Origin: Ottowia thiooxydans DSM 14619
GTDB lineage: Bacteria; Pseudomonadota; Gammaproteobacteria; Burkholderiales; Burkholderiaceae_C
Direction of reading: 5' to 3'
DNA length: 64,000 nucleotides
Assembly (NCBI RefSeq): GCF_000422885.1
Contig: NZ_KE383945.1
Coordinates: 1-64,000, forward strand
Positions 1 to 64,000 of this stretch are shown here, in pieces; within the stretch, counting starts at the first letter, position 1, and each line of letters opens with the position of its first letter. A program made the position numbers and the translations under genes. The notes under the pieces are model-generated. The model worked only from the letters and a program-made list of their open reading frames with translations. It had not been told where the DNA came from and ran no database searches.

Positions 1-127
1 CGCGATACCACGAGGTATCCCTGCGTTTTTCGCCTTGCATCCACAGTCTTTCGAACACAATAGCCCTCGCGCAGAGACTTTGAACAGGCTCTAAGATTCT
101 TCTCACCGCTGAACGTCCAATAAGAAA
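1..127. other. leading non-coding stretch with repeat-like words
   Basis: No coding sequence is supported here. Positions 4-19 hold a short inverted repeat (GATACC, four bases, GGTATC). Read on the minus strand, positions 80-97 contain the word TTAGAGCCTGTTC, which recurs in variants in other intergenic gaps of the window (see findings). The stretch is probably intergenic repeat DNA. Confidence 0.5.
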
Positions 128-964
128 ATGACCATTCGCATCGGGATTTCCGCTCGTCTGCTGCACAGCCCACCGCCGGGGCTTGGCTTACCGCTAAAGC
201 GCCTGCAGTTTCTGGAAAGCAATATGGCGCAGTGGATCATGTCGCACGGGGTGGTGGCGCTCATGATCCCATTCATCGACGAGCGCGTCCCCCGCAAGCG
301 CCGCAACCCACCGTTTCGCGATCTGGTGGAAAGCCTGGACGGCCTGGTGCTTCAAGGCGGCATTGACATCTGCGCCGAAACCTATGGCGCCAAGCCATGG
401 AAGGAAGACACAGATAGCGATCCAATTCGCGACGAATACGAGCTGGATCTTTTGCGCGGCTTCGTGGAGGCCGACAAGCCGGTGCTGGGCATTTGCCGTG
501 GGGCGCAACTTCTGAACGTCTACTTTGGCGGCACGCTGATCCAGGACATCCCCACGCAATGGCCGGGCGCCATCCGGCACCAGGACGAACGAGATTACGA
601 CCGGCTGACCCACGAAGTGCATTTTCTTCCCGGCTCTCGGCTGTCTGATATTTACGGCTACGAGCCGCAGCGCGTCACCAGCATTCACCACCAGTGCGTT
701 GATCGCCTTGGCAAAGGGCTGGTGCTCGAAGCGCGCAGCCCCATTGATTTGGTGCCCGAGGCCATTCGCCATACAGACGCACCCTTCGTCATGGGAGTGC
801 AATGGCATCCTGAGTTTCACATGGGCGGTGCGGAAGATGGCTTACCCGGGGTGCTTGACAGCGGCCCCTTGATGATGGCTTTTCTAAAGGCCGCTGTTCG
901 GCGTGCGGGCCGCATGCGTTTCCTCACGGACAGCATGGCGCATGTGCGTGAAAAAATCCGGTGA
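128..964 (+). CDS. class I glutamine amidotransferase-like gamma-glutamyl hydrolase (PuuD/peptidase C26 family)
   Basis: This 278-residue cytosolic protein belongs to the peptidase C26 group, which hydrolyses gamma-glutamyl amide bonds such as those of gamma-glutamyl-GABA. The nucleophile elbow GICRGAQLLN holds the catalytic Cys (about residue 120). The catalytic His lies in GVQWHPEFH near residue 225, with the Glu two residues on. A conserved SIHHQCVDRLG segment precedes it. No synthetase or amine-catabolism genes of the puu pathway are nearby, so the substrate is open. The gene stands about 50 bases upstream of thiL, possibly in the same transcript. The family call is firm; the substrate is not known. 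Confidence 0.85.
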   Translation: MTIRIGISARLLHSPPPGLGLPLKRLQFLESNMAQWIMSHGVVALMIPFIDERVPRKRRNPPFRDLVESLDGLVLQGGIDICAETYGAKPWKEDTDSDPIRDEYELDLLRGFVEADKPVLGICRGAQLLNVYFGGTLIQDIPTQWPGAIRHQDERDYDRLTHEVHFLPGSRLSDIYGYEPQRVTSIHHQCVDRLGKGLVLEARSPIDLVPEAIRHTDAPFVMGVQWHPEFHMGGAEDGLPGVLDSGPLMMAFLKAAVRRAGRMRFLTDSMAHVREKIR

Positions 965-1013
965 AAAACGGATCTAAGAGCACGTTCAAAGAGCATTCCG
1001 GACTAAACACGAC

Positions 1014-2021
1014 ATGGGCGAGTTTGAACTGATAGAGCGCTTCTTCAAGACGCCCGCTCAAACACAAGCAAAAGCGCAATTAACCACCATCGCGCTGGGC
1101 ATTGGCGACGACTGCGCCCTGATACAGCCCGCTCCAGGCACCCAAATCGCCATCAGCAGCGATATGCTGGTGGAAGGTCGCCATTTCTTCGCCGACGTCG
1201 ACCCGAACGCCCTGGGCCACAAAGCGCTGGCGGTCAACCTCAGTGATCTCGCGGCTATGGGAGCCGAGCCACTGGGGTTCACCTTGGCTCTGGCACTGCC
1301 GCCTGAGCGCGCCCGCGACGAGGCATGGCTCGCGGCCTTTTCAGGCGGGCTGCTGGCTCTGGCCAACGCGCACCACTGCCCCCTCATCGGGGGCGACACC
1401 ACTGCAGGGCCACTCAACCTGTGTATCACCGTGTTTGGTCAGTTACCCGTCGGACAGGCCTTGAGGCGAGATGGTGCCCATGCAGGTGACGACATTTGGG
1501 TCAGTGGCACGCTGGGCGATGCGCGCCTCGCCTTGGGCGTCCTTCGTGGCGAATGGATGCTACCGCCCGACGTGATGGCCGCTGCGCGCCAACGGCTGGA
1601 ACGCCCCACCCCGCGCCTGGCCCTCGGCGTGGCACTGCGTGGTATGGCCAGCGCCTGCGCGGACGTGAGCGACGGTCTGGCGGGTGATCTGGGACACATC
1701 TTGAAGGCCAGCTCGGTCGGAGCGGAGATCGAAGCCAGCATGGGGGCTCATCTGACGGCCGCTGGCGCTTTTCCCTCGCTGGCAGGAGGTCGTTTCCATT
1801 CAGAGACCCTACTCCAGTTGGCGCTCACTGGCGGCGACGATTACGAGCTTGTCTTTACCGCACCCGCGGCCGCCCGCCGTGCCGTGCAGTCAGCCGCCGA
1901 GCGTGCGACCACCCCGGTCACCCGCGTCGGTCGAATCGTGGAGCAGCCAGGCCTGCGTCTCATCGAAGCGAACGGTCAACCCACGCCACTGGAGGCACGC
2001 GCCTTCGACCACTTCGACTAG
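1014..2021 (+). CDS. thiL: thiamine-monophosphate kinase
   Basis: ThiL phosphorylates thiamine monophosphate to thiamine diphosphate with ATP, the last step of cofactor synthesis. The 335 residues start with the usual MGEFELIERFF. The metal and ATP-binding motifs follow in order: GIGDDCALI (about residues 28-36), SSDMLVEGRHF (48-58), GGDTT (about 126-130) and DVSDGLAGDL (about 217-226). The family length is 320-340. No TPP riboswitch-like structure is apparent upstream. pgpA and pncC follow a few genes downstream, a neighbourhood common in proteobacteria, here interrupted by three other genes. Confidence 0.96.
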   Translation: MGEFELIERFFKTPAQTQAKAQLTTIALGIGDDCALIQPAPGTQIAISSDMLVEGRHFFADVDPNALGHKALAVNLSDLAAMGAEPLGFTLALALPPERARDEAWLAAFSGGLLALANAHHCPLIGGDTTAGPLNLCITVFGQLPVGQALRRDGAHAGDDIWVSGTLGDARLALGVLRGEWMLPPDVMAAARQRLERPTPRLALGVALRGMASACADVSDGLAGDLGHILKASSVGAEIEASMGAHLTAAGAFPSLAGGRFHSETLLQLALTGGDDYELVFTAPAAARRAVQSAAERATTPVTRVGRIVEQPGLRLIEANGQPTPLEARAFDHFD

Positions 2022-2169
2022 GAGTCCCTTCATTCCCCGCAGGGAACCCAGCCTGTAAAAGCCGAAGACCGCACGCGTAGAATCGCGCCCTTTCGTTTCT
2101 CCAGCCCGCGCCTGCCGGCCTCGGCCTCGGCGGTTCGCCCATCACCCTCTCGCGCCTGATTTATTGCTC

Positions 2170-3057
2170 ATGGATATCGTTGTCAAGGAAGACCTCAAAG
2201 CCTATATCGACCCTCTTACCCCAGACGAATACAGCGCGCTGGAGCGCAGCATCCTGGCCGAAGGTTGCCGCGATGCACTGGTACTCTGGGGTGATCTGCT
2301 GGTCGACGGGCACAACCGCTACGGCATCTGCCAGAAACATGGTTTGCCTTTCTCCACCGTACAGGCGCTCCAATTCCAGACGCTGGAAGACGTGCATCTG
2401 TGGATGATTGACCAGCACCTGGGCCGGCGCAGCATTTCGGACTTTCAACGCGGCGTGCTTGCGCTGCGCAAGCGCGACATTCTGGAAACACGCCTGAAAA
2501 CTGCACCCGCGGCTGAGAGATCCGTCAGCCCAGCCGGTAGCCCTCCCTTTGACGTGGATGGGGACGGCAGCACTTCAACGCACGAGGCCAGCCCCGAACC
2601 TAAGCCCCCCTCCGGCACCACCACCGCCCCCGCTGACACGCAGTTGCTGAAAAGCCGTGAGGCCCTGGCCAAGGCCGCGCGCCTCAGCAGCACCCAGGTG
2701 CGCATGATCGAGGCCATCCAGAGCCAGGCTGCACCCGAGGTGGTGGCGGCCGTCAGGGCGGGCGACATCACGCTCAGCACTGCCGCCACGGTCGCCAGCC
2801 TGCCCGCCGAGGAACAAGCGCAAGCTGCCCATGGCGGCGCCAAGGAATTGCGCCAGGCTGCCAAACGGGTACGTGAGGCCAAACGCAAGCCCAAGCCAGA
2901 AGACACGGGATCGGGCGATGAAGCCGCAGCGACCTCGGAGGAACACAGCGTCGACAGCCTGCTGGCCCGTGTTCGCGAGCTGGAATCCGAGAACGCCAGC
3001 CTGCGCGCGCGCATCGCACAACTGCAGGCCCAGCTCAGCCCCAGCGACGCCGACTGA
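2170..3057 (+). CDS. ParB/KorB-like N-terminal domain protein with C-terminal coiled coil
   Basis: The protein has about 295 residues. The N-terminal part (about 1-105) resembles the ParB-like nuclease fold: a PLTPDEYSALERSI segment, then LVLWGDLLVDGHNRYGIC, the ParB-type substrate loop. Residues about 165-215 look like a helix-turn-helix (KAARLSSTQVRMIEAI). An Ala/Lys-rich linker and a heptad-like coiled coil (about 265-290, ARVRELESENASLRARIAQL) end it. There is no parA beside it and no parS cluster is visible, so it is not a standard partition pair. An in-frame TTG lies six bases upstream; the ATG at 2170 is preferred. The role is unknown; a DNA-binding or nucleoid function is inferred. 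Confidence 0.7.
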   Translation: MDIVVKEDLKAYIDPLTPDEYSALERSILAEGCRDALVLWGDLLVDGHNRYGICQKHGLPFSTVQALQFQTLEDVHLWMIDQHLGRRSISDFQRGVLALRKRDILETRLKTAPAAERSVSPAGSPPFDVDGDGSTSTHEASPEPKPPSGTTTAPADTQLLKSREALAKAARLSSTQVRMIEAIQSQAAPEVVAAVRAGDITLSTAATVASLPAEEQAQAAHGGAKELRQAAKRVREAKRKPKPEDTGSGDEAAATSEEHSVDSLLARVRELESENASLRARIAQLQAQLSPSDAD

Positions 3058-3249
3058 TGCTCGGCACCGGACGGCTTGATTCCGTCCGGCGGGAGCCAGC
3101 TTGCGCTGCTTCAGCAGACGCATCATTTTTGACGCGCCTGAAATCCTCACCCGTCGAGCTGAGCCAGTAGGGGCCGCCGAAGCGGCTCTATCAGCCAGAA
3201 GTGGACCATGCCGATTCGGGATTGGATAATTCACCGACAAGGAGAACCT

Positions 3250-3864
3250 ATGAACGCCCCTCTCACCTTCTATACCCACCCGATGTCGCGTGGCCGAGTT
3301 GCACGCTGGATGCTGGAAGAAACCGGCTTGCCCTATGAAACCGTGCTGCTCGACTACGACACTACGATGAAGGCACCCGAATACCGCGCCATCAATCCCA
3401 TGGGCAAGGTGCCGGCCATCAAGCACGGAGATACGGTGGTCACGGAAAACGCCGCCATCGCCATGTACCTGGCCGATCTGGTGCCGGGCAAGCAACTCTC
3501 GCCGCCGGTGGGCAGCGCCGCACGTGGCCCTTACTATCGGTGGATCAGCTTCATGGGGCCAATGGAGCAACTGATGGTAGCCAAGGCATCAGCAGCCAAG
3601 CTGCCTGATCCACGGATGGCGGGGTTCGGTACTGAGCAGGAGCTGCTTGACACGCTGGAAAGCGCGGTAAAAGACCGCGAACATCTGGCTGGTGATCACT
3701 TCACCGCGGTCGATCTGCTGGTGGCGGCCTCTCTAAGCTGGTACCTGCAGTTCAAACTACTGGAAGCCAGGCCCGCTTTCACACAATTTGCGACGCTCCA
3801 CCGGACCCGGCCGGCGGCTCTGCGAGCCGAGGAAATCGACAACGCGTTGTTAGCAAAGAAGTAA
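3250..3864 (+). CDS. glutathione S-transferase family protein
   Basis: A soluble 204-residue GST-fold protein. The thioredoxin-like N-terminal domain begins LTFYTHPMSRGRVARWMLEE, with the glutathione-binding NPMGKVPAI loop (cis-Pro) and the TENAAIAMYLADL segment that contacts the gamma-glutamyl group. The C-terminal helical domain contains DHFTAVDLLVAASL, matching the conserved N-capping box/hydrophobic-staple region. The ATG at 3250 follows AAGGAG at good spacing, which decides the start over an in-frame upstream ATG at 3208. It is probably cotranscribed with the next small gene, four bases downstream. The physiological substrate cannot be told. Confidence 0.9.
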   Translation: MNAPLTFYTHPMSRGRVARWMLEETGLPYETVLLDYDTTMKAPEYRAINPMGKVPAIKHGDTVVTENAAIAMYLADLVPGKQLSPPVGSAARGPYYRWISFMGPMEQLMVAKASAAKLPDPRMAGFGTEQELLDTLESAVKDREHLAGDHFTAVDLLVAASLSWYLQFKLLEARPAFTQFATLHRTRPAALRAEEIDNALLAKK

Positions 3865-3868
3865 TCTA

Positions 3869-4114
3869 ATGCCTTTTCCGCTCAGTGAACGCCGCGCCTT
3901 ACTGGCAGTAAAGGGCGTGGGCCCCACGGTCATCGCGCGGCTGGAGCAAATGGGTATTGAGTCGCTCGCGCACCTGGCGAGCGAGCACCCGGTGGATATC
4001 CTGGCCAGAGGTGCGCAGCTAACCGGATCAAGCTGCTGGAAAAACAGCCCTCAGGCGCGCGCCGCAATCGCGGCTGCGATTGAGGAAGCGCAGCAGCATA
4101 AAGCGCCCGGCTGA
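3869..4114 (+). CDS. small helix-hairpin-helix protein
   Basis: An 81-residue protein starting four bases after the GST stop. Residues about 8-35 (ALLAVKGVGPTVIARLEQMG) form a helix-hairpin-helix motif of the type that contacts the DNA backbone, followed by a second helical pair ending in a CW-containing segment. It resembles the short Cdd1/mitomycin-resistance-like family, but this is from motif pattern only. The tight spacing suggests cotranscription with the GST gene. A DNA-binding role is inferred. Confidence 0.65.
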   Translation: MPFPLSERRALLAVKGVGPTVIARLEQMGIESLAHLASEHPVDILARGAQLTGSSCWKNSPQARAAIAAAIEEAQQHKAPG

Positions 4115-4157
4115 TAGGATCAGCTTTCGATTGTTCTTAGATCGTGTTCAGAACCCC

Positions 4158-4799
4158 ATGAGCCTGGCCGACGCCCCCCGTGAAGATGTGACTGATGTGC
4201 AGGTTCGCCCTGCCGAAACTGTACCCAGGGCGGCAATAGCCCCTGAACCGGTCGAACTCGAACCGCTTTCCCCCGCCGCGGGGCCGCCACCAGCGGGTGC
4301 CGTACGGCCCAGTGCCCGCTTCATGCGCACGCACCCCGCGCATTGGATCGCCTTTGGGTTCGGCTCCGGGCTCTCGCCCCTCGCGCCCGGCACTGCCGGC
4401 ACCTTGTGGGGATGGCTGGCCTGGTTGGTCCTGACGCAATGGCTCACCACCCCGGTGGAGCAAGCCTGGGTGATTGTGATTGGTCTGGCCGTGGCTTGGT
4501 GGGCCAGTACGGTCACCGCCAAGCACTTGCGTATCGCTGATCCTAGCGCCATCGTGGTCGATGAGATCATCGCGTTCTGGATCGTGCTGTGGTTGGTGCT
4601 GCCTGCCGGCTTCTGGGCGCAAGTGGTGGCATTTGCGCTGTTTCGCTTTTTTGATGCTGTCAAACCCGGACCTGTGGGCTGGGCTGACCGGCTCTTTCAT
4701 GGTGCGAAAGGATGGCGCGGCGGGTTTGGGATCGTCTGGGATGATTTGGTGGCGGCTTTCTGCACGCTAGGGGTGATTGCGCTTTGGCAGGTGTGGTGA
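4158..4799 (+). CDS. pgpA: phosphatidylglycerophosphatase A
   Basis: PgpA dephosphorylates phosphatidylglycerol phosphate to phosphatidylglycerol in the inner membrane. About 60 N-terminal residues are a polar, Pro/Ala-rich extension. The PgpA domain follows: GFGSGLSPLAPGTAGTLWGW, several membrane segments, DPSAIVVDEIIAFW (family DE motif for metal binding) and RFFDAVKPGPVGWADR. The total of 213 residues is longer than the roughly 170 of E. coli PgpA because of the extension. The ATG at 4158 is chosen over a TTG 78 bases earlier that would overlap the preceding gene. Confidence 0.93.
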   Translation: MSLADAPREDVTDVQVRPAETVPRAAIAPEPVELEPLSPAAGPPPAGAVRPSARFMRTHPAHWIAFGFGSGLSPLAPGTAGTLWGWLAWLVLTQWLTTPVEQAWVIVIGLAVAWWASTVTAKHLRIADPSAIVVDEIIAFWIVLWLVLPAGFWAQVVAFALFRFFDAVKPGPVGWADRLFHGAKGWRGGFGIVWDDLVAAFCTLGVIALWQVW

Positions 4800-5103
4800 G
4801 GGGCCAGATGGGGGGACGTGGCGCGCTATGTGGAAGCTGCTGGCCCTCACGCCGCAGCCGGCCGCCCCAACCCTCTCCCGCATGCGGGAGAGGGAGTAAG
4901 TCCGTGTGCTCGGGGAGGGGGTGCCACCATGGACACGCTGCTTGCCCCCACCGGTTGGCCGGCCCCGCCCAACCTTCCCCCAACGGGGGAAGGAGTAATA
5001 CCAGCGCTCAGTCACAGTCTCAGGTTCTGGGGCTCAAGTCTGCATGCGGGGGAAGGAGCTTTACGGCCGTGTGGTGCGATATGGGTAGCGCAGAGCACTA
5101 TGG
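4800..5103. repeat. intergenic region with palindromic CCCTCTCCCGC repeats
   Basis: No gene is supported in these 304 bases. A perfect 24-base palindrome occupies 4871-4894, with arms CCCTCTCCCGCA and its complement. A related hairpin, CCTTCCCCC/GGGGGAAGG, lies at about 4974-4992, and a similar sequence (GCATGCGGGGGAAGGAG) occurs near 5043. The same palindrome core occurs three times at 37.5-37.9 kb. This is REP-like dispersed repeat DNA, which may also act as terminator or mRNA-end structure for pgpA. Confidence 0.75.
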
Positions 5104-5595
5104 ATGACGGATATGAATATGAATGACATCGTTCAGGAATTGGCTGCCGCACTTCGCGGACATCGCTGGCAGCTTTGCACTGCGGAGAGCTGCACAGGCG
5201 GGCTGATCTCGGGGGCTTGTACAGACCTCGCAGGCTCGTCCGATTGGTTCGATCGTGGTTTTGTGACCTATAGCAATGCAGCCAAATCTGAATTGCTCGC
5301 AGTTCCCATGGACTTGATCGTTCTGCATGGCGCCGTGAGCGAGCCCGTCGTGCGCGCCATGGCGGAAGGTGCGCTGGCTCGATCAAACGCCCAGGTCAGC
5401 GTGGCGGTGACCGGCGTCGCGGGGCCTGGCGGCGGTAGTGCGGAGAAGCCGGTGGGCACCGTGTGGTTCGGCTGGTGTGTGAACGGCAAAACCATCAGCG
5501 AGTGCGCGCACTTCGAAGGTGATCGCGCTCGCGTACGAGCAGCCACCGTAGAGCATGCGCTGCGCGGGTTGTTGGCCAGACTGAGCACTGTTTGA
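5104..5595 (+). CDS. pncC: nicotinamide-nucleotide amidohydrolase (CinA C-terminal domain)
   Basis: A 163-residue stand-alone CinA C-terminal domain. In the pyridine nucleotide salvage cycle PncC deamidates NMN to nicotinic acid mononucleotide. Visible family motifs are TAESCTGGLISGACTDLAGSSDWFDRG near residues 26-52 (quoted by position), the YSNAAKSELL segment, GAVSEPVVRAMAEGA, and the glycine-rich VTGVAGPGGGSAEKPVGTVW loop. The N-terminal molybdopterin-binding domain of full CinA is absent, as in many proteobacteria. Three in-frame ATGs (5104, 5113, 5119) make the exact start uncertain by a few codons. Confidence 0.93.
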   Translation: MTDMNMNDIVQELAAALRGHRWQLCTAESCTGGLISGACTDLAGSSDWFDRGFVTYSNAAKSELLAVPMDLIVLHGAVSEPVVRAMAEGALARSNAQVSVAVTGVAGPGGGSAEKPVGTVWFGWCVNGKTISECAHFEGDRARVRAATVEHALRGLLARLSTV

Positions 5596-5955
5596 TCTCA
5601 CGATCGAGCTCAGAAGGTGTCAGTGAATCCTGCATGCCCGAAAGGGCCGCCAGAAACCGCCCACTCCAGGCGCGAAGCACAGGTGTAGATCGAGCTACGG
5701 CGTGCATTGGTGCGGCCGGCCCAGGCAACGCCAAGCGTGTGGTTTTTGGCGGTCACAGGGGGCATGAGGGATTCGTTCGTACCTTCTCTGCACGCTGAAC
5801 TGCGGACCTCCGCTTTTCGTTCGCGGCAGAGACATGGCGTGCGGGCAGGTGGTCTGCAAGAAGTTTCATTTCATACACGTATGATGTTCTGAACACTCGC
5901 TGCGGTCACCCGCCAGCTTAGCGCGTCCAGGACGCGCACATAAAGAAAGCCCGCT
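5596..5955. other. intergenic region, possible gene remnant
   Basis: About 360 bases lack a convincing gene. On the minus strand, 5610-5765 encodes a 51-residue open frame ending in ...GFTDTF before a TGA. It has no recognisable domain and could be a remnant of a larger gene. No promoter or terminator is clear. Confidence 0.3.
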
Positions 5956-7866
5956 ATGTCCGCATCATCCCTGACGCCCTCGAACACCGTTCGCTACAGC
6001 ACACTCGCCCTGTGCGCGCTGGTGCTGATCCTGAGTTTGTTCTCCATGATTGCCTTCGGCAGCGGGGGCCTGTGGTTTCTGGCGTCCGGCCTGCTGGTCG
6101 CACTGGGGGTGTATGACCTCGTGCAAACACGCCATGCCATCCTGCGCAACTACCCCATACTGGGGCATATGCGTTTCGTGCTGGAATTCATCCGCCCGGA
6201 AATGCGTCAGTATTTCATTGAAAGCGACACCGAGGCTCAGCCTTTTTCTCGTGCCCAAAGGTCGGTGGTGTACCAGCGCGCCAAAGGTGACCCGGACAAC
6301 CGACCGTTTGGCACACAGTTGGATGTGGGCGCCGAAGGTTACGAGTGGATCAACCACTCCATGAGCCCGACGAAGATCGAATCGCACGACTTCCGGCTCT
6401 GGATCGGCGGCCAGCCGGGCGCGCAAAACCCCGGCACCGAGCCCTGCACACAGCCTTACAGCGCAAGCGTATTCAATGTGTCCGCCATGAGTTTTGGCGC
6501 CTTGTCGGCCAATGCCATTCTGGCGCTCAACCAAGGTGCCAAGATTGGCGGCTTCGCGCACGACACCGGCGAAGGCTCCATCTCCCAGTACCACCGCTTG
6601 CACGGCGGAGACCTGATCTGGCAAATCGCCTCAGGCTATTTCGGCTGCCGAGATACCAACGGTAAATTCAGCCCCGAGCGCTTTGCAAAGCAAGCCTGCG
6701 AGCCGCAGGTGAAAATGATAGAGCTCAAGCTCAGCCAAGGCGCCAAACCCGGCCACGGCGGCGTGTTGCCAGGCGCCAAGGTCACACCTGAAATTGCCGC
6801 CACGCGCGGTGTGCCCGTAGGCGTGGATTGCATTTCGCCCTCAGCGCACAGCTCCTTCTCGACGCCCGTGGAACTTCTGCGCTTCGTGGCTGAATTGCGC
6901 CGTCTCTCGGGTGGCAAACCGACTGGCCTCAAGCTTTGCATTGGGCACCCCTGGGAGTGGTTTGCCATCGCCAAGGCCATGCTGGAGACGGGCATTACGC
7001 CGGATTTCATCGTCGTTGATGGCGCTGAGGGCGGCACGGGCGCCGCGCCGGTGGAATTTGTGGACCATGTGGGCACACCGCTGCAAGAAGGCTTGCGGCT
7101 GGTGCACAACACATTGATTGGCATCGGCTTGCGTGATCGCGTCAAGCTCGGCTGCGCTGGCAAGGTGATCACCGCGTTCGATGTCGTGCGCATGCTGGCG
7201 CTGGGAGCCGATTGGTGCAATTCAGCGCGAGGCTACATGATGGCGCTAGGCTGCATACAGGCTCAAAGCTGCCATACGGGCCGCTGCCCCACCGGAGTGA
7301 CCACACAAGACCCGCTGCGTCAGAAAGCACTGGTGGTGACCGACAAGGCTCCCCGGGTAGCGCAGTTTCATGCCAATACCTTGCACGCCCTCAAGGAATT
7401 GCTGCAAGCAGCCGGCCTGAAGCACCCCGATGAAGTGACTTCCCACCACATCGTGCGGCGCATCGACGATACCGAAGTGCGTCTGCTTTCCACCTTGATG
7501 CCGCGTCTGGAAGCGGGCGCCATCTTGAACGACCTGGCCCATCAGCCCAATGTGTTTCGACTGTATTGGCCCCTCGCCAGCGCGCACAGCTTTGCGCCGC
7601 AACACCCTACTGCGGGCGAAACACCGCCTGACCTGCGGGATTCGCATGCGGGCTATAGAAACCGGGCACCTGCGTCCGCACGCGAAGTGGCGCAGGAGCT
7701 GAAAACCAATCACCCACCCGAGCCACCACCAGAGCATCCAGTGGCCGCCGAACAGGCCCCTGCCCCTGCGGCGACGCCTGCCTCACCCACTCAAGTGCCC
7801 ACCGAATGGACCTCGTCCGATAAAGCACATGCGGCCGAAAAAGCCAAAGCGACGGACGTAGGCTAG
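5956..7866 (+). CDS. FMN-binding glutamate-synthase-family oxidoreductase, membrane-anchored
   Basis: A 636-residue protein with two N-terminal hydrophobic helices (about residues 15-60), then the FMN-binding (GltS central) domain. Recognisable segments are VSAMSFGALSANAILALNQGA, HDTGEGSIS, GAKPGHGGVLPG, VDGAEGGTGAAP, and the Cys-rich iron-sulfur-type segment AQSCHTGRCPTGV. It lacks the amidotransferase and alpha-helix C-terminal domains of GltB, so it belongs to the shorter GltB2-like group whose reaction is not settled. The last 90 residues are Pro/Ala-rich and probably disordered. No gltD-like partner is adjacent. Confidence 0.88.
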   Translation: MSASSLTPSNTVRYSTLALCALVLILSLFSMIAFGSGGLWFLASGLLVALGVYDLVQTRHAILRNYPILGHMRFVLEFIRPEMRQYFIESDTEAQPFSRAQRSVVYQRAKGDPDNRPFGTQLDVGAEGYEWINHSMSPTKIESHDFRLWIGGQPGAQNPGTEPCTQPYSASVFNVSAMSFGALSANAILALNQGAKIGGFAHDTGEGSISQYHRLHGGDLIWQIASGYFGCRDTNGKFSPERFAKQACEPQVKMIELKLSQGAKPGHGGVLPGAKVTPEIAATRGVPVGVDCISPSAHSSFSTPVELLRFVAELRRLSGGKPTGLKLCIGHPWEWFAIAKAMLETGITPDFIVVDGAEGGTGAAPVEFVDHVGTPLQEGLRLVHNTLIGIGLRDRVKLGCAGKVITAFDVVRMLALGADWCNSARGYMMALGCIQAQSCHTGRCPTGVTTQDPLRQKALVVTDKAPRVAQFHANTLHALKELLQAAGLKHPDEVTSHHIVRRIDDTEVRLLSTLMPRLEAGAILNDLAHQPNVFRLYWPLASAHSFAPQHPTAGETPPDLRDSHAGYRNRAPASAREVAQELKTNHPPEPPPEHPVAAEQAPAPAATPASPTQVPTEWTSSDKAHAAEKAKATDVG

Positions 7867-8079
7867 CGCTTGCCAAAACAGCATGAGGGTGTCATAACTT
7901 GACGCCCGTCAAGCGAGCGTCGATTGAATAGGTACATACCCGAAGAGAACAACTGATCCAGATCATGGGGAAGCTCCGGTACAAACCCGAATCGGCAAAA
8001 CCCCAATCGGCATAGCGACTTAGCCCCCGCATAATTCCCCGGTCTACAGCGGAATCGGAAAATTTTGCACACGGGTCGC
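7867..8079 (+). promoter_or_regulatory. upstream region of Liv operon with two dyads
   Basis: This 213-base gap precedes the first Liv operon. Two dyad elements are visible: CTTGACG and CGTCAAG at 7898-7913 separated by two bases, and CTGATCCAGATCAT at 7952-7966, which resembles an FNR/ANR-type box with mismatches at its outer positions. Neither can be assigned to a regulator from the sequence. No clear sigma-70 pair was identified. Confidence 0.3.
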
Positions 8080-8841
8080 ATGAGTTCAGACATCATTTTG
8101 GAAACACGGGGACTCGTCAAAGAGTTCAAAGGTTTTGTCGCCGTCAGCGACGTCAACCTCAAAGTACGCAGGGGTACTATTCACGCGTTGATCGGCCCTA
8201 ATGGAGCCGGAAAAACGACGTGCTTCAACCTGCTCACCAAATTCCTGGAACCCACACGCGGGCAAATCCTGTTTGATGGCCAGGACATCACAAAAGAGAA
8301 ACCTGCGCAGATCGCACGGCGTGGCGTGGTGCGGTCATTTCAGATTTCCTCCACCTTCCCGCACATGAGCGTGCTGAAGAATGTGCGCGTGGCATTGCAG
8401 CAAAAACTGGGCACAGAGTTTCACTTCTGGAAAAAGGAACACACGCTGAACCAGCTTGACGACCGTTGCATGGAATTGCTTGGTTTCGTAGGACTGGCCG
8501 AGTTCGCCGACCTGGAGGCCGGAGATTTGCCCTATGGCCGCAAGCGCGCGCTGGAGATCGCCACGACCTTGGCCATGGACCCACAGTTGATGCTGCTGGA
8601 TGAACCTACGCAAGGCATGGGCCTGGAAGATGTGGAAATGGTCACTCAGCTGATCAAGAAGGTGGCTGCCAACCGCACCATTCTGATGGTGGAGCACAAC
8701 ATGGGCGTGGTGGGCACGATTGCCGACACGATTACCGTGTTGCAGTTCGGCGAAGTGATTGCGGAGGGGCCTTATGCGGAGGTGTCTCGCAACCCGCAGG
8801 TGCTGGAAGCCTACATGGGCAGTGCCGATGAAACTCTTTAA
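8080..8841 (+). CDS. livG: ABC transporter ATP-binding protein, LivG type
   Basis: A 253-residue ATPase of a branched-chain-amino-acid-type (HAAT) importer. It carries Walker A (GPNGAGKTT, about residues 39-47), the LivG-type insert, a degenerate signature region (DLPYGRKRALEIATTLAMDP), and Walker B LMLLDEPTQGM followed by a switch His (VEHNMGVV). The ATG at 8080 is preferred over a TTG 15 bases upstream. It is the first gene of a five-gene operon with LivF, a binding protein, LivH and LivM. The family also imports aromatic acids, urea and other small acids, so leucine transport is not assured. Confidence 0.93.
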   Translation: MSSDIILETRGLVKEFKGFVAVSDVNLKVRRGTIHALIGPNGAGKTTCFNLLTKFLEPTRGQILFDGQDITKEKPAQIARRGVVRSFQISSTFPHMSVLKNVRVALQQKLGTEFHFWKKEHTLNQLDDRCMELLGFVGLAEFADLEAGDLPYGRKRALEIATTLAMDPQLMLLDEPTQGMGLEDVEMVTQLIKKVAANRTILMVEHNMGVVGTIADTITVLQFGEVIAEGPYAEVSRNPQVLEAYMGSADETL

Positions 8842-8910
8842 TGCGCGGAAACCCTCTTCCATGCTCGCACCAGCGCACGGGCCCAAACACGATCGCTGTG
8901 GACTTCTGAC

Positions 8911-9624
8911 ATGAGCACCTCATCCACCCCTGCCATTCAGCTCAAGGACGTGCATGCCTGGTATGGCGAGTCGCACATTCTGCATGGCGTGAACATATCT
9001 GTGATGCCGGGTGAGGTCGTTACTCTGCTGGGCCGCAACGGCGCCGGCCGCACCTCTACGCTTCGCGCCATCATGGGGCTGGTGGGCAAGCGTACCGGAT
9101 CCATATCGATTTCCGGTTCAGAAACCGTGCGCTTGGCGCCTCACCAGATTGCACGGCTTGGCCTGGGTTACTGCCCCGAGGAGCGCGGCATCATGACCTC
9201 GCTCACGTGCGAGGAAAACCTGATGCTGCCGCCCAAGATCGCGGAAGGCGGCATGAGCCTGGACGAGATCTACACCATGTTCCCCAACCTGAAGACACGC
9301 CGCTCCAGCCCGGGCGGTCGTCTTTCAGGGGGAGAGCAGCAAATGCTGGCGGTAGCGCGCATTCTGCGTACGGGTGCCAAGATATTGCTGCTGGATGAAA
9401 TCTCGGAAGGTCTCGCACCAGTGATTGTGCAGACCTTGGCGCGCATGATCCAGGAGCTCCGAAAACGCGGTTTCACCATCCTCATGGTGGAGCAGAACTT
9501 CCGCTTCGCCGCGCCATTGGCTGATCGCTTCTACATCATGGAGCGTGGCCTCATCCTGCGTGAGCTTTCCGCCGCCGAACTCAAAGACAACATGCACACC
9601 TTGCATGAGTCCCTGGGAGTGTGA
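8911..9624 (+). CDS. livF: ABC transporter ATP-binding protein, LivF type, Walker A Arg variant
   Basis: A 237-residue LivF-type ATPase, partner of the preceding LivG. Its P-loop reads GRNGAGRTST (residues 41-50), so residue 47 is Arg (codon CGC) where almost all ABC ATPases have the Lys that contacts ATP phosphates. The signature LSGGEQQMLAVARIL, Walker B ILLLDEISEGLAP with catalytic Glu, and the switch region VEQNF are intact, so the other ATPase motifs are preserved. It starts 69 bases after LivG. It may be a naturally impaired or asymmetric nucleotide-binding subunit, or a lineage-specific tolerated change. Confidence 0.92.
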   Translation: MSTSSTPAIQLKDVHAWYGESHILHGVNISVMPGEVVTLLGRNGAGRTSTLRAIMGLVGKRTGSISISGSETVRLAPHQIARLGLGYCPEERGIMTSLTCEENLMLPPKIAEGGMSLDEIYTMFPNLKTRRSSPGGRLSGGEQQMLAVARILRTGAKILLLDEISEGLAPVIVQTLARMIQELRKRGFTILMVEQNFRFAAPLADRFYIMERGLILRELSAAELKDNMHTLHESLGV

Positions 9625-9748
9625 GCATTGATTGCCAAGCCCTTTCAGAAAATTGAATCCTCCCGGAGCCAGCGATCATTCGCTCCAAGCGCCGAGGCAT
9701 AGGGTGATATCCGCTTTTTACAGTCCACTAAGTCAAGGAGACAAACCG

Positions 9749-10969
9749 ATGAAACGCAAACTACTGTGCTCTCTCATGGCCGCCGTTGGCCTCACCGCAG
9801 CTGGCCTGGCCCAAGCCCAGATATCGGGCAACGTTGTCAAGATTGGCGTGATGAACGATATGTCTGGCGTGTATGCCGACATCGGTGGCCCAGGCTCTGT
9901 GCTGGCCGCCAAGATGGCCGTCGAAGACTATGTGAAGGCCACCAAATCAACGCTGAAGGTGGAGATCGTCTCTGCCGATCACCAGAACAAGCCAGACATT
10001 GGTTCCAGCATCGCTCGCAAATGGTATGACTCCGACGGCGTGGACATGATTGTCGACGTACCAACTTCCTCGGTTGGCCTGGCGGTGAGCGAAGTCACCA
10101 AGGAAAAGGGCAAGGTACACGTCAACACCGGTTCTGCCGCTTCTGACTTGACCGGCAAGGCATGCTCGCCCAATACCGTACATTGGCTCTACGATACGTG
10201 GATGCTTGCTCATGGCACAGGGAGTGCAGTGGTGAAGAGCGGCGGCGATACCTGGTTTTTCCTGACGGCTGACTACGCCTTCGGTCACGCCCTGGAACGC
10301 GATACGTCAGAAGTCGTGAAAGCCTCTGGCGGCAAGATCCTTGGCGGCGTGAAGGTTCCGCTGTCGACTCAGGATTTTTCATCGTTCCTGCTGCAAGCCC
10401 AGGCCTCCAAGGCGAAGATCGTCGGCCTGGCCAATGCAGGCGGCGACACGATCAACTCCATCAAACAAGCCGCTGAATTCGGCATCGTCAAAGGTGGACA
10501 AAAACTGGCTGGATTGCTGGTGTTCCTGCCGGACATTCACGGCTTGGGTCTGGCGACTGCACAAGGCCTGAACGTGACCGAAGCCTGGTACTGGGATCTG
10601 AACGACTCCAGCCGTGCCTGGGCTAAGCGCTTCGCCGGAGCCAATAAAGGCAAGTATCCATCCTCAGACCACGCCGGCGTCTATGCGGGTGTAATGCACT
10701 ACCTGAAGGCGATCGACGCCAGCAAGACCGACGACGGCACCAAAGTAGTGGCCAAGATGAAAGAGCTTCCCACAGACGATCCACTGTTCGGCAAGGGCAG
10801 TATTCGTGCTGACGGACGCAAGATTCACCCCGTCTATCTGTTCGAGGTCAAAGCGCCCAAAGAGTCCAAAGGACCCTACGATTACTACAAGCTGAAGCAG
10901 ACCATTCCAGCTGATCAGGCGTTCCGCCCACTGGCTGAAGGCAACTGCCCGCTGGTCGCCCAGAAGTAA
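9749..10969 (+). CDS. periplasmic substrate-binding protein of Liv-type ABC transporter
   Basis: A 406-residue periplasmic-binding protein of the Leu/Ile/Val-binding fold (peripla_BP_6 type). A Sec signal peptide spans about residues 1-23 (MKRK, hydrophobic core, AQA cleavage site). The mature part begins with VVKIGVMNDMSGVYADIGG, the first-strand and ligand-loop region of the family. The ATG at 9749 follows AAGGAG and gives a complete signal peptide, ruling out a TTG start 117 bases upstream. Placed between LivF and LivH, it sets the specificity of this transporter. The ligand is unknown; this subgroup in beta-proteobacteria is not restricted to branched-chain amino acids. Confidence 0.93.
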   Translation: MKRKLLCSLMAAVGLTAAGLAQAQISGNVVKIGVMNDMSGVYADIGGPGSVLAAKMAVEDYVKATKSTLKVEIVSADHQNKPDIGSSIARKWYDSDGVDMIVDVPTSSVGLAVSEVTKEKGKVHVNTGSAASDLTGKACSPNTVHWLYDTWMLAHGTGSAVVKSGGDTWFFLTADYAFGHALERDTSEVVKASGGKILGGVKVPLSTQDFSSFLLQAQASKAKIVGLANAGGDTINSIKQAAEFGIVKGGQKLAGLLVFLPDIHGLGLATAQGLNVTEAWYWDLNDSSRAWAKRFAGANKGKYPSSDHAGVYAGVMHYLKAIDASKTDDGTKVVAKMKELPTDDPLFGKGSIRADGRKIHPVYLFEVKAPKESKGPYDYYKLKQTIPADQAFRPLAEGNCPLVAQK

Positions 10970-11017
10970 TCAGCACACCAGCCTTCATATCAGAGTTAAC
11001 AGGGAACGAGAGAGCGC

Positions 11018-11902
11018 ATGGAAGTCTTCGGCATTCCGATCCAGGCCATGATGGGGCAATTGCTCATTGGCCTTATTAACGGCTCGTTCTACGCCCTGCT
11101 CTCACTGGGGCTGGCTGTCATCTTCGGCCTGCTCAACATCATTAACTTCACCCATGGTGCCCAGTACATGCTGGGTGCCTTTGGTGCTTACCTTCTGCTG
11201 AACGTGGTGGGGTTGAGTTATTGGTGGGCGCTGCTGCTGGTTCCGCTCCTGGTAGGCGCTTTGGGCGTGATCATTGAGCGCACCATGCTGGCCAGGCTAT
11301 ACAAATTGGACCATCTGTACGGCCTGCTACTGACCTTTGGCTTGGCGCTGATGATCCAGGGATTTTTCCGAAATGAGTATGGCTCCACTGGCTTGCCTTA
11401 TGCCATTCCGGAGGAGCTCTCTGGTGGGATCAGCCTGGGCTTCATGTTTTTGCCGAAGTACCGAGGCTGGGTCATTGTGGCTTCGTTTGTCATCTGCTTG
11501 TGCACGTGGTTTGTCATAGAGCGCACCAAACTGGGCGGCTATTTGCGAGCGGCCACGGAGAATCCGCAACTCGTTCAAGCTTTCGGCATCAACGTGCCTC
11601 GCATGGTCACGCTCACCTACGGCTTCGGGGTAGCGCTGGCCGCACTGGCCGGTGTGATGGCTGCGCCTATTTACCAAGTGAGCCCTCAAATGGGCGCGGA
11701 TCTCATCATCGTGGTTTTCGCGGTGGTGGTGATCGGAGGCATGGGCTCCATCATGGGCGCCATCGTCACAGGGTTCGGCCTGGGGCTTGTAGAGGGGCTT
11801 ACCAAAGTGTTCTACCCGGAAGCCTCCAGCACCGTTATTTTTATCATCATGACCATAGTGCTCCTGATCCGGCCAGCAGGCCTGTTCGGCACTCAGAAGT
11901 AA
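11018..11902 (+). CDS. livH: ABC transporter permease, LivH type
   Basis: A 294-residue inner-membrane permease with about eight hydrophobic segments. The N-terminal GLINGSFYALLSLGLAVIFG and NFTHGAQYMLGAFGAY patterns are diagnostic of LivH. The conserved ENPQLVQAFGINVPR loop and the VVVIGGMGSIMGAIVTGFGL segment near the C terminus are also seen. It pairs with the LivM permease, whose start is three bases past this stop. The preceding gene is the operon's binding protein. Confidence 0.94.
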   Translation: MEVFGIPIQAMMGQLLIGLINGSFYALLSLGLAVIFGLLNIINFTHGAQYMLGAFGAYLLLNVVGLSYWWALLLVPLLVGALGVIIERTMLARLYKLDHLYGLLLTFGLALMIQGFFRNEYGSTGLPYAIPEELSGGISLGFMFLPKYRGWVIVASFVICLCTWFVIERTKLGGYLRAATENPQLVQAFGINVPRMVTLTYGFGVALAALAGVMAAPIYQVSPQMGADLIIVVFAVVVIGGMGSIMGAIVTGFGLGLVEGLTKVFYPEASSTVIFIIMTIVLLIRPAGLFGTQK

Positions 11903-11905
11903 GCC

Positions 11906-12865
11906 ATGACCGCGCCCACCACCAATACCGCACTGGCGGCAAGTGCCACGCACCGCAAGGTGTTCATCGCCATGGCTTTGGTATTCGCATTGGCCCCGCT
12001 GGCCGGCGTATATCCAGTTTTCATGATGAAAGTGATGTGTTTCGCGCTGTTTGCGTGCTCCTTCAATCTGCTGCTTGGATTTGGCGGGTTGCTCTCGTTC
12101 GGCCACGCCATGTTCCTCGGCAGTGCGGGATACGCGGCAGCACACGCCGCCAAGGTTTGGGGCTTCACACCCGAGTTGGCTATTCTTTTCGCAACGCTGT
12201 GCGCGGCCACCCTAGGCTGGCTTGCGGGCATGCTCGCCATTCGCCGACAAGGCATTTACTTTGCCATGATCACGCTGGCGCTGGCCCAGATGGTTTTCTT
12301 CTTCAGCCTCCAGGCACCATTTACTGGCGGTGAAGACGGCATCCAGGCCGTCCCGCGCGGACGGCTATTCGGCCTGATCGATCTATCGCAACCGATGGCG
12401 ATGTACGCGTTCGTGTTCACGATCTTCATCGGCGGCTTTCTGCTGATCTACCGTATCGTCCATTCGCCTTTCGGCCAGGTACTCCAAGCCATTCGAGAAA
12501 ACGAACCACGCGCTATTTCGCTGGGCTATGACGCAGACAAATTCAAGCTCCGGGCCTTTGTGCTGTCTGCAGCCCTCTCAGGAATGGCTGGTGGCACCAA
12601 GTCTCTCGTATTTCAACTTGCTTCGCTGACGGACGTGCATTGGAGCATGTCAGGCGAGGTCATTTTGATGACCCTGCTGGGCGGCATGGGGACCATCTTT
12701 GGTCCGGTCGTGGGCGCCGCGGTGATCATCACCATGCAAAACTATCTGGCCGAACTGGGCTCCTGGGTTTTGGTGATTCAGGGGGCCATCTTCGTAGTTT
12801 GCGTCTTGCTGTTCAGGCGCGGCATTGTGGGCGAAGTCGGGGCGTGGTTTAAGAAATCGCTCTGA
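11906..12865 (+). CDS. livM: ABC transporter permease, LivM type
   Basis: A 319-residue permease with about nine membrane segments. LivM features are FNLLLGFGGLLSFGHAMFLG, the ENEPRAISLGYDADKFKL loop and the LLGGMGTIFGPVVGAAVII stretch. It begins three bases after LivH, so translation is probably coupled, and it is the last gene of the operon. No strong hairpin follows before 12968. Confidence 0.94.
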   Translation: MTAPTTNTALAASATHRKVFIAMALVFALAPLAGVYPVFMMKVMCFALFACSFNLLLGFGGLLSFGHAMFLGSAGYAAAHAAKVWGFTPELAILFATLCAATLGWLAGMLAIRRQGIYFAMITLALAQMVFFFSLQAPFTGGEDGIQAVPRGRLFGLIDLSQPMAMYAFVFTIFIGGFLLIYRIVHSPFGQVLQAIRENEPRAISLGYDADKFKLRAFVLSAALSGMAGGTKSLVFQLASLTDVHWSMSGEVILMTLLGGMGTIFGPVVGAAVIITMQNYLAELGSWVLVIQGAIFVVCVLLFRRGIVGEVGAWFKKSL

Positions 12866-12967
12866 GCGTTCTTTGATCGGCCACAGAGCCTGGCCCCAGT
12901 GCGCAGGAGGTGGCTCAACAGCCTTGGCCCGCAGAGAGCCCATGACCCACAGCCGGTTGCTCTGCCC

Positions 12968-13381
12968 CTACCCCGTCCATGTTGACGAAGTCTTTGCACC
13001 GAGAGATTGCATTGGCCGGCGCAGAGACAGCACGGCTGCATCTTTACTCAGTAAAAGCGCGCCGTGCTGAACGGCCAGGTCAATGAAAGGCTGATCATCA
13101 GCATCAGCACACCGGCAAGGCGCTGTGGGTGCGGGCGCTACGATGCACGTCAGCCGATCAAACTCAGCCAGGACTGCCTCGACATCCAGGCCACGGGCCG
13201 CTACGCGGGGCGCCACTTTGGGATAGTCCAACACCCGCGCCAATTCATCACGCATACCCGTGCTCGCAAGCCAGATGGCCTTCTCCGCAAGTAGCGCTTC
13301 GCGCAATGCCTCCGTAGTGGGATCCGCAAACACCAGCAAATCCAAAGCCACGTTGGTGTCGATGACCAGTTTGGTCGTCAT
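12968..13381 (-). CDS. PIN-domain putative toxin (COG1569-type ribonuclease)
   Basis: A 137-residue PIN-domain protein. The first acidic residue sits in LVIDTNVALDLL, a conserved Glu in GMRDELARVLDY, and the later Asp pair in CRCADADDQPFIDLAVQHGA, which together would bind the metal of a PIN ribonuclease. A C-terminal LLSKDAAVLSL completes the fold. ATG at 13381 is taken; a GTG lies two codons upstream. No antitoxin gene precedes or follows it, so it is a solitary toxin-like gene or a relic of a toxin-antitoxin pair. Confidence 0.82.
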   Translation of the reverse strand: MTTKLVIDTNVALDLLVFADPTTEALREALLAEKAIWLASTGMRDELARVLDYPKVAPRVAARGLDVEAVLAEFDRLTCIVAPAPTAPCRCADADDQPFIDLAVQHGALLLSKDAAVLSLRRPMQSLGAKTSSTWTG

Positions 13382-13960
13382 ACCCACAACCTACGCGCCC
13401 GCATTTCCGAATGCATCGTTGGAACCCAAGATCCGTTGCACGCTACCAATCTCCATCATGTGGCAAGAATTGCCGTGAAACACACAGCGATTGTGCGGTA
13501 CCTAGAACTCCCCCTGGCGAAACGGCCTCTCTCCAAACAACCACTGCCCGACAGGAAGCATACATGCGGTTCTTTCCAGCCGCCGTTGGCCACCCGCTCC
13601 CGCTTCCATTCCCCGCATCCCAAGCTCAGCTTGCGACCACCCTGCATGCTCAGCTGACCACGGTCGTGGGTAACGGGGCCAGTACGCAGAACTTGCAGGA
13701 TAACGTCCATTAGTTGGCTATACCGGTCAATGCAGCACATCGATCTGGGGCATCACACTGCCTCTGAAGAGGACGGCACCATTCTCGCAACCGGAGCTTG
13801 AGCACCAGTTCGCGCTGCACGTGCGGCAAGGCACGATCGATCCGCACTCCACGCATGGCAGCTCTTTCGTGCAGCTAGCAGCCTACAGCGTCGACGCAAG
13901 GGCGTCATGGAACCTTGGAGGTGACCGAGGAGGCCTTTCAACGCCTTTGAGAGCCTATTT
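13382..13960. other. intergenic region without supported gene
   Basis: About 580 bases separate the PIN gene from the nitronate monooxygenase gene. Open frames on both strands up to about 100 codons exist but lack recognisable domains or good start signals. No antitoxin is visible. The stretch may include decayed coding DNA. Confidence 0.4.
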
Positions 13961-14986
13961 TCAAGACCGGACTCTCCCCCCCAGGGCTTGCAAAATCTCA
14001 CAGGCTTCTTCCGCCATCTTTGGCACAAACTCCGCTACATGCACGATGCTGTCGATTGCGCTGGAAACTTGGCCAGCTGCGATCAGGCCGTCTTCGACAT
14101 CGCCCTCGCTCTGCGCACGTATCAAAGCCTTGTCCTTCCATTCGTTCAGCGCTTCGGCAGACATTTCACCGGCGTCTATGAGTTCCCGAAGCCGCTCCAC
14201 CCCTTGGTTTCTTAAGCCACGGCCTGGCCCGTAGACAGAAGGGAAGAGCGTGTCGTCACCCTCGCGTGCGTCCACGATCTTTTGTCGATATACAGGGTGC
14301 CATTCGTTCTCGTATGTGGCGATGAAGCGAGTGCCCATAGCCACACCATCAGCGCCCATCGCCAGCGCAGCAGCGAGTGTTCGGCCGTCGTGCGCGCCAC
14401 CGGAGAGCAGAACCGGCACGCGTACCTTAGCAGTAACATTGGGAATCAGCACAAAGGTGTGAACCGGCGAAGCGTGTGTGTGCCCGCCCATCTCGTAGCC
14501 GGATGCGATCACCACGTCTACTCCGGCAGCTTCCGCCTTGAGCGCCTGACGGGTGGATCCAACCTTGTGCATGTGAACAATCCCTGAGTCCTTGATGCGG
14601 TCACGGAACATGCCAGGAAAGCCCGCACTGGTGGTCAACACACGCAACTGCTTGGCGATGGCCGGGTCCGAGTCACGCGCATCAAGAACGGCCTTCACAT
14701 AGGCGGCACTCACAGGCATCATCTCGCCAGATTCGGTAGTTCCTACCGGTACATTGACCGCAAAAACCGCTGACGTGAGCTTCATCACCTCATCGATCTG
14801 CGCACGCATGTCGCGCGCACCCACTTCCGGTGTTGCGGTCATGCCGGGAATGCTCACAGTGCCCAGGCCACCTGCAGACGATACAGCAGCTGCAAGACGA
14901 GAGGTACGAAAAGGTCCCATCCCCTCTTGCACGATAGGAAAGCGGATACCCACGAGTTCCGTGAACCGTGTCGTGATGGTTTTCAT
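13961..14986 (-). CDS. nitronate monooxygenase / 2-nitropropane dioxygenase-like flavoprotein
   Basis: A 341-residue FMN-binding TIM-barrel protein. The N terminus FTELVGIRFPIVQEGMGPFR and AAAVSSAGGLGTVSIPGM, then VIASGYEMGGHTHASPV with the conserved His region, and LLSGGAHDGRTLAAALAMGADGVAMGTRF (phosphate-binding; quoted by pattern) define the NMO/2-nitropropane dioxygenase family. Family members oxidise nitronates, but related flavoproteins reduce enoyl or enone substrates. It is the last gene on the minus strand of the cluster, 21 bases after the thiolase-like gene. Given its neighbours a role on a CoA-linked intermediate is possible, though unproved. Confidence 0.87.
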   Translation of the reverse strand: MKTITTRFTELVGIRFPIVQEGMGPFRTSRLAAAVSSAGGLGTVSIPGMTATPEVGARDMRAQIDEVMKLTSAVFAVNVPVGTTESGEMMPVSAAYVKAVLDARDSDPAIAKQLRVLTTSAGFPGMFRDRIKDSGIVHMHKVGSTRQALKAEAAGVDVVIASGYEMGGHTHASPVHTFVLIPNVTAKVRVPVLLSGGAHDGRTLAAALAMGADGVAMGTRFIATYENEWHPVYRQKIVDAREGDDTLFPSVYGPGRGLRNQGVERLRELIDAGEMSAEALNEWKDKALIRAQSEGDVEDGLIAAGQVSSAIDSIVHVAEFVPKMAEEACEILQALGGRVRS

Positions 14987-15007
14987 AGGAAATCTTTCAG
15001 TGCTGGA

Positions 15008-16168
15008 TCAGCTTGTAGCGGCTTGATCGGAGAGAAGAACCATGGCCGATCCGTCGCACAGTGCTCCCGAAGTCACCACGCAACAGTCGTGGCGCGGCAC
15101 CTGCCGGTTGCCACCACGCCCCTGCATCTGCAGCACTGCCTCGGCTACTGTATTCATGCCATGAAGATAGCCCTCAGACAACAATCCGCCATGTGTGTTG
15201 ACTGGCAGGCGCCCATCGATCGCCGTGGCCCCGGAGGCGATGAACGCGCCCGCCTCGCCGCGCTCGCAAAAGCCCATGCCCTCAAGTCCCATGAGCACCA
15301 CGCTAGTGAAGCAGTCATAGATCTCAGCGAATTGCACGTCATTCGCAGAAATACCGGCACGACGGTAGAGCTCCTCGCTCAACAGGCTGGTGAAGTTGCG
15401 CGTGTAGTCGTCATAGAGCATCTGGTCGCCGATGTCGAGGCCGGGCCGGGCGCCCGCACGGTAAGCAGCGGCGGCGACGACGGCAGGTGGATGGCGTAGA
15501 TCGCGCGCACGTTCCAGCGAAGTCACTAAGATCGCGCACGCGCCATCTACCTCGGCGGTGCAGTCGGCCGCACGAAAAGGATCAGCGATCCACGGCAACT
15601 TGTAATAGCTCTCCAGATCTAGCGGCTTGCGCTGGACCGCGCGTTCATTGCGTTCGGCAAACCAGCGCTGCGCAACCGCCACGTTTGCCAGTGCTTCTGG
15701 CCCCTGCCCAGTCTCGTGTAAATAGCGACGCGCCCACATGGCGATGTACATCAGGTAAGAGTCATAGCCGATGGGATAGCGGTACTGCGACGCACCGCCC
15801 GGCATCTGGCCGCTACCCACACGCACACCAGAACGGCCGTTCAGCGCGCGAAACACAATGACGGATTCAGCCAGCCCATTTTCTATGGCCATCGCGGCTT
15901 GTCCGACCACATGCGACGGGCTTTGACCGCCTTGCTGAAAGTCCAGCACCCAGCGCAGACCAGGCAGGGCCAACGCGGTGGCCAACGCGTTACAGGTGAC
16001 AGAGTCATTGAGCACCATGAAGGAGCCGACGCCATCCACCTCGCGCGCTGGCATTCCCGCGTCAGCCAACGCGGCCGATGCGGCCTCACAGGCCAGATCA
16101 AGGACGGTGCGTCCGGAATTGCGCGTGAACGCCGTGTAACCGACTCCTGCGATGGCTGCTTTTCCCAC
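15008..16168 (-). CDS. thiolase-superfamily protein, SCPx/lipid-transfer (Ltp2-like), probable aldolase
   Basis: A 386-residue thiolase-fold protein. The GTG at 16168 follows AAGGAG at seven bases, so the longer frame upstream is not used. It aligns by pattern with SCP-x type thiolases (VGKAAIAGVGYTAF at the N terminus) but the segment that should hold the nucleophilic Cys reads DFQQGGQSPSH (76-86), with no Cys. The HDCF-type motif is YDCF (284-287), and the GHP-type motif is GYLHG (333-337), so Tyr replaces catalytic positions. Such changes are known in the steroid side-chain aldolase Ltp2, which works with a DUF35 protein; a DUF35 gene lies in this cluster at 25877-26314. Retro-aldol cleavage is inferred. 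Confidence 0.85.
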   Translation of the reverse strand: MGKAAIAGVGYTAFTRNSGRTVLDLACEAASAALADAGMPAREVDGVGSFMVLNDSVTCNALATALALPGLRWVLDFQQGGQSPSHVVGQAAMAIENGLAESVIVFRALNGRSGVRVGSGQMPGGASQYRYPIGYDSYLMYIAMWARRYLHETGQGPEALANVAVAQRWFAERNERAVQRKPLDLESYYKLPWIADPFRAADCTAEVDGACAILVTSLERARDLRHPPAVVAAAAYRAGARPGLDIGDQMLYDDYTRNFTSLLSEELYRRAGISANDVQFAEIYDCFTSVVLMGLEGMGFCERGEAGAFIASGATAIDGRLPVNTHGGLLSEGYLHGMNTVAEAVLQMQGRGGNRQVPRHDCCVVTSGALCDGSAMVLLSDQAATS

Positions 16169-16261
16169 TGATATCTCCTTCAAACGTACCTTATGGCGTT
16201 TTGTGATTAAAATATTAACGTAATATTTAATTTTTGACAATGGCAGTCGGGGGCAAGCGGG
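16169..16261. promoter_or_regulatory. divergent promoter region with 19-bp palindrome
   Basis: This gap separates the minus-strand thiolase-like gene from the plus-strand nitroreductase gene. At 16210-16228 a perfect dyad, AAATATTAACGTAATATTT, has 8-base arms and a 3-base centre, in an AT-rich patch unlike the surrounding DNA. Position and symmetry fit an operator for a dimeric regulator such as the TetR protein encoded 750 bases downstream. TTGACA at about 16234 could be a -35 element reading right. Confidence 0.6.
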
Positions 16262-16957
16262 ATGATCGAATCGGATATGCAGCGTTGTGTCGACCGAGTG
16301 CTGCTGGAACGCAGGTCGATTCGGGCATTTCTTTCCGATCCGGTTGCACGGGAAGACATCGAGCAGATCCTGCGCTGCGCCGCCCGCGCGCCCTCTGGCA
16401 CCAATACGCAGCCTTGGATGGTGCACGTCCTGCGGGGCGACTCCAAGGAGCGGCTGTCGCGAGAAATCCTGCGGATCCACGATTCGCCGGAACTGCGGGA
16501 GCAGCACTCAGAGGAGTACCCGTACTACCCTGACCGTTGGATCTCACCGTTCATCGATCGTCGCCGCAAGGTCGGTTGGAGCTTGTACTCTTTGCTGGGT
16601 CTGACCCGCGAAAACAAGCCAGGCATGCATGCACAGCTCGGGAGAAACTTCACTTTTTTCGATGCACCGGTGGCGCTCATGTTCACCATCGACCGTGTGA
16701 TGTCACATGGATCATGGCTAGACTACGGCATGTTCCTGCAGAACATCATGATTGCGGCGCAGGCTCGCGGCCTCGGCACCTGCGCGCAAGCGGCGTTCAG
16801 GCCATACCACCGACTGATCGCCGCTCACCTCAAACTTCCTGCCCACGAAACGCTCGTCTGCGGTATGGCTCTGGGACATGCCGATCCGGCCGCCATCGAA
16901 AATACCCTGGTGACTGAAAGAGATGAACTCGAAGCTTTCGTTCGGTTCAACGACTGA
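16262..16957 (+). CDS. nitroreductase family flavoprotein
   Basis: A 231-residue FMN nitroreductase-fold protein. It has the N-terminal RRSIRAF-type motif (LERRSIRAFLSDP), the FMN-binding ARAPSGTNTQPW segment (about residues 40-51), and the C-terminal GLGTCAQAAF and VCGMALGHAD stretches. These enzymes reduce nitro groups, quinones or enones with NAD(P)H. It is transcribed divergently from the thiolase-like gene and directly upstream of the TetR regulator, and may belong to the same regulon. The substrate is unknown. Confidence 0.88.
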   Translation: MIESDMQRCVDRVLLERRSIRAFLSDPVAREDIEQILRCAARAPSGTNTQPWMVHVLRGDSKERLSREILRIHDSPELREQHSEEYPYYPDRWISPFIDRRRKVGWSLYSLLGLTRENKPGMHAQLGRNFTFFDAPVALMFTIDRVMSHGSWLDYGMFLQNIMIAAQARGLGTCAQAAFRPYHRLIAAHLKLPAHETLVCGMALGHADPAAIENTLVTERDELEAFVRFND

Positions 16958-17012
16958 CATAATCCAATACGCATTCGCTCACCATCGCACCCCCTAATCG
17001 AGACTAGCCCCC

Positions 17013-17756
17013 ATGGTGAAAGCTGCCACCAAACAGCCCCGCAGAAAGCCGGGACGCCCCCTTGCCACCGCCGACGTTGACACCCGCAAGGCGCTGCTCA
17101 ACGCGGCGCACGACCTTCTCCTCGAAAGCAAAGGGCTACCAGTGCCCATCAGCGCGATCTGCGAGAAAGCGCGCGTTAACCCCGCGATGGTCAACTACTA
17201 CTTCGGTGGTAAACGTGACCTCACGGTTTCACTTTTCGAGCAGTTGTGTGAATCGTGGAATCCCGATCTGGAAAGTCTGCTTTTGCTGGACGTCCCTCCA
17301 AGCAAGAAGTTGGAGATCCACATCCGGCAGATGATCCGCAACTACCAGAACACCCCATATGCCAGCAGGCTGATGACGGAAGTCATCATGACTACCAAAC
17401 CTGCAGTCGCCAAGCGGCTCGGGAATAACTTCGTGAGGCCACTGATCTCGTTTTACGAACGGCTGATTGAGCAAGGCGTGGCAGCCGGCGAGTTCCGGCC
17501 GGTTGAACCAATGTTCCTGTTCTTCTCAGTGGTAGGCCAATGCGAGTACATGTTCGCCTCGTTGCCGCTGCTGTCGTCCGCGCTTGGTATCACCAAGCTC
17601 GACGAAGAGTTCCAGGAGTCTTTCATCAAGCATACGACGCAACTCGTGTTCTACGGCGTGGCCAGCGGTAACAACGCAAGCTCAGAAAGCCCTGCGAAGC
17701 CGGCGCGCAAGGCAACGGCTAAGACAACAAAGGCCGCAGCCAAGATTCAAGAATAG
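17013..17756 (+). CDS. TetR family transcriptional regulator
   Basis: A 247-residue TetR-type repressor. After a basic N-terminal tail (TKQPRRKPGRPLATADVDTR), residues about 23-70 form the helix-turn-helix: ALLNAAHDLLLESKG, then ISAICEKARVNPAMVNYYFGGK, the recognition helix. The ligand domain follows, and the last 25 residues are an Ala/Lys-rich tail (KATAKTTKAAAK), unusual in this family. It faces the ACAD gene tail to tail. It probably controls the surrounding CoA-catabolic cluster; the AT-rich dyad at 16210-16228 is a candidate site. The inducer may be an acyl-CoA, by analogy with other TetR catabolic regulators. Confidence 0.9.
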   Translation: MVKAATKQPRRKPGRPLATADVDTRKALLNAAHDLLLESKGLPVPISAICEKARVNPAMVNYYFGGKRDLTVSLFEQLCESWNPDLESLLLLDVPPSKKLEIHIRQMIRNYQNTPYASRLMTEVIMTTKPAVAKRLGNNFVRPLISFYERLIEQGVAAGEFRPVEPMFLFFSVVGQCEYMFASLPLLSSALGITKLDEEFQESFIKHTTQLVFYGVASGNNASSESPAKPARKATAKTTKAAAKIQE

Positions 17757-17842
17757 GTGTCTGTGTAGCCGAAGATACCCAAGAAGCGCGCACATCGAGA
17801 GTAACGGTTGTACCGAGAAGCTCCTCCCAGACAGTAGCACCG

Positions 17843-18994
17843 TTACCGGCGCGAGCCGAAGCCCTTCATTTTTGCAATCACCTGCAACATGGTCTCGTCG
17901 CTACCGCCCCCAATCGACAGGAGACGCAGGTCGCGGTAATAGCGGCTGACAGGGTTGTCCCACATAAATCCCATACCCCCCCAGTACTGAAGGCAAGAGT
18001 CGGTCACGACTCGCGCCAGGCGCCCTGCCTTGAGTTTGGCCATCGTGGCCAGCAACGTGACGTCTTCGCCCGCGACATAGGCATCCGTCGCCCGGTAGAC
18101 CAAGGAGCGTAACGCCTCCACGTCAACCTGGAGTTCAGCGAGGCGAAACTGCACCGCCTGGTTGCCAAGCACCGAGGAGCCGAAGATCATTCGCTCCCGA
18201 CAATAATCCGCCGTAGTGTCGATACAGCGCTCCATGGCACGCAGCGTGGTGGCCGCCACATACAGACGCTCGTCCTGAAACTGCACCATCTGGTTGCGAA
18301 AACCCTCACCCTCTTCGCCGACCATAAAGCTCGCGGGCACGCGCACGCCATCGAACACGATCTCGGAGGTTTCTGACGAGCGCATTCCCAGCTTGTCCAG
18401 AGGCTTGGAAACCGCAATGCCTCGCTGCTTGGCGGGCACGATGAACATGCTCTTGTTTCGGTGCGATGGCTCGTCGGAGGTATTGGCCAGCACACAGAAG
18501 AAGTCTGCCTGCAATGCATTCGTGATCCACATTTTGGTGCCAGTGACGACGTACTCACCGCCATCCCGTACGGCCTTGCACTTCAGGCCGGCCACATCGG
18601 ACCCCGCTTGCGGCTCACTTACGGCCACCGCGGCCACGTAATCCCCAGCGATCACCGGTGCGAGGAACTCGCGGCGCAACTCGTCGCTGCCGAACCGCGC
18701 GAGGGCCGGCGTGCCCATGCAGGTCTGTACACCAAAAGCCATAGGCAACGCGCCGATGCTGCAATGTCCGAGCTCCTCGGCTACAAGAACTTCCCAGCTG
18801 AAGTCCAACCCCAGGCCACCGTATTCCACAGGCTTGGAGACACCTGTAAGTCCAAGTTCCGCCATGCGCCGGAACACTTCATGCGCAGGGAATGCTCCGC
18901 GGCGCTCCCACTCTTGCGCGTTCGGGTCCACCTCTTCGGCGATGAAGCGCCGAATGACGGATCTAAGCGCGACTTGTTCGTGGGAGTTTTGCAT
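17843..18994 (-). CDS. acyl-CoA dehydrogenase (citronellyl-CoA/AtuD-like group)
   Basis: A 383-residue FAD flavoenzyme that would introduce a 2,3-double bond into an acyl-CoA. Family segments are AVAVSEPQAGSDVAGL (about 122-138), KMWITNA (154-160), and LQYWGGMGFMWDNPVSRYYRD (near 335-355). The usual catalytic Glu position near residue 363 is within IGGGS, so it is not Glu. Glu242 in QDERLYVA lies where isovaleryl-CoA and long-chain dehydrogenases place theirs. That variant is typical of enzymes for branched substrates. It belongs to the minus-strand CoA cluster, next to a binding-protein gene. Confidence 0.9.
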   Translation of the reverse strand: MQNSHEQVALRSVIRRFIAEEVDPNAQEWERRGAFPAHEVFRRMAELGLTGVSKPVEYGGLGLDFSWEVLVAEELGHCSIGALPMAFGVQTCMGTPALARFGSDELRREFLAPVIAGDYVAAVAVSEPQAGSDVAGLKCKAVRDGGEYVVTGTKMWITNALQADFFCVLANTSDEPSHRNKSMFIVPAKQRGIAVSKPLDKLGMRSSETSEIVFDGVRVPASFMVGEEGEGFRNQMVQFQDERLYVAATTLRAMERCIDTTADYCRERMIFGSSVLGNQAVQFRLAELQVDVEALRSLVYRATDAYVAGEDVTLLATMAKLKAGRLARVVTDSCLQYWGGMGFMWDNPVSRYYRDLRLLSIGGGSDETMLQVIAKMKGFGSRR

Positions 18995-19023
18995 GTCGTG
19001 ATCCGTGGCTTGGACGTTGGTGA

Positions 19024-20196
19024 TCAGTAATCCAGATACTCGGTGATCGCCGCCCAGCGACCCGCCTTGATCTCACTCACCCGCGAGCGCTCATTGCCCA
19101 GGTGGGTCTTGGCGGTGAATTTGTATTCGGGACTACCAAAGACGTCGCGCGGCACCACCGTCTTTTCCAGTTGTGCATTCAGCGTGTCTACGGTGATGTT
19201 GTTGCCAAGTTTGGCAATGGCGTCAAGCGTGATCTGCATCATCGAATAGCCATATACGGAGAAAACACCCGGATCTTCCTTGAAGCGGGCTTGGTAACGC
19301 TTCACCCAGTCACGCACCGCTGGCGATGCATCGTCCGGATACGGCTGACCGACCTGATGCACCGCGAGGTAGCCATCCATGCCCGGACCACCGATCTTGT
19401 GGATCAAATCGGTATAGGAGCCGGCCACGCCTATGAACTTGGGCGCCCAGCCAATCTTCTTGGCTTCGTTGAGTGTTCCAATCGTCTCGCGGATGATGGT
19501 GCCCATCACCACGGTATCGCAACCAGAGGTGCGCATGCGCGCCACCTGGGAGGAGAAGTCGGTCGAGCCGCGCTTGTAACTGGTCTTCTCCTTGAAGGCT
19601 TGGCCCAGCTCCTTCAGTCCAGCTTCAGCGCCGCGCAAAATCTCCAGACCGTAGTCGCCGTCTTCATAGATGATGCAGAAGCTCTTGGAGCCACGATCAC
19701 GCGTCATGTACTTCACCGCCGTGGTCGCTTGCAACAGGTATGGCGGCAGGAAGGCGTATTTCAGCTTGGTGGTGGGCTCAAACATTTCTGCCGCGCCCGA
19801 TAGCGGGAACAGGTTTGGAACATTGCGCTCCATAAGCATCGGCAGCGAGGGCACCACCACCACCGTGCCCATAGTCGAGACCATCGCGAAGATGTTGTCG
19901 CGTTCAATCATTTTCTGCGTGGCAATGATGCCCTTCTTGGGGTCATAGCCGCTGTCTTCGATCACGAGCTTGATCTTGCGGCCGTTGATCCCGCCCGCGG
20001 CGTTCGCCTCCTCCACGCGCATGATGAGGCCATCGCGGGACTGCTTGCTGAAGCCGGATGTAGGGCCCGAGAGATCCTGGACAGAACCCAGGATGATCTC
20101 GTCCTTGGTGATACCGCGCACCTGGGCTGAAGCGGTTGTCGCGACGGCGAGGCCGATCGCAACGGCCGCCAGACCGAGTCTGAATTTCGTGTTCAC
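19024..20196 (-). CDS. periplasmic substrate-binding protein of Liv-type ABC transporter (second set)
   Basis: A 390-residue binding protein of the Leu/Ile/Val fold. It has a signal peptide of about 24 residues ending in TASAQ, then ITKDEIILGSVQDLSGPTSG at the start of the mature domain. The start is a GTG at 20196 preceded by AAGGAG, giving an intact signal peptide; longer upstream reading is not supported. It lies between the ACAD and acyl-CoA ligase genes and presumably delivers the substrate of the cluster to the LivHM permeases at 24-26 kb. The conserved ligand-loop sequence does not reveal the ligand. Confidence 0.93.
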   Translation of the reverse strand: MNTKFRLGLAAVAIGLAVATTASAQVRGITKDEIILGSVQDLSGPTSGFSKQSRDGLIMRVEEANAAGGINGRKIKLVIEDSGYDPKKGIIATQKMIERDNIFAMVSTMGTVVVVPSLPMLMERNVPNLFPLSGAAEMFEPTTKLKYAFLPPYLLQATTAVKYMTRDRGSKSFCIIYEDGDYGLEILRGAEAGLKELGQAFKEKTSYKRGSTDFSSQVARMRTSGCDTVVMGTIIRETIGTLNEAKKIGWAPKFIGVAGSYTDLIHKIGGPGMDGYLAVHQVGQPYPDDASPAVRDWVKRYQARFKEDPGVFSVYGYSMMQITLDAIAKLGNNITVDTLNAQLEKTVVPRDVFGSPEYKFTAKTHLGNERSRVSEIKAGRWAAITEYLDY

Positions 20197-20252
20197 TGCT
20201 GTCTCCTTATGGTTGATATGGCATTGACCAATACACACTCTCTTGCCAAGCC

Positions 20253-20314
20253 AGGAGGCTTTCGAACTTGGAAATCGCCAACTAAAAATCAGCGCTTCAA
20301 GTCCGACAGCTTCC
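20253..20314. repeat. dispersed inverted-repeat element, copy A (diverged)
   Basis: Imperfect arms AGGAGGCTTTCGAACTTGGA (20253-20272) and CTTCAAGTCCGACAGCTTCC (20295-20314) match the ends of the perfect element at 31770-31862, around a short centre. Just downstream, at 20379-20418, a second strong dyad occurs: GCAAACCATAGCGATAGC and its complement around CGTA. The gap from 20197 to 20476 contains no gene. Confidence 0.75.
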
Positions 20315-20476
20315 CAGTACTGCGCTTCACCAAAAGGCTGACGAAATAGAGTCGATGGATTTGTTCGCCAGGCAAGGCGCAAACCATAGCGATAGCCGTA
20401 GCTATCGCTATGGTTTGCAACGCAGCATGGCAGGCAAAAACGCGATTTCATTTCAGCTTTTTGGTGCAACGCAGTA

Positions 20477-22336
20477 CTAGTACATCGACTCGATCAGGTC
20501 GGCGTACTTGGCGTTCACAAACTTTCGCTTGAGCTTCATGGTGGGCGTGAGCTCCTCGTCTTCGGCGGTCAGTTGCGTCTCGATCAACCGGAACGCCTTG
20601 ACCTGCTCTACTCGGGCGAACTTCGCATTCACCGCTTGCATCTCGTTTTCGACCAGGTTCTGGATGGCCTGCGCGCGGCACAAGCTCACGTAGTCTGAGA
20701 ATGGGATGTCGTGGTCCTGCGCGTACTTGACGACGTTGTCCAGGTCAATCATGATGAGCGCCGTGAGATAAGCGCGGCGATCGCCTATGACAACTGCATC
20801 GGTGATGTAAGGCGAGAACTTCAACTCGTTCTCTATCTCCGAGGGCGTGATGTTCTTTCCGCCAGCCGTGATGATGATGTCCTTCATCCGGTCGACGATC
20901 TTGAAGTAGCCATCCTCGTCCACGCGACCTACGTCGCCTGTGTGTAACCACCCTTCTGCATCCAGCGTCTCGGCGGTCTTTTCCGGCAAGTTCAAGTAAC
21001 CCATGAACACGTTCGGACCGCGAATCAGCAACTCGGATGTCTGAGGGTCTAGCTTCACTTCGTTCATTGGGGAAGCGGGGCCAATCCATCCTGGCTTTAT
21101 CTTCCCCACCGGGGTGGCGGTGCCGCCGCCAGCAGCCTCGGTTTGCCCCCAAATTTCTCGCACAGGAATACCCAGTGCGAGGTACCAACGGATCAGATCC
21201 GGCGAAATGGGCGCAGCGCCAGTGATGATGAAGCGGCAGCGGTGAATGCCCAACAGGCGGCGTGTGTTGTTCAGCACCAGGGTCCGCGCGAGCCAGTAGC
21301 GTACTGCGAGGCCCACCGGCAAGGGTTTGCCGTCTTGCAAATAGGGCGCGGCGTCATACCCCACCTTCAGGGCCCGGGCATAGGCCCACTTTTCCAGTGG
21401 AGTGGCCTCCGACAACGCAATAGTGGAAGCTGAATAGAACTTCTCCCAAATCCGCGGCACAGCAAGGAATACTGTGGGCGCAATCTCGCGCACATTCTCG
21501 GGAATGGTTTGCGGGTTCTCCACGAAATTGAGGCACGTGCCCGAGTAAAGCGCCAAGTAGGCGCCCATAATCCGCTCGGCCGCATGACACAAGGGAAGGA
21601 AGCACATACGTTGATCGCGTTCGTCTTGATCCACAACACGACGCAGGCCGCGGATCGAAGCCACGACATTGCCGTGCGAGAGCATCGCACCCTTGGGCTT
21701 TCCAGTGGTGCCGGAGGTGTAGATGAGGATGGCCAGATCTGATACTTGCCGGCAAGACAGACCCTGCTCCCACCGCGCGTCCGCACCTGCTTCTGTCATG
21801 CGTGCGCGCCCCAGAGCCCGCAGGCCGTCCAGGCTGATGACACTCGGATCATCGAATTTTTGCAGGCCTTCCATATCGAAGACGACCACGCGTCTTAGCA
21901 GCGGCAATTGTTCGCGCACAGCAAGCGCTTTGTCCAACTGTTCCTCGTCCTCGACGAAGAGAATGGTGGAAGCCGAATCGGCCATCAGGTAATGGGTTTG
22001 CTCAGCTGAGTCGGTAGGATAGATACCACTGGAAACACCACCCACGAACAGAGCGCCCAAATCTGCATACAACCATTCGCGCACGGTGTTCGACAGGATA
22101 GACACGCACTCGCCGCGTTGAAACCCAACGGCGAGCAAACCCTCGCCCAACTCACGGCTGATATTGGCCAGTTCGCCATTGGTGATGCTGATCCAGATGC
22201 CGAGCTCTTTCTGCCGCAACGCCACTTGTTGGCTGCGCTTCATGAAGGTACGCCAGAACACCTCGGCCACCGTGTCGCCCGGGATGTAATGCGGCAGGCC
22301 GGCGGCGTCCGACTCCGTCTGAGGTTGTGACTGCAT
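20477..22336 (-). CDS. long-chain acyl-CoA synthetase (AMP-forming ligase)
   Basis: A 619-residue acyl-adenylate-forming ligase that would activate a carboxylic acid to its CoA thioester with ATP. Family motifs are the P-loop ILIYTSGTTGKPKGAMLSHG (about residues 192-211), the IWGQTEAAGG adenylate-binding motif (about 399-408), GWLHTGDVGRVDEDGYFKI, and the hinge DRMKDIIITAGGKNI. The ATG at 22336 lies four bases after the LivF stop and supports coupling; longer frames are rejected. Its place inside a Liv-transporter operon points to activation of an imported acid. Which acid is not known. Confidence 0.93.
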   Translation of the reverse strand: MQSQPQTESDAAGLPHYIPGDTVAEVFWRTFMKRSQQVALRQKELGIWISITNGELANISRELGEGLLAVGFQRGECVSILSNTVREWLYADLGALFVGGVSSGIYPTDSAEQTHYLMADSASTILFVEDEEQLDKALAVREQLPLLRRVVVFDMEGLQKFDDPSVISLDGLRALGRARMTEAGADARWEQGLSCRQVSDLAILIYTSGTTGKPKGAMLSHGNVVASIRGLRRVVDQDERDQRMCFLPLCHAAERIMGAYLALYSGTCLNFVENPQTIPENVREIAPTVFLAVPRIWEKFYSASTIALSEATPLEKWAYARALKVGYDAAPYLQDGKPLPVGLAVRYWLARTLVLNNTRRLLGIHRCRFIITGAAPISPDLIRWYLALGIPVREIWGQTEAAGGGTATPVGKIKPGWIGPASPMNEVKLDPQTSELLIRGPNVFMGYLNLPEKTAETLDAEGWLHTGDVGRVDEDGYFKIVDRMKDIIITAGGKNITPSEIENELKFSPYITDAVVIGDRRAYLTALIMIDLDNVVKYAQDHDIPFSDYVSLCRAQAIQNLVENEMQAVNAKFARVEQVKAFRLIETQLTAEDEELTPTMKLKRKFVNAKYADLIESMY

Positions 22337-22340
22337 CACG

Positions 22341-23114
22341 TTATCTCCAGTTCTTCTTGCGTTTCCACCGGTGCTGACCGCGAACACCGGCTTCTTTGAT
22401 GCCCAGGTAGAACTCCTTGATGTCACTCTGCTCACGCAACACGGCGCACTCGCCTTCCATCACAATGCGGCCAACCTCGAGCACGAACCCATGGTCTGCG
22501 CAATCCAACGCGACGCGCGCGTTCTGCTCCACCAAGAGGATGCTCGTGCCCCTCTCTCGGTTGATGCGCTTGATGATGGTGAAGATGTCTTTGATCAGCT
22601 TGGGCGACAGCCCCAGGCTGGGTTCATCCAGCAACATCAGCGTGGGTTCGGTCATCAGACCGCGGGCGATCGCCAGCATCTGCTGCTGTCCGCCCGAGAG
22701 CAGCCCTGCCCGGGCTTCAGCTTTTTCCTTGAGGATGGGAAAGTAGGTATAAACCGTCTCCATGTCACGCGCGACCGCGTCGCGATCGGAACGGGTGAAC
22801 GCACCCATCACGAGGTTCTCGCGCACGCTAAGGAAAGGAAACACCTCTCGGCCTTCCGGCACATGCACCACGCCGCGGCGCACGATCTTTGCAGGGTTGA
22901 GGGAGGCAATCGAGGCGCCATCGAAAATGATGCTTCCCTTATCCGGGTCGATGATGCCGGAGATGGTCTTCAAGATGGTCGACTTTCCTGCACCGTTAGC
23001 GCCCAACACCGTAGATATCTTGCCGCGAGCAATGCTCATGCTGACGCCGCGGATGGCCTTCACGGGCCCGTAGCTGCTTTCAACGTTGCTGAGGGTAAGA
23101 AGGGCGTCGCTCAT
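22341..23114 (-). CDS. livF: ABC transporter ATP-binding protein, LivF type (second set)
   Basis: A 257-residue LivF-type ATPase. Walker A is normal (GANGAGKSTIL, about 38-48, Lys present), with signature LLSGGQQQMLAIARGLM, Walker B LMLLDEPSLGLSP, and VEQNARVAL. It overlaps the LivG stop by an ATGA junction, and the acyl-CoA ligase begins four bases past its own stop. This confirms one operon. The C terminus carries a basic extension (RWKRKKNWR). Confidence 0.93.
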   Translation of the reverse strand: MSDALLTLSNVESSYGPVKAIRGVSMSIARGKISTVLGANGAGKSTILKTISGIIDPDKGSIIFDGASIASLNPAKIVRRGVVHVPEGREVFPFLSVRENLVMGAFTRSDRDAVARDMETVYTYFPILKEKAEARAGLLSGGQQQMLAIARGLMTEPTLMLLDEPSLGLSPKLIKDIFTIIKRINRERGTSILLVEQNARVALDCADHGFVLEVGRIVMEGECAVLREQSDIKEFYLGIKEAGVRGQHRWKRKKNWR

Positions 23115-23884
23115 TCTTCGGGTCCCCCAAGGTAGGCTTCGATCACACTGGCGTTGGACTGCACCTCTGCGGCGGTACCCGTTGCAAGCACGCGGCCATA
23201 GTTCAACGCAAGGACCCGATCAGACACGCGACTCACAAGCGACATGTCGTGCTCCACCATCACCACAGTGATGCCCAGATCGTCGCGTATGTCTTCAATC
23301 CAGTACGCCATGTCCTCGGTTTCCTCCGGATTGAGTCCAGAAGAGGGCTCGTCTAACAGCAGCAAGTGCGGCTTCATTGCCAATGCTCTGCCCAGCTCCA
23401 CCACTTTGCGCACACCGTACGGCAAGCCATCTACCAACATGTCGCGGTAGTGCTGCAAGTCCAGGAAATCGATGACTTGCTCCACCTGAGTGCGAAACTC
23501 CAACTCGCGACGACGTGCGGTCCGTGTGAACAGCGCGTCTTGCCACATGCGGCTGCGCCGTTGCGTGTGGCAGCCGATGAGCAGGTTCTGCAACACGGTC
23601 GCATGTTCGAACAGCTCAATATTTTGGAACGTGCGGGCCACACCAAGCCCGGCAATCCGATGCGCCGGCAGACGCGATATTAACTCGCCGTTGAGCCTGA
23701 TCTCCCCAGCTGTAGCGCGGTACAAGCCGCTGATGAGGTTGAAGGTAGTGGTCTTGCCAGCGCCATTGGGGCCAATAAGCGAGAACACTTCTCCTTGACG
23801 CACGGTGAAGTCCACACCGTCCACCGCCTTTAAACCACCGAATTGCACGGTGAGGCCTTTGGCCTCCAGCAGGGGCTGACTCAT
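23111..23884 (-). CDS. livG: ABC transporter ATP-binding protein, LivG type (second set)
   Basis: A 257-residue LivG-type ATPase with Walker [14 protein letters not shown], the LivG insert, a DGLPYGVRKVVELGRALAMK signature region, Walker B LLLLDEPSSGLNPEET, and VEHDMSLV. The ATG at 23884 overlaps the LivM stop as ATGA, which fixes the start; an upstream in-frame ATG at 23980 lies inside livM. Its stop likewise overlaps the LivF start. Confidence 0.93.
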   Translation of the reverse strand: MSQPLLEAKGLTVQFGGLKAVDGVDFTVRQGEVFSLIGPNGAGKTTTFNLISGLYRATAGEIRLNGELISRLPAHRIAGLGVARTFQNIELFEHATVLQNLLIGCHTQRRSRMWQDALFTRTARRRELEFRTQVEQVIDFLDLQHYRDMLVDGLPYGVRKVVELGRALAMKPHLLLLDEPSSGLNPEETEDMAYWIEDIRDDLGITVVMVEHDMSLVSRVSDRVLALNYGRVLATGTAAEVQSNASVIEAYLGGPEE

Positions 23885-24957
23885 CGCATCCGCTCCGATT
23901 TCACATAGGTCTTCTGGCGACGGTGGCTGCCCTTGCGGTAGTAGGGGAACTGCTCCAGGTAGCTGCGCACCTTGATCCAACGTCCGTTGATCCCCTTGGG
24001 CTCGAAGATGATGAATGCGATGAGGATGACGCCGAAGATGATAGGTTGCAATCCGACCTGATTCGAAATGGCTGCTGGCAGGTAATCCTTGAACATCAGA
24101 ATCATCTGCTGCACCACGATCCAGAAGGCCGCACCGAAATAGACACCCTTGATCGAACCAAGCCCCCCAATCACCATCATCATCAGCAGCTCAATGGAAA
24201 ACGCGAAGGTGAACTGCTCGGGTGAAATGAAGCGCAGCTTGTGCGCATACAAAGCGCCAGCGATGCCGGCCAGCAGTGCGCTGATGGAAAAAGCCGCTGT
24301 TTTGTAATAGGCCAGGTTGATGCCCATGCTTTGCGCGGAAATCTCGGAATCACGGATGGCGATGAAAGCACGTCCTGTCGGGCTGCGTAGTAGATTCAAG
24401 ATGCACAGCGTCGCAGCCACCGCGATCGCCAACGCGAGGAAATAGAAGCGTGCATCCGTGTTGACGGGAAAGCCAAACAGGCTGATGGCACCCACTGTCA
24501 TACCAGAGTTCCCACCCGTGATGCCTTCCGCACGGGTCAACACTTCCTCAACCACCACCGCGCAAGCGAACGTCGCGATCATGAGGTAAATACCCTTGGT
24601 GCGTAGCGCCGGAAGCCCCACTGCGATCCCGACCAGGGCCGCCGATAGCGCGGCCACCGTGATCGAGACCGGGAACGGAACGCCCTTCTTCGATAGCCAG
24701 GCCTCCACGTAGGCACCGATCGCAATGAAAGCGGCGTTGCCAATCGACACCAGGCCTGTGAAACCTGTCAGCAGCATGAGGCCAAGCCCGGCGATCGCGT
24801 AGATCAATATGAAGATCAAGGGCGTCAGCAGATATCCCGGCAGAAAAATCGGCGCCGCCAGCGCTGCCACGGCAAGCGCACCGTACCAGAAGCGCATGCC
24901 GCCGTGCCGCAACAGCACAACATCCTGCTCGTAGTCAGTCTTGAATATGAATCGCAT
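23881..24957 (-). CDS. livM: ABC transporter permease, LivM type (second set)
   Basis: A 358-residue permease with about nine membrane segments. LivM patterns are GLMLLTGFTGLVSIGNAAFIAIGAY (quoted by pattern), RDSEISAQSMGINLAYYK, and MVIGGLGSIKGVYFGAAFW. The C terminus is a charged cytosolic tail of about 40 residues (KGSHRRQKTYVKSERMR). It lies 27 bases after the LivH stop, in the same minus-strand operon. Confidence 0.93.
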   Translation of the reverse strand: MRFIFKTDYEQDVVLLRHGGMRFWYGALAVAALAAPIFLPGYLLTPLIFILIYAIAGLGLMLLTGFTGLVSIGNAAFIAIGAYVEAWLSKKGVPFPVSITVAALSAALVGIAVGLPALRTKGIYLMIATFACAVVVEEVLTRAEGITGGNSGMTVGAISLFGFPVNTDARFYFLALAIAVAATLCILNLLRSPTGRAFIAIRDSEISAQSMGINLAYYKTAAFSISALLAGIAGALYAHKLRFISPEQFTFAFSIELLMMMVIGGLGSIKGVYFGAAFWIVVQQMILMFKDYLPAAISNQVGLQPIIFGVILIAFIIFEPKGINGRWIKVRSYLEQFPYYRKGSHRRQKTYVKSERMR

Positions 24958-24984
24958 GTTCGTCCTGGATGGGTGCTGCGTCGT

Positions 24985-25866
24985 TCAGGCCCGCTTGGCC
25001 ATTTTTTCGCCAAACAAGCCTCTTGGCCGCACGACGAGCATCACCAGCACCGCAACATATGGCGCCACATCTTTGAAGCCTTCGGGCAGGTAATAGCCAG
25101 CCATCGCTTCGATGACACCGATGATCAGCCCGCCCACGATGGCGCCCGGAATGCTGCCGAATCCACCGATGATGGCCGCCGGAAATGCCTTCATACCGAT
25201 GAAGCCCATGTTGGCGTGCACGAAAGTGATCGGCGCCAGCAAGATGCCCCCTATCGCGGCAATGGCGGCAGACAAACCCCATACCGCGGTGTTCAGGCCG
25301 CGTACGGGGATGCCCATGTAATAGGCGGCCAACTGGTTCTGCGACACGGCCTGCATCGCGATGCCGTATTTGGAGTAGCGAAAGAACAAGTACAGGGCCA
25401 GGCACAGCACAGCGGTCGCGCCGATGATCACCAACTGTTCTACGCTGATCACCAATTGCCCGCCAGCCACTCGAACAAGCTCACCCTTATACGGAACTGG
25501 CAACGCATGCGTGTCAGTGCCCCAGCCAGGGATCATCGTGATGGCTCCGCGCGCAATGTAGCCAAAGCCAATGGTCACCATGACTACCGTGAACGCCATT
25601 TGCCCCAGGAGGGGGCGAATCAGCGCCCATTCCAGGATGACTCCAACGGTCACCATAGCCAGCATTGTCACGATGATGGAAGCCCAGAACGGCAGACCGA
25701 GCACCGTCATACAGGCCAAACCAATAAAGGCACCGAGCATCATCAACTCTCCTTGGGCGAAGTTGATGGTCTCAGTCGCTTTGTAGATCAGCACGAAGCC
25801 GAGCGCGATAAGCCCATAGATGCAGCCTTGCGCAAGGCCGCTCAGTAGGATCTGGGCAAGCTGCAT
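24985..25866 (-). CDS. livH: ABC transporter permease, LivH type (second set)
   Basis: A 293-residue permease. LivH patterns include GLAQGCIYGLIALGFVLIYK, NFAQGELMMLGAFIGLAC and PAAIIGGFGSIPGAIVGGLI. It follows the DUF35 gene by ten bases on the minus strand and precedes LivM. The set lacks its own adjacent binding-protein gene, which instead lies at 19024-20196 after the ligase. Confidence 0.93.
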   Translation of the reverse strand: MQLAQILLSGLAQGCIYGLIALGFVLIYKATETINFAQGELMMLGAFIGLACMTVLGLPFWASIIVTMLAMVTVGVILEWALIRPLLGQMAFTVVMVTIGFGYIARGAITMIPGWGTDTHALPVPYKGELVRVAGGQLVISVEQLVIIGATAVLCLALYLFFRYSKYGIAMQAVSQNQLAAYYMGIPVRGLNTAVWGLSAAIAAIGGILLAPITFVHANMGFIGMKAFPAAIIGGFGSIPGAIVGGLIIGVIEAMAGYYLPEGFKDVAPYVAVLVMLVVRPRGLFGEKMAKRA

Positions 25867-25876
25867 GAGGCGCCGC

Positions 25877-26314
25877 TCAGACTCGATTCACCGGCGCAAC
25901 GGTGAATCGAAGCTCTGTCCAGTCACCGTGATCGAGGTAACCTGCACGCACCCCTTGACCGATCACAAGCTCTGCTCCAGGCGTGTCCACTCGCGCAGCG
26001 ATGCGCCCACCCCCTTCAAGATCAATGGTGGCAACGATGTATGGCAGGTCTGCCTTGAAGGCTGGGTGAAAAGCATGGTGCACCACCACCCAGCTGTACA
26101 CGGTGCCCCGACCCGTGGGCTCCACAATCCTCGACTCCCGCCCGGCGCAGAACGGGCAGGTTGGCATCGGTGGGAAGCGGCGCTTGCCGCAATCCAAGCA
26201 TTCCTGCACCTTGAACTCGTGGGCACGCAAACCGTCCCAGAAGAACGCACTGTCCTGGTCCGGAGAGGGGATAGGGCGCGGAGGCAAATCGGAGAGTGAG
26301 AGGACGTTAGGCAT
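25877..26314 (-). CDS. Zn-ribbon/OB-fold protein, DUF35 (CoA-binding partner type)
   Basis: A 145-residue DUF35 protein. The N-terminal rubredoxin-like zinc ribbon has CLDCGKRRFPPMPTCPFC (CX2C...CX2C, about residues 38-55). An OB fold follows, with GTVYSWVVVHHAF and VDTPGAELVIGQGV. DUF35 proteins act as partners of thiolase-superfamily enzymes and acyl-CoA binding modules, for instance ChsH2 with the aldolase Ltp2 in steroid side-chain degradation. The ATG at 26314 is preferred because longer frames have no supporting features. It probably pairs with the protein encoded at 15008-16168. Confidence 0.9.
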   Translation of the reverse strand: MPNVLSLSDLPPRPIPSPDQDSAFFWDGLRAHEFKVQECLDCGKRRFPPMPTCPFCAGRESRIVEPTGRGTVYSWVVVHHAFHPAFKADLPYIVATIDLEGGGRIAARVDTPGAELVIGQGVRAGYLDHGDWTELRFTVAPVNRV

Positions 26315-26339
26315 GGCGCTTGCGCTTGTGGTGAGTGGC

Positions 26340-27173
26340 TCAGCGGCCAGTGAACTTGGGTGGGCGCTTGGTCGCGAATGCTTCCAGGCCCTCGTGCGCA
26401 TCGCTGCTGGTAAGGCAATAACGCGCGGTCGCCTCGCGCTCTAACCGGAATGCAGCCTGTACACCTGTACCCTCATTCAAGCCCGCGTTAAGCACTTGCT
26501 TGGCGTTCGCGACCGCCAATGGAGACTTCTTTGCGACATCCCGGGCGAATTCAAGTACCGCGTCCAGCAAACCCCCATCTGGAACGATTCGGTTGACCAA
26601 CCCGAACTCCATCGCTTCCGCTGGCTCAAGCAAACGACCGCTGAAGATCAACTCGCGAGCACGCATTGGCCCAATGATCCGAGGGAGCATCGTCAGGACG
26701 CCACCACCGCCCATCTGTCCGAAGTTCAGGTGCGCATCGCCGATGCGCCCAGACTGCGCACAGATCACGAGGTCGCAAGAGAGGATCAGCTCTATACCGC
26801 CAGCCACCGCGATGCCGTTGACGAGGGCTACATACGGTTTCGGGTACGTCGCGATCCTCTGAAATGTCTCATGGATGTCAGCCAGGAAGTGGGGGAAGTC
26901 TGTGCTTTCGCGCTGGAGCTTCTGGTACTTCTTCATATCACCACCAGCACTGAATGCACGGCCAGAGCCTGTGATGCCGACAACGCGCACATCCTCATCC
27001 ACCGCCAACTGGTCAAACACACGACGCATTTCACGCGCCATTGCCCAATCCATGGGGTTCATCTTGTCCCCGCGGTTGAACGTAACGATCGCCAGACTGC
27101 CGGCGCCTTCCCCCAAAGAGTGCTTTTCAACCAGCAGAAGGGGCGCCTGCTCTTCGATCTGTACGGCGCTCAT
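26340..27173 (-). CDS. enoyl-CoA hydratase/isomerase family protein
   Basis: A 277-residue crotonase-fold protein that would hydrate an enoyl-CoA. The first oxyanion-hole region is ITGSGRAFSAGGDMKKY, and the second is ALVNGIAVAGGIELILSCD. The hydratase Glu positions near residues 121-123 and 143-145 cannot both be assigned: the second region reads GQMGGGGVLTMLPR, where classical hydratases carry Glu at the first or second position. It is the first gene of the minus-strand cluster, with an AT-rich patch upstream. Alternative functions of the fold (isomerase, hydrolase) remain possible. Confidence 0.88.
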   Translation of the reverse strand: MSAVQIEEQAPLLLVEKHSLGEGAGSLAIVTFNRGDKMNPMDWAMAREMRRVFDQLAVDEDVRVVGITGSGRAFSAGGDMKKYQKLQRESTDFPHFLADIHETFQRIATYPKPYVALVNGIAVAGGIELILSCDLVICAQSGRIGDAHLNFGQMGGGGVLTMLPRIIGPMRARELIFSGRLLEPAEAMEFGLVNRIVPDGGLLDAVLEFARDVAKKSPLAVANAKQVLNAGLNEGTGVQAAFRLEREATARYCLTSSDAHEGLEAFATKRPPKFTGR

Positions 27174-27816
27174 GGAGTCAAGCCTCCGGGAATGCCAGAA
27201 AGCACCCCTGATGCTGGCCTGAAGCCCAAGCTCGCCAAGGCAGATTTCTCTTTGAGTCGTGCGGTCACTTTGTCTCCAGTTCGAGTGAGGTCCGTCGTGC
27301 GTCACACATGGCTGGGATGAGCCAAGGCAAGAGCGATGAAAATTATTATATGTTCCTTTAATTAATTTTCAACCGGATAGGCCTTGCACTGGGGAAAACC
27401 CCGGTAGAGGTAACCCGGGGGCTGCTGAGGCGCGTGCCGCCGCCCGGGTTGGTGCTCTCAAATCGAGTCACTCACACAGACCCGCTAGAAGCTCTCGTCA
27501 TCGCGATGAGTCATAGTGCTAGGACAACAAAAGCAACACCCGCTGCAGCGCGTGAAAGAACGGACGATCACGTGACGACCTCTTACGCCCAAGGCTCTGA
27601 GCAGGTAGTGGCAAGGACGCAGCGCTGAAATACCCTGAGAAGACTTCTTCCCTTGGAGAAGGGCGATGTCGCGCATCCTTGCAAATTGGTTTGGATAGGC
27701 ATGGGCCCCCGCGGCATAGACAGCTTGCGAAACTACCCGCGTGCTCCTCGGTTCAAACTCCTAGAGGTGCTCGGATCCAGCCGTCTGGGTGCCTATGGTC
27801 CCGCGAACGCAAGGGC
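27174..27816. promoter_or_regulatory. gene-free region upstream of the CoA cluster, with AT-rich dyad
   Basis: No gene is supported in about 640 bases. The main feature is an AT-rich patch at 27336-27370: GAAAATTA at 27338-27345 and its complement TAATTTTC at 27363-27370, 17 bases apart. It resembles in composition the dyad at 16210-16228 and may be a promoter/operator of the minus-strand operon. The remainder shows nothing recognisable. Confidence 0.4.
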
Positions 27817-29799
27817 TTAATCGTCTTGTAAAGCGAGCACGCGTTCATCGGCAAATTGCTCAGGAACGAACTCAGCATGGACTGCGAGCGCCACGGAGTT
27901 TAGATCTGCCTCGGAACTGGCGTCCGACAAGATCCCCACAATTTCACTGAAGCCTAATTCGGTCGCATACATGAGCGCGTTCCTATGGAATTTGTCTCGC
28001 GCGTGAATATTGGCTGGCCCGTGCTCCCTCGTTGTTCGCACCAGCAACTCAACCAGAGCAACGTTTCTTGCTACTGCAGCCCATATCAACAGGGTCTGCC
28101 CGTTCCACATATCTATTTCTGCATCTGCGCCTGCAAGGAATAGAGCCCTCACCACATCCATATGGCCTTTCTCGGCGGCGACTTCGATGGGTTGACCTGA
28201 ATTCAAGTCAGCACCCGCCGCGATCAGCATCTCTACGATCTGAAGGTGACCCGATTCAGAAGCTGAGTGGAGTGCCGTTTTGCCGGAACCTGATTTGGCC
28301 TCCAGGTTTGCACCTGAATCAATGATGATTTTCATCGCATCAGGCTTGTTGAAAACCGCTGCCAGCGTGGCGATGGTATAGCCCACGGGGCACGGCAAGT
28401 CAATTCCGAGCAACTCAACTTTCTCCACTTTGGCCTCATTGACGTAGCCATTCAGGATATGTTTTAAGAACTCAAGTTGATCGTAGACGATAGCCGATTT
28501 AATGCCCTCCCATATTCTGTAACCATCCTTCGCCCGCTTAGGATGATCCGCAGGCCTGGGATCAGTCTTCATCAGGTAGTCGAACATCTCCACGTGCCCA
28601 TGCCTTGCGGCATAAGCGAAGCTGCTATCCCCCAAGGCATTTTTGGCATCGAGATTGGCGCCAGAACCAATCAGCAGGCCTGCGGCTCGAATGTCATTTA
28701 ACTGAGCCGCTCGCATTAAGGGAACTTCAAAATGATAATTGCGCTCATCGACATTTTTCCTAAGCTTAATAAGAATTTCGAGAGCCGGAAGTGCATGGTG
28801 TTCGACACATAGCATGACTGCAGACGATGCGCGCTTTTCGCGTGTATCAGAATCCAAATCAATTTCCCTCAAATATTCTGATTTCAATATATTTTCGGGA
28901 GGAGTCAATTTACCCGAAAAATGACGCATCACCTCTTCCTCCAAATCAGTGCCTCGTTCCGAAATTGCTTTCAGAAAATTCCACTTTCCAAACTCGAGGG
29001 CCGTCGGAATGAGGCTTCTCTTGAGATCGATCGCTACATCTTCAATTGATGAAACAGGTTCAAGCCCATTAACGGGGTGATCTCCCAGGATGATTCGAAT
29101 TACCTCAGGGTTATCTTGTTTTAGTGCTAGATGAAGGAGCGCTATTTTTTCAACTTCGGTAGAGCCCATGTGGGCGCCAGCCTCCTTGAGGATAGAAAGC
29201 ACGCCAACATGTGATTCCTCAACGGCCAACATCACCGCAGTGAGCCCTTTTTCATTCTTGGCTTCCAGCAATTTACTCCGTGCTTCGGGGTCTGCAACTC
29301 GTTCAATCAGGGCATTTAGAATGTTAGCGGCACCCATGCGGCTTGCGGTCATAGCGACGGTTTCGCCGCAGTTATCTGAAATGGCTGGACTCGCGCCTAC
29401 GGCTAAGAGTTCGTTGAAAGTCTCCTGCTTTTCTGACTGCGCTGCCCATGCCAACGCCGTTCGACCTTGAGCATCTTTGTCATCAATTTCTATCCTCCCA
29501 GAACCCGCTGAAACCAGAGTCTTTAACGCGTCTATAAAACCGTGCCGGGCCGCGATCATCAGCGGGCTAAGGCCATATGTGTTTTTTGCATTCAGGTCTT
29601 GACCTGGGTCTATCGCCAGCAAAAATATATTATCAAGGTCATTATCCTCTATGGCTCTGTGGAGCCCAAAGGCTTCCTCAGACCTTGATGAGGCTTGAAA
29701 TTCCTCCGATTTATCGAGGAAAAGTTGATTGTCATTGTCCATAGAAAATAATCTGGACAAAAAATTTCCAATACCTAGGTTGCTTGAAGGATTGTTCAT
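27817..29799 (-). CDS. large ankyrin-repeat protein
   Basis: A 660-residue ankyrin-repeat protein. Repeats are clear at about residues 70-215 (GLSPLMIAARHGFIDALKTL and similar), at about 330-420 (VPLMRAAQLNDIRAAGLL, SFAYAARHGHVEMFDYL) and at about 480-640 (KTALHSASESGHLQIVEMLI, GQTLLIWAAVARNVALVELL). The stretch between the first and second groups is degenerate. No signal peptide or membrane segment is seen. The coding DNA, notably 28700-29800, is visibly AT-richer than its neighbours, a sign of transfer. The role is not known; ankyrin proteins mediate protein contacts and some are effectors or defence components. Confidence 0.88.
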   Translation of the reverse strand: MNNPSSNLGIGNFLSRLFSMDNDNQLFLDKSEEFQASSRSEEAFGLHRAIEDNDLDNIFLLAIDPGQDLNAKNTYGLSPLMIAARHGFIDALKTLVSAGSGRIEIDDKDAQGRTALAWAAQSEKQETFNELLAVGASPAISDNCGETVAMTASRMGAANILNALIERVADPEARSKLLEAKNEKGLTAVMLAVEESHVGVLSILKEAGAHMGSTEVEKIALLHLALKQDNPEVIRIILGDHPVNGLEPVSSIEDVAIDLKRSLIPTALEFGKWNFLKAISERGTDLEEEVMRHFSGKLTPPENILKSEYLREIDLDSDTREKRASSAVMLCVEHHALPALEILIKLRKNVDERNYHFEVPLMRAAQLNDIRAAGLLIGSGANLDAKNALGDSSFAYAARHGHVEMFDYLMKTDPRPADHPKRAKDGYRIWEGIKSAIVYDQLEFLKHILNGYVNEAKVEKVELLGIDLPCPVGYTIATLAAVFNKPDAMKIIIDSGANLEAKSGSGKTALHSASESGHLQIVEMLIAAGADLNSGQPIEVAAEKGHMDVVRALFLAGADAEIDMWNGQTLLIWAAVARNVALVELLVRTTREHGPANIHARDKFHRNALMYATELGFSEIVGILSDASSEADLNSVALAVHAEFVPEQFADERVLALQDD

Positions 29800-30406
29800 T
29801 TGATTAGATATCAGCTAAAAATATTTATATTCGAGATTTACTATTTCAGGGCAGAGCACACCACACCAGGGACATTGCATGTCGTCAGCTTTTGATGCTC
29901 AACAATCGAAATTTCGAGGTCGCCAAAGTGCAACTCCAGGGAAATTACAAATTTCACTAGGTAACATATTATTTTTGGTACACGCACTGAATTAATCGCG
30001 CGTCACGTGAACCTGAAGGCGTCTCAGGCACTTTATTCAAGCGGCCTGAATTAGCACCGCCCGCCCGAACGCGGGCTTAGATTCAAAGCGAAAAGGGGCA
30101 TGCCATTGAACCTACGGCGTGCTGCCTCCCCCAATGCGGAACTCACGGTTTCATGCACTTCATGCCGAGCACTCCTGACTTGCGATCAGGAATTAGCTTG
30201 AGCCCGCTTGCGGCGAGCGACATCAAGAGCTCTAAGAATTGCAAAGCTCGGACTGTTGCCGGGCGATCTCCGTGCGAAGATCAAAAAGCGTCTCGCAGTT
30301 TAGCACCAAAGTACTACATTAAAAGAAGGCGCTATATCCTTGACTATGCGCTGCGTTCCGGCCAGGCGCGCACTCGTGCCGCGATTGCGCAGCAACGCCC
30401 GCTTTT
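29800..30406. other. gene-free region between ankyrin gene and RNA methyltransferase
   Basis: About 600 bases without a convincing gene. The left 200 bases are AT-rich, fitting the promoter side of the ankyrin gene. The right part is GC-rich and carries an open frame on the plus strand (30153-30422) with no domain, overlapping the methyltransferase 3' end. No tRNA or hairpin of note was found. Confidence 0.4.
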
Positions 30407-31696
30407 TTACGCAGCTTCCTGATTGACCGGGGGGCGCCGCGCAGTCAGATCGAAACGAAACATCCGGCATTCAATAGGACCATTCCACATGGGAACACGG
30501 CGCGACTCTTTCAGACGCAGCTTGCCAGGGAGCTTGAGATCGGGCGTCAGCATCCAGGCGGTCCAGCCCGCAAAGTGGCTTTTCCAGTGCGTACTGAGTT
30601 GACGGAAGAAGTCGTCGCCAGCGTCGACTTCAGCAACCGACTCGCTGTCGCCGGCGCGGGCGCGGGACAACGCACCGCTCTGAAACGCTTCCCGGCCCCG
30701 GCCTGCCACCCCTGCGGCCGCTATGCGCTCGCCATAAGGAGGGTTCATGAGAATGACGCCCGGCTGCTCGCTAGGGGGCATGCGCTGAAGGGCATCACCG
30801 CCGCGCAATTGCAGGGCGCGCGCGACGCCTGCGCGCTCGGCATTGCGCTCGGCAAAATCAACCATACGGTGTGCGACATCACTGCCGAACACGGTGATGC
30901 TTTCGGAGCCGCTTTGAGGTGTGGCTGAGCGTGTGGCCTCGTTTTTAATGGTGCTCCATTGCACACGGTCAAATGGCCGCAATTGCTCGAAACCGAAGCG
31001 CCGCTGGCCACCCGCTGGTAACCCGAGCAGGATCTGCGCTGCTTCGATGACGATGGTGCCGCTGCCGCAGCAAGGGTCATACAAAGGCACCTGAAGCACC
31101 GAACGCGTGGCAGGCGTCCACCACCCACTGGCGGCCAACATGGCAGCGGCCAAGGTTTCTTTCAGCGGGGCATCACCTTTGTCTTGGCGCCATCCGCGCT
31201 TGAAGAGCGGCTCGCCTGACGTGTCTATATAGAGCGTGGCGGTATCGGTCGTCAAATGCCCATGCAGCCGCACATCGGGGGTGTGGGTATCAATGCTGGG
31301 CCGCTCGCCGCCGACCTGCCGAAAACGGTCTGCCACACCATCCTTGATGCGCAGGGTCGCGAAATTCAGGCTCTGGAGAGGGCTGTGCTGGGCTGTGAGC
31401 TCAATGCGAAAGCTCTGCCGCGGCGTGAACCATCCTTCCCACTTCACCCCCATGGAGAGCGCATAGAGATCCTCAGGATCACGGTAGGGGCCTTGCGCCA
31501 GCTCGATCAGCACGCGCTGGGCCAGCCGGCAATGCAGGTTCAGGAGCAAGACGCCCGCCCAATCGGTACGCACACGCACCCCAGCACGCACGGTGAGCAA
31601 GTTATCACCGGTCAAACCCGTCAGCCCGTGCACTTCATCGGCCAGGAAACCCTCAACACCAGCGGCGCAGGGTAGAAAAACGGTGAGTTGGTTCAT
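30407..31696 (-). CDS. THUMP-domain class I SAM-dependent RNA methyltransferase (RlmL N-half type)
   Basis: A 429-residue RNA methyltransferase. The N-terminal part (about residues 1-165) is a THUMP RNA-binding domain. The Rossmann methyltransferase domain follows: the SAM loop LYDPCCGSGTIVIEAA (about 206-221) and the catalytic N-P-P-Y motif MNPPYGER near residue 315. It matches the m2G2445-forming half of E. coli RlmL, without the RlmK half. It acts on 23S rRNA by family inference. A Ser/Arg-rich insert follows NPPY. Confidence 0.9.
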   Translation of the reverse strand: MNQLTVFLPCAAGVEGFLADEVHGLTGLTGDNLLTVRAGVRVRTDWAGVLLLNLHCRLAQRVLIELAQGPYRDPEDLYALSMGVKWEGWFTPRQSFRIELTAQHSPLQSLNFATLRIKDGVADRFRQVGGERPSIDTHTPDVRLHGHLTTDTATLYIDTSGEPLFKRGWRQDKGDAPLKETLAAAMLAASGWWTPATRSVLQVPLYDPCCGSGTIVIEAAQILLGLPAGGQRRFGFEQLRPFDRVQWSTIKNEATRSATPQSGSESITVFGSDVAHRMVDFAERNAERAGVARALQLRGGDALQRMPPSEQPGVILMNPPYGERIAAAGVAGRGREAFQSGALSRARAGDSESVAEVDAGDDFFRQLSTHWKSHFAGWTAWMLTPDLKLPGKLRLKESRRVPMWNGPIECRMFRFDLTARRPPVNQEAA

Positions 31697-31769
31697 TTGT
31701 TTGCTTATTTGGGCGAGGCGTACGGTGGATTGTCGCTGCGTACGGGGAATTCAGGGACTTGACGAATGT

Positions 31770-31862
31770 CTAGGAGGCTGTCGGACTTGGAAATCGCCGG
31801 CTGCAAATGGGCCGCAGCGGTCCATTTTCGCTATCGGCACTCCAAGTCCGACAGCCTCCTAG
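31770..31862. repeat. 93-bp element with perfect 22-bp terminal inverted repeats, copy B
   Basis: The left arm at 31770-31791 starts CTAGGAGGCTGTCGGACTTG, and the right arm at 31841-31862 is its exact complement. The 49-base centre includes TGCAAATGGGCCGCAGCGGT. Related ends occur at 20253-20314 and 40597-40779. This has the architecture of a small non-autonomous palindromic element; no transposase with such ends is in the window. The whole 31697-31979 gap between rpoN and the methyltransferase is gene-free. Confidence 0.85.
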
Positions 31863-31979
31863 CACGCAATCCGAAGCGATACCGAGTGGGTTCGCTGGGA
31901 GTTGTGACGCAGCATGGCACCGATCCTTGGCAAATTTATTCAGCTAACTTCTAGCTCACAACATTAGGGCGTGTTCACA

Positions 31980-33557
31980 CTAGCTATTGACTGCCTTGCG
32001 CAGACTCGCGACGGGGATGCGTAGACCTTCACGGTATTTGGCTACCGTTCGGCGTGCGCAATCGATGCCTTGCTCTTTGAGCATTTCGGCAATCTGGTTA
32101 TCAGACAGCGGCTTCTTCGTATCTTCCGAAGCGATGAACTGCTTGATGAGCGCACGCACGGCCGTGCTGGAAGCATTGCCGCCAGCTTCCGTGCCTAGTG
32201 CGGATCCGAAGAAGTGCTTCAGCTCAAAGGTACCCTGTGGGGTGGCCATGTACTTGGCTGTCGTGACGCGGCTAATGGTGGACTCGTGCACGCCCAACTC
32301 GTCCGCCAGTTCGCGCTGCACCATGGGGCGCATAGCGAGCTCGCCATGGACGAAGAAATTCTTCTGCCGCTCAACAATGGCCTGGGACACACGCAAGATG
32401 GTGTCAAAGCGCTGCTGGATGTTCTTGATGAACCAGCGTGCTTCCTGAAGGCGCTGCGTTAGCGCCTGATGATTTTCTCCGCCTCGACTTCCGCGCAGGG
32501 CATTGGCATAGAGTTCGTGCACGCGCAGGCGCGGCATGACTTCAGGATTGAGCTGCACGCGAAAACGCTGCTGGGTGCCCTGGCCACTGCAGGAGACGAT
32601 GACATCGGGCACGATGGCATTGCGCGAGACATCAGCGAAGCGGCGGCCGGGCTTGGGTTCGAGCCGGCCGATATAGGCTATAGCCGCACGCACGGCTTCT
32701 TCGCTCTCTCCCACGAGTTGCGCCAGACGCTTGGCATCTCGTCTTGCCAACAACTCCAGCACGCCGTGCTGTGCACAGATCTGGAGCGCCACGCTCAGCA
32801 GTGATTGCTCTGAGGACGCTACGCCGCGCTCGGATTGGCGGCTCTTGATTTGCAGCGTCAGGCACTCCACCAAATCACGCGCACCGATTCCGGCAGGCTC
32901 CAGGGATTGAAGCAGTTTCAGCGCCAGTGAAAAACGATGCACCAGCTCTTCCATCTGCTCGAGCCCGTCGTCCTCATCGAGTAGCGTGGCGGCCAGCTCG
33001 GCCAGGGTGTCTTCCAGGTAGCCATCGTCACTCAGTGAGCCGATCAGAAAACGCAAGGCTGCCGCATCCTCAGGACCCAGGCGCAAAGACAAGGCCTGGC
33101 GACTCAGGTGATCGGTCAGCGAGGGCTGAAGGCTTCCACGCTCACCGGGATCGAGCGCATCGTCATCGTCGAGGTTGTTGCGGCTTGCGGGTGCGTCGCC
33201 ACCCCACTCGCCATCGTCGGGGGTGGCTTCCACGCTGCCGTCGCCCTCCCAACTCTCGGCCACCAATGATTGCGCATCTCCAGATTCAACGGATTCTGCG
33301 CGATCGTCGTCACCGCTTTCATAGGCCTGTTCGCTGGCGCGGTCGCCCTCACTGACGGCGGTATCGGCACGCGCAACGCCGAAGTCCTCGCGGGGCGCGT
33401 CATCGTCTGAACGGTCGAGAAACGGGTTGTCATCCAGCATCTGCTCGACCTCGCTGGCGAGCTCTAGCGTGGAGAGCTGCAAGAGTCGGATGGACTGCTG
33501 TAGCTGCGGAGTGAGCGCAAGATGCTGCGAGACGCGCAGCGAAAGGCCGGGCTTCAT
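31980..33557 (-). CDS. rpoN: RNA polymerase sigma-54 factor
   Basis: A 525-residue sigma-54, which directs RNA polymerase to -24/-12 promoters with enhancer-binding activators. Region I is the Gln/Leu-rich N terminus (QHLALTPQLQQSIRLLQLS). An acidic region II follows (about residues 50-150). The core-binding and DNA-binding parts end in the RpoN box ARRTVAKYRE near residue 505, preceded by the HTH VHESTISRVTTAKYM. It follows lptB by 64 bases. The hpf/PTS genes usually found next to rpoN are not present here. Confidence 0.97.
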   Translation of the reverse strand: MKPGLSLRVSQHLALTPQLQQSIRLLQLSTLELASEVEQMLDDNPFLDRSDDDAPREDFGVARADTAVSEGDRASEQAYESGDDDRAESVESGDAQSLVAESWEGDGSVEATPDDGEWGGDAPASRNNLDDDDALDPGERGSLQPSLTDHLSRQALSLRLGPEDAAALRFLIGSLSDDGYLEDTLAELAATLLDEDDGLEQMEELVHRFSLALKLLQSLEPAGIGARDLVECLTLQIKSRQSERGVASSEQSLLSVALQICAQHGVLELLARRDAKRLAQLVGESEEAVRAAIAYIGRLEPKPGRRFADVSRNAIVPDVIVSCSGQGTQQRFRVQLNPEVMPRLRVHELYANALRGSRGGENHQALTQRLQEARWFIKNIQQRFDTILRVSQAIVERQKNFFVHGELAMRPMVQRELADELGVHESTISRVTTAKYMATPQGTFELKHFFGSALGTEAGGNASSTAVRALIKQFIASEDTKKPLSDNQIAEMLKEQGIDCARRTVAKYREGLRIPVASLRKAVNS

Positions 33558-33621
33558 GTCATCACCGCCTGGCCCAGATACTCAATGGATAGATGCAGCT
33601 TGCGATACACCAGCGCATTGA

Positions 33622-34440
33622 TCAAAGCCGGAAATTCTCGCCAAGGTAGACGCGCCGCACTTCGGGGTCTGCCACGATGTCGTCAGGCGTACCTGTGGCC
33701 AGCACCCGTCCTTCACTGATGATGACCGCGTGGTCGCAAATACCTAGTGTTTCGCGCACGTTATGGTCAGTGATGAGCACCCCGATCCCGCGTCCCTTGA
33801 GAAACGCGATGATGCGCTGGATCTCGATGACGGCGATGGGGTCGATACCGGCGAAGGGCTCGTCCAGCAAGATAAAGCGAGGTTGGGTAGCCAGCGCACG
33901 GGCAATCTCCACGCGGCGGCGCTCTCCGCCTGAAAGCGCAGGCGCTGGAGAATCACGCAGATCCTGCACATGCAACTGCTCCAGCAATTCGGTCAGACGG
34001 CGTTCAATCTCCGGCTTGGAAAATGGCCGACCGTCTTCGCCTCGCTGAAGCTCCAGCACTGCCCGTACGTTTTCAGCCACGGTGAGCTTGCGGAAGATGG
34101 AGGCCTCTTGCGGCAGATAGGAAAGGCCCAATCGAGAGCGCCGGTGGATGGGCATGTGCTCGACCGGCTGACCATCAATGCTGATCTCACCGCCGTCCGC
34201 GCGAACGAGGCCAACGATCATGTAAAACGAAGTGGTCTTGCCTGCACCGTTGGGGCCAAGCAGCCCCACGACTTCGCCATTGTGTACGGTGAGAGATACA
34301 TCGTGAACCACGCGCCTGGCGCCATAGTTCTTGCGCAAGCCGCGCGCTTCGAGCCGGCTGGTGCCGCACGCCACCGCAGTGGGATCGGCAGCTGAACCTT
34401 CAGGATGGGTGGCCAAGGCTTGCTCGGCTTGCACACTCAC
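33622..34440 (-). CDS. lptB: LPS export ABC transporter ATP-binding protein
   Basis: LptB powers extraction of lipopolysaccharide from the inner membrane with LptFG. The 272 residues include a 25-30-residue N-terminal extension ([12 protein letters not shown]), Walker [17 protein letters not shown], the signature [16 protein letters not shown], Walker [16 protein letters not shown], and a switch His in [10 protein letters not shown]. It starts with GTG at 34440, overlapping the lptA stop as GTGA, so translation is coupled. Confidence 0.96.
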
Positions 34441-35075
34441 TTGGTGGGCCCAGTGGTGGGCCGCAGCGGCAGGGCCGGCTTGGCAGGTTGAGGGGCGGCT
34501 GGCGCCGGCGTGCCACGTGGCGCAAGCGTGGCTCGCACTCGCCCACCAGGGCTGCTGGCAGCTCCTGCGGGTGCTCGGGGAGCGCCATCTACGGTATAGA
34601 CCTCGGTCAGATTGTTGTAGACGATCACTGGACCGCTGACTTCATCTTGCAGCGTGGCACCGGCCAAACGCCGCATCTCCGCGCGGCGCACGAACCGCAC
34701 GGTGTCTGCCTTGCTGTCGTATTCAATGACTTCGCCTTCACCTTCGATGAATTCGTCCAGCCCTTCGCGCTTTTGGCGAAAGAAAGCGCGCTTGCCCGGT
34801 TCTGCGAACATCACGCCGAATTGATTGCCGGCGGCATCTTGCCGAACCTCGAGACGCGCACCGCGCATCACGATGGTGCCTTTGGTGGCCACCACACGAC
34901 CCGTGAATGTGCTGAGCTGTTGCTGATCTTCATAGCGCAGCGCATCAGACTCGATGTTCATCGGCTTTTCGCGGTCTGCCCGTTCAGCCCAGGCAGGTCC
35001 CGCGAGCAAGGCCACCAGCAGCGAGAAACAGCCGCCCAGTGTCCAAGCCGGCAATTGGAAAACATGTGGTTTCAT
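34437..35075 (-). CDS. lptA: lipopolysaccharide transport periplasmic protein LptA
   Basis: LptA bridges LptC and LptD in the periplasm. The 212-residue product has a signal peptide (MKPHVFQL..., cleavage near AWAERAD), then the OstA-type beta-jellyroll: [33 protein letters not shown], and [15 protein letters not shown] near the end. About 40 Pro/Ala-rich residues form the C terminus. ATG at 35075 is taken; a GTG nine bases upstream is possible. lptC is not upstream, where a non-coding region and the oppositely oriented queE lie instead. Confidence 0.92.
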
Positions 35076-35467
35076 TGAAGGCACGATTTTTGCTTAAATT
35101 GCTCGCTGCATTTTAAGCCGCGCGGCTTGGTCGTTGCCGGATCAGGAGAAAATGACCTGTAAAAAAATTCCGAAAAGTAGGTATGTGCGAAACTCGCTAC
35201 CTCGACTAACGAGGATTCCGGCGAAAAAATCCAAACGATGCGAGCGTCGTTGGGCTTGGATTTGGGTTGAGCAGGCCTTCCAGCGATCACAGCTTGGCGC
35301 CATGCAAGCCGATCAAGATCGACCTAATAGAACCTTTTCTCTGGCTACCCAGTGACCGGAAGTGCCTGCATGAGGCCGCCTGGGCTAAGAGCCTGCTTAA
35401 GCGCCCGTTCAAAGGCTAATCACCGTTTGCACTCTGCAGGTGGCGGAATTCAACATTTGACAAATTC
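35076..35467. promoter_or_regulatory. divergent intergenic region lptA/queE
   Basis: These 392 bases separate two divergent genes and should hold both promoters. No gene is supported. A minus-strand open frame (35072-35290) lacks any resemblance to LptC. The word TAAGAGCCTGCTTAAG with CCGTTCAAAGG at 35388-35418 belongs to the dispersed word family noted in findings. No preQ1 riboswitch is recognisable upstream of queE. Confidence 0.4.
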
Positions 35468-36103
35468 ATGACCTATTCCGTCAAGGAGATCTTTTATACC
35501 CTGCAGGGCGAAGGTGGGAACGCTGGCAGAGCCGCCGTATTCTGCAGATTCGCAGGGTGCAACCTGTGGTCCGGTCGTGAGGCCGACCGCGATACCGCCC
35601 AGTGCACCTTTTGCGACACTGACTTTGTGGGCACTGACGGCTCCGGAGGAGGGAAATTCGCCACGGCCGCGGCGCTGGCGACCGCCATCGCAGGCTTTTG
35701 GCCAGCCACTGCAGCAGGCAAGCGACTGGTGGTTCTGACCGGCGGAGAACCGCTGCTGCAGGTAGATTCGGCTTTGATTGCCGCGCTACACAGCTTTGAT
35801 TTCGAGATTTCAGTGGAAACCAATGGCACGGTGGAAGCGCCTGAAGGTCTTGACTGGGTGTGTGTCAGCCCCAAGGCGAACACTGAACTCAAAGTGCGCG
35901 AGGGGCGTGAACTGAAAGTGGTGGTGCCGCAAGCTGGCCTGGATCTCGATGCGTTGGTCGAGCTCCCTTTTGACCGCCACCTCCTGCAACCCATGGATGG
36001 CCCCTTGCTGAAGCAAAACACTCAGTGGGCGATTGAATATTGCATGCGAGACCCTCGCTGGCGACTCAGCGTACAAACACACAAGATGGTTGGAATTCGA
36101 TGA
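35468..36103 (+). CDS. queE: 7-carboxy-7-deazaguanine synthase (radical SAM)
   Basis: QueE converts 6-carboxytetrahydropterin to 7-carboxy-7-deazaguanine in queuosine synthesis. The 211-residue protein carries its three cluster Cys at C31, C46 and C49: CNLWSGREADRDTAQCTFC, a CX14CX2C spacing instead of CX3CX2C. This expanded spacing is established for the Burkholderia multivorans enzyme, so it is normal for the order. LTGGEPLLQ (SAM-binding GGE) and SVETNGT follow. It overlaps queD by an ATGA junction. Confidence 0.95.
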   Translation: MTYSVKEIFYTLQGEGGNAGRAAVFCRFAGCNLWSGREADRDTAQCTFCDTDFVGTDGSGGGKFATAAALATAIAGFWPATAAGKRLVVLTGGEPLLQVDSALIAALHSFDFEISVETNGTVEAPEGLDWVCVSPKANTELKVREGRELKVVVPQAGLDLDALVELPFDRHLLQPMDGPLLKQNTQWAIEYCMRDPRWRLSVQTHKMVGIR

Positions 36104-36462
36104 GGTTTGAACTGAGCCAGAAGTTCTTTTTCGACGCAGCCCACACGCTTCGTCGAGAGATTGAGGCCGAGCCCAGCCGGCGAATCCACGGCCATACCTA
36201 CCAGGTTGAGGTGGGGATTGTGGGTACTAAAAACGAGGCCACTGGCATGGTGTTCGATCTCGGCTTCCTGCGCCGAGACATCGCCGTTCTTCGCGACGAA
36301 CTGGATCACCGTATGCTGGACGAGGTGATTGGGTTGGGAACGCCAACGCTTGAGAATATCTGCCTGTATATCTCTCAGCGGCTTCAAAGCTCCGCAAGCC
36401 TGCAATATGTGAAGGTTTGGCGTGAGTCCATCGGCGACTCCTGCACCTTGCGATTGAGTTAG
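36100..36462 (+). CDS. queD: 6-carboxytetrahydropterin synthase-like protein, catalytic Cys replaced
   Basis: A 120-residue PTPS/QueD-fold protein. The zinc ligands are visible: His15 in FDAAH and His30/His32 in RRIHGHTY. In E. coli QueD the catalytic Cys sits four residues before HGH; here that position is Ser26 (SRRIHGH). LDHRMLDEV and VWRESIGDSCTL match the later Asp/His and Glu motifs. The ATG at 36100 overlaps the queE stop, and an internal longer frame starting at 36040 is rejected. The partner gene supports a QueD role, but the chemistry with Ser is unclear. The substrate could differ. Confidence 0.88.
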   Translation: MRFELSQKFFFDAAHTLRREIEAEPSRRIHGHTYQVEVGIVGTKNEATGMVFDLGFLRRDIAVLRDELDHRMLDEVIGLGTPTLENICLYISQRLQSSASLQYVKVWRESIGDSCTLRLS

Positions 36463-36473
36463 TCGCTGGAAGG

Positions 36474-36500
36474 CTCTGCGGAATGATTTCCGCAGAGTTT
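36474..36500. terminator. hairpin between queD and dsbA
   Basis: A 10-base-pair perfect stem, CTCTGCGGAA at 36474-36483 and TTCCGCAGAG at 36488-36497, has a four-base loop and is followed by TTT. It lies between convergent queD and dsbA and could end both transcripts. Confidence 0.7.
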
Positions 36501-36530
36501 GGAAGCACCTTGGCCTCAGCGGCCCTGGCT

Positions 36531-37151
36531 TCAGGCCGTCTTGATCAGTTGGTTGGTCACCTGGAGCATGCGCTCAAAGCCACCTGCCATGGAGCCATCG
36601 GTGTAGTAGCGACCGGCGATGCCCAGAGCTGGCGTGCCTTCGACTTTGTAGGCTTCCTGTAGCTGCACAGCACGGCGGACCTTGCTGGCAACGCCGAAGG
36701 ATTTGTAGGCTTGCTCAAACTTGGCGCGGTCCACGCCCTGCTCTGCGATCCAGGGAAAGAGCACGTCTGGTTTGTCCAGGCGTTTACGCTGAACTTGCAG
36801 GGCCTCAAACACTTTGCCATGCACCTTGTCTACCGCGCCAACGGCCTCCAGGGCGTAATAGATTCGTTGCAGTGGTTCGAAGCTGCTTTGGAAACCCACG
36901 TGCTCCAGACGCACCACGACGTTTTTCGGTGCGGTTTTCTTCCAGGCATTGAACACTGGCTCGAAGTGCATGCAGTGCACGCACCCGTAGGAAAAGAATT
37001 CGATCACCTCGACCTGACCAGCCGGCACATCAACCGGAGCCTTCTGGCTGAGTTCCACGTAGCCCTTGTTGCTTTGCGCATAAGCTGGCAAAGCCAAAAA
37101 CCCAGGGAGCGCCGCCACTGTGGCGCCAAGGGCAAATTCACGACGTTTCAT
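36531..37151 (-). CDS. dsbA: thiol:disulfide interchange protein DsbA
   Basis: Periplasmic oxidant that introduces disulfides into exported proteins and is recycled by DsbB. The 206-residue product has a signal peptide (MKRREFALGATVAAL, AYAQ cleavage near residue 25), the active site FFSYGCVHC (C57 and C60) and the cis-Pro region VEGTPALGI. The CVHC dipeptide differs from the CPHC of E. coli, which should affect redox potential. The ATG at 37151 follows GGAG; a longer start at 37172 would not improve the signal. It stands after the SPOR gene in the order argS, SPOR protein, dsbA. Confidence 0.95.
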   Translation of the reverse strand: MKRREFALGATVAALPGFLALPAYAQSNKGYVELSQKAPVDVPAGQVEVIEFFSYGCVHCMHFEPVFNAWKKTAPKNVVVRLEHVGFQSSFEPLQRIYYALEAVGAVDKVHGKVFEALQVQRKRLDKPDVLFPWIAEQGVDRAKFEQAYKSFGVASKVRRAVQLQEAYKVEGTPALGIAGRYYTDGSMAGGFERMLQVTNQLIKTA

Positions 37152-37992
37152 AGAAAGAAGCTCCATTTTCAACAGGCTGTCAGAGCCAGTTAGGGACCCG
37201 GGAGTTCCGTAACTGGCTTGTTCAGGCGAGATTATTGATGTTTTTTGGATGGCTCGTGCGTTTGGTCCCCTTCCGAAAGGACTGTGAACCTAGCTGAACC
37301 GTGCAGCGCGATACCCCCCGCCCCTGGTCAGACCTGGCGAAGTGGAGCCCGCGCGCGGGCCCGCCACTTTGAATCGCGATGTGACATCTGCCAAGGCATG
37401 ATGCAAATTTTGATGCAAATGCATTAAGCCCCCGCTGTCGCGTGCCTCAGAGCCTTGGGAGGAAGGCTAGAAATGGCGCGAGAGAGGTCAATAGTCCCCA
37501 GAGAGAAGCCACATGCCACTCTTGTTCACTAAGCATCCTGATCAAATGGTGACGCTGCTGACCCTCACCCCAGCCCTCTCCCGCCTGCGGGAGAGGGAGT
37601 AAAACCCCAGCGAAGCTCTAATGGGCGCGGAGCAGGCTTTTCCTGTGTGACGAGGGGCTTGGAACAACGCTGGGTCCGACGGTGACGCCGCTGGCCCTCA
37701 CCCCTACCCTCTCCCGCCTGCGGGAGAGGGGGCAAAACCTCAGCGAAGCTCTAATGGCCGCGGAGCAGGCTTTTCCTGTGTGACGAGGGGCTTGCAACAA
37801 CGCTGGGTCTGACGGTGACGCCGCTGGCCCTCACCCCTACCCTCTCCCGCCTGCGGGAGAGGGGGTAAAACCTCAGCGAAGCTCTAATGGCCGCGGAGCA
37901 GGCCATACGGGGCCACCGCGGAGCTGGCTTTGCCAGGCCGCCAGTGGCGTCCCCCTCAGGGGGATGGCGCGTAAGCGCCTCAGGGGGAGCCT
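37152..37992. repeat. gene-free region with tandem 133-bp repeat
   Basis: The 841 bases hold no gene. The right half has 2.7 tandem copies of a 133-base unit at 37548-37680, 37681-37813 and 37814-37904. Each unit contains a hairpin of CCCTCTCCCGC and its complement (37574-37597, 37707-37730, 37840-37863). Near 37185-37217 an unrelated dyad, GCCAGTTA and TAACTGGC, flanks 17 bases. A direct repeat GATGCAAAT is seen near 37400-37424. Between 37930 and 37992 comes a CCCCCTCAGGGGG hairpin pair that may terminate the SPOR gene transcript. Confidence 0.9.
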
Positions 37993-38874
37993 CTACTTCT
38001 GCACCCTGACCAACGCAGAATCAAACCCATTGCCGTCCAGGCGTTCCTTCACTCGGTCGGCAGCGTCCTTGTTCTGGAAGGGGCCTACGCGTACTCGGTA
38101 GACGGTGCGTCCGGCCTGCTCGCGCTCGGTCACCCGTGATTCGACACCCATCAAGGACAGTCTTGCACGCTGAGCCTCCGCATCATCGCCATTGCGGAAA
38201 GCGCCGGCCTGCACGAAGTAGGAGAAAGGATCCACGGCTGTGGATGAGTTGCCTGCGCGAGCAGCCGCCAGGTCACCCAAAGGGTCCGCTGAAGGAGGTT
38301 TGGCCGCAGCAGGTGCACGGGAGGCTGGTGCAGTTGCCGGTGTGCGGGCGACTGTGGCAGACGCCGCGGCTGCTGGCTTTTCTGCGGTGCGCTCAGTCCG
38401 GGAAGGTGGTTTGACTTCAGCGGGCGCCGGGACCGCCACGGCAGGAGGGGCGATCTGAGGCGAAGGGATGACCTGCGGAGCAGGCTCAGAGGCTACCGTG
38501 CCGCTGACCGCGGGCGCTGGTTGACGGCCGGTATTGCGGCCGCGCAGTGCGCTGTTGGGATCCCAGTCCTTGTTTTTCTCCGCTTCTGCGGCGTCTTGGC
38601 CGCTGGTACGCGAGGAGCCCTTGTTGACGAAGGGCACGGGCACCTTGGCCACATAGATAGCTACACCCAGCGCCACCGCCAAGCCCACCATGACGCCAAG
38701 AATGACGCCCAGGAACGTGCCCCCGGACTGAGAACGACCCCGAGAGGCACGCAAGCGATAGAACGACGAAAGTGGCATACGGGGCAAGAGAGCGCCGCCA
38801 AGGTCCGGGGCGCGCTCAGTGCGCGACAGCCCTGGTGTGGCTTGCTCCGCAGCTTCCTGTTTAAGTGGGTTCAT
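37993..38874 (-). CDS. SPOR-domain cell division protein (FtsN/DedD type)
   Basis: A 293-residue bitopic membrane protein. A cytosolic N-terminal segment (about 1-50) precedes one membrane helix, FLGVILGVMVGLAVALGVAIY (about residues 54-75; quoted in part). A long Pro/Ala-rich periplasmic linker leads to the C-terminal SPOR domain (about 218-292: YFVQAGAFRNGDDAEAQRAR, YRVRVGPFQNKDAADR), which binds denuded septal peptidoglycan. The gene follows argS by 15 bases. FtsN-like function is inferred from architecture and synteny. Confidence 0.88.
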   Translation of the reverse strand: MNPLKQEAAEQATPGLSRTERAPDLGGALLPRMPLSSFYRLRASRGRSQSGGTFLGVILGVMVGLAVALGVAIYVAKVPVPFVNKGSSRTSGQDAAEAEKNKDWDPNSALRGRNTGRQPAPAVSGTVASEPAPQVIPSPQIAPPAVAVPAPAEVKPPSRTERTAEKPAAAASATVARTPATAPASRAPAAAKPPSADPLGDLAAARAGNSSTAVDPFSYFVQAGAFRNGDDAEAQRARLSLMGVESRVTEREQAGRTVYRVRVGPFQNKDAADRVKERLDGNGFDSALVRVQK

Positions 38875-38889
38875 GTCGCTGATAACCGT

Positions 38890-40563
38890 TTACATCTTGG
38901 TGGGGGCAGACACGCCCAGCACCGACAGGCCATTGTGCAACACCTGGGCAGTGGCGGCGACCAGGGCAAGCCGGGCTTTTTTCACGGACTCATCATCCAC
39001 CAGAATCCGCTCCGCGTCGTAGTAGCTGTGGTAACTGGCTGCCAATTCGCGCAAATAGAAGGTGATGTCGTGTGGGGCGAAGTCCTGGGCAGCGGCGACC
39101 AGTACATCCGGGTACTTGGCGAGTTGCAGCATCAAGGCCTGAGCGGCAGGGGTGTCCAGTGGGGACAAATCTGCATCCAGCAAACTGCTCACATCGCTGC
39201 CCCAGGCGCCCAGTACCGAGCAGATGCGCGCATGGGCATATTGCACGTAGTAGACGGGGTTGTCGTTGTTCTTGGCAACGGCGAGATCAATATCGAAGGT
39301 GTATTCAGTGTCTGGCTTGCGCGAGAGAAGGAAAAAACGCACGGCATCGGCGCTTGTCCATTCGATCAGGTCACGCAGGGTGACATAGCTGCCCGCGCGC
39401 TTGCTGATCTTCACTTCCTGCCCACCCTTGACCACGCGCACCATGGTGTGCAGCACGTAATCGGGGTAGCCCACGGGGATACCGACACCGGCCGCCTGCA
39501 GGCCGGCGCGCACGCGGGCAATGGTGCCGTGGTGGTCAGTACCCTGAATATTGACAACCTTGTGATAGCCGCGCTCCCACTTCGTGATGTGATAGGCCAC
39601 ATCTGGCACGAAATAGGTGTAGCCGCCATCAGTCTTGCGCATGACGCGGTCTTTGTCATCACCGTAGTCTGTGGTTTTAAGCCACAGCGCGCCGTCTAGT
39701 TCGTAGGTCTTGCCGGCTTCGATCAGGCGCTTGACTGTGGCCTCCACGCGCCCGCTGGAATAGAGGCTCGACTCCAGGTAGTACTCATCGAACTTGAGGC
39801 GAAATGCCTGCAGATCCTTGTCCTGCTCGTGGCGAAGATAGGCGACGGCAAACTGACGAATGCTGTCGCGGTCGTCTACGTTGCCGCTGGCGGTAAAGCT
39901 GCGGTCATCGGCTTGTACGGTTTTTCCGGCGAGGAAATCAGTGGCGATTTCGGCGATGTAATCACCGTTGTAAGCCGCCTCTGGCCACTCTGCATCGCCT
40001 GGTTTGAAGCCGCGTGCCCGCAGCTGCACCGAATTGGCCAGCGTTTCGATCTGCACACCAGCGTCGTTGTAATAAAACTCGCGATGTACGCGCAGGCCCT
40101 GGGTTTCCAGCAGATTACAGATGGCATCGCCCAACGCGGCCTGCCGGCCATGGCCCACATGCAGCGGACCCGTGGGGTTGGCGGACACAAATTCCACCAG
40201 CACTTGCGCCTGGCCTTCCGGCTTGGAGCCGTATTGCGCCTGCTCCTGCATCACTTGGCGCACCACCTGCTGCTTGGCTGCAGGCGTGAGGCGCAGGTTC
40301 AGAAACCCCGGGCCCGCGATCTCGATGGCGGACACCCAGCGCGCGAATGCCGGCGTGGCTTCCAGCGCTGCCTTGAGCTGCTCGCCCAACGCACGCGGAT
40401 TCATTTTCAGGGGTTTGGCCAGTTGCATGGCCGAGTTGCAGGCAAAATCGCCATGTGCGGCCTGCTTGGGAGATTCGAACGCAGCTTGCGCGCCCGCTCC
40501 CGGGACCAGTTTTTCAAGCTCTACCGCTAATGCGGCGAGCAATTCGTTCTTGACGGATGACAT
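38890..40563 (-). CDS. argS: arginyl-tRNA synthetase
   Basis: ArgRS charges tRNA-Arg. The 557-residue class I enzyme has the N-terminal additional tRNA-binding domain, a HIGH-type motif [14 protein letters not shown] after SANPTGPL (near residues 120-140), and the ATP-binding domain continuing to [20 protein letters not shown] with KMSK-like KISKR. The C-terminal anticodon-binding domain ends [10 protein letters not shown]. It is monocistronic at its 5' end, with copy C of the inverted-repeat element beyond. Confidence 0.97.
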
Positions 40564-40596
40564 CGGCTGATTTTACCGGTGGCATCGGGCATGATC

Positions 40597-40779
40597 CTAG
40601 GAGGCTGTCGGATTTGGAGCGCCAGAAGCGAAAATGGGTCCCAGTAAGGACAGTTTTCTGCGATAAGCCGCCCCTTGGATTCGCAGGCCGATAGTCGGCT
40701 ATGGGTCAAGAAGCCGAAGAAAAATGGACCGCTGCGGCCCATTTGCGGCCGGCGACTTCCAATTGCGACAGCCCCCTAA
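40597..40779. repeat. inverted-repeat element, longer copy C
   Basis: The left end CTAGGAGGCTGTCGGATTTG (40597-40618 with the following bases) and right end at 40758-40779 (TCCAATTGCGACAGCCCCCT and two bases) are diverged versions of the copy B arms. The centre includes GGACCGCTGCGGCCCATTTG, which is the complement of a copy B centre segment, so this copy lies in the opposite orientation and is about 90 bases longer. It abuts the GT2 start at 40782. Confidence 0.8.
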
Positions 40780-40781
40780 CT

Positions 40782-41762
40782 ATGAGCGATAGACACCAAA
40801 GTACACCCAGTATTTCCTGCGTCATGCCGGCCTACAACGAGGCCGGCGGCTTGGCCGCGGTCGCCGAGCGGGTGTTGGCAGCGCTGAAGGCGCTGTCCCC
40901 TCAGGTGGAAATCATCATCGTGAATGACGGCAGCCGGGATGACACCAGCGCCATCGCGCGGCGCCTGTGTGCAGAGCACCCGCAACTGCGGCTCCTGGAT
41001 TTGTCCCGGAATTTCGGAAAGGAAGCGGCGCTGACGGCAGGGCTTGAGGCTGCATCAGGAGATGTGGTCATCCTGATGGATGCAGATGGTCAGCATCCGG
41101 TGAGCTTATTTCCCGACATGCTGGAAAAATGGAGACAAGGCAGCGACGTGGTTTACGCGGTGCGGCGTTCACGTGAGGACCAATCAGGTATCCACAAGCG
41201 TTTGGCGAACCTCTTTTACTCGCTCGTCAACTTTGGCAATCAGGTCAAGATTCCAGCCGGTGCCGGCGATTTCCGCCTGCTGGATAGGCAGGTGGTGCGC
41301 GCACTGAATTCTTTGCCTGAGCGCCATCGGTTCATGAAGGGGCTCTACGCCTGGGTGGGCTTTCCCTCCATCGCCATTGACTACTTGCCGCTGGAGCGAG
41401 AGGGTGGTCAAAGCAATTTCCGGCTACGGGGTGCCCTACGCCTGGGTGTGACAGGGCTGCTGGCGTTTTCATCTGCTCCGCTTCGCGCGGTGGGCTTTCT
41501 AGGCCTGCTGCTGTCAATGTTGTCGCTGGGCTACGGCGCCTGGGTAGTGATTGAATATTTCTGGCTGGGTATCAGCGTGCCTGGCTATGCGACTCTGGTG
41601 GTCGGCATGATGCTGCTGAGCGGCGTTCAATTGACAGCCATTGGCTTGCTGGCCGAATACGTGGCGCGCATCTACGATGAAGTCAAACAACGCCCGAACT
41701 ACCTGGTGGCGGCAAGGATCGGCCAAGGTCTGAGCGGAGAAAAAGCGCAGACTGATAAATGA
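40782..41762 (+). CDS. family 2 glycosyltransferase, ArnC/DPM1-like
   Basis: A 326-residue polyprenyl-phosphate glycosyltransferase. The GT-A catalytic part shows MPAYNEAGG, VNDGSRDDTS, LMDADGQHPVSL (DXD-like), and GAGDFRLLDRQVV. Two C-terminal membrane helices follow (about residues 225-245 and 262-285). It should add a sugar to undecaprenyl phosphate at the inner face of the membrane. It lies convergent with a YdjC-type deacetylase gene and an ArnT-like gene, forming a lipid A modification-like set. The start at 40782 sits two bases after repeat copy C; no strong ribosome site is seen. Confidence 0.9.
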   Translation: MSDRHQSTPSISCVMPAYNEAGGLAAVAERVLAALKALSPQVEIIIVNDGSRDDTSAIARRLCAEHPQLRLLDLSRNFGKEAALTAGLEAASGDVVILMDADGQHPVSLFPDMLEKWRQGSDVVYAVRRSREDQSGIHKRLANLFYSLVNFGNQVKIPAGAGDFRLLDRQVVRALNSLPERHRFMKGLYAWVGFPSIAIDYLPLEREGGQSNFRLRGALRLGVTGLLAFSSAPLRAVGFLGLLLSMLSLGYGAWVVIEYFWLGISVPGYATLVVGMMLLSGVQLTAIGLLAEYVARIYDEVKQRPNYLVAARIGQGLSGEKAQTDK

Positions 41763-41806
41763 CAAGGCTCACCACATTGGAAGCCTGGTCGCGCTAGAAC
41801 GGGTTC

Positions 41807-42727
41807 TTAGAAAACCTCAGAACCCCGAGTCAGCCGTATACCTGCCACCTGCAGCTGATCGGCAAAAGCCGGACTCGCCAGAAACTCTAATTCGCGTACC
41901 CGGGCCGGGCCGATCTCATCGCCAGGCTCGGCCTCTGTGGAAGGGTGGCACATCAATACAGCGCCATCGGGGGCTTCGGCCAACCATTGAGCCATGTGAC
42001 GCGCATATAACCCAGCCTTGGCGTCAAATCCGTAGATGCCAGAAAGCGCCTGGCTCACGGGCACCCCCGCACGGCCAGAGGCGGCGGTCAGCGCGTTGGC
42101 TCCCAGGGCGGAGATGATCTTGCTCTTGAGGCCGAGCCGCTGCCCAGCCGGCCGCGACACTCGAAGCCAGGGTGATTGCGCGCCGTAGCGACGAGCCAGC
42201 ACTTCTATCAAAGCCTGCCGGATACCGGCGAATTGCTGCACGTGTTGATGGCCATCGATATGGTCGGGCGGCGCTGCCCAGGCAGCCTCGAAGGCGTCAA
42301 GCTGCCGTTCGATCTCACCCTGCGCCGCCCTCTTATCGAAGCCGCCCAGCAGCGCGCGGCGCATCGCCGCCCCCAATGCCATGCCATGGCCTGCGGTTTG
42401 CGCGAAAGCGCTGGTCCAGTCAAGGTGCAGGCCGACATCGAGCGAGCCCCGCAGCTCAGCCAAGCGCCGCGCATCTTCCGGCCAACGTGGAGCCAGCACC
42501 ATGGCACTGGTTGCGTTGAGAACGCGCTGGCGACCTAGCTGGATCACGGCATCCGACACGCCGGCACTCATGCCGTAGTCATCTGCGCACAGCACAATGC
42601 GCTTTTCAACTTCCAAGGGTCGGCCTGAGACGGCGTGCACAAGTCCCTCGTGCCCGCCTTGACCGCGCGATTCATTCACACTCTCTGACTCCATAGCGGC
42701 GCCACTCATTGCCGGATCACGGATCAC
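41807..42727 (-). CDS. ChbG/HpnK (YdjC) family carbohydrate deacetylase
   Basis: A 306-residue metal-dependent deacetylase that removes N-acetyl from an amino sugar. ADDYGMS near residue 48 carries the metal Asp pair, then GLHLDWTSAF and HIDGHQHVQQF, the HXXXH-type zinc ligands. Several starts are possible; the GTG at 42727 overlaps the preceding stop as GTGA and the ATG at 42709 is a close alternative. In Francisella and Bordetella, YdjC-family NaxD/LgmC-type proteins deacetylate undecaprenyl-linked GalNAc or GlcNAc before transfer to lipid A. The pairing with an ArnT-like gene fits that role. Confidence 0.9.
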   Translation of the reverse strand: MIRDPAMSGAAMESESVNESRGQGGHEGLVHAVSGRPLEVEKRIVLCADDYGMSAGVSDAVIQLGRQRVLNATSAMVLAPRWPEDARRLAELRGSLDVGLHLDWTSAFAQTAGHGMALGAAMRRALLGGFDKRAAQGEIERQLDAFEAAWAAPPDHIDGHQHVQQFAGIRQALIEVLARRYGAQSPWLRVSRPAGQRLGLKSKIISALGANALTAASGRAGVPVSQALSGIYGFDAKAGLYARHMAQWLAEAPDGAVLMCHPSTEAEPGDEIGPARVRELEFLASPAFADQLQVAGIRLTRGSEVF

Positions 42728-44316
42728 TGGGGAGGGTCTTCATGAAGGGGGCGTACGTCCTTGGCCTCCAAGCGTGCCAGAGGTGAAACACCCACCCGCC
42801 ATGCCCAACCGCGCCCAATCCAGTGTCCGCCTTCGGGGAGTGTGTGCGCCGGAAAGACTTCAACAATGCGCGGGCTCCGCAAATCCTCGGGCGATAGCCA
42901 GGGGCTGGTGCTGGGGTCGCCGTTGATCATGACCTTCGGGCGCTCCGGCAGGCGCAGGGCCAAGGCCCCGGCGATGGCGGATCTACCAGCGATGACGTCG
43001 ATCGGCCCACCCAACACCGGGTGTGCCTGCTGAGCCAGACGGTCTGCCAGAGCTTGAGAAGGGAAATGCTGCCAATGGTGGGTTTTATAGCTCCGCAGCC
43101 CCTGGGGCGATGTGGCCCAGAACTGCAAGAGGACCACGGCCTGAATTACGCCGAACGCCACCCAGGCCGCTCGCAATGCAGCAGATGTGCCCAGGGATTT
43201 CACGGTTTCGGGTGCCAGAGCAAGAGCGGCTGGCAGCGTCCAGAGGGCGAATGCCGTACCCCAATGCATTTGCAGGTCAACGCCCAGGCCCAACCCCAGC
43301 AGCAGCATGAAAAGAAGCGGAAAAAGACCCCACAGCCACCAGAATTCGCGCCAGTAAGCCGGTGGCGCTGGGACGGATTGGCTGGGTGAACTCAGCTCCT
43401 GATCTCCGCTGGCTGAGCTACCCAAAGATTCGCCCTGCTTTTTCATCATCCGACGGGCGGACCAACCCAGCGCGGAGGCCAGCACGATCCACGCCGGCAA
43501 CGAGCGATTAAGCAACCAGTCGAGCGCCCACACCAGGGACGCCGCCATTCGCTTGGCCGGCGACAGGCTGACGCCGAGCGAGCTCTCTTCCGCGTAGCGC
43601 AGTGGTGCCCATTCGTGATGAATCAACCACATGAGATGCGGCAGGAAGATGGCTCCGGCAATCAGCGCCGCCAGAACCAAGCCCCAGCGATGCACAGGTT
43701 CACGCCACCAGCGCATGCGCAGCCACCACAAGCCAATGCAGATGCCGGCCAGGGCCATCTGGTATTTCACCAGCATGCCCATCCCCATGGCCACCCCAAT
43801 GGCCACCCAGCCGAGCCAGCTGGCGCGCTGGGTCAGCCGCCAGGTCATGAGAACGCACACCGCAATGGCCGGCATCATGACCACGTTGTGGTTGTAGTAA
43901 TAAAGCCGCTGGTTATAGAAGGTGATGCACAGCGATGCCAGCAGCAATATGGTGGCGATGCGCGGGCCGTGCACCTGCCGCAATAAATGCCAAAAAATGG
44001 CGTGAGCGCCCAGAATGCAGCTCGCACCCAGCACATAGGTGAGCGCTGGCCCCTGTGGCACGAGCAGAGAGGCCGCCGCCAATAGCCAGGTGGGCAGTGG
44101 TGGGTGCTTGAAATACCCCCACTCAAGCGAGCTGATCCACACCAATTGCTCGATGTTGTCGATGGGCGGGGTAAGGGCACACCACGCCAACAGCAGCAGC
44201 CAGCCAGCCGCAAAGGCGCCTAGCAGCAAAGGCAGGCGAAACTCATTCAGAACCAGCGCTTCTCCGCCAATGGGGGCCAGGCCCTTACTGGCGCCAGAAA
44301 CCATTATTTTCGACAT
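42724..44316 (-). CDS. ArnT-like family 39 glycosyltransferase
   Basis: A 530-residue polytopic inner-membrane glycosyltransferase of the PMT/ArnT type. The first periplasmic loop (EQLVWISSLEWGYFKHPPLP, with the conserved acidic and HPP residues) is typical. About eleven membrane segments follow and the C-terminal periplasmic domain (about residues 420-530) is soluble. These enzymes transfer a sugar from undecaprenyl phosphate to lipid A phosphate at the periplasmic face. The gene sits upstream of, and overlaps with, the deacetylase gene. It resembles lipid A glycosyltransferases, while the donor sugar is inferred. Confidence 0.87.
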   Translation of the reverse strand: MSKIMVSGASKGLAPIGGEALVLNEFRLPLLLGAFAAGWLLLLAWCALTPPIDNIEQLVWISSLEWGYFKHPPLPTWLLAAASLLVPQGPALTYVLGASCILGAHAIFWHLLRQVHGPRIATILLLASLCITFYNQRLYYYNHNVVMMPAIAVCVLMTWRLTQRASWLGWVAIGVAMGMGMLVKYQMALAGICIGLWWLRMRWWREPVHRWGLVLAALIAGAIFLPHLMWLIHHEWAPLRYAEESSLGVSLSPAKRMAASLVWALDWLLNRSLPAWIVLASALGWSARRMMKKQGESLGSSASGDQELSSPSQSVPAPPAYWREFWWLWGLFPLLFMLLLGLGLGVDLQMHWGTAFALWTLPAALALAPETVKSLGTSAALRAAWVAFGVIQAVVLLQFWATSPQGLRSYKTHHWQHFPSQALADRLAQQAHPVLGGPIDVIAGRSAIAGALALRLPERPKVMINGDPSTSPWLSPEDLRSPRIVEVFPAHTLPEGGHWIGRGWAWRVGVSPLARLEAKDVRPLHEDPPQ

Positions 44317-44461
44317 TCAGCAACTTTACACATATTCACGTAAATGACGGATTGTGCCAAGCTCGGGTCGACACGGGAAGGCCTATACCCCTTTAGTTGT
44401 CAGGCGAACGGTTTCCAGGCCCGAAAGGCGCTGATATGAAAAAACGAGAGAAGCGCTTGGG

Positions 44462-45403
44462 TCATGTGAAATGGTTTGCCAACGGCGTTGGCGGCTCACC
44501 GCGCCAGAAGGCAGGATCTCCGTAGCGCGCACGCAGGAAGTCCACCCAAAGCCTTACGCGCAATGGTAAATGCTTGGTGGGGTGCGGCAAGATGGCGTAG
44601 ATGCCATTGGGCAATGCCGCGAAAGCCTCCAGCACGGGGACGAGCCGGCCAGTGGCAATTTCTTGCTCCACCTCCCAGATGCTGCGCCAGGCGATACCGT
44701 GCCCGGCCAGGCACCAGTCATGCAGAACCTGACCATCTGAGCAATCCAGCGGACCACCCGGACGAAGATAGGTCACTTCACCTTGTTCGCTGAAAGCCCA
44801 TCCGCGGGTCTGGGAAGCGTCACTCGACAGCACAAGACAATCGTGCTGCGCAAGCTCTCTGGGGTGCATGGGCGTGCCATGGCGTAGAAGGTAATCTGGC
44901 GTTGCCACGCACAAGCGCCGGTTGTCGGCCAACCTCACGCTGATAAGTGAGGAATCAGGCAGATCGCCTACGCGTACCGCGCAGTCATAACCTTCCCCCG
45001 CCAGATCGATGACGCGGTCAGAGAGATTCAGGGAAATGCGCAGACGCGGGTGCTGGGCGTGAAATTCCGGCACCAGCGGGGCCACATGACGGCGCCCGAA
45101 GCCAGCCGGCGCGGTAATGCGCAGGTGCCCACTGGCCTGTAACCCTCCGGCGGATACGCTGGCCTCCGCGCCCGCTACCTCCGCCACGATACGTTGGCAA
45201 TCGTCCAGGAAAGCCGCACCTTCATGCGTGAGGGCGATACGACGGGTGGTGCGAATGAGCAGCTTGACGTCCAGGTGTTCCTCCAGCGCATCCAGCCGCC
45301 GGCTGATCACCGCCGGCGCTACGCCCTCTGCCCGAGCGGCAGCGCTGAGGCTGCCCCGCGTAGCCACGGAAACAAAGGTTTCAAAGGCTTTGAGCTTGTC
45401 CAT
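44462..45403 (-). CDS. LysR family transcriptional regulator
   Basis: A 313-residue LysR regulator. The winged HTH spans about residues 1-60 (AFETFVSVATRGSLSAAARAEG, then VAPAVISRRLDALEEHL). The ligand domain starts near 90 (GHLRITAPAGFGRRHV). It is divergent from glcB, with a 153-base gap, so autoregulation and control of the malate synthase gene are plausible. An ATG at 45403 is taken; a TTG two codons upstream is possible. Confidence 0.92.
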   Translation of the reverse strand: MDKLKAFETFVSVATRGSLSAAARAEGVAPAVISRRLDALEEHLDVKLLIRTTRRIALTHEGAAFLDDCQRIVAEVAGAEASVSAGGLQASGHLRITAPAGFGRRHVAPLVPEFHAQHPRLRISLNLSDRVIDLAGEGYDCAVRVGDLPDSSLISVRLADNRRLCVATPDYLLRHGTPMHPRELAQHDCLVLSSDASQTRGWAFSEQGEVTYLRPGGPLDCSDGQVLHDWCLAGHGIAWRSIWEVEQEIATGRLVPVLEAFAALPNGIYAILPHPTKHLPLRVRLWVDFLRARYGDPAFWRGEPPTPLANHFT

Positions 45404-45556
45404 GGGCAAATTATGCGGAGAAATTGCTCACTTTTGTCTTTTAGTTAAAGGTTTTTCTATTTTTAGATGTCTTTTGTGCGGAAAACAAATCGAATATTAT
45501 TTGACGTCCCATCCAGAAGAGTTGATTCATCTCTCTTCACAACCATTTGATTCAGC
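45404..45556. promoter_or_regulatory. divergent promoter region LysR/glcB
   Basis: The gap is AT-rich and should hold both promoters. No clear T-N11-A operator stands out. Several AT blocks (TTTTCTATTTTTAG near 45452, AATATTATTTGACG near 45492) could be -10/-35 elements. Confidence 0.4.
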
Positions 45557-47779
45557 ATGACTTCACGCACCAAGATCCACGACCTGCAAGTCGCCACCGA
45601 ACTCTTCGACTTTCTCAACCAGGAAGTCCTGCCTGGCGTGGGTGTTTCCCAAGGTGATTTCTGGCAGGGATTTTCTACCCTCGTGACCGAGCTGGCACCC
45701 AAGAACGCCGCCTTGCTGGCCGAGCGTGATCGCCTGCAGAAGGAGCTGGACACCTGGCATGGCGCCAATCCAGGCCCCATCAAGGACATGCGTGCCTACC
45801 GCGCCTTCCTGGAAGGCATTGGCTATCTGGTACCTGATCCCGGCAAAGTGCAGATCACCACAACCAATGTGGATGAGGAGCTGGCCCTGCAAGCCGGCCC
45901 GCAACTGGTGGTTCCCATCCTCAATGCCCGTTACGCGCTCAATGCCGCCAACGCGCGCTGGGGCAGCCTGTACGACGCGCTCTACGGCACCGACGTGATC
46001 CCGCAAACCAAAGGCTTGGAAAAAGGCGTCAAGTACAACGCCCGCCGGGGCGCCAAAGTCATTGAATGGGCGCGCCATGTGCTCGACCGCACCGCGCCGC
46101 TGAAGAGAGGTTCCCACGTAGACTCTACCGGCTACGTGGTGAAAGACGGAGAGTTGGTGGTCAAACTCAAGAGCGGCAAGAGCAGCAAGTTGGCCGACAA
46201 CAGCCAGTTTCTGGGCTATCAGGGTGAGGCCAAGGCACCTGCTTCGGTCTTGCTGGTGCACAACGGCCTGCATCTGGATATCCGCATCGATCACAAATCG
46301 CCCATTGGCAAGAACGATCCGGCCGGGCTCAGCGACCTGGTGGTGGAAGCAGCCGTCTCGACCATTCTTGATCTCGAAGACTCCGTGGCCGCAGTCGACG
46401 CGCAGGACAAGGTGATTGGCTACCGCAACTGGCTGGGCATTCTGAATGGCACTTTGACCGAGTCATTCAAGAAGGGCAGCAAAACCTTGACGCGCGGTCT
46501 GAACCCTGACCGCGTCTACACCGCGCCAAACGGCAAAGCCAACGTCACGCTGCACGGCCGCTCGCTGATGTTCGTGCGCAATGTGGGCCACCTGATGACC
46601 AACCCGGCCATTCAGTGGAAGGATTCGGCAGGCCAGTGGAAAGAGATCCCGGAAGGCATCATGGATGCCGCCGTGACCACCGCCATCGCCATGCATGACC
46701 TGCAGGGCAAGGGTGCGAATGGCATTCGCAACTCACGCACCGGCAGTGTCTACATCGTCAAACCCAAGATGCACGGCCCTTCAGAAGTGGCGTTTGCCAG
46801 TGAGCTGTTTGGCCGGGTCGAGAAAGTACTTGGCCTGCGCGCGAACACCGTCAAGCTGGGCATCATGGACGAAGAGCGCCGCACCAGCGTCAACCTGAAG
46901 GCCTGTATTGAGGCTGCCAAGGCGCGCGTGGCGTTCATCAACACCGGCTTCCTCGATCGCACGGGCGACGAGATGCACAGCTGCATGCAGGCTGGCCCCG
47001 TCTATCGCAAAGGCGATATGAAGACCAGCGCCTGGATCCAGGCCTACGAACGCAACAACGTACTGGTTGGCCTGGCTTGCGGCTTGCGTGGCAAGGCGCA
47101 GATCGGCAAGGGCATGTGGGCTGCACCTGATCTGATGGCGGAAATGATGAAGCAGAAGATCGGCCATCCAAAAGCAGGGGCCAACACCGCCTGGGTGCCC
47201 AACCCTACGGGAGCCGCTCTGCACGCCATGCACTACCACCAGGTGTTGGTGAGCGATGTGCAAAAGCAACTTGAAAATGAGCTGGCGCAAGCCAACGCCA
47301 AGGCTCTTCGCGATGAGCTGTTGACCGGTCTGCTGACCATTCCCGTGGCGCCCGAGGCCAAGTGGACACCCGCCGAGCGCCAACAGGAGTTGGACAACAA
47401 TGCACAGGGCATTCTGGGCTATGTGGTGCGCTGGGTGGACCAGGGCGTGGGTTGCTCCAAAGTCCCTGATATCCACAATATCGGCCTGATGGAAGACCGC
47501 GCCACGCTGCGCATCTCCAGCCAGCACATGGCCAACTGGCTGTTGCATGGTGTGGTGACCAAGGCTCAGGTCAAGGCGACTCTTGAGCGCATGGCGGCAC
47601 TGGTGGACCAACAGAACGCGGGCGACCGTCTCTACCGGCCTATGGACGGAAACTTCAAGAAGTCTGCGGCGTTCAAGGCTGCCTGCGACCTGGTGTTCAA
47701 GGGTGTCGAGCAGCCAAGCGGGTATACCGAGCCTTTGCTGCATGCATGGCGGCAGAAGGTGAAAAGCGGCAAGGCTTAA
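45557..47779 (+). CDS. glcB: malate synthase G
   Basis: Malate synthase G condenses glyoxylate and acetyl-CoA to malate. The 740-residue protein is in the isoform G size range. The segment [20 protein letters not shown] and [10 protein letters not shown] open it. The TIM-barrel part follows, with [16 protein letters not shown] (catalytic/metal Glu and Asp region), [26 protein letters not shown] and [14 protein letters not shown]. The C-terminal part begins near [10 protein letters not shown] and has the catalytic Asp near [16 protein letters not shown]. It is monocistronic, closed by a hairpin, and is needed for growth on C2 compounds. Confidence 0.96.
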
Positions 47780-47793
47780 AGCCTAAGCCCATC

Positions 47794-47821
47794 AAAAACG
47801 GCGCCCGAGGGCGCCGTTTTT
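47794..47821. terminator. rho-independent terminator after glcB
   Basis: A hairpin with arms AAACGGCGCCC and GGGCGCCGTTT around a short loop is flanked by an A run and a T run. It lies between glcB and the convergent DksA-like gene and may serve both strands. Confidence 0.88.
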
Positions 47822-47858
47822 GATGGCAGATCTTTTTACTCTTGAAAGCAGGTTCGCA

Positions 47859-48248
47859 TCAGGCGCGGACGCTGCCCTGCTTTTGCTCCCGCTTGGATTT
47901 GCATGCCACGCAGTGCTGGGTCATGGGCTCAATCTTCAGGCGCTCAAATGGAATAGAGCAACCGCATTCATCGCATTCGCCGTAACTGCCGTCCTCGATC
48001 GCTTCTAGCGCGCGATCGATGCGAATCAACTCTTGTTCATCCAGCGAGGTGAGCGCTTGATCGACTTCCCGTGTCTGATTGGCCAGCCGTGCGTTGTCAT
48101 CTTGGGACACGCTGCCTGCGGTATTTTCGGTTGGCGCCAAGTTGGCGATGTTTTGCTCCATCTGCCCAGCCAGCTCCTTGCGGCGAGCCAGTAGCTGGTC
48201 TTTCAACTCATTCAGCTGAGGTGCAGTCAAGGTCAAATTCTGGGTCAT
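47859..48248 (-). CDS. DksA/TraR-family zinc-finger protein
   Basis: A 129-residue member of the DksA/TraR family. The N-terminal helices (about 1-75) can form the coiled-coil that enters the RNA polymerase secondary channel. The C-terminal zinc finger is CDECGCSIPFERLKIEPM followed by CVAC, CX2C-X17-CX2C. The coiled-coil tip differs from the DPADRA of DksA (SQDDNARLANQT). It is a paralogue rather than the principal DksA, so its role is regulatory but unresolved. RBS GGAG precedes the ATG at 48248. Confidence 0.88.
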   Translation of the reverse strand: MTQNLTLTAPQLNELKDQLLARRKELAGQMEQNIANLAPTENTAGSVSQDDNARLANQTREVDQALTSLDEQELIRIDRALEAIEDGSYGECDECGCSIPFERLKIEPMTQHCVACKSKREQKQGSVRA

Positions 48249-48364
48249 GGGGATGTCTCCTGATAGGGATATGTAGCGTCAACGCTGATCCCCCACCATA
48301 ACATCCGCTTTAAGAGCCTGTCCTTGATCTTTGCCAAGCCAAAAGGTCAAGAACCTTAATCCCC

Positions 48365-48583
48365 CTAAAGCCGATGGCCATGCACACGCAAGGCTTCGGC
48401 GACGATGGGCGACAGGCTGGTGCTCGCCTCTCCTGCGTAGCCCACGATTGCCCGGCGCATACGCGGCTCCCAGTACAAGAGGATGTGATTGGCGATGCTG
48501 TCCAGCGCTTCCTCTCGATCCGGCAGGGATTCGAAGAATTGGCCAATGCGGTTGGCCATGTTGGCAAGGTTTTCAGTGTCCAT
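48365..48583 (-). CDS. fdsD: formate dehydrogenase delta subunit
   Basis: A 72-residue small subunit. The pattern MDTENLANMANRIGQFFESL, then NHILLYWEPRMRRAI and the HGHRL-type end is typical of FdsD. It is needed for assembly of the NAD-linked molybdenum formate dehydrogenase by family evidence. It starts three bases after fdhD, as last gene of the operon. Confidence 0.88.
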   Translation of the reverse strand: MDTENLANMANRIGQFFESLPDREEALDSIANHILLYWEPRMRRAIVGYAGEASTSLSPIVAEALRVHGHRL

Positions 48584-48586
48584 GAA

Positions 48587-49402
48587 TCAAGTAAGCAGGT
48601 TTCTCAGGCCGAGGCGTTCCGGGAAGGCGTAAGCCACAAAATTTTCACCGCGCAGAAAGCCTGCCAGCGGCAAACCACAGGCCTTGGCGGTATCGACAGC
48701 CATTGCCGTGGGTGCAGAAACGGCGGCTAGAGCGCCGGCACCCATCATGGCGGCCTTTTGCACCATCTCAAAGCTCGCCCGACTGGTAATGCAGGCGAAG
48801 CCTGGCGTGCCTAGCCACGGGCTACGCAGCAGAGCGCCGGCCACTTTGTCCAGTGCATTGTGACGCCCCACGTCTTCGCGCACGATGAGCGTCTCTCCGT
48901 TGGGAGCACACCAGGCAGCTGCATGAGTGGCGCCTGTGAGATGTTGGATGGCCTGCTGTGCAGACAAGGCTTGCAAGGCGTGTCCAAAGGCCGCAGCGGT
49001 GAAAGTGACTACAGGGCAGGCAGGCAGGGTACGGCGCACCTCCGCCAGGCTATCTGTACCGCACAGGCCACACCCCGTACGGCCGGCCAAGGTGCGCCTG
49101 CGCTCTTTGAGACGCCATTCACAGGCCGCCGCCACCGACAGGTGCACCGAGATTCCATCTGCAGACTCTGACACTTCCAAGCCGTACAACTCGCCTGGAT
49201 GCGCCAGCAGCCCCTCCGTGATGCCAAAACCCAGCGCAAAATCATGCAGATCGGAAGGGCTGGCCATCATGACGGCGTGCGAGATGCCGTTGAAGACAAG
49301 GGCCACCGGCACCTCTTCCGCCAGCCAATCCGACTGCGCACGCGCATCCGGACTCCCGTGCACCACCACGCCGGCAGACCGCACGCCAGCGGGAAGGGTC
49401 AT
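48587..49402 (-). CDS. fdhD: formate dehydrogenase accessory sulfurtransferase FdhD
   Basis: A 271-residue protein that passes sulfur to the molybdenum cofactor of formate dehydrogenase. The CX2C motif is GRTGCGLCGTDSL (C111, C114). The FNGISHAVMMAS N-terminal motif and VGRHNALDKV (GDP/Moco-binding-like) follow. It overlaps the fdsA stop as ATGA and equals the fdsC position of the Cupriavidus fdsGBACD operon. Confidence 0.95.
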   Translation of the reverse strand: MTLPAGVRSAGVVVHGSPDARAQSDWLAEEVPVALVFNGISHAVMMASPSDLHDFALGFGITEGLLAHPGELYGLEVSESADGISVHLSVAAACEWRLKERRRTLAGRTGCGLCGTDSLAEVRRTLPACPVVTFTAAAFGHALQALSAQQAIQHLTGATHAAAWCAPNGETLIVREDVGRHNALDKVAGALLRSPWLGTPGFACITSRASFEMVQKAAMMGAGALAAVSAPTAMAVDTAKACGLPLAGFLRGENFVAYAFPERLGLRNLLT

Positions 49403-52308
49403 TTCGCAGGAACGCCGACGTCGGCCGGGGCCTGCTCTTGCGCATGAGCCAGCAAGTCCAGTTGTTGTTGGTTGAACGCGGCGTAATCGCGCTGCCAGTC
49501 AGAGTGCTGCGCCACCTTGTTGACCTGTACTGCCGTGACTTTGTATTCGGGGCAATTGGTGGCCCAGTCGGAGCTGTCCGTGGTGATGACGTTGGCGCCA
49601 GATTCCGGGAAATGGAAGGTGGTGTAGACCACGCCCGGCTGCATGCGATCGCTCACCTTCGCACGCAACACGGTCTGGCCCGCGCGGCTGGTGATGCCTA
49701 CCCAATCGCCTTCGACTACGCCACGCTCTTTCGCATCTTCGGGGTGGAGTTCCAGGCGGTCCTCGTCGTGCCAAAGATTATTGGGCGTACGACGCGTCTG
49801 CGCGCCCACGTTGTATTGGGAAAGAATACGCCCGGTAGTGAGCAAGAGCGGGAACCGGCGCGTGACCTTTTCGTCGCTAGGGATGTACTGCGTAATGAAG
49901 AAGCGACCCTTGCCGCGCACAAAACCGCCCTCATGCATGATGGCCGTGCCAGCGGCAGGTGTGCTTTCATTGCAGGGCCACTGCAAACTGCCCAAGCGCT
50001 CGATGGCCTCGTAGCTCACACCACGGAACGATGGCGTCAGCTCCGCGATCTCCTGCATGATTTGCTCGGGATGGTCGTAATGCATGGGATAGCCCAAGGC
50101 ATTGGACAGACGCACCGTCACTTCCCAGTCAGCCAGCCCAGGCATGGGCGGCATCACCTGCCGGACACGCGAAATGCGGCGCTCGGCATTGGTGAAGGTG
50201 CCGTCTTTCTCGAGGAAGGAACTGCCGGGCAGCAACACATGGGCGAACTTGGCGGTCTCGTTGAGGAAGATGTCTTGCACAACGATGCATTCCATGGCCC
50301 CGAGTGCCTGGGAAACGTGCTGAGTATTGGGATCCGATTGGGCGATGTCTTCGCCCTGGCAGTACAAGCCCTTGAAGGTGCCGCCAATCGCCGCTTCGAA
50401 CATGTTGGGAATTCGAAGGCCGGGCTCTGGGTTGAGCTCCACGCCCCAGGCAGCTTCGAACTGCGTGCGCACGGTGGTGTCAGATATATGGCGGTAGCCA
50501 GGCAGCTCATGCGGAAAGCTGCCCATGTCGCAGCTGCCCTGTACATTGTTCTGACCGCGCAGTGGGTTCACACCCACACCTTCACGGCCCACCATGCCGC
50601 AAGCCATGGCGAGGTTGGCGATACCCATGACCATGGTGGAGCCCTGGGCATGCTCGGTCACACCCAGCCCGTAATAGATAGCGGAATTGGGGCCGGCAGC
50701 ATACAAACGCGCGGCGGCACGCACTTCAGCAGCCGGCACACCCGTGGAGATCTCCAGAGCTTCGGGAGAGTTTTCTTCCCGCCCTACGAACTCGCGCCAT
50801 TGCTCAAAGCTACGGGCATCGCAGCGCTCAGCCACGTAGGCTTCATTCACCAGGCCTTCATTGACCACCACGTGGGCCAGGGCGGTGATGATGGCCACGT
50901 TGGTGCCGGGCCGCAAGGCCAGGTGGTGTTCGGCCCGCACATGGGGGCTGCTGACCAGATCGATACGGCGGGGATCGACCACGATCAGGCGAGCACCGTC
51001 TCCATGGCCTTTGCCGCGCAGGCGTTTTTTCATGCGCGAGGCAAACACGGGGTGTGCATCGCTGGGGTTGGCGCCAATGACCATGATCACGTCAGCGTGG
51101 TCCACCGACTGGAAGGTCTGCGTACCAGCCGAGGTGCCGAAGGTCTGCCCCAGGCCATATCCGGTGGGAGAGTGGCACACGCGTGCGCAGGTATCGACGT
51201 TGTTGGTGCCGAAGGCGGCGCGCACCAGCTTTTGCACCAGATAGGTTTCTTCGTTGGTACAACGGCTGGAGGTGATGCCACCGACGGAGTCGCGGCCATG
51301 CGTGGCCTGAATCTCGCGGAAGCGGCGAGCGGCATACCCGATGGCTTCGTCCCAACTCACCTCGCGCCAAGGGTCCGTGATGCGGTCGCGGATCATGGGC
51401 TTGGTGATGCGGTCTTTGTGCGTGGTGTAGCCCCACGCGAAGCGACCCTTGACGCAGCTATGGCCCTCATTGGCCTTGCCGTCTTTCCAGGGGACCATGC
51501 GCACGACTTCATTGCCCTTCATCTCAGCCTTGAAGCCGCAGCCCACCCCGCAATAAGCGCAGGTGGTGATGACGCTGTGCTCAGCCTGGCCGAGCATGAT
51601 CACGCTCTTTTCCTGCAGAGTGGCGGTGGGGCAGGCCTGCACACAGGCCCCGCAGCTCACGCAATCACTCTCCATGAAAGACTGATCCTGGCCGGCTGAA
51701 ACACGGCTTTCAAAGCCACGCCCGGAAATGGTCAGTGCAAAAGTGCCTTGGGTTTCCTCGCACGCACGCACGCACCGATTGCAGACAATGCACTTGGCGG
51801 GGTCGTAGGTGAAGTACGGATTGGATTCGTCTTTCTGCAGGCCCAGGTGGTGCTTGCCGCCATACTGCGCGCCCACTCCATAGCGCACTTCTCGCAGGCC
51901 GGTCACACCCGCCATGTCTTGCAGCTCGCAATCGCCGTTGGCCGCACAAGTCAGGCAATCGAGCGGGTGATCGGAGATGTAAAGCTCCATGACCCCTTTG
52001 CGCAGTTGCTGCAGCTTGGGAGTTTGCGTGCGCACCTTCATGCCCGCTTCAGCGGGCGTGGTGCAAGAAGCCGGGTAGCCACGGCGGCCCTCGATCTCCA
52101 CCAGACACAGGCGGCAGGAGCCAAAGGGATCGAGGCTATCTGTGGCGCATAGCTTGGGCACCTGTACACCAGCATCCAAGGCGGCCCGCATGAGCGAGGT
52201 ACCTTTGGGCACAGTGATATCTGCGCCGTCGATCTCCAGGGTAACGGTCTCGGATGAGATCACGGCGGGCGTGCCATGATCGATTTCAGGATTGTGGTGA
52301 TAGAGCAT
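49399..52308 (-). CDS. fdsA: NAD-linked formate dehydrogenase alpha subunit
   Basis: The 969-residue catalytic subunit oxidises formate to CO2 at a bis-MGD molybdenum site and passes electrons to FdsB. An N-terminal ferredoxin-like part holds a 2Fe-2S site (CATDSLDPFGSCRLC), a HX3C-type Fe-S region, and two 4Fe-4S motifs (CIVCNRCVRACEE; CVSCGACVQACP). The molybdopterin domain starts near TCAYCGVGCGF. The Mo ligand is Cys, in RVCHSPTGYGLGQTFG, not selenocysteine. The C-terminal dinucleotide-binding domain begins near RFPLLLTTGRILSQYN. ATG at 52308 with GGAG is used. Confidence 0.97.
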   Translation of the reverse strand: MLYHHNPEIDHGTPAVISSETVTLEIDGADITVPKGTSLMRAALDAGVQVPKLCATDSLDPFGSCRLCLVEIEGRRGYPASCTTPAEAGMKVRTQTPKLQQLRKGVMELYISDHPLDCLTCAANGDCELQDMAGVTGLREVRYGVGAQYGGKHHLGLQKDESNPYFTYDPAKCIVCNRCVRACEETQGTFALTISGRGFESRVSAGQDQSFMESDCVSCGACVQACPTATLQEKSVIMLGQAEHSVITTCAYCGVGCGFKAEMKGNEVVRMVPWKDGKANEGHSCVKGRFAWGYTTHKDRITKPMIRDRITDPWREVSWDEAIGYAARRFREIQATHGRDSVGGITSSRCTNEETYLVQKLVRAAFGTNNVDTCARVCHSPTGYGLGQTFGTSAGTQTFQSVDHADVIMVIGANPSDAHPVFASRMKKRLRGKGHGDGARLIVVDPRRIDLVSSPHVRAEHHLALRPGTNVAIITALAHVVVNEGLVNEAYVAERCDARSFEQWREFVGREENSPEALEISTGVPAAEVRAAARLYAAGPNSAIYYGLGVTEHAQGSTMVMGIANLAMACGMVGREGVGVNPLRGQNNVQGSCDMGSFPHELPGYRHISDTTVRTQFEAAWGVELNPEPGLRIPNMFEAAIGGTFKGLYCQGEDIAQSDPNTQHVSQALGAMECIVVQDIFLNETAKFAHVLLPGSSFLEKDGTFTNAERRISRVRQVMPPMPGLADWEVTVRLSNALGYPMHYDHPEQIMQEIAELTPSFRGVSYEAIERLGSLQWPCNESTPAAGTAIMHEGGFVRGKGRFFITQYIPSDEKVTRRFPLLLTTGRILSQYNVGAQTRRTPNNLWHDEDRLELHPEDAKERGVVEGDWVGITSRAGQTVLRAKVSDRMQPGVVYTTFHFPESGANVITTDSSDWATNCPEYKVTAVQVNKVAQHSDWQRDYAAFNQQQLDLLAHAQEQAPADVGVPAK

Positions 52309-52328
52309 CGTGGTCTCCTGACTTCTTC

Positions 52329-53891
52329 TCAATGGGCTGCCGGGGCTACGGCCTCTATGCCGAAATCTGCCGGGTAGTGGTTCAAGGCGGACAGGACCGG
52401 ATAAGGGGTCATACCCCCCATGGCGCACAGGCTGCCATGCACCATGGTGTCGCACAAATCCCGCAATAGATCAACTTGGCGAGCATGGTCTTGCCGCTTG
52501 GTGATGCGGTCAATCACTTCCACGCCGCGAGTGGAGCCAATGCGGCAAGGTGTGCACTTGCCACAGGACTCCAGCGCGCAAAATTCCATGGCGTAGCGCG
52601 CCAACGCGGCCATATCCGCCGTGTCGTCGTGCACCACCAAGCCGCCGTGGCCCACAACCGCGCCAACGGCTGCATAGGCCTCGTAGTCCAGCGGGATATC
52701 CCACTGTGACTCTGGCAGATAGGTACCAAGCGGCCCCCCCACCTGCACGGTTTTAACAGGCCGGCCAGAACGTGTGCCGCCGCCGAAATCGAACACCAGC
52801 TCACGCAGCGTGAGGCCAAAGGCTTTTTCCACCAGGCCACCATGGCGGATGTTGCCAGCGATCTGAAAGGGCAGCGTACCGCGCGAGCGGCCCATACCGA
52901 AATCACGATAGAACGCCGCGCCACGCGCGAGGATGATCGGAACGGTGGCGAAGCTGATGACGTTGTTGATGACGGTGGGCTGGCCGAATAGGCCTTCAAT
53001 AGCCGGCAGCGGCGGTTTGGCGCGCACCACGCCGCGCTTGCCTTCGATGCTTTCCAGCATGGCGGTCTCTTCACCGCACACATAGGCACCGGCCGCCTTG
53101 CGCACTTCCAGGTGAAAGGCGCGGCCCGTATCCAGCACGCTCTCGCCCAGATAACCTGCGGCCGTGGCATGGGCAATGGCTTCGGCCATCACGGCCACCG
53201 CGTGGGGATATTCGGAGCGGATGTAGATATAACCCTGCGTAGCGCCTACGGCCAAGCCGGCGATAGCCATGCCCTCGATGAGCATGTAGGGATCGCCCTC
53301 CAGTGTCATGCGGTCAGAGAAGGTGCCGGAGTCGCCTTCATCCGCGTTGCAGACCACATATTTCTGCGGCGCTTGCACTCTATGCACAGTTTGCCACTTG
53401 ATACCCGTGGGGAAAGCCGCACCTCCGCGGCCACGCAGGCCGGAATCGAGCACTTCCGCCACGACGGCAGCGCCCTCCAGCGCAACGGCACGCTTCAGGC
53501 CTGCCCAGCCCTCATGGGCCTCGTAGTCACTCAAAGACAGCGGATCGGTGATACCCATGCGCTTGAAAGTCAGGCGCTCCTGCTTGGCAAGATAGGGCAT
53601 GGCTTCGGTCAAGCCGTGCCCAAGGGGATGGTTGCCACCCGTCAGAGCCCCGGCATCCAGCAGAGAGGAAACGTCTTCTGGCTCCACGGGGCCATAGGCC
53701 ACCCGGCCTTGCGGCGTTTCCACCTCCAGCATGGGCTCCAGCCAAAACATGCCACGAGAGCTGTTGCGCACGATCTGCACGGGATGGCCACGGCGCGCGC
53801 ATTCGGATGCCAGGGCCTGCGCCACCTCATCGGCTCCAACGGCCAAGGCCGCTGAGTCTCGTGGCACGAAAATTCTTGTGACTGAACTCAT
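52329..53891 (-). CDS. fdsB: NAD-linked formate dehydrogenase beta subunit (FMN/NADH)
   Basis: A 520-residue NuoF-like subunit that delivers electrons to NAD+. It has an N-terminal thioredoxin-like domain (about residues 1-110). GRGGAAFPTGIKW marks the FMN loop, GAYVCGEETAMLESIEG the NAD site, and ESCGKCTPCRIGSTRG the 4Fe-4S cluster (SCGXCXPC). It overlaps the fdsG stop as ATGA and precedes fdsA by 20 bases. Confidence 0.96.
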   Translation of the reverse strand: MSSVTRIFVPRDSAALAVGADEVAQALASECARRGHPVQIVRNSSRGMFWLEPMLEVETPQGRVAYGPVEPEDVSSLLDAGALTGGNHPLGHGLTEAMPYLAKQERLTFKRMGITDPLSLSDYEAHEGWAGLKRAVALEGAAVVAEVLDSGLRGRGGAAFPTGIKWQTVHRVQAPQKYVVCNADEGDSGTFSDRMTLEGDPYMLIEGMAIAGLAVGATQGYIYIRSEYPHAVAVMAEAIAHATAAGYLGESVLDTGRAFHLEVRKAAGAYVCGEETAMLESIEGKRGVVRAKPPLPAIEGLFGQPTVINNVISFATVPIILARGAAFYRDFGMGRSRGTLPFQIAGNIRHGGLVEKAFGLTLRELVFDFGGGTRSGRPVKTVQVGGPLGTYLPESQWDIPLDYEAYAAVGAVVGHGGLVVHDDTADMAALARYAMEFCALESCGKCTPCRIGSTRGVEVIDRITKRQDHARQVDLLRDLCDTMVHGSLCAMGGMTPYPVLSALNHYPADFGIEAVAPAAH

Positions 53892-54373
53892 GCCGCTGCT
53901 CCGTGTGCGGCGATGACGCGGTCAAATTTTTCAGGGGTCATACGAGCGTGCAGCTTGTCTCCAACCTGCATGGCCGGAGAAGAAGCGCACAAGCCCAGGC
54001 AATAGACTGACTCCACCGAATAGGCTTTTTCAGTGGATGTTCCGCCGGTGCTGCTCCCCAGGGTCTGCGTTGCGTGGGCAAACAGCGCTTCGGAACCACA
54101 GGCCTGGCAAGCTTCGGCTCGGCACACTTGCACCACTACGCCCACTGCGGGTTCGGTACGGAAGTGGTGGTAATACGTAAGCACTCCATGCACTTCAGCT
54201 CGTGAGAGATTCAACGCGACGGCTATAGGCTCTACAGCGGCGGCTGGCACATAGCCCAGCGCATCTTGAATATCGTGCAGCAAGGGCAAAAGCGCACCGG
54301 GGCGGTCTCGGTGGACAGCAACGAGGCCCGCAACGCAATCCAGCGGCGCTGCGGCAAGGGAACGAGCATTCAT
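53888..54373 (-). CDS. fdsG: NAD-linked formate dehydrogenase gamma subunit
   Basis: A 161-residue NuoE-like subunit with a thioredoxin-like 2Fe-2S fold. Cys residues are in VCRAEACQACGSE and CLGLCASSPAMQVG, the CX4C...CX3C pattern. The N-terminal helical part is SLPLLHDIQDALGYVP-like. It is the first gene of fdsGBA-fdhD-fdsD. Two nearby in-frame starts make the first codon uncertain by a few residues. Confidence 0.95.
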   Translation of the reverse strand: MNARSLAAAPLDCVAGLVAVHRDRPGALLPLLHDIQDALGYVPAAAVEPIAVALNLSRAEVHGVLTYYHHFRTEPAVGVVVQVCRAEACQACGSEALFAHATQTLGSSTGGTSTEKAYSVESVYCLGLCASSPAMQVGDKLHARMTPEKFDRVIAAHGAAA

Positions 54374-54593
54374 GGTGGGGCGAACTCTGTCAGCGGGTTA
54401 TCCTCGTAATTATGACCATCCAGGCTTGATCAGGGGCAAAAAGGGTATATACGACCAAAGCCGCAGACCCCAGAGCGAGCCCCTGATCAGGTGAACGCCT
54501 GGCGCATCCAACACCCGCGGCCCTGATGCAAAAGACCGCTTTGTCGCCTACGTTGCGAAGCCCGCCTGCGTCATCCCGCAAAATACCAACCGT
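54374..54593. promoter_or_regulatory. divergent fds/CWC promoter region with inverted repeat
   Basis: The gap holds a widely spaced inverted repeat: GATCAGGGGC at 54428-54437 and its complement GCCCCTGATC at 54479-54488, 41 bases apart. It could be an operator for the fds operon or for the gene to the right. No LysR gene such as fdsR lies next to the operon. Confidence 0.5.
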
Positions 54594-54818
54594 ATGACGT
54601 CTGCCAGAGCCGCGAATCCCGCCACGCATTGCCCCCTCTGTGGGCAGGCCAACCAATGTGCCATGGAAGTAGAACGCGCCACCGGTCAACCCCAAGAAGC
54701 GTGCTGGTGCATGCAGGCTAGTTTCCCGCCTGCTCTGCTCGATCAGGTTCCTGCCGAGAGCCGCGGAACAGCCTGTATCTGCCTGGCCTGTTCGGAAAAC
54801 GCCGCGAGCCTGGCCTGA
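54594..54818 (+). CDS. cysteine-rich CWC family protein
   Basis: A 74-residue cysteine-rich protein. CPLCGQANQCAME, then ACWCMQASFP and CICLACSE carry seven Cys in pairs, in the CWC family pattern that suggests metal binding. The function is not known. Its TGA ends two bases before the MFS start, suggesting coupling. Confidence 0.82.
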   Translation: MTSARAANPATHCPLCGQANQCAMEVERATGQPQEACWCMQASFPPALLDQVPAESRGTACICLACSENAASLA

Positions 54819-54820
54819 AC

Positions 54821-56299
54821 ATGTCAGCCAGCGCCCCCGAGCCCAACGCACCGCACCCTCATTCAGGCGAAGCGCTGCGCGCACGCTACGGTGAGCGATA
54901 TCGCTGGCTGCTGTTAATGGCCGTCATGATGGGCACCGTGGCGTCGGTGATGTCGTCCACCGTAGTGAATGTGGCCATCCCTGGCTTGTCTCATCAGTTC
55001 GCTTTGGGACAGGAACGCGCGCAATGGGTGACCAGCGGCTTCATGGTGGCCATGACGGTGTCGATGCTGACCACGCCGTGGCTGCTGGCACGCTTTGGTT
55101 ATAGAGCCACCTACGCTGGCTGCATGTGGCTTTTGATGGCGGGGGGCATCGTTGGTGGCTTCGCCCAGAGCTTCAACCTGGTGCTGGCCGCACGTGTGGC
55201 GGAAGGACTGGCGGCCGGGGTCGTGCAGCCCATTCCCGCCATCATCATCATGCGCGCCTTCCAGCCGCACGAGCAGGGCCGCGCCCTCGGCCTGTTCACC
55301 ACCGGTGTTGTGCTGGCACCGGCGCTGGGGCCATCCATAGGCGGAATTTTGGTGGACTGGTTCGGCTGGCGATCCATTTTCTTCATGGTGGTGCCCTTTT
55401 GCCTGGGCTCCCTATGGATGGGCCGGCGCTATGTGCCCACCACGGCGCCCGGCGGCGCATTGGCCACCCGCAGCGAGTCACTGGATTGGCTGGGTCTGGT
55501 GCTCGGCACTCTGGGCACCTTGAGCCTGCTGGATGGCCTGGTGTCCGTACGTTCCGAAACCCCACTACATGCTGCAAGCGTCCTGGCATTTGCTGCCGCT
55601 TGCTTCGGTGCCTTCGTGTGGTGGCAGGCCCGCCGCACGCGGCTTGGTCAGGCGCCCCTGATGAACCTTCACCTTTTCAGGTGGAGACCATTCGCCATGG
55701 GCAGTCTGGTGGCCGCTATCTATGGCACGGCGCTCTTTGGCTCCACCTACCTGCTTCCGGTGTACATGCAAATGGGGCTGGGTTTGTCTGCCTCCACCGT
55801 GGGCAGCGTCATGTTGCCGGCAGGGCTGATACTGGCTGGAACCATTGCGCTCGTCTCACGCTGGGCCGATCGGCTTCCTGCCAACGGATTGGTGAGCATA
55901 GGGCTGGCGATTCTGGCGCTTTCGTTTTCGATGATGGTCACCATTGGCCCCAGCGCCAGTTTATGGCTGCTGATCGCCTACAGCGCGGTGGGGCGCATCG
56001 GCCTGGGTTTCATTTTGCCTTCCCTCAATCTGGGCGCCATGCGGGGCCTGGAGAACGACCTGATCTCCCAAGCCTCCAGCGTGATCAACTTCCTGCGCAT
56101 GCTGGGCGGCGCGGCGGGTGTGAGCCTGTGCGGCATCGTGCTGGAATGGCGACTCGCGGCTTACGGCGCTTCGCTGACCAGCGGCGAAAACGTGGCGGCC
56201 CGGTTGGCGGCGTTCAATGAGGTGTTTCTCATGCTGGCGGCCCTTTGCGCGCTGGCGATGCTGGCGGCGCGCTCTCTGGGGCCCCATAGCCGGGCATAA
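54821..56299 (+). CDS. MFS drug/H+ antiporter, DHA2 (EmrB/QacA) type
   Basis: A 492-residue exporter with 14 predicted membrane segments. Motif A-like RFGYRAT, motif C-like GVVLAPALGPSIGGILVDW, and the conserved TVVNVAIPGL N-terminal region identify the DHA2 family. It exports hydrophobic drugs or toxic metabolites by family inference; the substrate is not known. No HlyD-type periplasmic adaptor is adjacent. Confidence 0.93.
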   Translation: MSASAPEPNAPHPHSGEALRARYGERYRWLLLMAVMMGTVASVMSSTVVNVAIPGLSHQFALGQERAQWVTSGFMVAMTVSMLTTPWLLARFGYRATYAGCMWLLMAGGIVGGFAQSFNLVLAARVAEGLAAGVVQPIPAIIIMRAFQPHEQGRALGLFTTGVVLAPALGPSIGGILVDWFGWRSIFFMVVPFCLGSLWMGRRYVPTTAPGGALATRSESLDWLGLVLGTLGTLSLLDGLVSVRSETPLHAASVLAFAAACFGAFVWWQARRTRLGQAPLMNLHLFRWRPFAMGSLVAAIYGTALFGSTYLLPVYMQMGLGLSASTVGSVMLPAGLILAGTIALVSRWADRLPANGLVSIGLAILALSFSMMVTIGPSASLWLLIAYSAVGRIGLGFILPSLNLGAMRGLENDLISQASSVINFLRMLGGAAGVSLCGIVLEWRLAAYGASLTSGENVAARLAAFNEVFLMLAALCALAMLAARSLGPHSRA

Positions 56300-56346
56300 A
56301 AATATACCTAAGTATTCGCCAGAGCTGATCACCACCAAAAATGGGC

Positions 56347-56508
56347 CCCCCACGCTCCCCGCTCCGCGTGGTTCGCTGCCCCCAAGGGGGTGCTTTTTGT
56401 TTTGGGGCGGCTCGGCAACAAAAATAGGACCCCCACGCTCCCCGCTCCGCGTGGTTCGCTGCCCCCAAAGGGGGTGCTTTTTGTTTTGGGGCGGCCCGGC
56501 AACAAAAA
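56347..56508 (+). repeat. tandem duplicated 83-bp terminator-like unit
   Basis: Two near-identical units, 56347-56429 and 56430-56508, each contain a GC hairpin (GCCCCCAAGGGGG) followed by TGCTTTTTGTTTTGG. The hairpin-T tract design fits rho-independent terminators for the MFS gene. The duplication makes two in series. Gap sequence from 56300 to 56346 and from 56509 to 56573 shows nothing more. Confidence 0.85.
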
Positions 56509-56573
56509 ACGCTCATCTACATGCGCTATCCGTCGCAGCGGTCGATCGTGGCCTTGCCTTAGACTAGAAGAAT

Positions 56574-57338
56574 ATGTGTCAGCTACTGGGAATGAACTGC
56601 AACACGCCGACGGACGTGACCTTCTCCTTCGCGGGCTTTGCTCAGCGCGGTGGCCTCACGGACCATCATGCGGATGGCTGGGGCATCGCTTTCTTTGAGG
56701 AGCGGGGAGTCCGCCTGTTCGTTGACCCCACGGCAGCCTCGGCTTCTCCCGTTGCCGACCTGATCCGTCGCTACCCGATCAAGAGCAAGAACGTCATCTC
56801 CCACATCCGCAAGGCCACTGTGGGCGAGGTAAGGCTGGAGAACTGCCACCCCTTCGTGCGCGAGTTATGGGGCCGCTATTGGGTGTTTGCCCACAATGGC
56901 GACCTGAAAGACTACGCCCCGCGCCTGCATGGCCAATTTCGCCCCGTGGGATCGACCGATAGCGAACAGGCTTTCTGCTGGCTGATGCAAGAGTTGGCCA
57001 AGGCCCATGCCAGCGTACCGCCTGTAGAAGAGCTCACGCGCACGCTGGCCGAGCTGGTGCCTCAGGTAGCCCGCTTCGGCACTTTCAATTTTCTGCTTTC
57101 AAATGGCGAGGCACTCTGGGCCCACGCCTCCACCAAACTTTGCTATATCCTGCGCCAGCACCCGTTCGCCACCGCCCGGCTTTCGGATGAAGATTTGGCA
57201 GTGAACTTTGCAGAGCACACCACACCCAACGACCGCGTGGCGCTGGTGGCCACGGCCCCCCTGACATGCGATGAGGCCTGGACGCCTTTCGCACCGGGGG
57301 AGTTAAAAGTGTTCGTCAACGGATCGACCCTTCCCTGA
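56574..57338 (+). CDS. class II glutamine amidotransferase-like protein (YafJ family)
   Basis: A 254-residue Ntn-hydrolase of the class II GATase type. Cys2 (MCQLLGMN) is the N-terminal nucleophile after Met removal. HADGWGIAFFE, HIRKATVGEV and FAHNGDLKDY match the glutamine-binding and oxyanion regions. There is no synthase domain, so it is the short YafJ form whose acceptor is unknown. It stands alone between repeats and the DUF2917 gene. Confidence 0.93.
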   Translation: MCQLLGMNCNTPTDVTFSFAGFAQRGGLTDHHADGWGIAFFEERGVRLFVDPTAASASPVADLIRRYPIKSKNVISHIRKATVGEVRLENCHPFVRELWGRYWVFAHNGDLKDYAPRLHGQFRPVGSTDSEQAFCWLMQELAKAHASVPPVEELTRTLAELVPQVARFGTFNFLLSNGEALWAHASTKLCYILRQHPFATARLSDEDLAVNFAEHTTPNDRVALVATAPLTCDEAWTPFAPGELKVFVNGSTLP

Positions 57339-57386
57339 GACGCACGGCCGGTTGCGTGCACATGTGCAGGGGTAGTCGGGCCCGAT

Positions 57387-57731
57387 TTATGCGGTGGGTA
57401 ACCAGGAAGCCTTTGTGATGGGGTCCACCCGCCGCAATGCCCGCCCCAGCCATCCGATCTGCCACCACGCAAGCGCCGCCATGCAGTGCACTCGCGCCGC
57501 GCCCATCGCCTCCATCTCCACCCATCCACCCGCGGCCACGCGGAGCTGCTCGCCGGCCCCTACCACCACCGGCAGGTGCACCCAGGTGCCTGCCAGCCAC
57601 AGCCGCTGGTGCACCACGATGCTGCCTTCTGTTACCGTGATATCTGCCTTGCGAGGCAGGCGTTCCCATGCCTTTTGGCCAGGCCGCAGTTGAAGGCAAA
57701 ACAGGGGTTGCGAAAGGGCTGTGTGTGCCAT
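57387..57731 (-). CDS. DUF2917 family protein
   Basis: A 114-residue cupin-like small protein of the DUF2917 family, with ITVTEGSIVVHQRLWLAGTW (by pattern: a beta-rich core) and a hydrophobic C terminus. The ATG at 57731 is preceded by AAGGAG. In Burkholderiales this family sits divergent to a MocR-type regulator, as here. Its biochemical role is not known; regulation by the MocR protein is inferred. Confidence 0.8.
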   Translation of the reverse strand: MAHTALSQPLFCLQLRPGQKAWERLPRKADITVTEGSIVVHQRLWLAGTWVHLPVVVGAGEQLRVAAGGWVEMEAMGAARVHCMAALAWWQIGWLGRALRRVDPITKASWLPTA

Positions 57732-57905
57732 GGAATAACTCCTTGTGAACAGGCCTCCAGCGTAGGATCAGCCAGCCACCGCGAACAGCCACAGCCTTGT
57801 GCCATCTGATACGAAGCAGTTCAGAAATCCCGGCTCTGTTATGGTTCTTTTTGAACCGGTCTGTACCTGTTCTTCCCATACCGCCCCGCGCATGATCGAG
57901 TTCCC
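57732..57905. promoter_or_regulatory. divergent DUF2917/MocR promoter region
   Basis: The 174-base gap between the divergent genes contains the dyad GGTTCTTTTTGAACC (57843-57857), followed by GGTCTGTACC, a half-like repeat. It is a candidate binding site for the MocR regulator and overlaps a likely promoter for its own gene. Confidence 0.5.
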
Positions 57906-59381
57906 ATGACCGCATCTGCTCTCGCCGCCTCTTTGCCCAAATACCAGCTGCTGGCCGACCACTGCCGTGGGGCGATTCAAGCGGGCAGCTTGCTGCCGGG
58001 CCAGCGCATGCCCTCGCTGCGCGCGCTGATGGCGCAGCATATGGTGAGCTTGACCACCGCCATGCAAGCCTGCCGCCTACTGGAGAGTGAGGGCTGGCTG
58101 GAGGCACGGCCCCGCTCGGGCTACTTTGTGCGCCAGCCTACGCGGGGGCTACTGGCCCCCGTGAAAGACCCGCCCATGCAGCGCGCGCCCGATGCCGCGC
58201 AATATGTGGGCATCCACGCCAAGGTGTCAGAATTTCTCGCATTGGGACGGCTGCAGCGCTTCAAGATTAACCTGTCGGTGGCGCGTTGCGCGCCCGAGCT
58301 GTATCCGGCGGATGCGCTCCAACAGGCGGCCCTGCGCAGCCTTCGCCAGCACCCGGACCAACTTGTGCGCGCTGCGCCGCCACAGGGTAGCCTGGAGTTT
58401 CGCGAAGTGCTGGCTCAGCGCGCTTTGAGCGCAGGCATGCGCCTGTCAGCCAGCGACATTCAGGTGACCAATGGCTGTACCGAGGCACTCAATCTGGCGC
58501 TGCGCGCCGTGGCCAACTCCGGTGACACGATTGCAGTGGAGTCGCCCGCGTTCTACGGCCTGCTGCAGACGCTGGAAAGCCTGGGCTTGAAGGCACTGGA
58601 GATTCCCACCAGCCCACGCACCGGGATCTCGGTCGATGCGGTGGAGCTGGCACTGCGAACCACCCCTGGTATCAAGGCCGTGGTAGTCGTGCCGTACCTG
58701 CAAAACCCCACGGGCAGCATCATGCCCAACGCCCACAAGCAAGCATTGCTTCGCCTGTGCCAGCAGCAAGACGTGGCGCTGATCGAAGACGACACCTACA
58801 GCGCGCTGGTGGACGATGCCGTGTTCCGCGAGGAGCCATTGCGTGCCATCAAGTCTTGGGACGACAGCGGCCACGTGTTGCACTGCGCGTCCCTGCACAA
58901 ACACCTGGCACCCGGCTTGCGGCTGGGCTGGATCAGCGGCGGACGCTGGAAGGCGCGGGTGGAGATGCTCAAGTTTGCCGCCTCACGCGGTAACGAGCGC
59001 CTGGCCCAACTGGCTGCGGCAAGCTTTATAGGTTCCGCCGCGTATGACCGGTACCTGCGGCGGCTGCGTGCCACCCTGGTAACACAGCGGGCGCAAACCG
59101 CTCAGGCCGTATCACGCTACTTCCCTGCGGGTACCCGGCTTACGGTGCCGCGCGGGGGCTTGTCGTTGTGGGTGGAGTTGCCACAGGGCTTATCGGCGAC
59201 CACCTTGTTCCACGCCGCATTGGCCGAAAAACTGGTGATTGCACCGGGCACCATTTTCACCAATTCCAGCCGTTTCGACAGCAACCTGCGGGTGAACTGC
59301 GGCTGGCCATTCACCCCGGAAATCGACCACGCGTTTGCGCGGTTGGGGCAGATGGTGGGGACGCTGGCGAATACGGCTTAG
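57906..59381 (+). CDS. MocR-type GntR regulator with aminotransferase fold
   Basis: A 491-residue PLP-dependent regulator. The winged HTH at about 10-80 (LLADHCRGAIQAGSLLPGQR, then VSLTTAMQACRLLESEGW) is GntR-like. The fold-type I aminotransferase domain follows with VTNGCTEALNLALRAV, VVPYLQNPTGSIMPNAHK and a PLP Lys in CASLHKHLAPGLRLGW. It probably senses an amino compound through PLP and controls the divergent DUF2917 gene and itself. Confidence 0.92.
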   Translation: MTASALAASLPKYQLLADHCRGAIQAGSLLPGQRMPSLRALMAQHMVSLTTAMQACRLLESEGWLEARPRSGYFVRQPTRGLLAPVKDPPMQRAPDAAQYVGIHAKVSEFLALGRLQRFKINLSVARCAPELYPADALQQAALRSLRQHPDQLVRAAPPQGSLEFREVLAQRALSAGMRLSASDIQVTNGCTEALNLALRAVANSGDTIAVESPAFYGLLQTLESLGLKALEIPTSPRTGISVDAVELALRTTPGIKAVVVVPYLQNPTGSIMPNAHKQALLRLCQQQDVALIEDDTYSALVDDAVFREEPLRAIKSWDDSGHVLHCASLHKHLAPGLRLGWISGGRWKARVEMLKFAASRGNERLAQLAAASFIGSAAYDRYLRRLRATLVTQRAQTAQAVSRYFPAGTRLTVPRGGLSLWVELPQGLSATTLFHAALAEKLVIAPGTIFTNSSRFDSNLRVNCGWPFTPEIDHAFARLGQMVGTLANTA

Positions 59382-59388
59382 AGCGTGT

Positions 59389-61017
59389 TTACGGGCTCCG
59401 TACCGTGCTCTCTCGCACCGCGCGCCGAACGACAGGCGGGCTCTCGCCCACGTGATAGGCCAACTTGCGGTCACGCAAGGCTGCATCCGCTACGCTGGTA
59501 CGGTCAAAACGGCGCAGGTGGTCGGGCCATGAGGCGTCTTCAATCACCTCGACAAAGCGCCCAGGGTCATTGATATCTGAAAGCAGGTCCCAAGCCAACG
59601 CACCTTGGCGCAAACGGGAGCGGCGGCTTTCTTCCATCAGCGCGCGAAAGGCTGCCGCGTTGGCAGGATCTATCTGGTATTCAATGGTGACCAGCACGTG
59701 CCCGCTTTCTGGAGGCGCGTTCACTTTGGGCAAGGGCAGCGGACCTGCGGGAGTGGGATCTTCGATCACGCCGCGATCCGGCCAGCGCCAACACACGAAA
59801 GCCATCACGGCGGCAGCGCTGGCTGCGCTCACCGCCAGAGCGGCTGGCACGCTGCTCCAGGTGGCTATCTGGCCCCACACCGCCGCGCCCAGCGCGCTGG
59901 AGCCCATGATGGCCATTTGGTACATGGACATACCCCGAGCCCGCACCCAGTTGGGCAGGCTGATCTGCGCCGCTACATTGAGTGAATTGGCCGTAGTGAT
60001 CCAGGAAGCGCCACAAACGGCCATGGTCAGAACGCCCAGCCAGATGTTGGTGTTGAAGGCCATCACCCCCATGGTCACAGCCTGAGTGCAGGCGCCCACC
60101 ATGACCAGGCGATCACGGGAGAAGCCTTGGCGCAAGCGCGGTAGCGCAAAGGTGGATGCCACCGCCCCAGCCCCCATGGCCGCCAGCAACACAGTGAAGG
60201 TGCCTGCAGCCCCTCCTTTGACGTCCCGCGCAACCAATGGCAGCAGCGCCATCAACGCCGTGGAATGAAAGAAAAAGATCGCCACACGGGCCAGCACGCC
60301 CTTGAGGTGGTAAGACTGGGCGACATACTGCAAGCCCACACGCATCGCCCCCGTGAGCCGCTCGCGCCCCAAGGGATCTGGCTTGTGCTCACGCTTCCAG
60401 CGTGTGATGGCCACCGCAGCCACTACCGACAGCACGGCATTGAGCACGAACACCCAGGCACTTCCCAATGCAGCGATGATGGTACCGGCCACCAGCGGCC
60501 CCAGAATGCGCGACGCATTCATGGAGACACCATTGAGGGCAAGCGCCGCCGGCAGTTGATGGCGTGGAACCAATTCCGGCACGATGGCGGAAAACACCGG
60601 CCAACGCAGCGCCAGCCCAATGCCATTGAAAAAGATCAGCAGAAGGAGCAGCGGCGGTGTCATGAGGCCGGAGAAAACCGCCACGGCCAGCACACTGCCC
60701 ACCACCGCCACCCACACCTGGGTGAACACCAGAAAGCGTTTGCGATCCAGAATATCTGCCAGCGCTCCTGAAGGCAGCCCGATGAGAAACACCGGCAGCG
60801 TGGCCGCCGTCTGGACCAGCGCCACCCATATGGGTTTGGACGTGAGTGTGGTCATCAGCCAGGCTGAGGCCACGTCGTTCATCCACATGCACAGATTGGC
60901 GATCAACCAGGTGCCCCACAGCATGCGAAAGATGCGGTGCTCGAACGGCGCCAAGGGGCCGAGATCACGAGAGGGCGAAGCGGCGGAGGAGTTAGCCGGG
61001 CTGTGGGAATCAGGCAT
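59389..61017 (-). CDS. MFS transporter (MFS_3/EntS-like) with C-terminal ABM-like domain
   Basis: A 542-residue protein with about 11-12 membrane segments (MFS_3 family: NLCMWMNDVASAWLMTTL, IGLPSGALADILDRKR). The last 95 residues form a soluble dimeric alpha-beta barrel of antibiotic-monooxygenase type (VLVTIEYQIDPANAAAFRAL, GALAWDLLSDINDPGRFVEV). This composite is typical of one MFS_3 subfamily. Substrates are unknown; drug or siderophore export is a family suggestion. The ATG at 61017 is chosen over a TTG at 61026. Confidence 0.88.
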   Translation of the reverse strand: MPDSHSPANSSAASPSRDLGPLAPFEHRIFRMLWGTWLIANLCMWMNDVASAWLMTTLTSKPIWVALVQTAATLPVFLIGLPSGALADILDRKRFLVFTQVWVAVVGSVLAVAVFSGLMTPPLLLLLIFFNGIGLALRWPVFSAIVPELVPRHQLPAALALNGVSMNASRILGPLVAGTIIAALGSAWVFVLNAVLSVVAAVAITRWKREHKPDPLGRERLTGAMRVGLQYVAQSYHLKGVLARVAIFFFHSTALMALLPLVARDVKGGAAGTFTVLLAAMGAGAVASTFALPRLRQGFSRDRLVMVGACTQAVTMGVMAFNTNIWLGVLTMAVCGASWITTANSLNVAAQISLPNWVRARGMSMYQMAIMGSSALGAAVWGQIATWSSVPAALAVSAASAAAVMAFVCWRWPDRGVIEDPTPAGPLPLPKVNAPPESGHVLVTIEYQIDPANAAAFRALMEESRRSRLRQGALAWDLLSDINDPGRFVEVIEDASWPDHLRRFDRTSVADAALRDRKLAYHVGESPPVVRRAVRESTVRSP

Positions 61018-61169
61018 GAAAGCCAATGATAGTCCCTGCCGGCGATCAAGGATTTCCTACAAGGAAACAGCCTTCAAACTCACAACCGTGCGCGGAACTC
61101 AGCCACTTCGCAATGCTCTGTCAGCGCCTCATCATGGAGGCACTTACAAACACACGGAGAAAATCCATT

Positions 61170-61328
61170 ATGTTGCACTACGCTGTCGTCTTCTTCATCA
61201 TCGCCATCGTGGCTGCCGTGTTTGGCTTTGGAGGCATTGCAGCCGGCGCCGCAGGCATCGCGAAAATCCTGTTTATCGTCTTTCTGATCCTCGCCGTCGC
61301 CAGCCTTATCTTTGGCCGGAAACGGTAG
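61170..61328 (+). CDS. DUF1328 small membrane protein (YtjA type)
   Basis: A 52-residue hydrophobic protein of the DUF1328 family, with two helices (about residues 3-20 and 27-46) and a [14 protein letters not shown] loop, ending SLIFGRKR. The ATG at 61170 follows GGAG, and a longer upstream frame is rejected. It is a stress-linked small membrane protein in enterobacteria; function is not established. Confidence 0.88.
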
Positions 61329-61380
61329 GGATCAAGCTGGAGATCAGACTAAACCTGTTCCACGCAAAGGCTGCGAGGGG

Positions 61381-62331
61381 TTAACGCCCCTGCGCAGCCT
61401 TTTCTACGGCGTCGATGTAGAGAGCAGGCACATCGCAACCTGTCTGGTCCAGGATTTCGCGGAAACCTGTGGGACTGGTGACATTAATCTCCGTCACCTT
61501 GGTACCGATGATGTCCAGGCCTATGAGAAAGAGCCCCCGGGCGCTGAGCACCTGTCCAATGGCCCGCGCAGTCGCCCGATCGGAGTCAGTGATGGGCTGG
61601 GCTACCCCTTTACCCCCAGCAGCCAGGTTGCCACGCACTTCGGTACCTTGGGGAATGCGGGCCAGCACGAACGGCGCGGGTTCGCCATTGATGATGATGA
61701 CGCGCTTATCACCCTCTGAAATCTCTGGCAGGAATTTCTGCACCATAAAGGTGGTGGCGCCGTTGTGATTAAGCGTTTCCGTGATGGAGCCGAGGTTCAG
61801 CCCATCGGGACCCACGCGGAAGATACCCATGCCGCCCATGCCGTCCAGGGGCTTCAGAATGATGTCTCCATGTTCGGCATGAAAACGCCGGACGTCTTCC
61901 GATGAACGAGTGACCAAAGTGGGGCCCACAAACTGGGGGAACTCCATCACGGCCAATTTTTCAGGATGGTTACGCAGGGCTTGGGGGCGGTTGATCACAC
62001 AGGCACCTTCTCGCTCTGCCTGCTCCAGCAAATGGGTGGCGTAGATAAATTCAGCGTCGAAGGGGGGGTCCTTGCGCATGAGCACGGCGTCGAACTCTGC
62101 AACCTCAGCGTCACGCACGGCAGTCTCGGTAAACCAAACGTCTTCCTGGCCGGTGAGAACGATTTCCCTTACTTTAGCGCGCACCTTCTGGCCGCTTTCC
62201 CAATGCATGTGGCGTGGCTCGCAGGCCGCAATGGTGTGTCCGCGGCGAGTAGCCTCGCGCATCATGGTGAAGGTGGTGTCCTTGTAGGTCTTGAAAGCCT
62301 CGAGGGGATCAGCGACAAAAAGCAGTTTCAT
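61381..62331 (-). CDS. gshB: glutathione synthetase
   Basis: GshB joins gamma-glutamylcysteine with glycine using ATP. The 316-residue ATP-grasp protein has DPLEAFKTYKDTTFTMMREA at the N terminus, then VNRPQALRNHPEKLAVMEFP, LKPLDGMGGMGIFRV (glycine-rich ATP loop), and GDKRVIIINGEP. GLDIIGTKVTEINVTSPTGF closes with metal-binding Glu/Asn. It starts at 62331, overlapping the benE stop by four bases. gshA was not seen. Confidence 0.96.
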   Translation of the reverse strand: MKLLFVADPLEAFKTYKDTTFTMMREATRRGHTIAACEPRHMHWESGQKVRAKVREIVLTGQEDVWFTETAVRDAEVAEFDAVLMRKDPPFDAEFIYATHLLEQAEREGACVINRPQALRNHPEKLAVMEFPQFVGPTLVTRSSEDVRRFHAEHGDIILKPLDGMGGMGIFRVGPDGLNLGSITETLNHNGATTFMVQKFLPEISEGDKRVIIINGEPAPFVLARIPQGTEVRGNLAAGGKGVAQPITDSDRATARAIGQVLSARGLFLIGLDIIGTKVTEINVTSPTGFREILDQTGCDVPALYIDAVEKAAQGR

Positions 62332-63518
62332 GGTGATGGATTCCGGGGTTTGCGCCCGTACTGTTGCACAAACAGCGCAATGCTGCCGGCCACCACTCCC
62401 CAAAAGGCCGAGCCGACTCCGGCTATTGCCACCCCGGAGAGGGTAACCAGAAAGGTGATCAAGGCTGCTTCGCGTTCATTTTCTTGCGCCAAGGCTTGAG
62501 CCAGCCCACCACCAATACTACCAAGCAAGGCCAATCCGGCGATAGCAAGCACTAACTCACTTGGAAAAGCCATGAGCAGCCCGGTAATGACCCCTGCGAA
62601 CAGACCAATGACAAGATAGAACACGCCGCACACCACTGCGGCGGTGTAGCGCTTGCTGTGATCCTCATGCGCCCCGGGGCCTGTGCAGATGGCTGCAGTG
62701 ATCGCTCCCAGGTTGAGCGCATAGCCCCCAAAAGGCGCAAAAATGAAAGTAGCTACCCCCGTCATGGTGATCAGGCGGGAAATCGGCATGTCGTAGCCCG
62801 AAGCTCTGATCACTGCAACGCCGGGCAGATTCTGTGAAGCCATGGTGACCACGAAAAGCGGCAGCGTAATGCTCATGAACGCACTGACGCTGAAGGCCGG
62901 CATGGTGAACACCGGCCGGGCGAGCTCCAGGCTAACGCCCGCCCATTGCAAGTGCCCGGTCACGGCGGCGTGCCCAACGCCCACCAGCAGGGTAAGCACC
63001 ACGGCGTAGCGCGGAGCCAGCCTGCGCGACAGCAGGTAAGCCAACAACATCAGAACGACCAGCGCAGGTGCCGTGCGCGCGGCTGAAAACGCGTCCAGCG
63101 CAAACCTGCCCAACACGCCGGCCAACAGGGCCGCAGCGAGCGCCATGGGAATACGGTTCATCACCCGTTCAAACCAGCCCGTGGCACCGGCCAGCACGAT
63201 GAGCACCGCCCCCATGAGGAAAGCGCCAATACCCTCCGCCATAGTGAAGCCGCCCGCCATGGCCGCCGTGGCCACCACCGCGCCCCCCGGCGTAGACCAG
63301 GCGATCATGACTGGCTTTTTCAGTATGAGCGAGGGGATCACGGTGCAAAGCCCCATCCCGATCGAAAGCGCCCAGACCCAGGAAGTCACTTGCGCCGGTG
63401 TGGCCCCCAAAGCCTGAGCAGCCTGATAAATCACGGCCACCGAACTGGCAAATGCCACCAGCACGGCGACTACGCCGGCAGTGAAGGTGGAGAGGGTCAA
63501 GTCACGAAAGAAGCGCAT
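62328..63518 (-). CDS. benE: benzoate/H+ symporter BenE family protein
   Basis: A 396-residue membrane permease with about 11-12 segments. The start FRDLTLSTFTAGVVAVLVAF and SWVWALSIGMGLCTVIPS, and the TPGGAVVATA and NLGAITAAICTGPGAHEDHSKRYTAAV (by pattern) regions, match BenE. It would import benzoate or a related acid by proton symport. No ben/cat genes are visible. It overlaps gshB. Confidence 0.9.
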   Translation of the reverse strand: MRFFRDLTLSTFTAGVVAVLVAFASSVAVIYQAAQALGATPAQVTSWVWALSIGMGLCTVIPSLILKKPVMIAWSTPGGAVVATAAMAGGFTMAEGIGAFLMGAVLIVLAGATGWFERVMNRIPMALAAALLAGVLGRFALDAFSAARTAPALVVLMLLAYLLSRRLAPRYAVVLTLLVGVGHAAVTGHLQWAGVSLELARPVFTMPAFSVSAFMSITLPLFVVTMASQNLPGVAVIRASGYDMPISRLITMTGVATFIFAPFGGYALNLGAITAAICTGPGAHEDHSKRYTAAVVCGVFYLVIGLFAGVITGLLMAFPSELVLAIAGLALLGSIGGGLAQALAQENEREAALITFLVTLSGVAIAGVGSAFWGVVAGSIALFVQQYGRKPRNPSP

Positions 63519-63654
63519 CTTTCGAATCTTAAAAGGGATTGGGGGACGCCATGCTCAGTCAGCCCTGGATCGGCGTGTGGCGACAGGCTCATCGACGACA
63601 AGAGAAAATGCGTCATTTGCACCAACCCGCGCCCCGACCGAGGAGACAGAGCAC
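63519..63654. promoter_or_regulatory. divergent benE/CoA-transferase promoter region
   Basis: The 136-base gap separates two divergent genes. GAGGAG at about 63640-63645 precedes the ATG at 63655. No clear operator was found. Confidence 0.4.
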
Positions 63655-64000
63655 ATGACCAGCCCCACCCTTGCCGCCCTAGCCGGTGTGCGCGTGATCG
63701 AGATGGGCCAGCTGATTGCAGGGCCTTTTGCCAGCAAGACGCTGGGCGAGTTCGGCGCCGAAGTGATCAAGATCGAGCCGCCCGGCACAGGCGATCCGCT
63801 GCGCAACTGGCGTCTGCTCAAAAACGGCACTTCGGTATGGTGGCAGGTGCAGTCGCGCAACAAGCGTTCGCTGGCGCTTGATCTTCGCCAGGCTGAAGGG
63901 CAGGCGCTGGCGCGACAACTCATCGCCGAAGCTGACGTTCTGGTTGAGAATTTTCGGCCCGGCACCCTGGAGGGTTGGGACATGTCTCCCGAGCAGTTGC
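63655..64000 (+). CDS. CaiB/BaiF family CoA-transferase, partial
   Basis: The first 115 residues of a class III CoA-transferase, cut by the window end. The start MTSPTLAALAGVRVIEMGQL and PFASKTLGEFGAEVIKIEPP form the nucleotide-like N-terminal region, then NKRSLALDLRQAEG and DVLVENFRPGTL. These enzymes move CoA between acids; the family active-site Asp lies beyond the visible part. Substrate is not known. A strong ribosome site GAGGAG supports the start. Confidence 0.93.
   Translation, partial: MTSPTLAALAGVRVIEMGQLIAGPFASKTLGEFGAEVIKIEPPGTGDPLRNWRLLKNGTSVWWQVQSRNKRSLALDLRQAEGQALARQLIAEADVLVENFRPGTLEGWDMSPEQL

Follow-up and report, generated by a model that had tools for sequence, protein, structure and literature searches.

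Gene content of the cluster

The window, the 64,000-nucleotide stretch of the Ottowia thiooxydans DSM 14619 genome analysed here, carries between positions 13961 and 27173 the genes and the probable operator listed in Table 1. All open frames of the gene set claimed in a preliminary description of this DNA are in place, and Pfam and NCBIfam profile scans assign ten of the cluster proteins to the families named there; LivH, LivM, and LivG are assigned from their open frames and their similarity to relatives. The region is not a single operon: the nitroreductase and TetR genes (16262–17756) are oppositely oriented between the genes of the thiolase-like protein, ALD, and the acyl-CoA dehydrogenase.

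Table 1. Features of the 13961–27173 region (L009 and L046 are loci of relatives)
Feature	Position	Strand	Basis
NMO, FMN-dependent nitronate monooxygenase/FabK-like enoyl reductase family	13961..14986	-	PF03060 1.6e-52
ALD, Ltp2-like thiolase-superfamily aldolase candidate	15008..16168	-	6ok1_A E 4.8e-77
Probable operator/promoter between divergent ALD and nitroreductase genes	16194..16240	.	palindrome and conservation
Nitroreductase-family flavoprotein	16262..16957	+	PF00881 3.1e-35; PDB 3gr3 2.2e-63
TetR-family regulator	17013..17756	+	PF14514 1.3e-24
Acyl-CoA dehydrogenase	17843..18994	-	PF00441/02770/02771; best PDB 3r7k 8.1e-71
Liv-type periplasmic binding protein	19024..20202	-	PF13458 6e-69
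Acyl-CoA ligase (AMP-forming)	20477..22336	-	PF00501 3.2e-64
LivF ATPase	22341..23114	-	PF00005; UrtE/LivF models
LivG ATPase	23111..23884	-	open frame; matches L046 (93%), L009 (50%)
LivM permease	23881..24957	-	open frame; matches L046 (93%), L009 (42%)
LivH permease	24985..25866	-	open frame; matches L046 (98%), L009 (38%)
DUF35 protein, likely aldolase partner	25877..26314	-	PF01796 3.9e-16, PF12172 1.3e-08
Atypical crotonase (ECH), E128/D146/H148	26340..27173	-	PF00378 3.9e-53

The best PDB match of NMO is the enoyl-ACP reductase 5gvj (1.8e-44), and of 45 relatives' loci, 13 have an NMO homologue within the stretch fetched; a homologue of the nitroreductase was found, at the cut-offs used, at L046 alone among loci L009–L073. 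For the acyl-CoA dehydrogenase, isovaleryl-CoA dehydrogenase (1ivh) ranks sixth among the PDB matches (1.9e-65), and the Glu in the DERL stretch of the window protein probably occupies the base position of isovaleryl-CoA and long-chain dehydrogenases. Neither the ligase nor the binding protein points to a substrate. The ligase scores 406.6 bits with the NCBIfam FadD11 model, under its cut-off of 950, and matches no solved structure at E ≤ 1e-40. For the binding protein, the solved relatives are mostly Leu/Ile/Val binders and so distant (best 4.8e-18) that its ligand cannot be deduced from them.

The thiolase-like protein as a candidate aldolase

The ALD gene has a GTG start preceded by AGGAG, as read from the sequence. 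Its product is 42% identical to TcLtp2, the steroid C3 side-chain aldolase of the solved TcLtp2–ChsH2(DUF35) structure (PDB 6ok1), which ranks first among solved structures by sequence and is also the best match of the ALD AlphaFold model (TM 0.91). The position of the thiolase nucleophile, the Cys expected of an SCP2-type thiolase, is occupied by Gly in the alignment of ALD, TcLtp2, and CtSal, which bears out the reported loss of this residue. PMC12329534 likewise gives Gly for CtSal, and names Tyr294/Tyr344 of TcLtp2 and Tyr302/Cys304 of CtSal as catalytic. ALD has both TcLtp2 tyrosines (Tyr284 and Tyr334), together with the catalytic Cys of Sal (Cys286); Y284-D-C-F287 and Y334 are invariant in the 32 sequences (of 46 aldolases) of the residue alignment and conserved to at least 95% over all 46. 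The score of ALD with NCBIfam PRK07855 (lipid-transfer protein), 349.6 bits, is below the cut-off of 469. In a FastTree phylogeny, built without the four short or cut loci L016, L020, L051, and L069, ALD falls outside the Ltp2 clade, in a separate clade of 47 of the 79 sequences with a local support of 1.0. No assayed member of this clade was recognized in the titles and abstract beginnings of the open-licence papers that literature searches listed.

The DUF35 protein, whose frame is open from 26401 with conservation beginning near the second Met, consists of a rubredoxin-like zinc ribbon and an OB fold and has no MaoC domain. Its top solved matches are the ChsH2 chain 6ok1_B (4.5e-19) and the Shy chain 9myr_B (4.7e-19). 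According to PMC12502768, disruption mutants of Comamonas show that removal of a propionyl side chain involves an aldolase whose DUF35 domain is essential. The proposal of an Ltp2/ChsH2-like retro-aldol route is upheld as far as the nearest solved relative of both proteins, the predicted fold of ALD, and its two tyrosines are concerned; the interpretation in which it was embedded is partly supported as a whole.

An atypical crotonase genetically linked to the candidate aldolase

LiuC and AUH, the 3-methylglutaconyl-CoA hydratases that convert a β-methyl-branched enoyl-CoA to a tertiary 3-hydroxyacyl-CoA, are among the nearest solved folds of the window crotonase: LiuC is the closest and AUH ranks sixth in Foldseek, with top scores that differ little. 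A sequence search of solved structures ranks plain hydratases (1uiy and 5zai) highest, with LiuC in fourth and fifth place. In contrast to LiuC/AUH, the window crotonase carries His in place of the second catalytic Glu; with respect to Glu144/Glu164 of rat ECH, Glu128 is present and His148 replaces the other. E128, D146, and H148 are invariant in the 26 sequences (of 28 crotonases) aligned, that of the window included. Mutants of AcuH in either catalytic Glu are without detected activity (PMC5651017), so hydration by a protein lacking one of the two is not assured.

A tblastn comparison of 72 loci (L009–L080; L081, fetched by means of the crotonase, was set aside) places such an E/D/H crotonase at 42 of the 51 loci with an aldolase of the YDCF+Tyr type, at 0 of 13 with YDHF, and at 0 of 8 others. 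The first fraction is not a probability, since loci that share a lineage cannot be counted as independent. In these counts L077 and L080 belong to one plasmid, loci cut at contig ends are retained, L056 is classed as YDAF by its best-scoring aldolase though it has a YDHF copy too, and L062 has an extra YDAF copy. Clustering of the proteins finds a crotonase cluster at 37 and a DUF35 cluster at 35 of the 45 relatives' loci; the tblastn count for DUF35 is a lower bound, as the ipf OB-fold gene was missed. The new observation is the linkage of the YDCF/Tyr aldolase type with a crotonase having an invariant His for the second Glu, and this linkage may serve as a genomic marker for locating more such clusters. 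A contrast in which Ltp2-type loci would have MaoC hydratases in place of the crotonase gains no support: four MaoC queries matched at 5 of the 51 YDCF loci and at none of the 13 YDHF or 8 other loci. These queries are too insensitive, given that MaoC partners are described for steroid Ltp2 systems.

The E/D/H combination is found in the window crotonase only among the best 30 of the 60 crotonase matches of its own genome. Of the 25 other crotonases encoded at the first 45 loci, 13 have it as well, and in Pseudosulfitobacter an E/D/H crotonase adjoins a thiolase-family protein that is not a YDCF/Tyr aldolase.

Distribution of the block

The block is absent from the corresponding site in all three genus mates compared. 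A search for the gene set in other Burkholderiales, proposed earlier as a check, gave a strict-cut-off match to ALD only in the window's own genome, whether the sample was 299 genomes of the family (at 1e-90), 399 of the order, or 369 of the class (both at 1e-85). ALD is present in one further Comamonadaceae genome, L046, and the relatives of the block are mostly Actinobacteria. The block appears to be a horizontally acquired island, and a recent acquisition.

The probable divergent promoter

An AT-rich near-palindrome, TAAAATATTAACGTAATATTTAA, lies at 16208–16230 between the ALD and nitroreductase genes. All 47 bases of 16194–16240 are conserved in L046, against 82% identity over the 162-column alignment. 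Homologues of the TetR protein, 50–52% identical, adjoin the aldolase gene at L016 and L026, and this regulator may bind the palindrome. No second copy of the palindrome is present in the window at up to three mismatches, and the region upstream of the crotonase gene has a 14-of-18 AT-rich similarity to it. A shared operator at that site was not retained, and on these two grounds a common TetR regulon is not established.

Comparison with known systems

Besides the shared fold, tyrosines, missing Cys, and DUF35 partner gene, the window cluster differs from the TcLtp2 system in the YDCF motif of its aldolase (YDHF in TcLtp2), its separate clade, its Liv importer, and its E/D/H crotonase, which is absent from all 13 YDHF loci. 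With CtSal–CtShy (PDB 9myr), the bile-acid C5 side-chain aldolase, it shares the YDC motif with its Cys and a DUF35 partner; however, ALD is only 31% identical to CtSal and has Tyr334 where Sal has Gln (the position of TcLtp2 Tyr344), and CtShy carries MaoC and DUF35 domains, whereas the window DUF35 protein has no MaoC.

The combination of such an aldolase with an ABC importer, thought at first to be undescribed, has precedents with a ligase and Liv-type transport in the ipf cluster, on a Bosea plasmid, and in Blastococcus; besides ipf, none was recognized in the titles and abstract beginnings of the open-licence papers listed. The ibuprofen cluster of pIBU218 unites the thiolase-like IpfD, the OB-fold protein IpfE, a ligase, and a Liv-type binding protein, the only importer component annotated there. 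IpfD is of the YDAF type and 35% identical to ALD, and the ipf cluster, unlike that of the window, has a ring dioxygenase; tblastn found no crotonase in the ipf stretch. Plasmid pB32-2 of Bosea sp. F3-2 has, in about 16 kb, a YDCF aldolase (48% identical to ALD), DUF35, a ligase, an E/D/H crotonase, and a complete Liv importer; genes for a 3-hydroxyacyl-CoA dehydrogenase, an SDR, a thiolase-named acyltransferase, and MaoC lie nearby, in contrast to the window cluster.

The proposed route and its alternatives

The reading preferred here, with somewhat better than even confidence, is that this catabolic island, acquired horizontally, serves to take up and partly degrade, by retro-aldol cleavage, an organic acid that ordinary β-oxidation cannot finish. 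The acid would be imported by the binding protein and LivHMGF and converted to its CoA thioester by the ligase; the acyl-CoA dehydrogenase would introduce an α,β double bond, and the crotonase would add water to give a 3-hydroxyacyl-CoA. ALD, presumably in a complex with its DUF35 partner, would split this into a ketone or aldehyde and either acetyl-CoA or propionyl-CoA, with Tyr284 and Tyr334 as base and acid as in TcLtp2, or Cys286 as a possible alternative acid as in Sal. Side intermediates would be dealt with by NMO, the FMN reductase-like protein, and by the nitroreductase, and the divergent promoter would be under the control of the TetR protein. The substrate is likely a β-branched or ring-bearing acid, because hydration then leaves a tertiary alcohol, which is closed to oxidation by any dehydrogenase. 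The nearness of the crotonase model to LiuC and the place of isovaleryl-CoA dehydrogenase among the solved relatives of the acyl-CoA dehydrogenase speak for this reading. What the analysis establishes is the gene content, the protein families, the catalytic residues, the clade, the linkage of aldolase and crotonase types, and the island; the reactions and their order, the DUF35 complex, the substrate class, and the regulation are inferred.

The search for the missing dehydrogenase found none in the cluster: neither a 3-hydroxyacyl-CoA dehydrogenase nor an SDR is among the ten proteins scanned, PF00725 and SDRs have no match among 30 other frames of the window, and none of the ten PF00725 matches of the genome lies on the window's contig. 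As a trait of the module this absence does not hold, since an SDR accompanies the module in most relatives: clustering detects one at 28 of 45 loci, and tblastn at 38 of the 51 YDCF+Tyr loci. These SDRs could oxidize a 3-hydroxyacyl-CoA, which counts against the aldolase route. They also agree with a near-ordinary β-oxidation in which ALD serves as a carrier or a condensing subunit and the dehydrogenase and thiolase come from elsewhere in the genome. Besides the ten PF00725 matches, which lie on other contigs, the genome has 20 other thiolase-like, 60 crotonase, and 16 DUF35 matches. This explanation is nevertheless unlikely: a protein other than an aldolase would hardly be expected to lose the nucleophile and yet keep the aldolase residues invariant over 32 sequences.

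Steroid degradation is common in Actinobacteria, to which the titles assign 12 of the 13 loci that have the Ltp2 motif. A steroid or bile-acid side-chain module, a divergent form of the Ltp2/Sal system with an importer of its own, would also account for TcLtp2 being the closest solved relative of ALD by sequence and fold. Such a role is quite unlikely given the position of ALD outside the Ltp2 clade and its low identity to CtSal, and it was set aside with kinship to Ltp2 as its one argument. The cluster proteins scanned include no MaoC hydratase, the type that the Comamonas steroid systems are reported to use, and the 7 of 20 own-genome paralogues compared, two of them shortened frames, include no close Sal or Ltp2 (at most 38.5% identical to CtSal and 40.1% to TcLtp2). 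Very unlikely, in turn, is an IpfDE-like retro-aldol cleavage of a ring-hydroxylated arylalkanoyl-CoA without a hydratase, the crotonase having another job such as isomerization. The gene content of the ipf cluster and the missing second Glu of the window crotonase agree with it, as does the failure of an ipfD insertion mutant to grow on ibuprofen (PMC9195938), but no ring-hydroxylating dioxygenase is among the proteins of the window cluster, IpfD is of another type, and no crotonase was found in the ipf stretch.

Beyond this locus, it is conceivable, though at less than even confidence, that the YDCF/Tyr aldolase, DUF35, and the E/D/H crotonase form a general, horizontally spread, non-steroid module of "retro-aldol β-oxidation" with a new Glu/His hydratase. 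From β-branched or alicyclic acids it would release a ketone together with acetyl-CoA or propionyl-CoA, the tertiary alcohols being formed by the hydratase through its Glu and His; a route from cyclohexaneacetate to cyclohexanone is known in Arthrobacter. Such acids (naphthenic, isoprenoid, and pharmaceutical) resist ordinary β-oxidation, and an aldolase route beyond steroid and ibuprofen degradation would explain how they are opened. The crotonase and the aldolase are a directly testable enzyme pair. In this reading the three genes would combine with differing activating and importing genes and would have spread among Actinobacteria and Proteobacteria, while Acidobacteriota, Chloroflexi, and other groups are each represented by a single locus so labelled.

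Gene Content of the Cluster

The cluster is a real catabolic island encoding a variant thiolase-fold aldolase system. Open reading frames and profile scans bore out both the gene list and the coordinates of the preliminary description (see the table). In the order of transcription, the minus strand encodes an atypical crotonase (ECH), a DUF35 protein, LivH, LivM, LivG, LivF, an acyl-CoA ligase, a Liv-type binding protein and an acyl-CoA dehydrogenase; beyond a nitroreductase/TetR gene pair it resumes with the Ltp2-like thiolase-like protein (ALD) and an FMN enoyl-reductase/nitronate-monooxygenase-like protein (NMO). The cluster had also been described as devoid of a 3-hydroxyacyl-CoA dehydrogenase, and neither this enzyme nor a short-chain dehydrogenase (SDR) was found among the ten cluster proteins scanned. 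PF00725 has ten matches in the genome and none on the contig of the window.

The ALD and nitroreductase genes are divergent, and the 93 bases that separate them contain an AT-rich near-palindrome, to which the TetR protein may bind, with no further copy in the window at three or fewer mismatches. A 47-base segment is the same in L046, a locus from a Comamonadaceae MAG with 'diesel' in its title, the full 162 aligned columns being 82% identical. A hairpin lies between the ligase gene and that of the binding protein; its arms are 19 bases long, two mismatches being allowed, and it may serve in attenuation or in mRNA stability.

Features of the cluster and its surroundings in the window
Feature	Coordinates	Strand	Remarks
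Second Liv operon	8065-12865		adjoins the island
Acquired island	13388-30406		~17 kb
Catabolic cluster	13961-27173	-	nitroreductase and TetR genes on +
NMO	13961-14986	-
ALD	15008-16168	-
Segment shared with L046	16194-16240
Near-palindrome	16208-16230
Nitroreductase	16262-16957	+	between acyl-CoA dehydrogenase gene and ALD
TetR	17013-17756	+	between acyl-CoA dehydrogenase gene and ALD
Hairpin	20378-20419
DUF35 protein	25877-26314	-
ECH	26340-27173	-
Ankyrin-repeat protein	27817-29799		660 residues; island edge
BenE-type benzoate transporter	62328-63518

The Thiolase-Like Protein and the DUF35 Protein

Among solved structures the top relative of ALD is the Ltp2 chain of 6ok1, the steroid aldolase TcLtp2-ChsH2 (E 4.8e-77); next come 4u4e and, from 9myr, the chain of the bile-acid aldolase Sal. 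Foldseek with the AlphaFold model of ALD (mean pLDDT 87.5, lowest near residues 111-130) likewise placed both Ltp2 chains of 6ok1 on top (TM 0.91), with Sal after them. ALD is 42% identical to TcLtp2, 31% to CtSal and 35% to a 395-residue protein of plasmid pIBU218, which we take, from gene order, flanking IS6100 copies and similarity, to be IpfD, the thiolase-like protein of ibuprofen degradation. The DUF35 protein, composed of a rubredoxin-like zinc ribbon and an OB fold, has its first matches in the DUF35 chains that accompany Ltp2 and Sal in their complexes.

The loss of the nucleophilic Cys noted earlier is real: the alignment has Gly at that position, a replacement that, in a passage of PMC12329534, is said to rule out thiolytic cleavage. 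The same source names Tyr294 and Tyr344 as the residues used by TcLtp2, and Tyr302 and Cys304 as those used by CtSal. In the alignment the TcLtp2 tyrosines correspond to Tyr284, within the YDCF motif, and Tyr334 of ALD, and the YDC of this motif matches Tyr302/Cys304 of CtSal, so that ALD carries both known aldolase residue sets. Y284, D285, C286, F287 and Y334 do not vary across 32 sequences of the ALD group. In a FastTree tree of 79 sequences ALD falls within a 47-member clade (local support 1.0) with TcLtp2 outside it, and its score against the Ltp2-like NCBIfam model is under the cut-off. This separate aldolase clade with both residue sets is new. Judged by its residues, ALD looks as if it acted in the manner of Ltp2, yet it would not be classified as Ltp2; retro-aldol action, to which residues and predicted fold point, is well supported but unproven.

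The Atypical Crotonase

Alignments with PDB entries show that ECH retains the first catalytic Glu (Glu128) and has His148 in place of the second. Glu128, Asp146 and His148 (E/D/H) are constant in 26 crotonase sequences including that of the window, and among the best 30 of 60 crotonase matches in its own genome only the window protein has this combination; the altered crotonase is new here. Among solved structures a Thermus hydratase comes first by sequence, LiuC ranking fourth and fifth; by model, LiuC is nearest and AUH sixth, with little spread in scores. LiuC and AUH hydrate beta-branched enoyl-CoA. In AcuH, activity was undetected after mutation of either Glu (PMC5651017), and ECH is therefore a hydratase whose chemistry is altered, or else no hydratase at all.

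Linkage of Aldolase and Crotonase

Among 72 loci (L009-L080) retrieved by similarity to the aldolase, an E/D/H crotonase is present in 42 of the 51 with a YDCF+Tyr aldolase, in none of the 13 with YDHF (the Ltp2 motif) and in none of the eight with other motifs, counts in which loci of the same lineage are non-independent and some loci are cut short. This linkage is new here. The YDCF+Tyr loci also contain DUF35 (44/51) and, in nine cases, Liv permeases. MaoC queries on the 72 loci, too insensitive for a comparison, matched in 5 of 51, 0 of 13 and 0 of 8. The picture is not a simple one, however. In L040, from the Bacillus group, aldolase and DUF35 are present with no crotonase within the fetched stretch. 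A Pseudosulfitobacter plasmid (L081, 10043-12050) that also carries SDR and ligase genes and a Liv importer has an E/D/H crotonase next to a thiolase-family protein, and thus such crotonases are not bound to aldolases exclusively. In the Nocardioides loci L022, L024 and L025, near 15430, a distant E/D/H crotonase (27% identical) adjoins another thiolase-like gene.

An SDR accompanies 38 of the 51 YDCF+Tyr aldolases vs 1 of 13 with YDHF and 3 of 8 others; by clustering, it was found in 28 of 45 loci. The missing dehydrogenase, true of the window cluster, is therefore a property of that cluster and not of the module.

Related Systems and the Proposed Pathway

The aldolase-DUF35 pairing is already known from steroid degradation. 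The ibuprofen plasmid pIBU218 unites a Liv-type binding protein with aldolase, DUF35 and ligase, and an ipfD mutant is described in PMC9195938 as not growing on ibuprofen. A Bosea plasmid has, within ~16 kb, a complete Liv importer together with aldolase, DUF35, ligase and E/D/H crotonase, and in Blastococcus the core is followed consecutively by LivG, ligase, LivH, LivM, binding protein and LivF. The union of importer and aldolase, which had earlier seemed undescribed, is thus recurrent and not unique to this cluster.

The route as a whole probably comprises import of an acid, its activation, dehydrogenation and hydration, and, last, a retro-aldol cleavage that would yield a ketone or aldehyde alongside either acetyl-CoA or propionyl-CoA. 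As the substrate, an acid with a beta branch or a ring would fit, because its hydrated intermediate would be a tertiary alcohol. Isovaleryl-CoA dehydrogenase ranks sixth among the solved relatives of the acyl-CoA dehydrogenase, a kinship that agrees, weakly, with such a substrate.

Distribution and Origin

A near-identical cluster was found in L046 alone (aldolase 95%, same gene order); of its crotonase gene, the stretch includes just the end. The remaining close relatives (54-76%) mostly carry actinobacterial labels, the exceptions being L026 (Rhizobiales), L016 (Elusimicrobia), L028 (Acidobacteriota), L051 (Chloroflexi), L039 (Dormiibacterota) and L040 (Alkalihalobacillus). The idea of a gene set conserved in other Burkholderiales did not hold: among the genomes sampled (299 of the family, 399 of the order and 369 of the class), the own genome was the sole match at 1e-90 or 1e-85.

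The neighbouring genes, for LivM, a PIN-domain protein and an RlmL-like protein, have homologues that are grouped in each of three genomes of the genus that were searched, PIN adjoining RlmL in all three and LivM adjoining PIN in two (1.8 kb off in the third). Identity is just 47-57% for the PIN homologues, against 72-93% for those of the flanking Liv and RlmL genes. In the window PIN and RlmL are separated by the cluster and an ankyrin-repeat gene of low GC, and since they lie side by side in all three of these genus mates, the intervening stretch is an acquired island, inserted between them. The ankyrin-repeat gene has a GC content of 46-50%, the remainder of 5-36 kb having ~55-63%, and it is unmatched in the stretches from the three genus mates; the second Liv operon is common to the genus mates.

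Matches in the own genome, of 7.05 Mb, number 21 for thiolase-like proteins, 60 for crotonases and 16 for DUF35; these numbers and the size of the genome suggest a specialised degrader. The three genus mates are much smaller (3.9-4.3 Mb). It is also worth mentioning that the window contains a gene for a BenE-type benzoate transporter.
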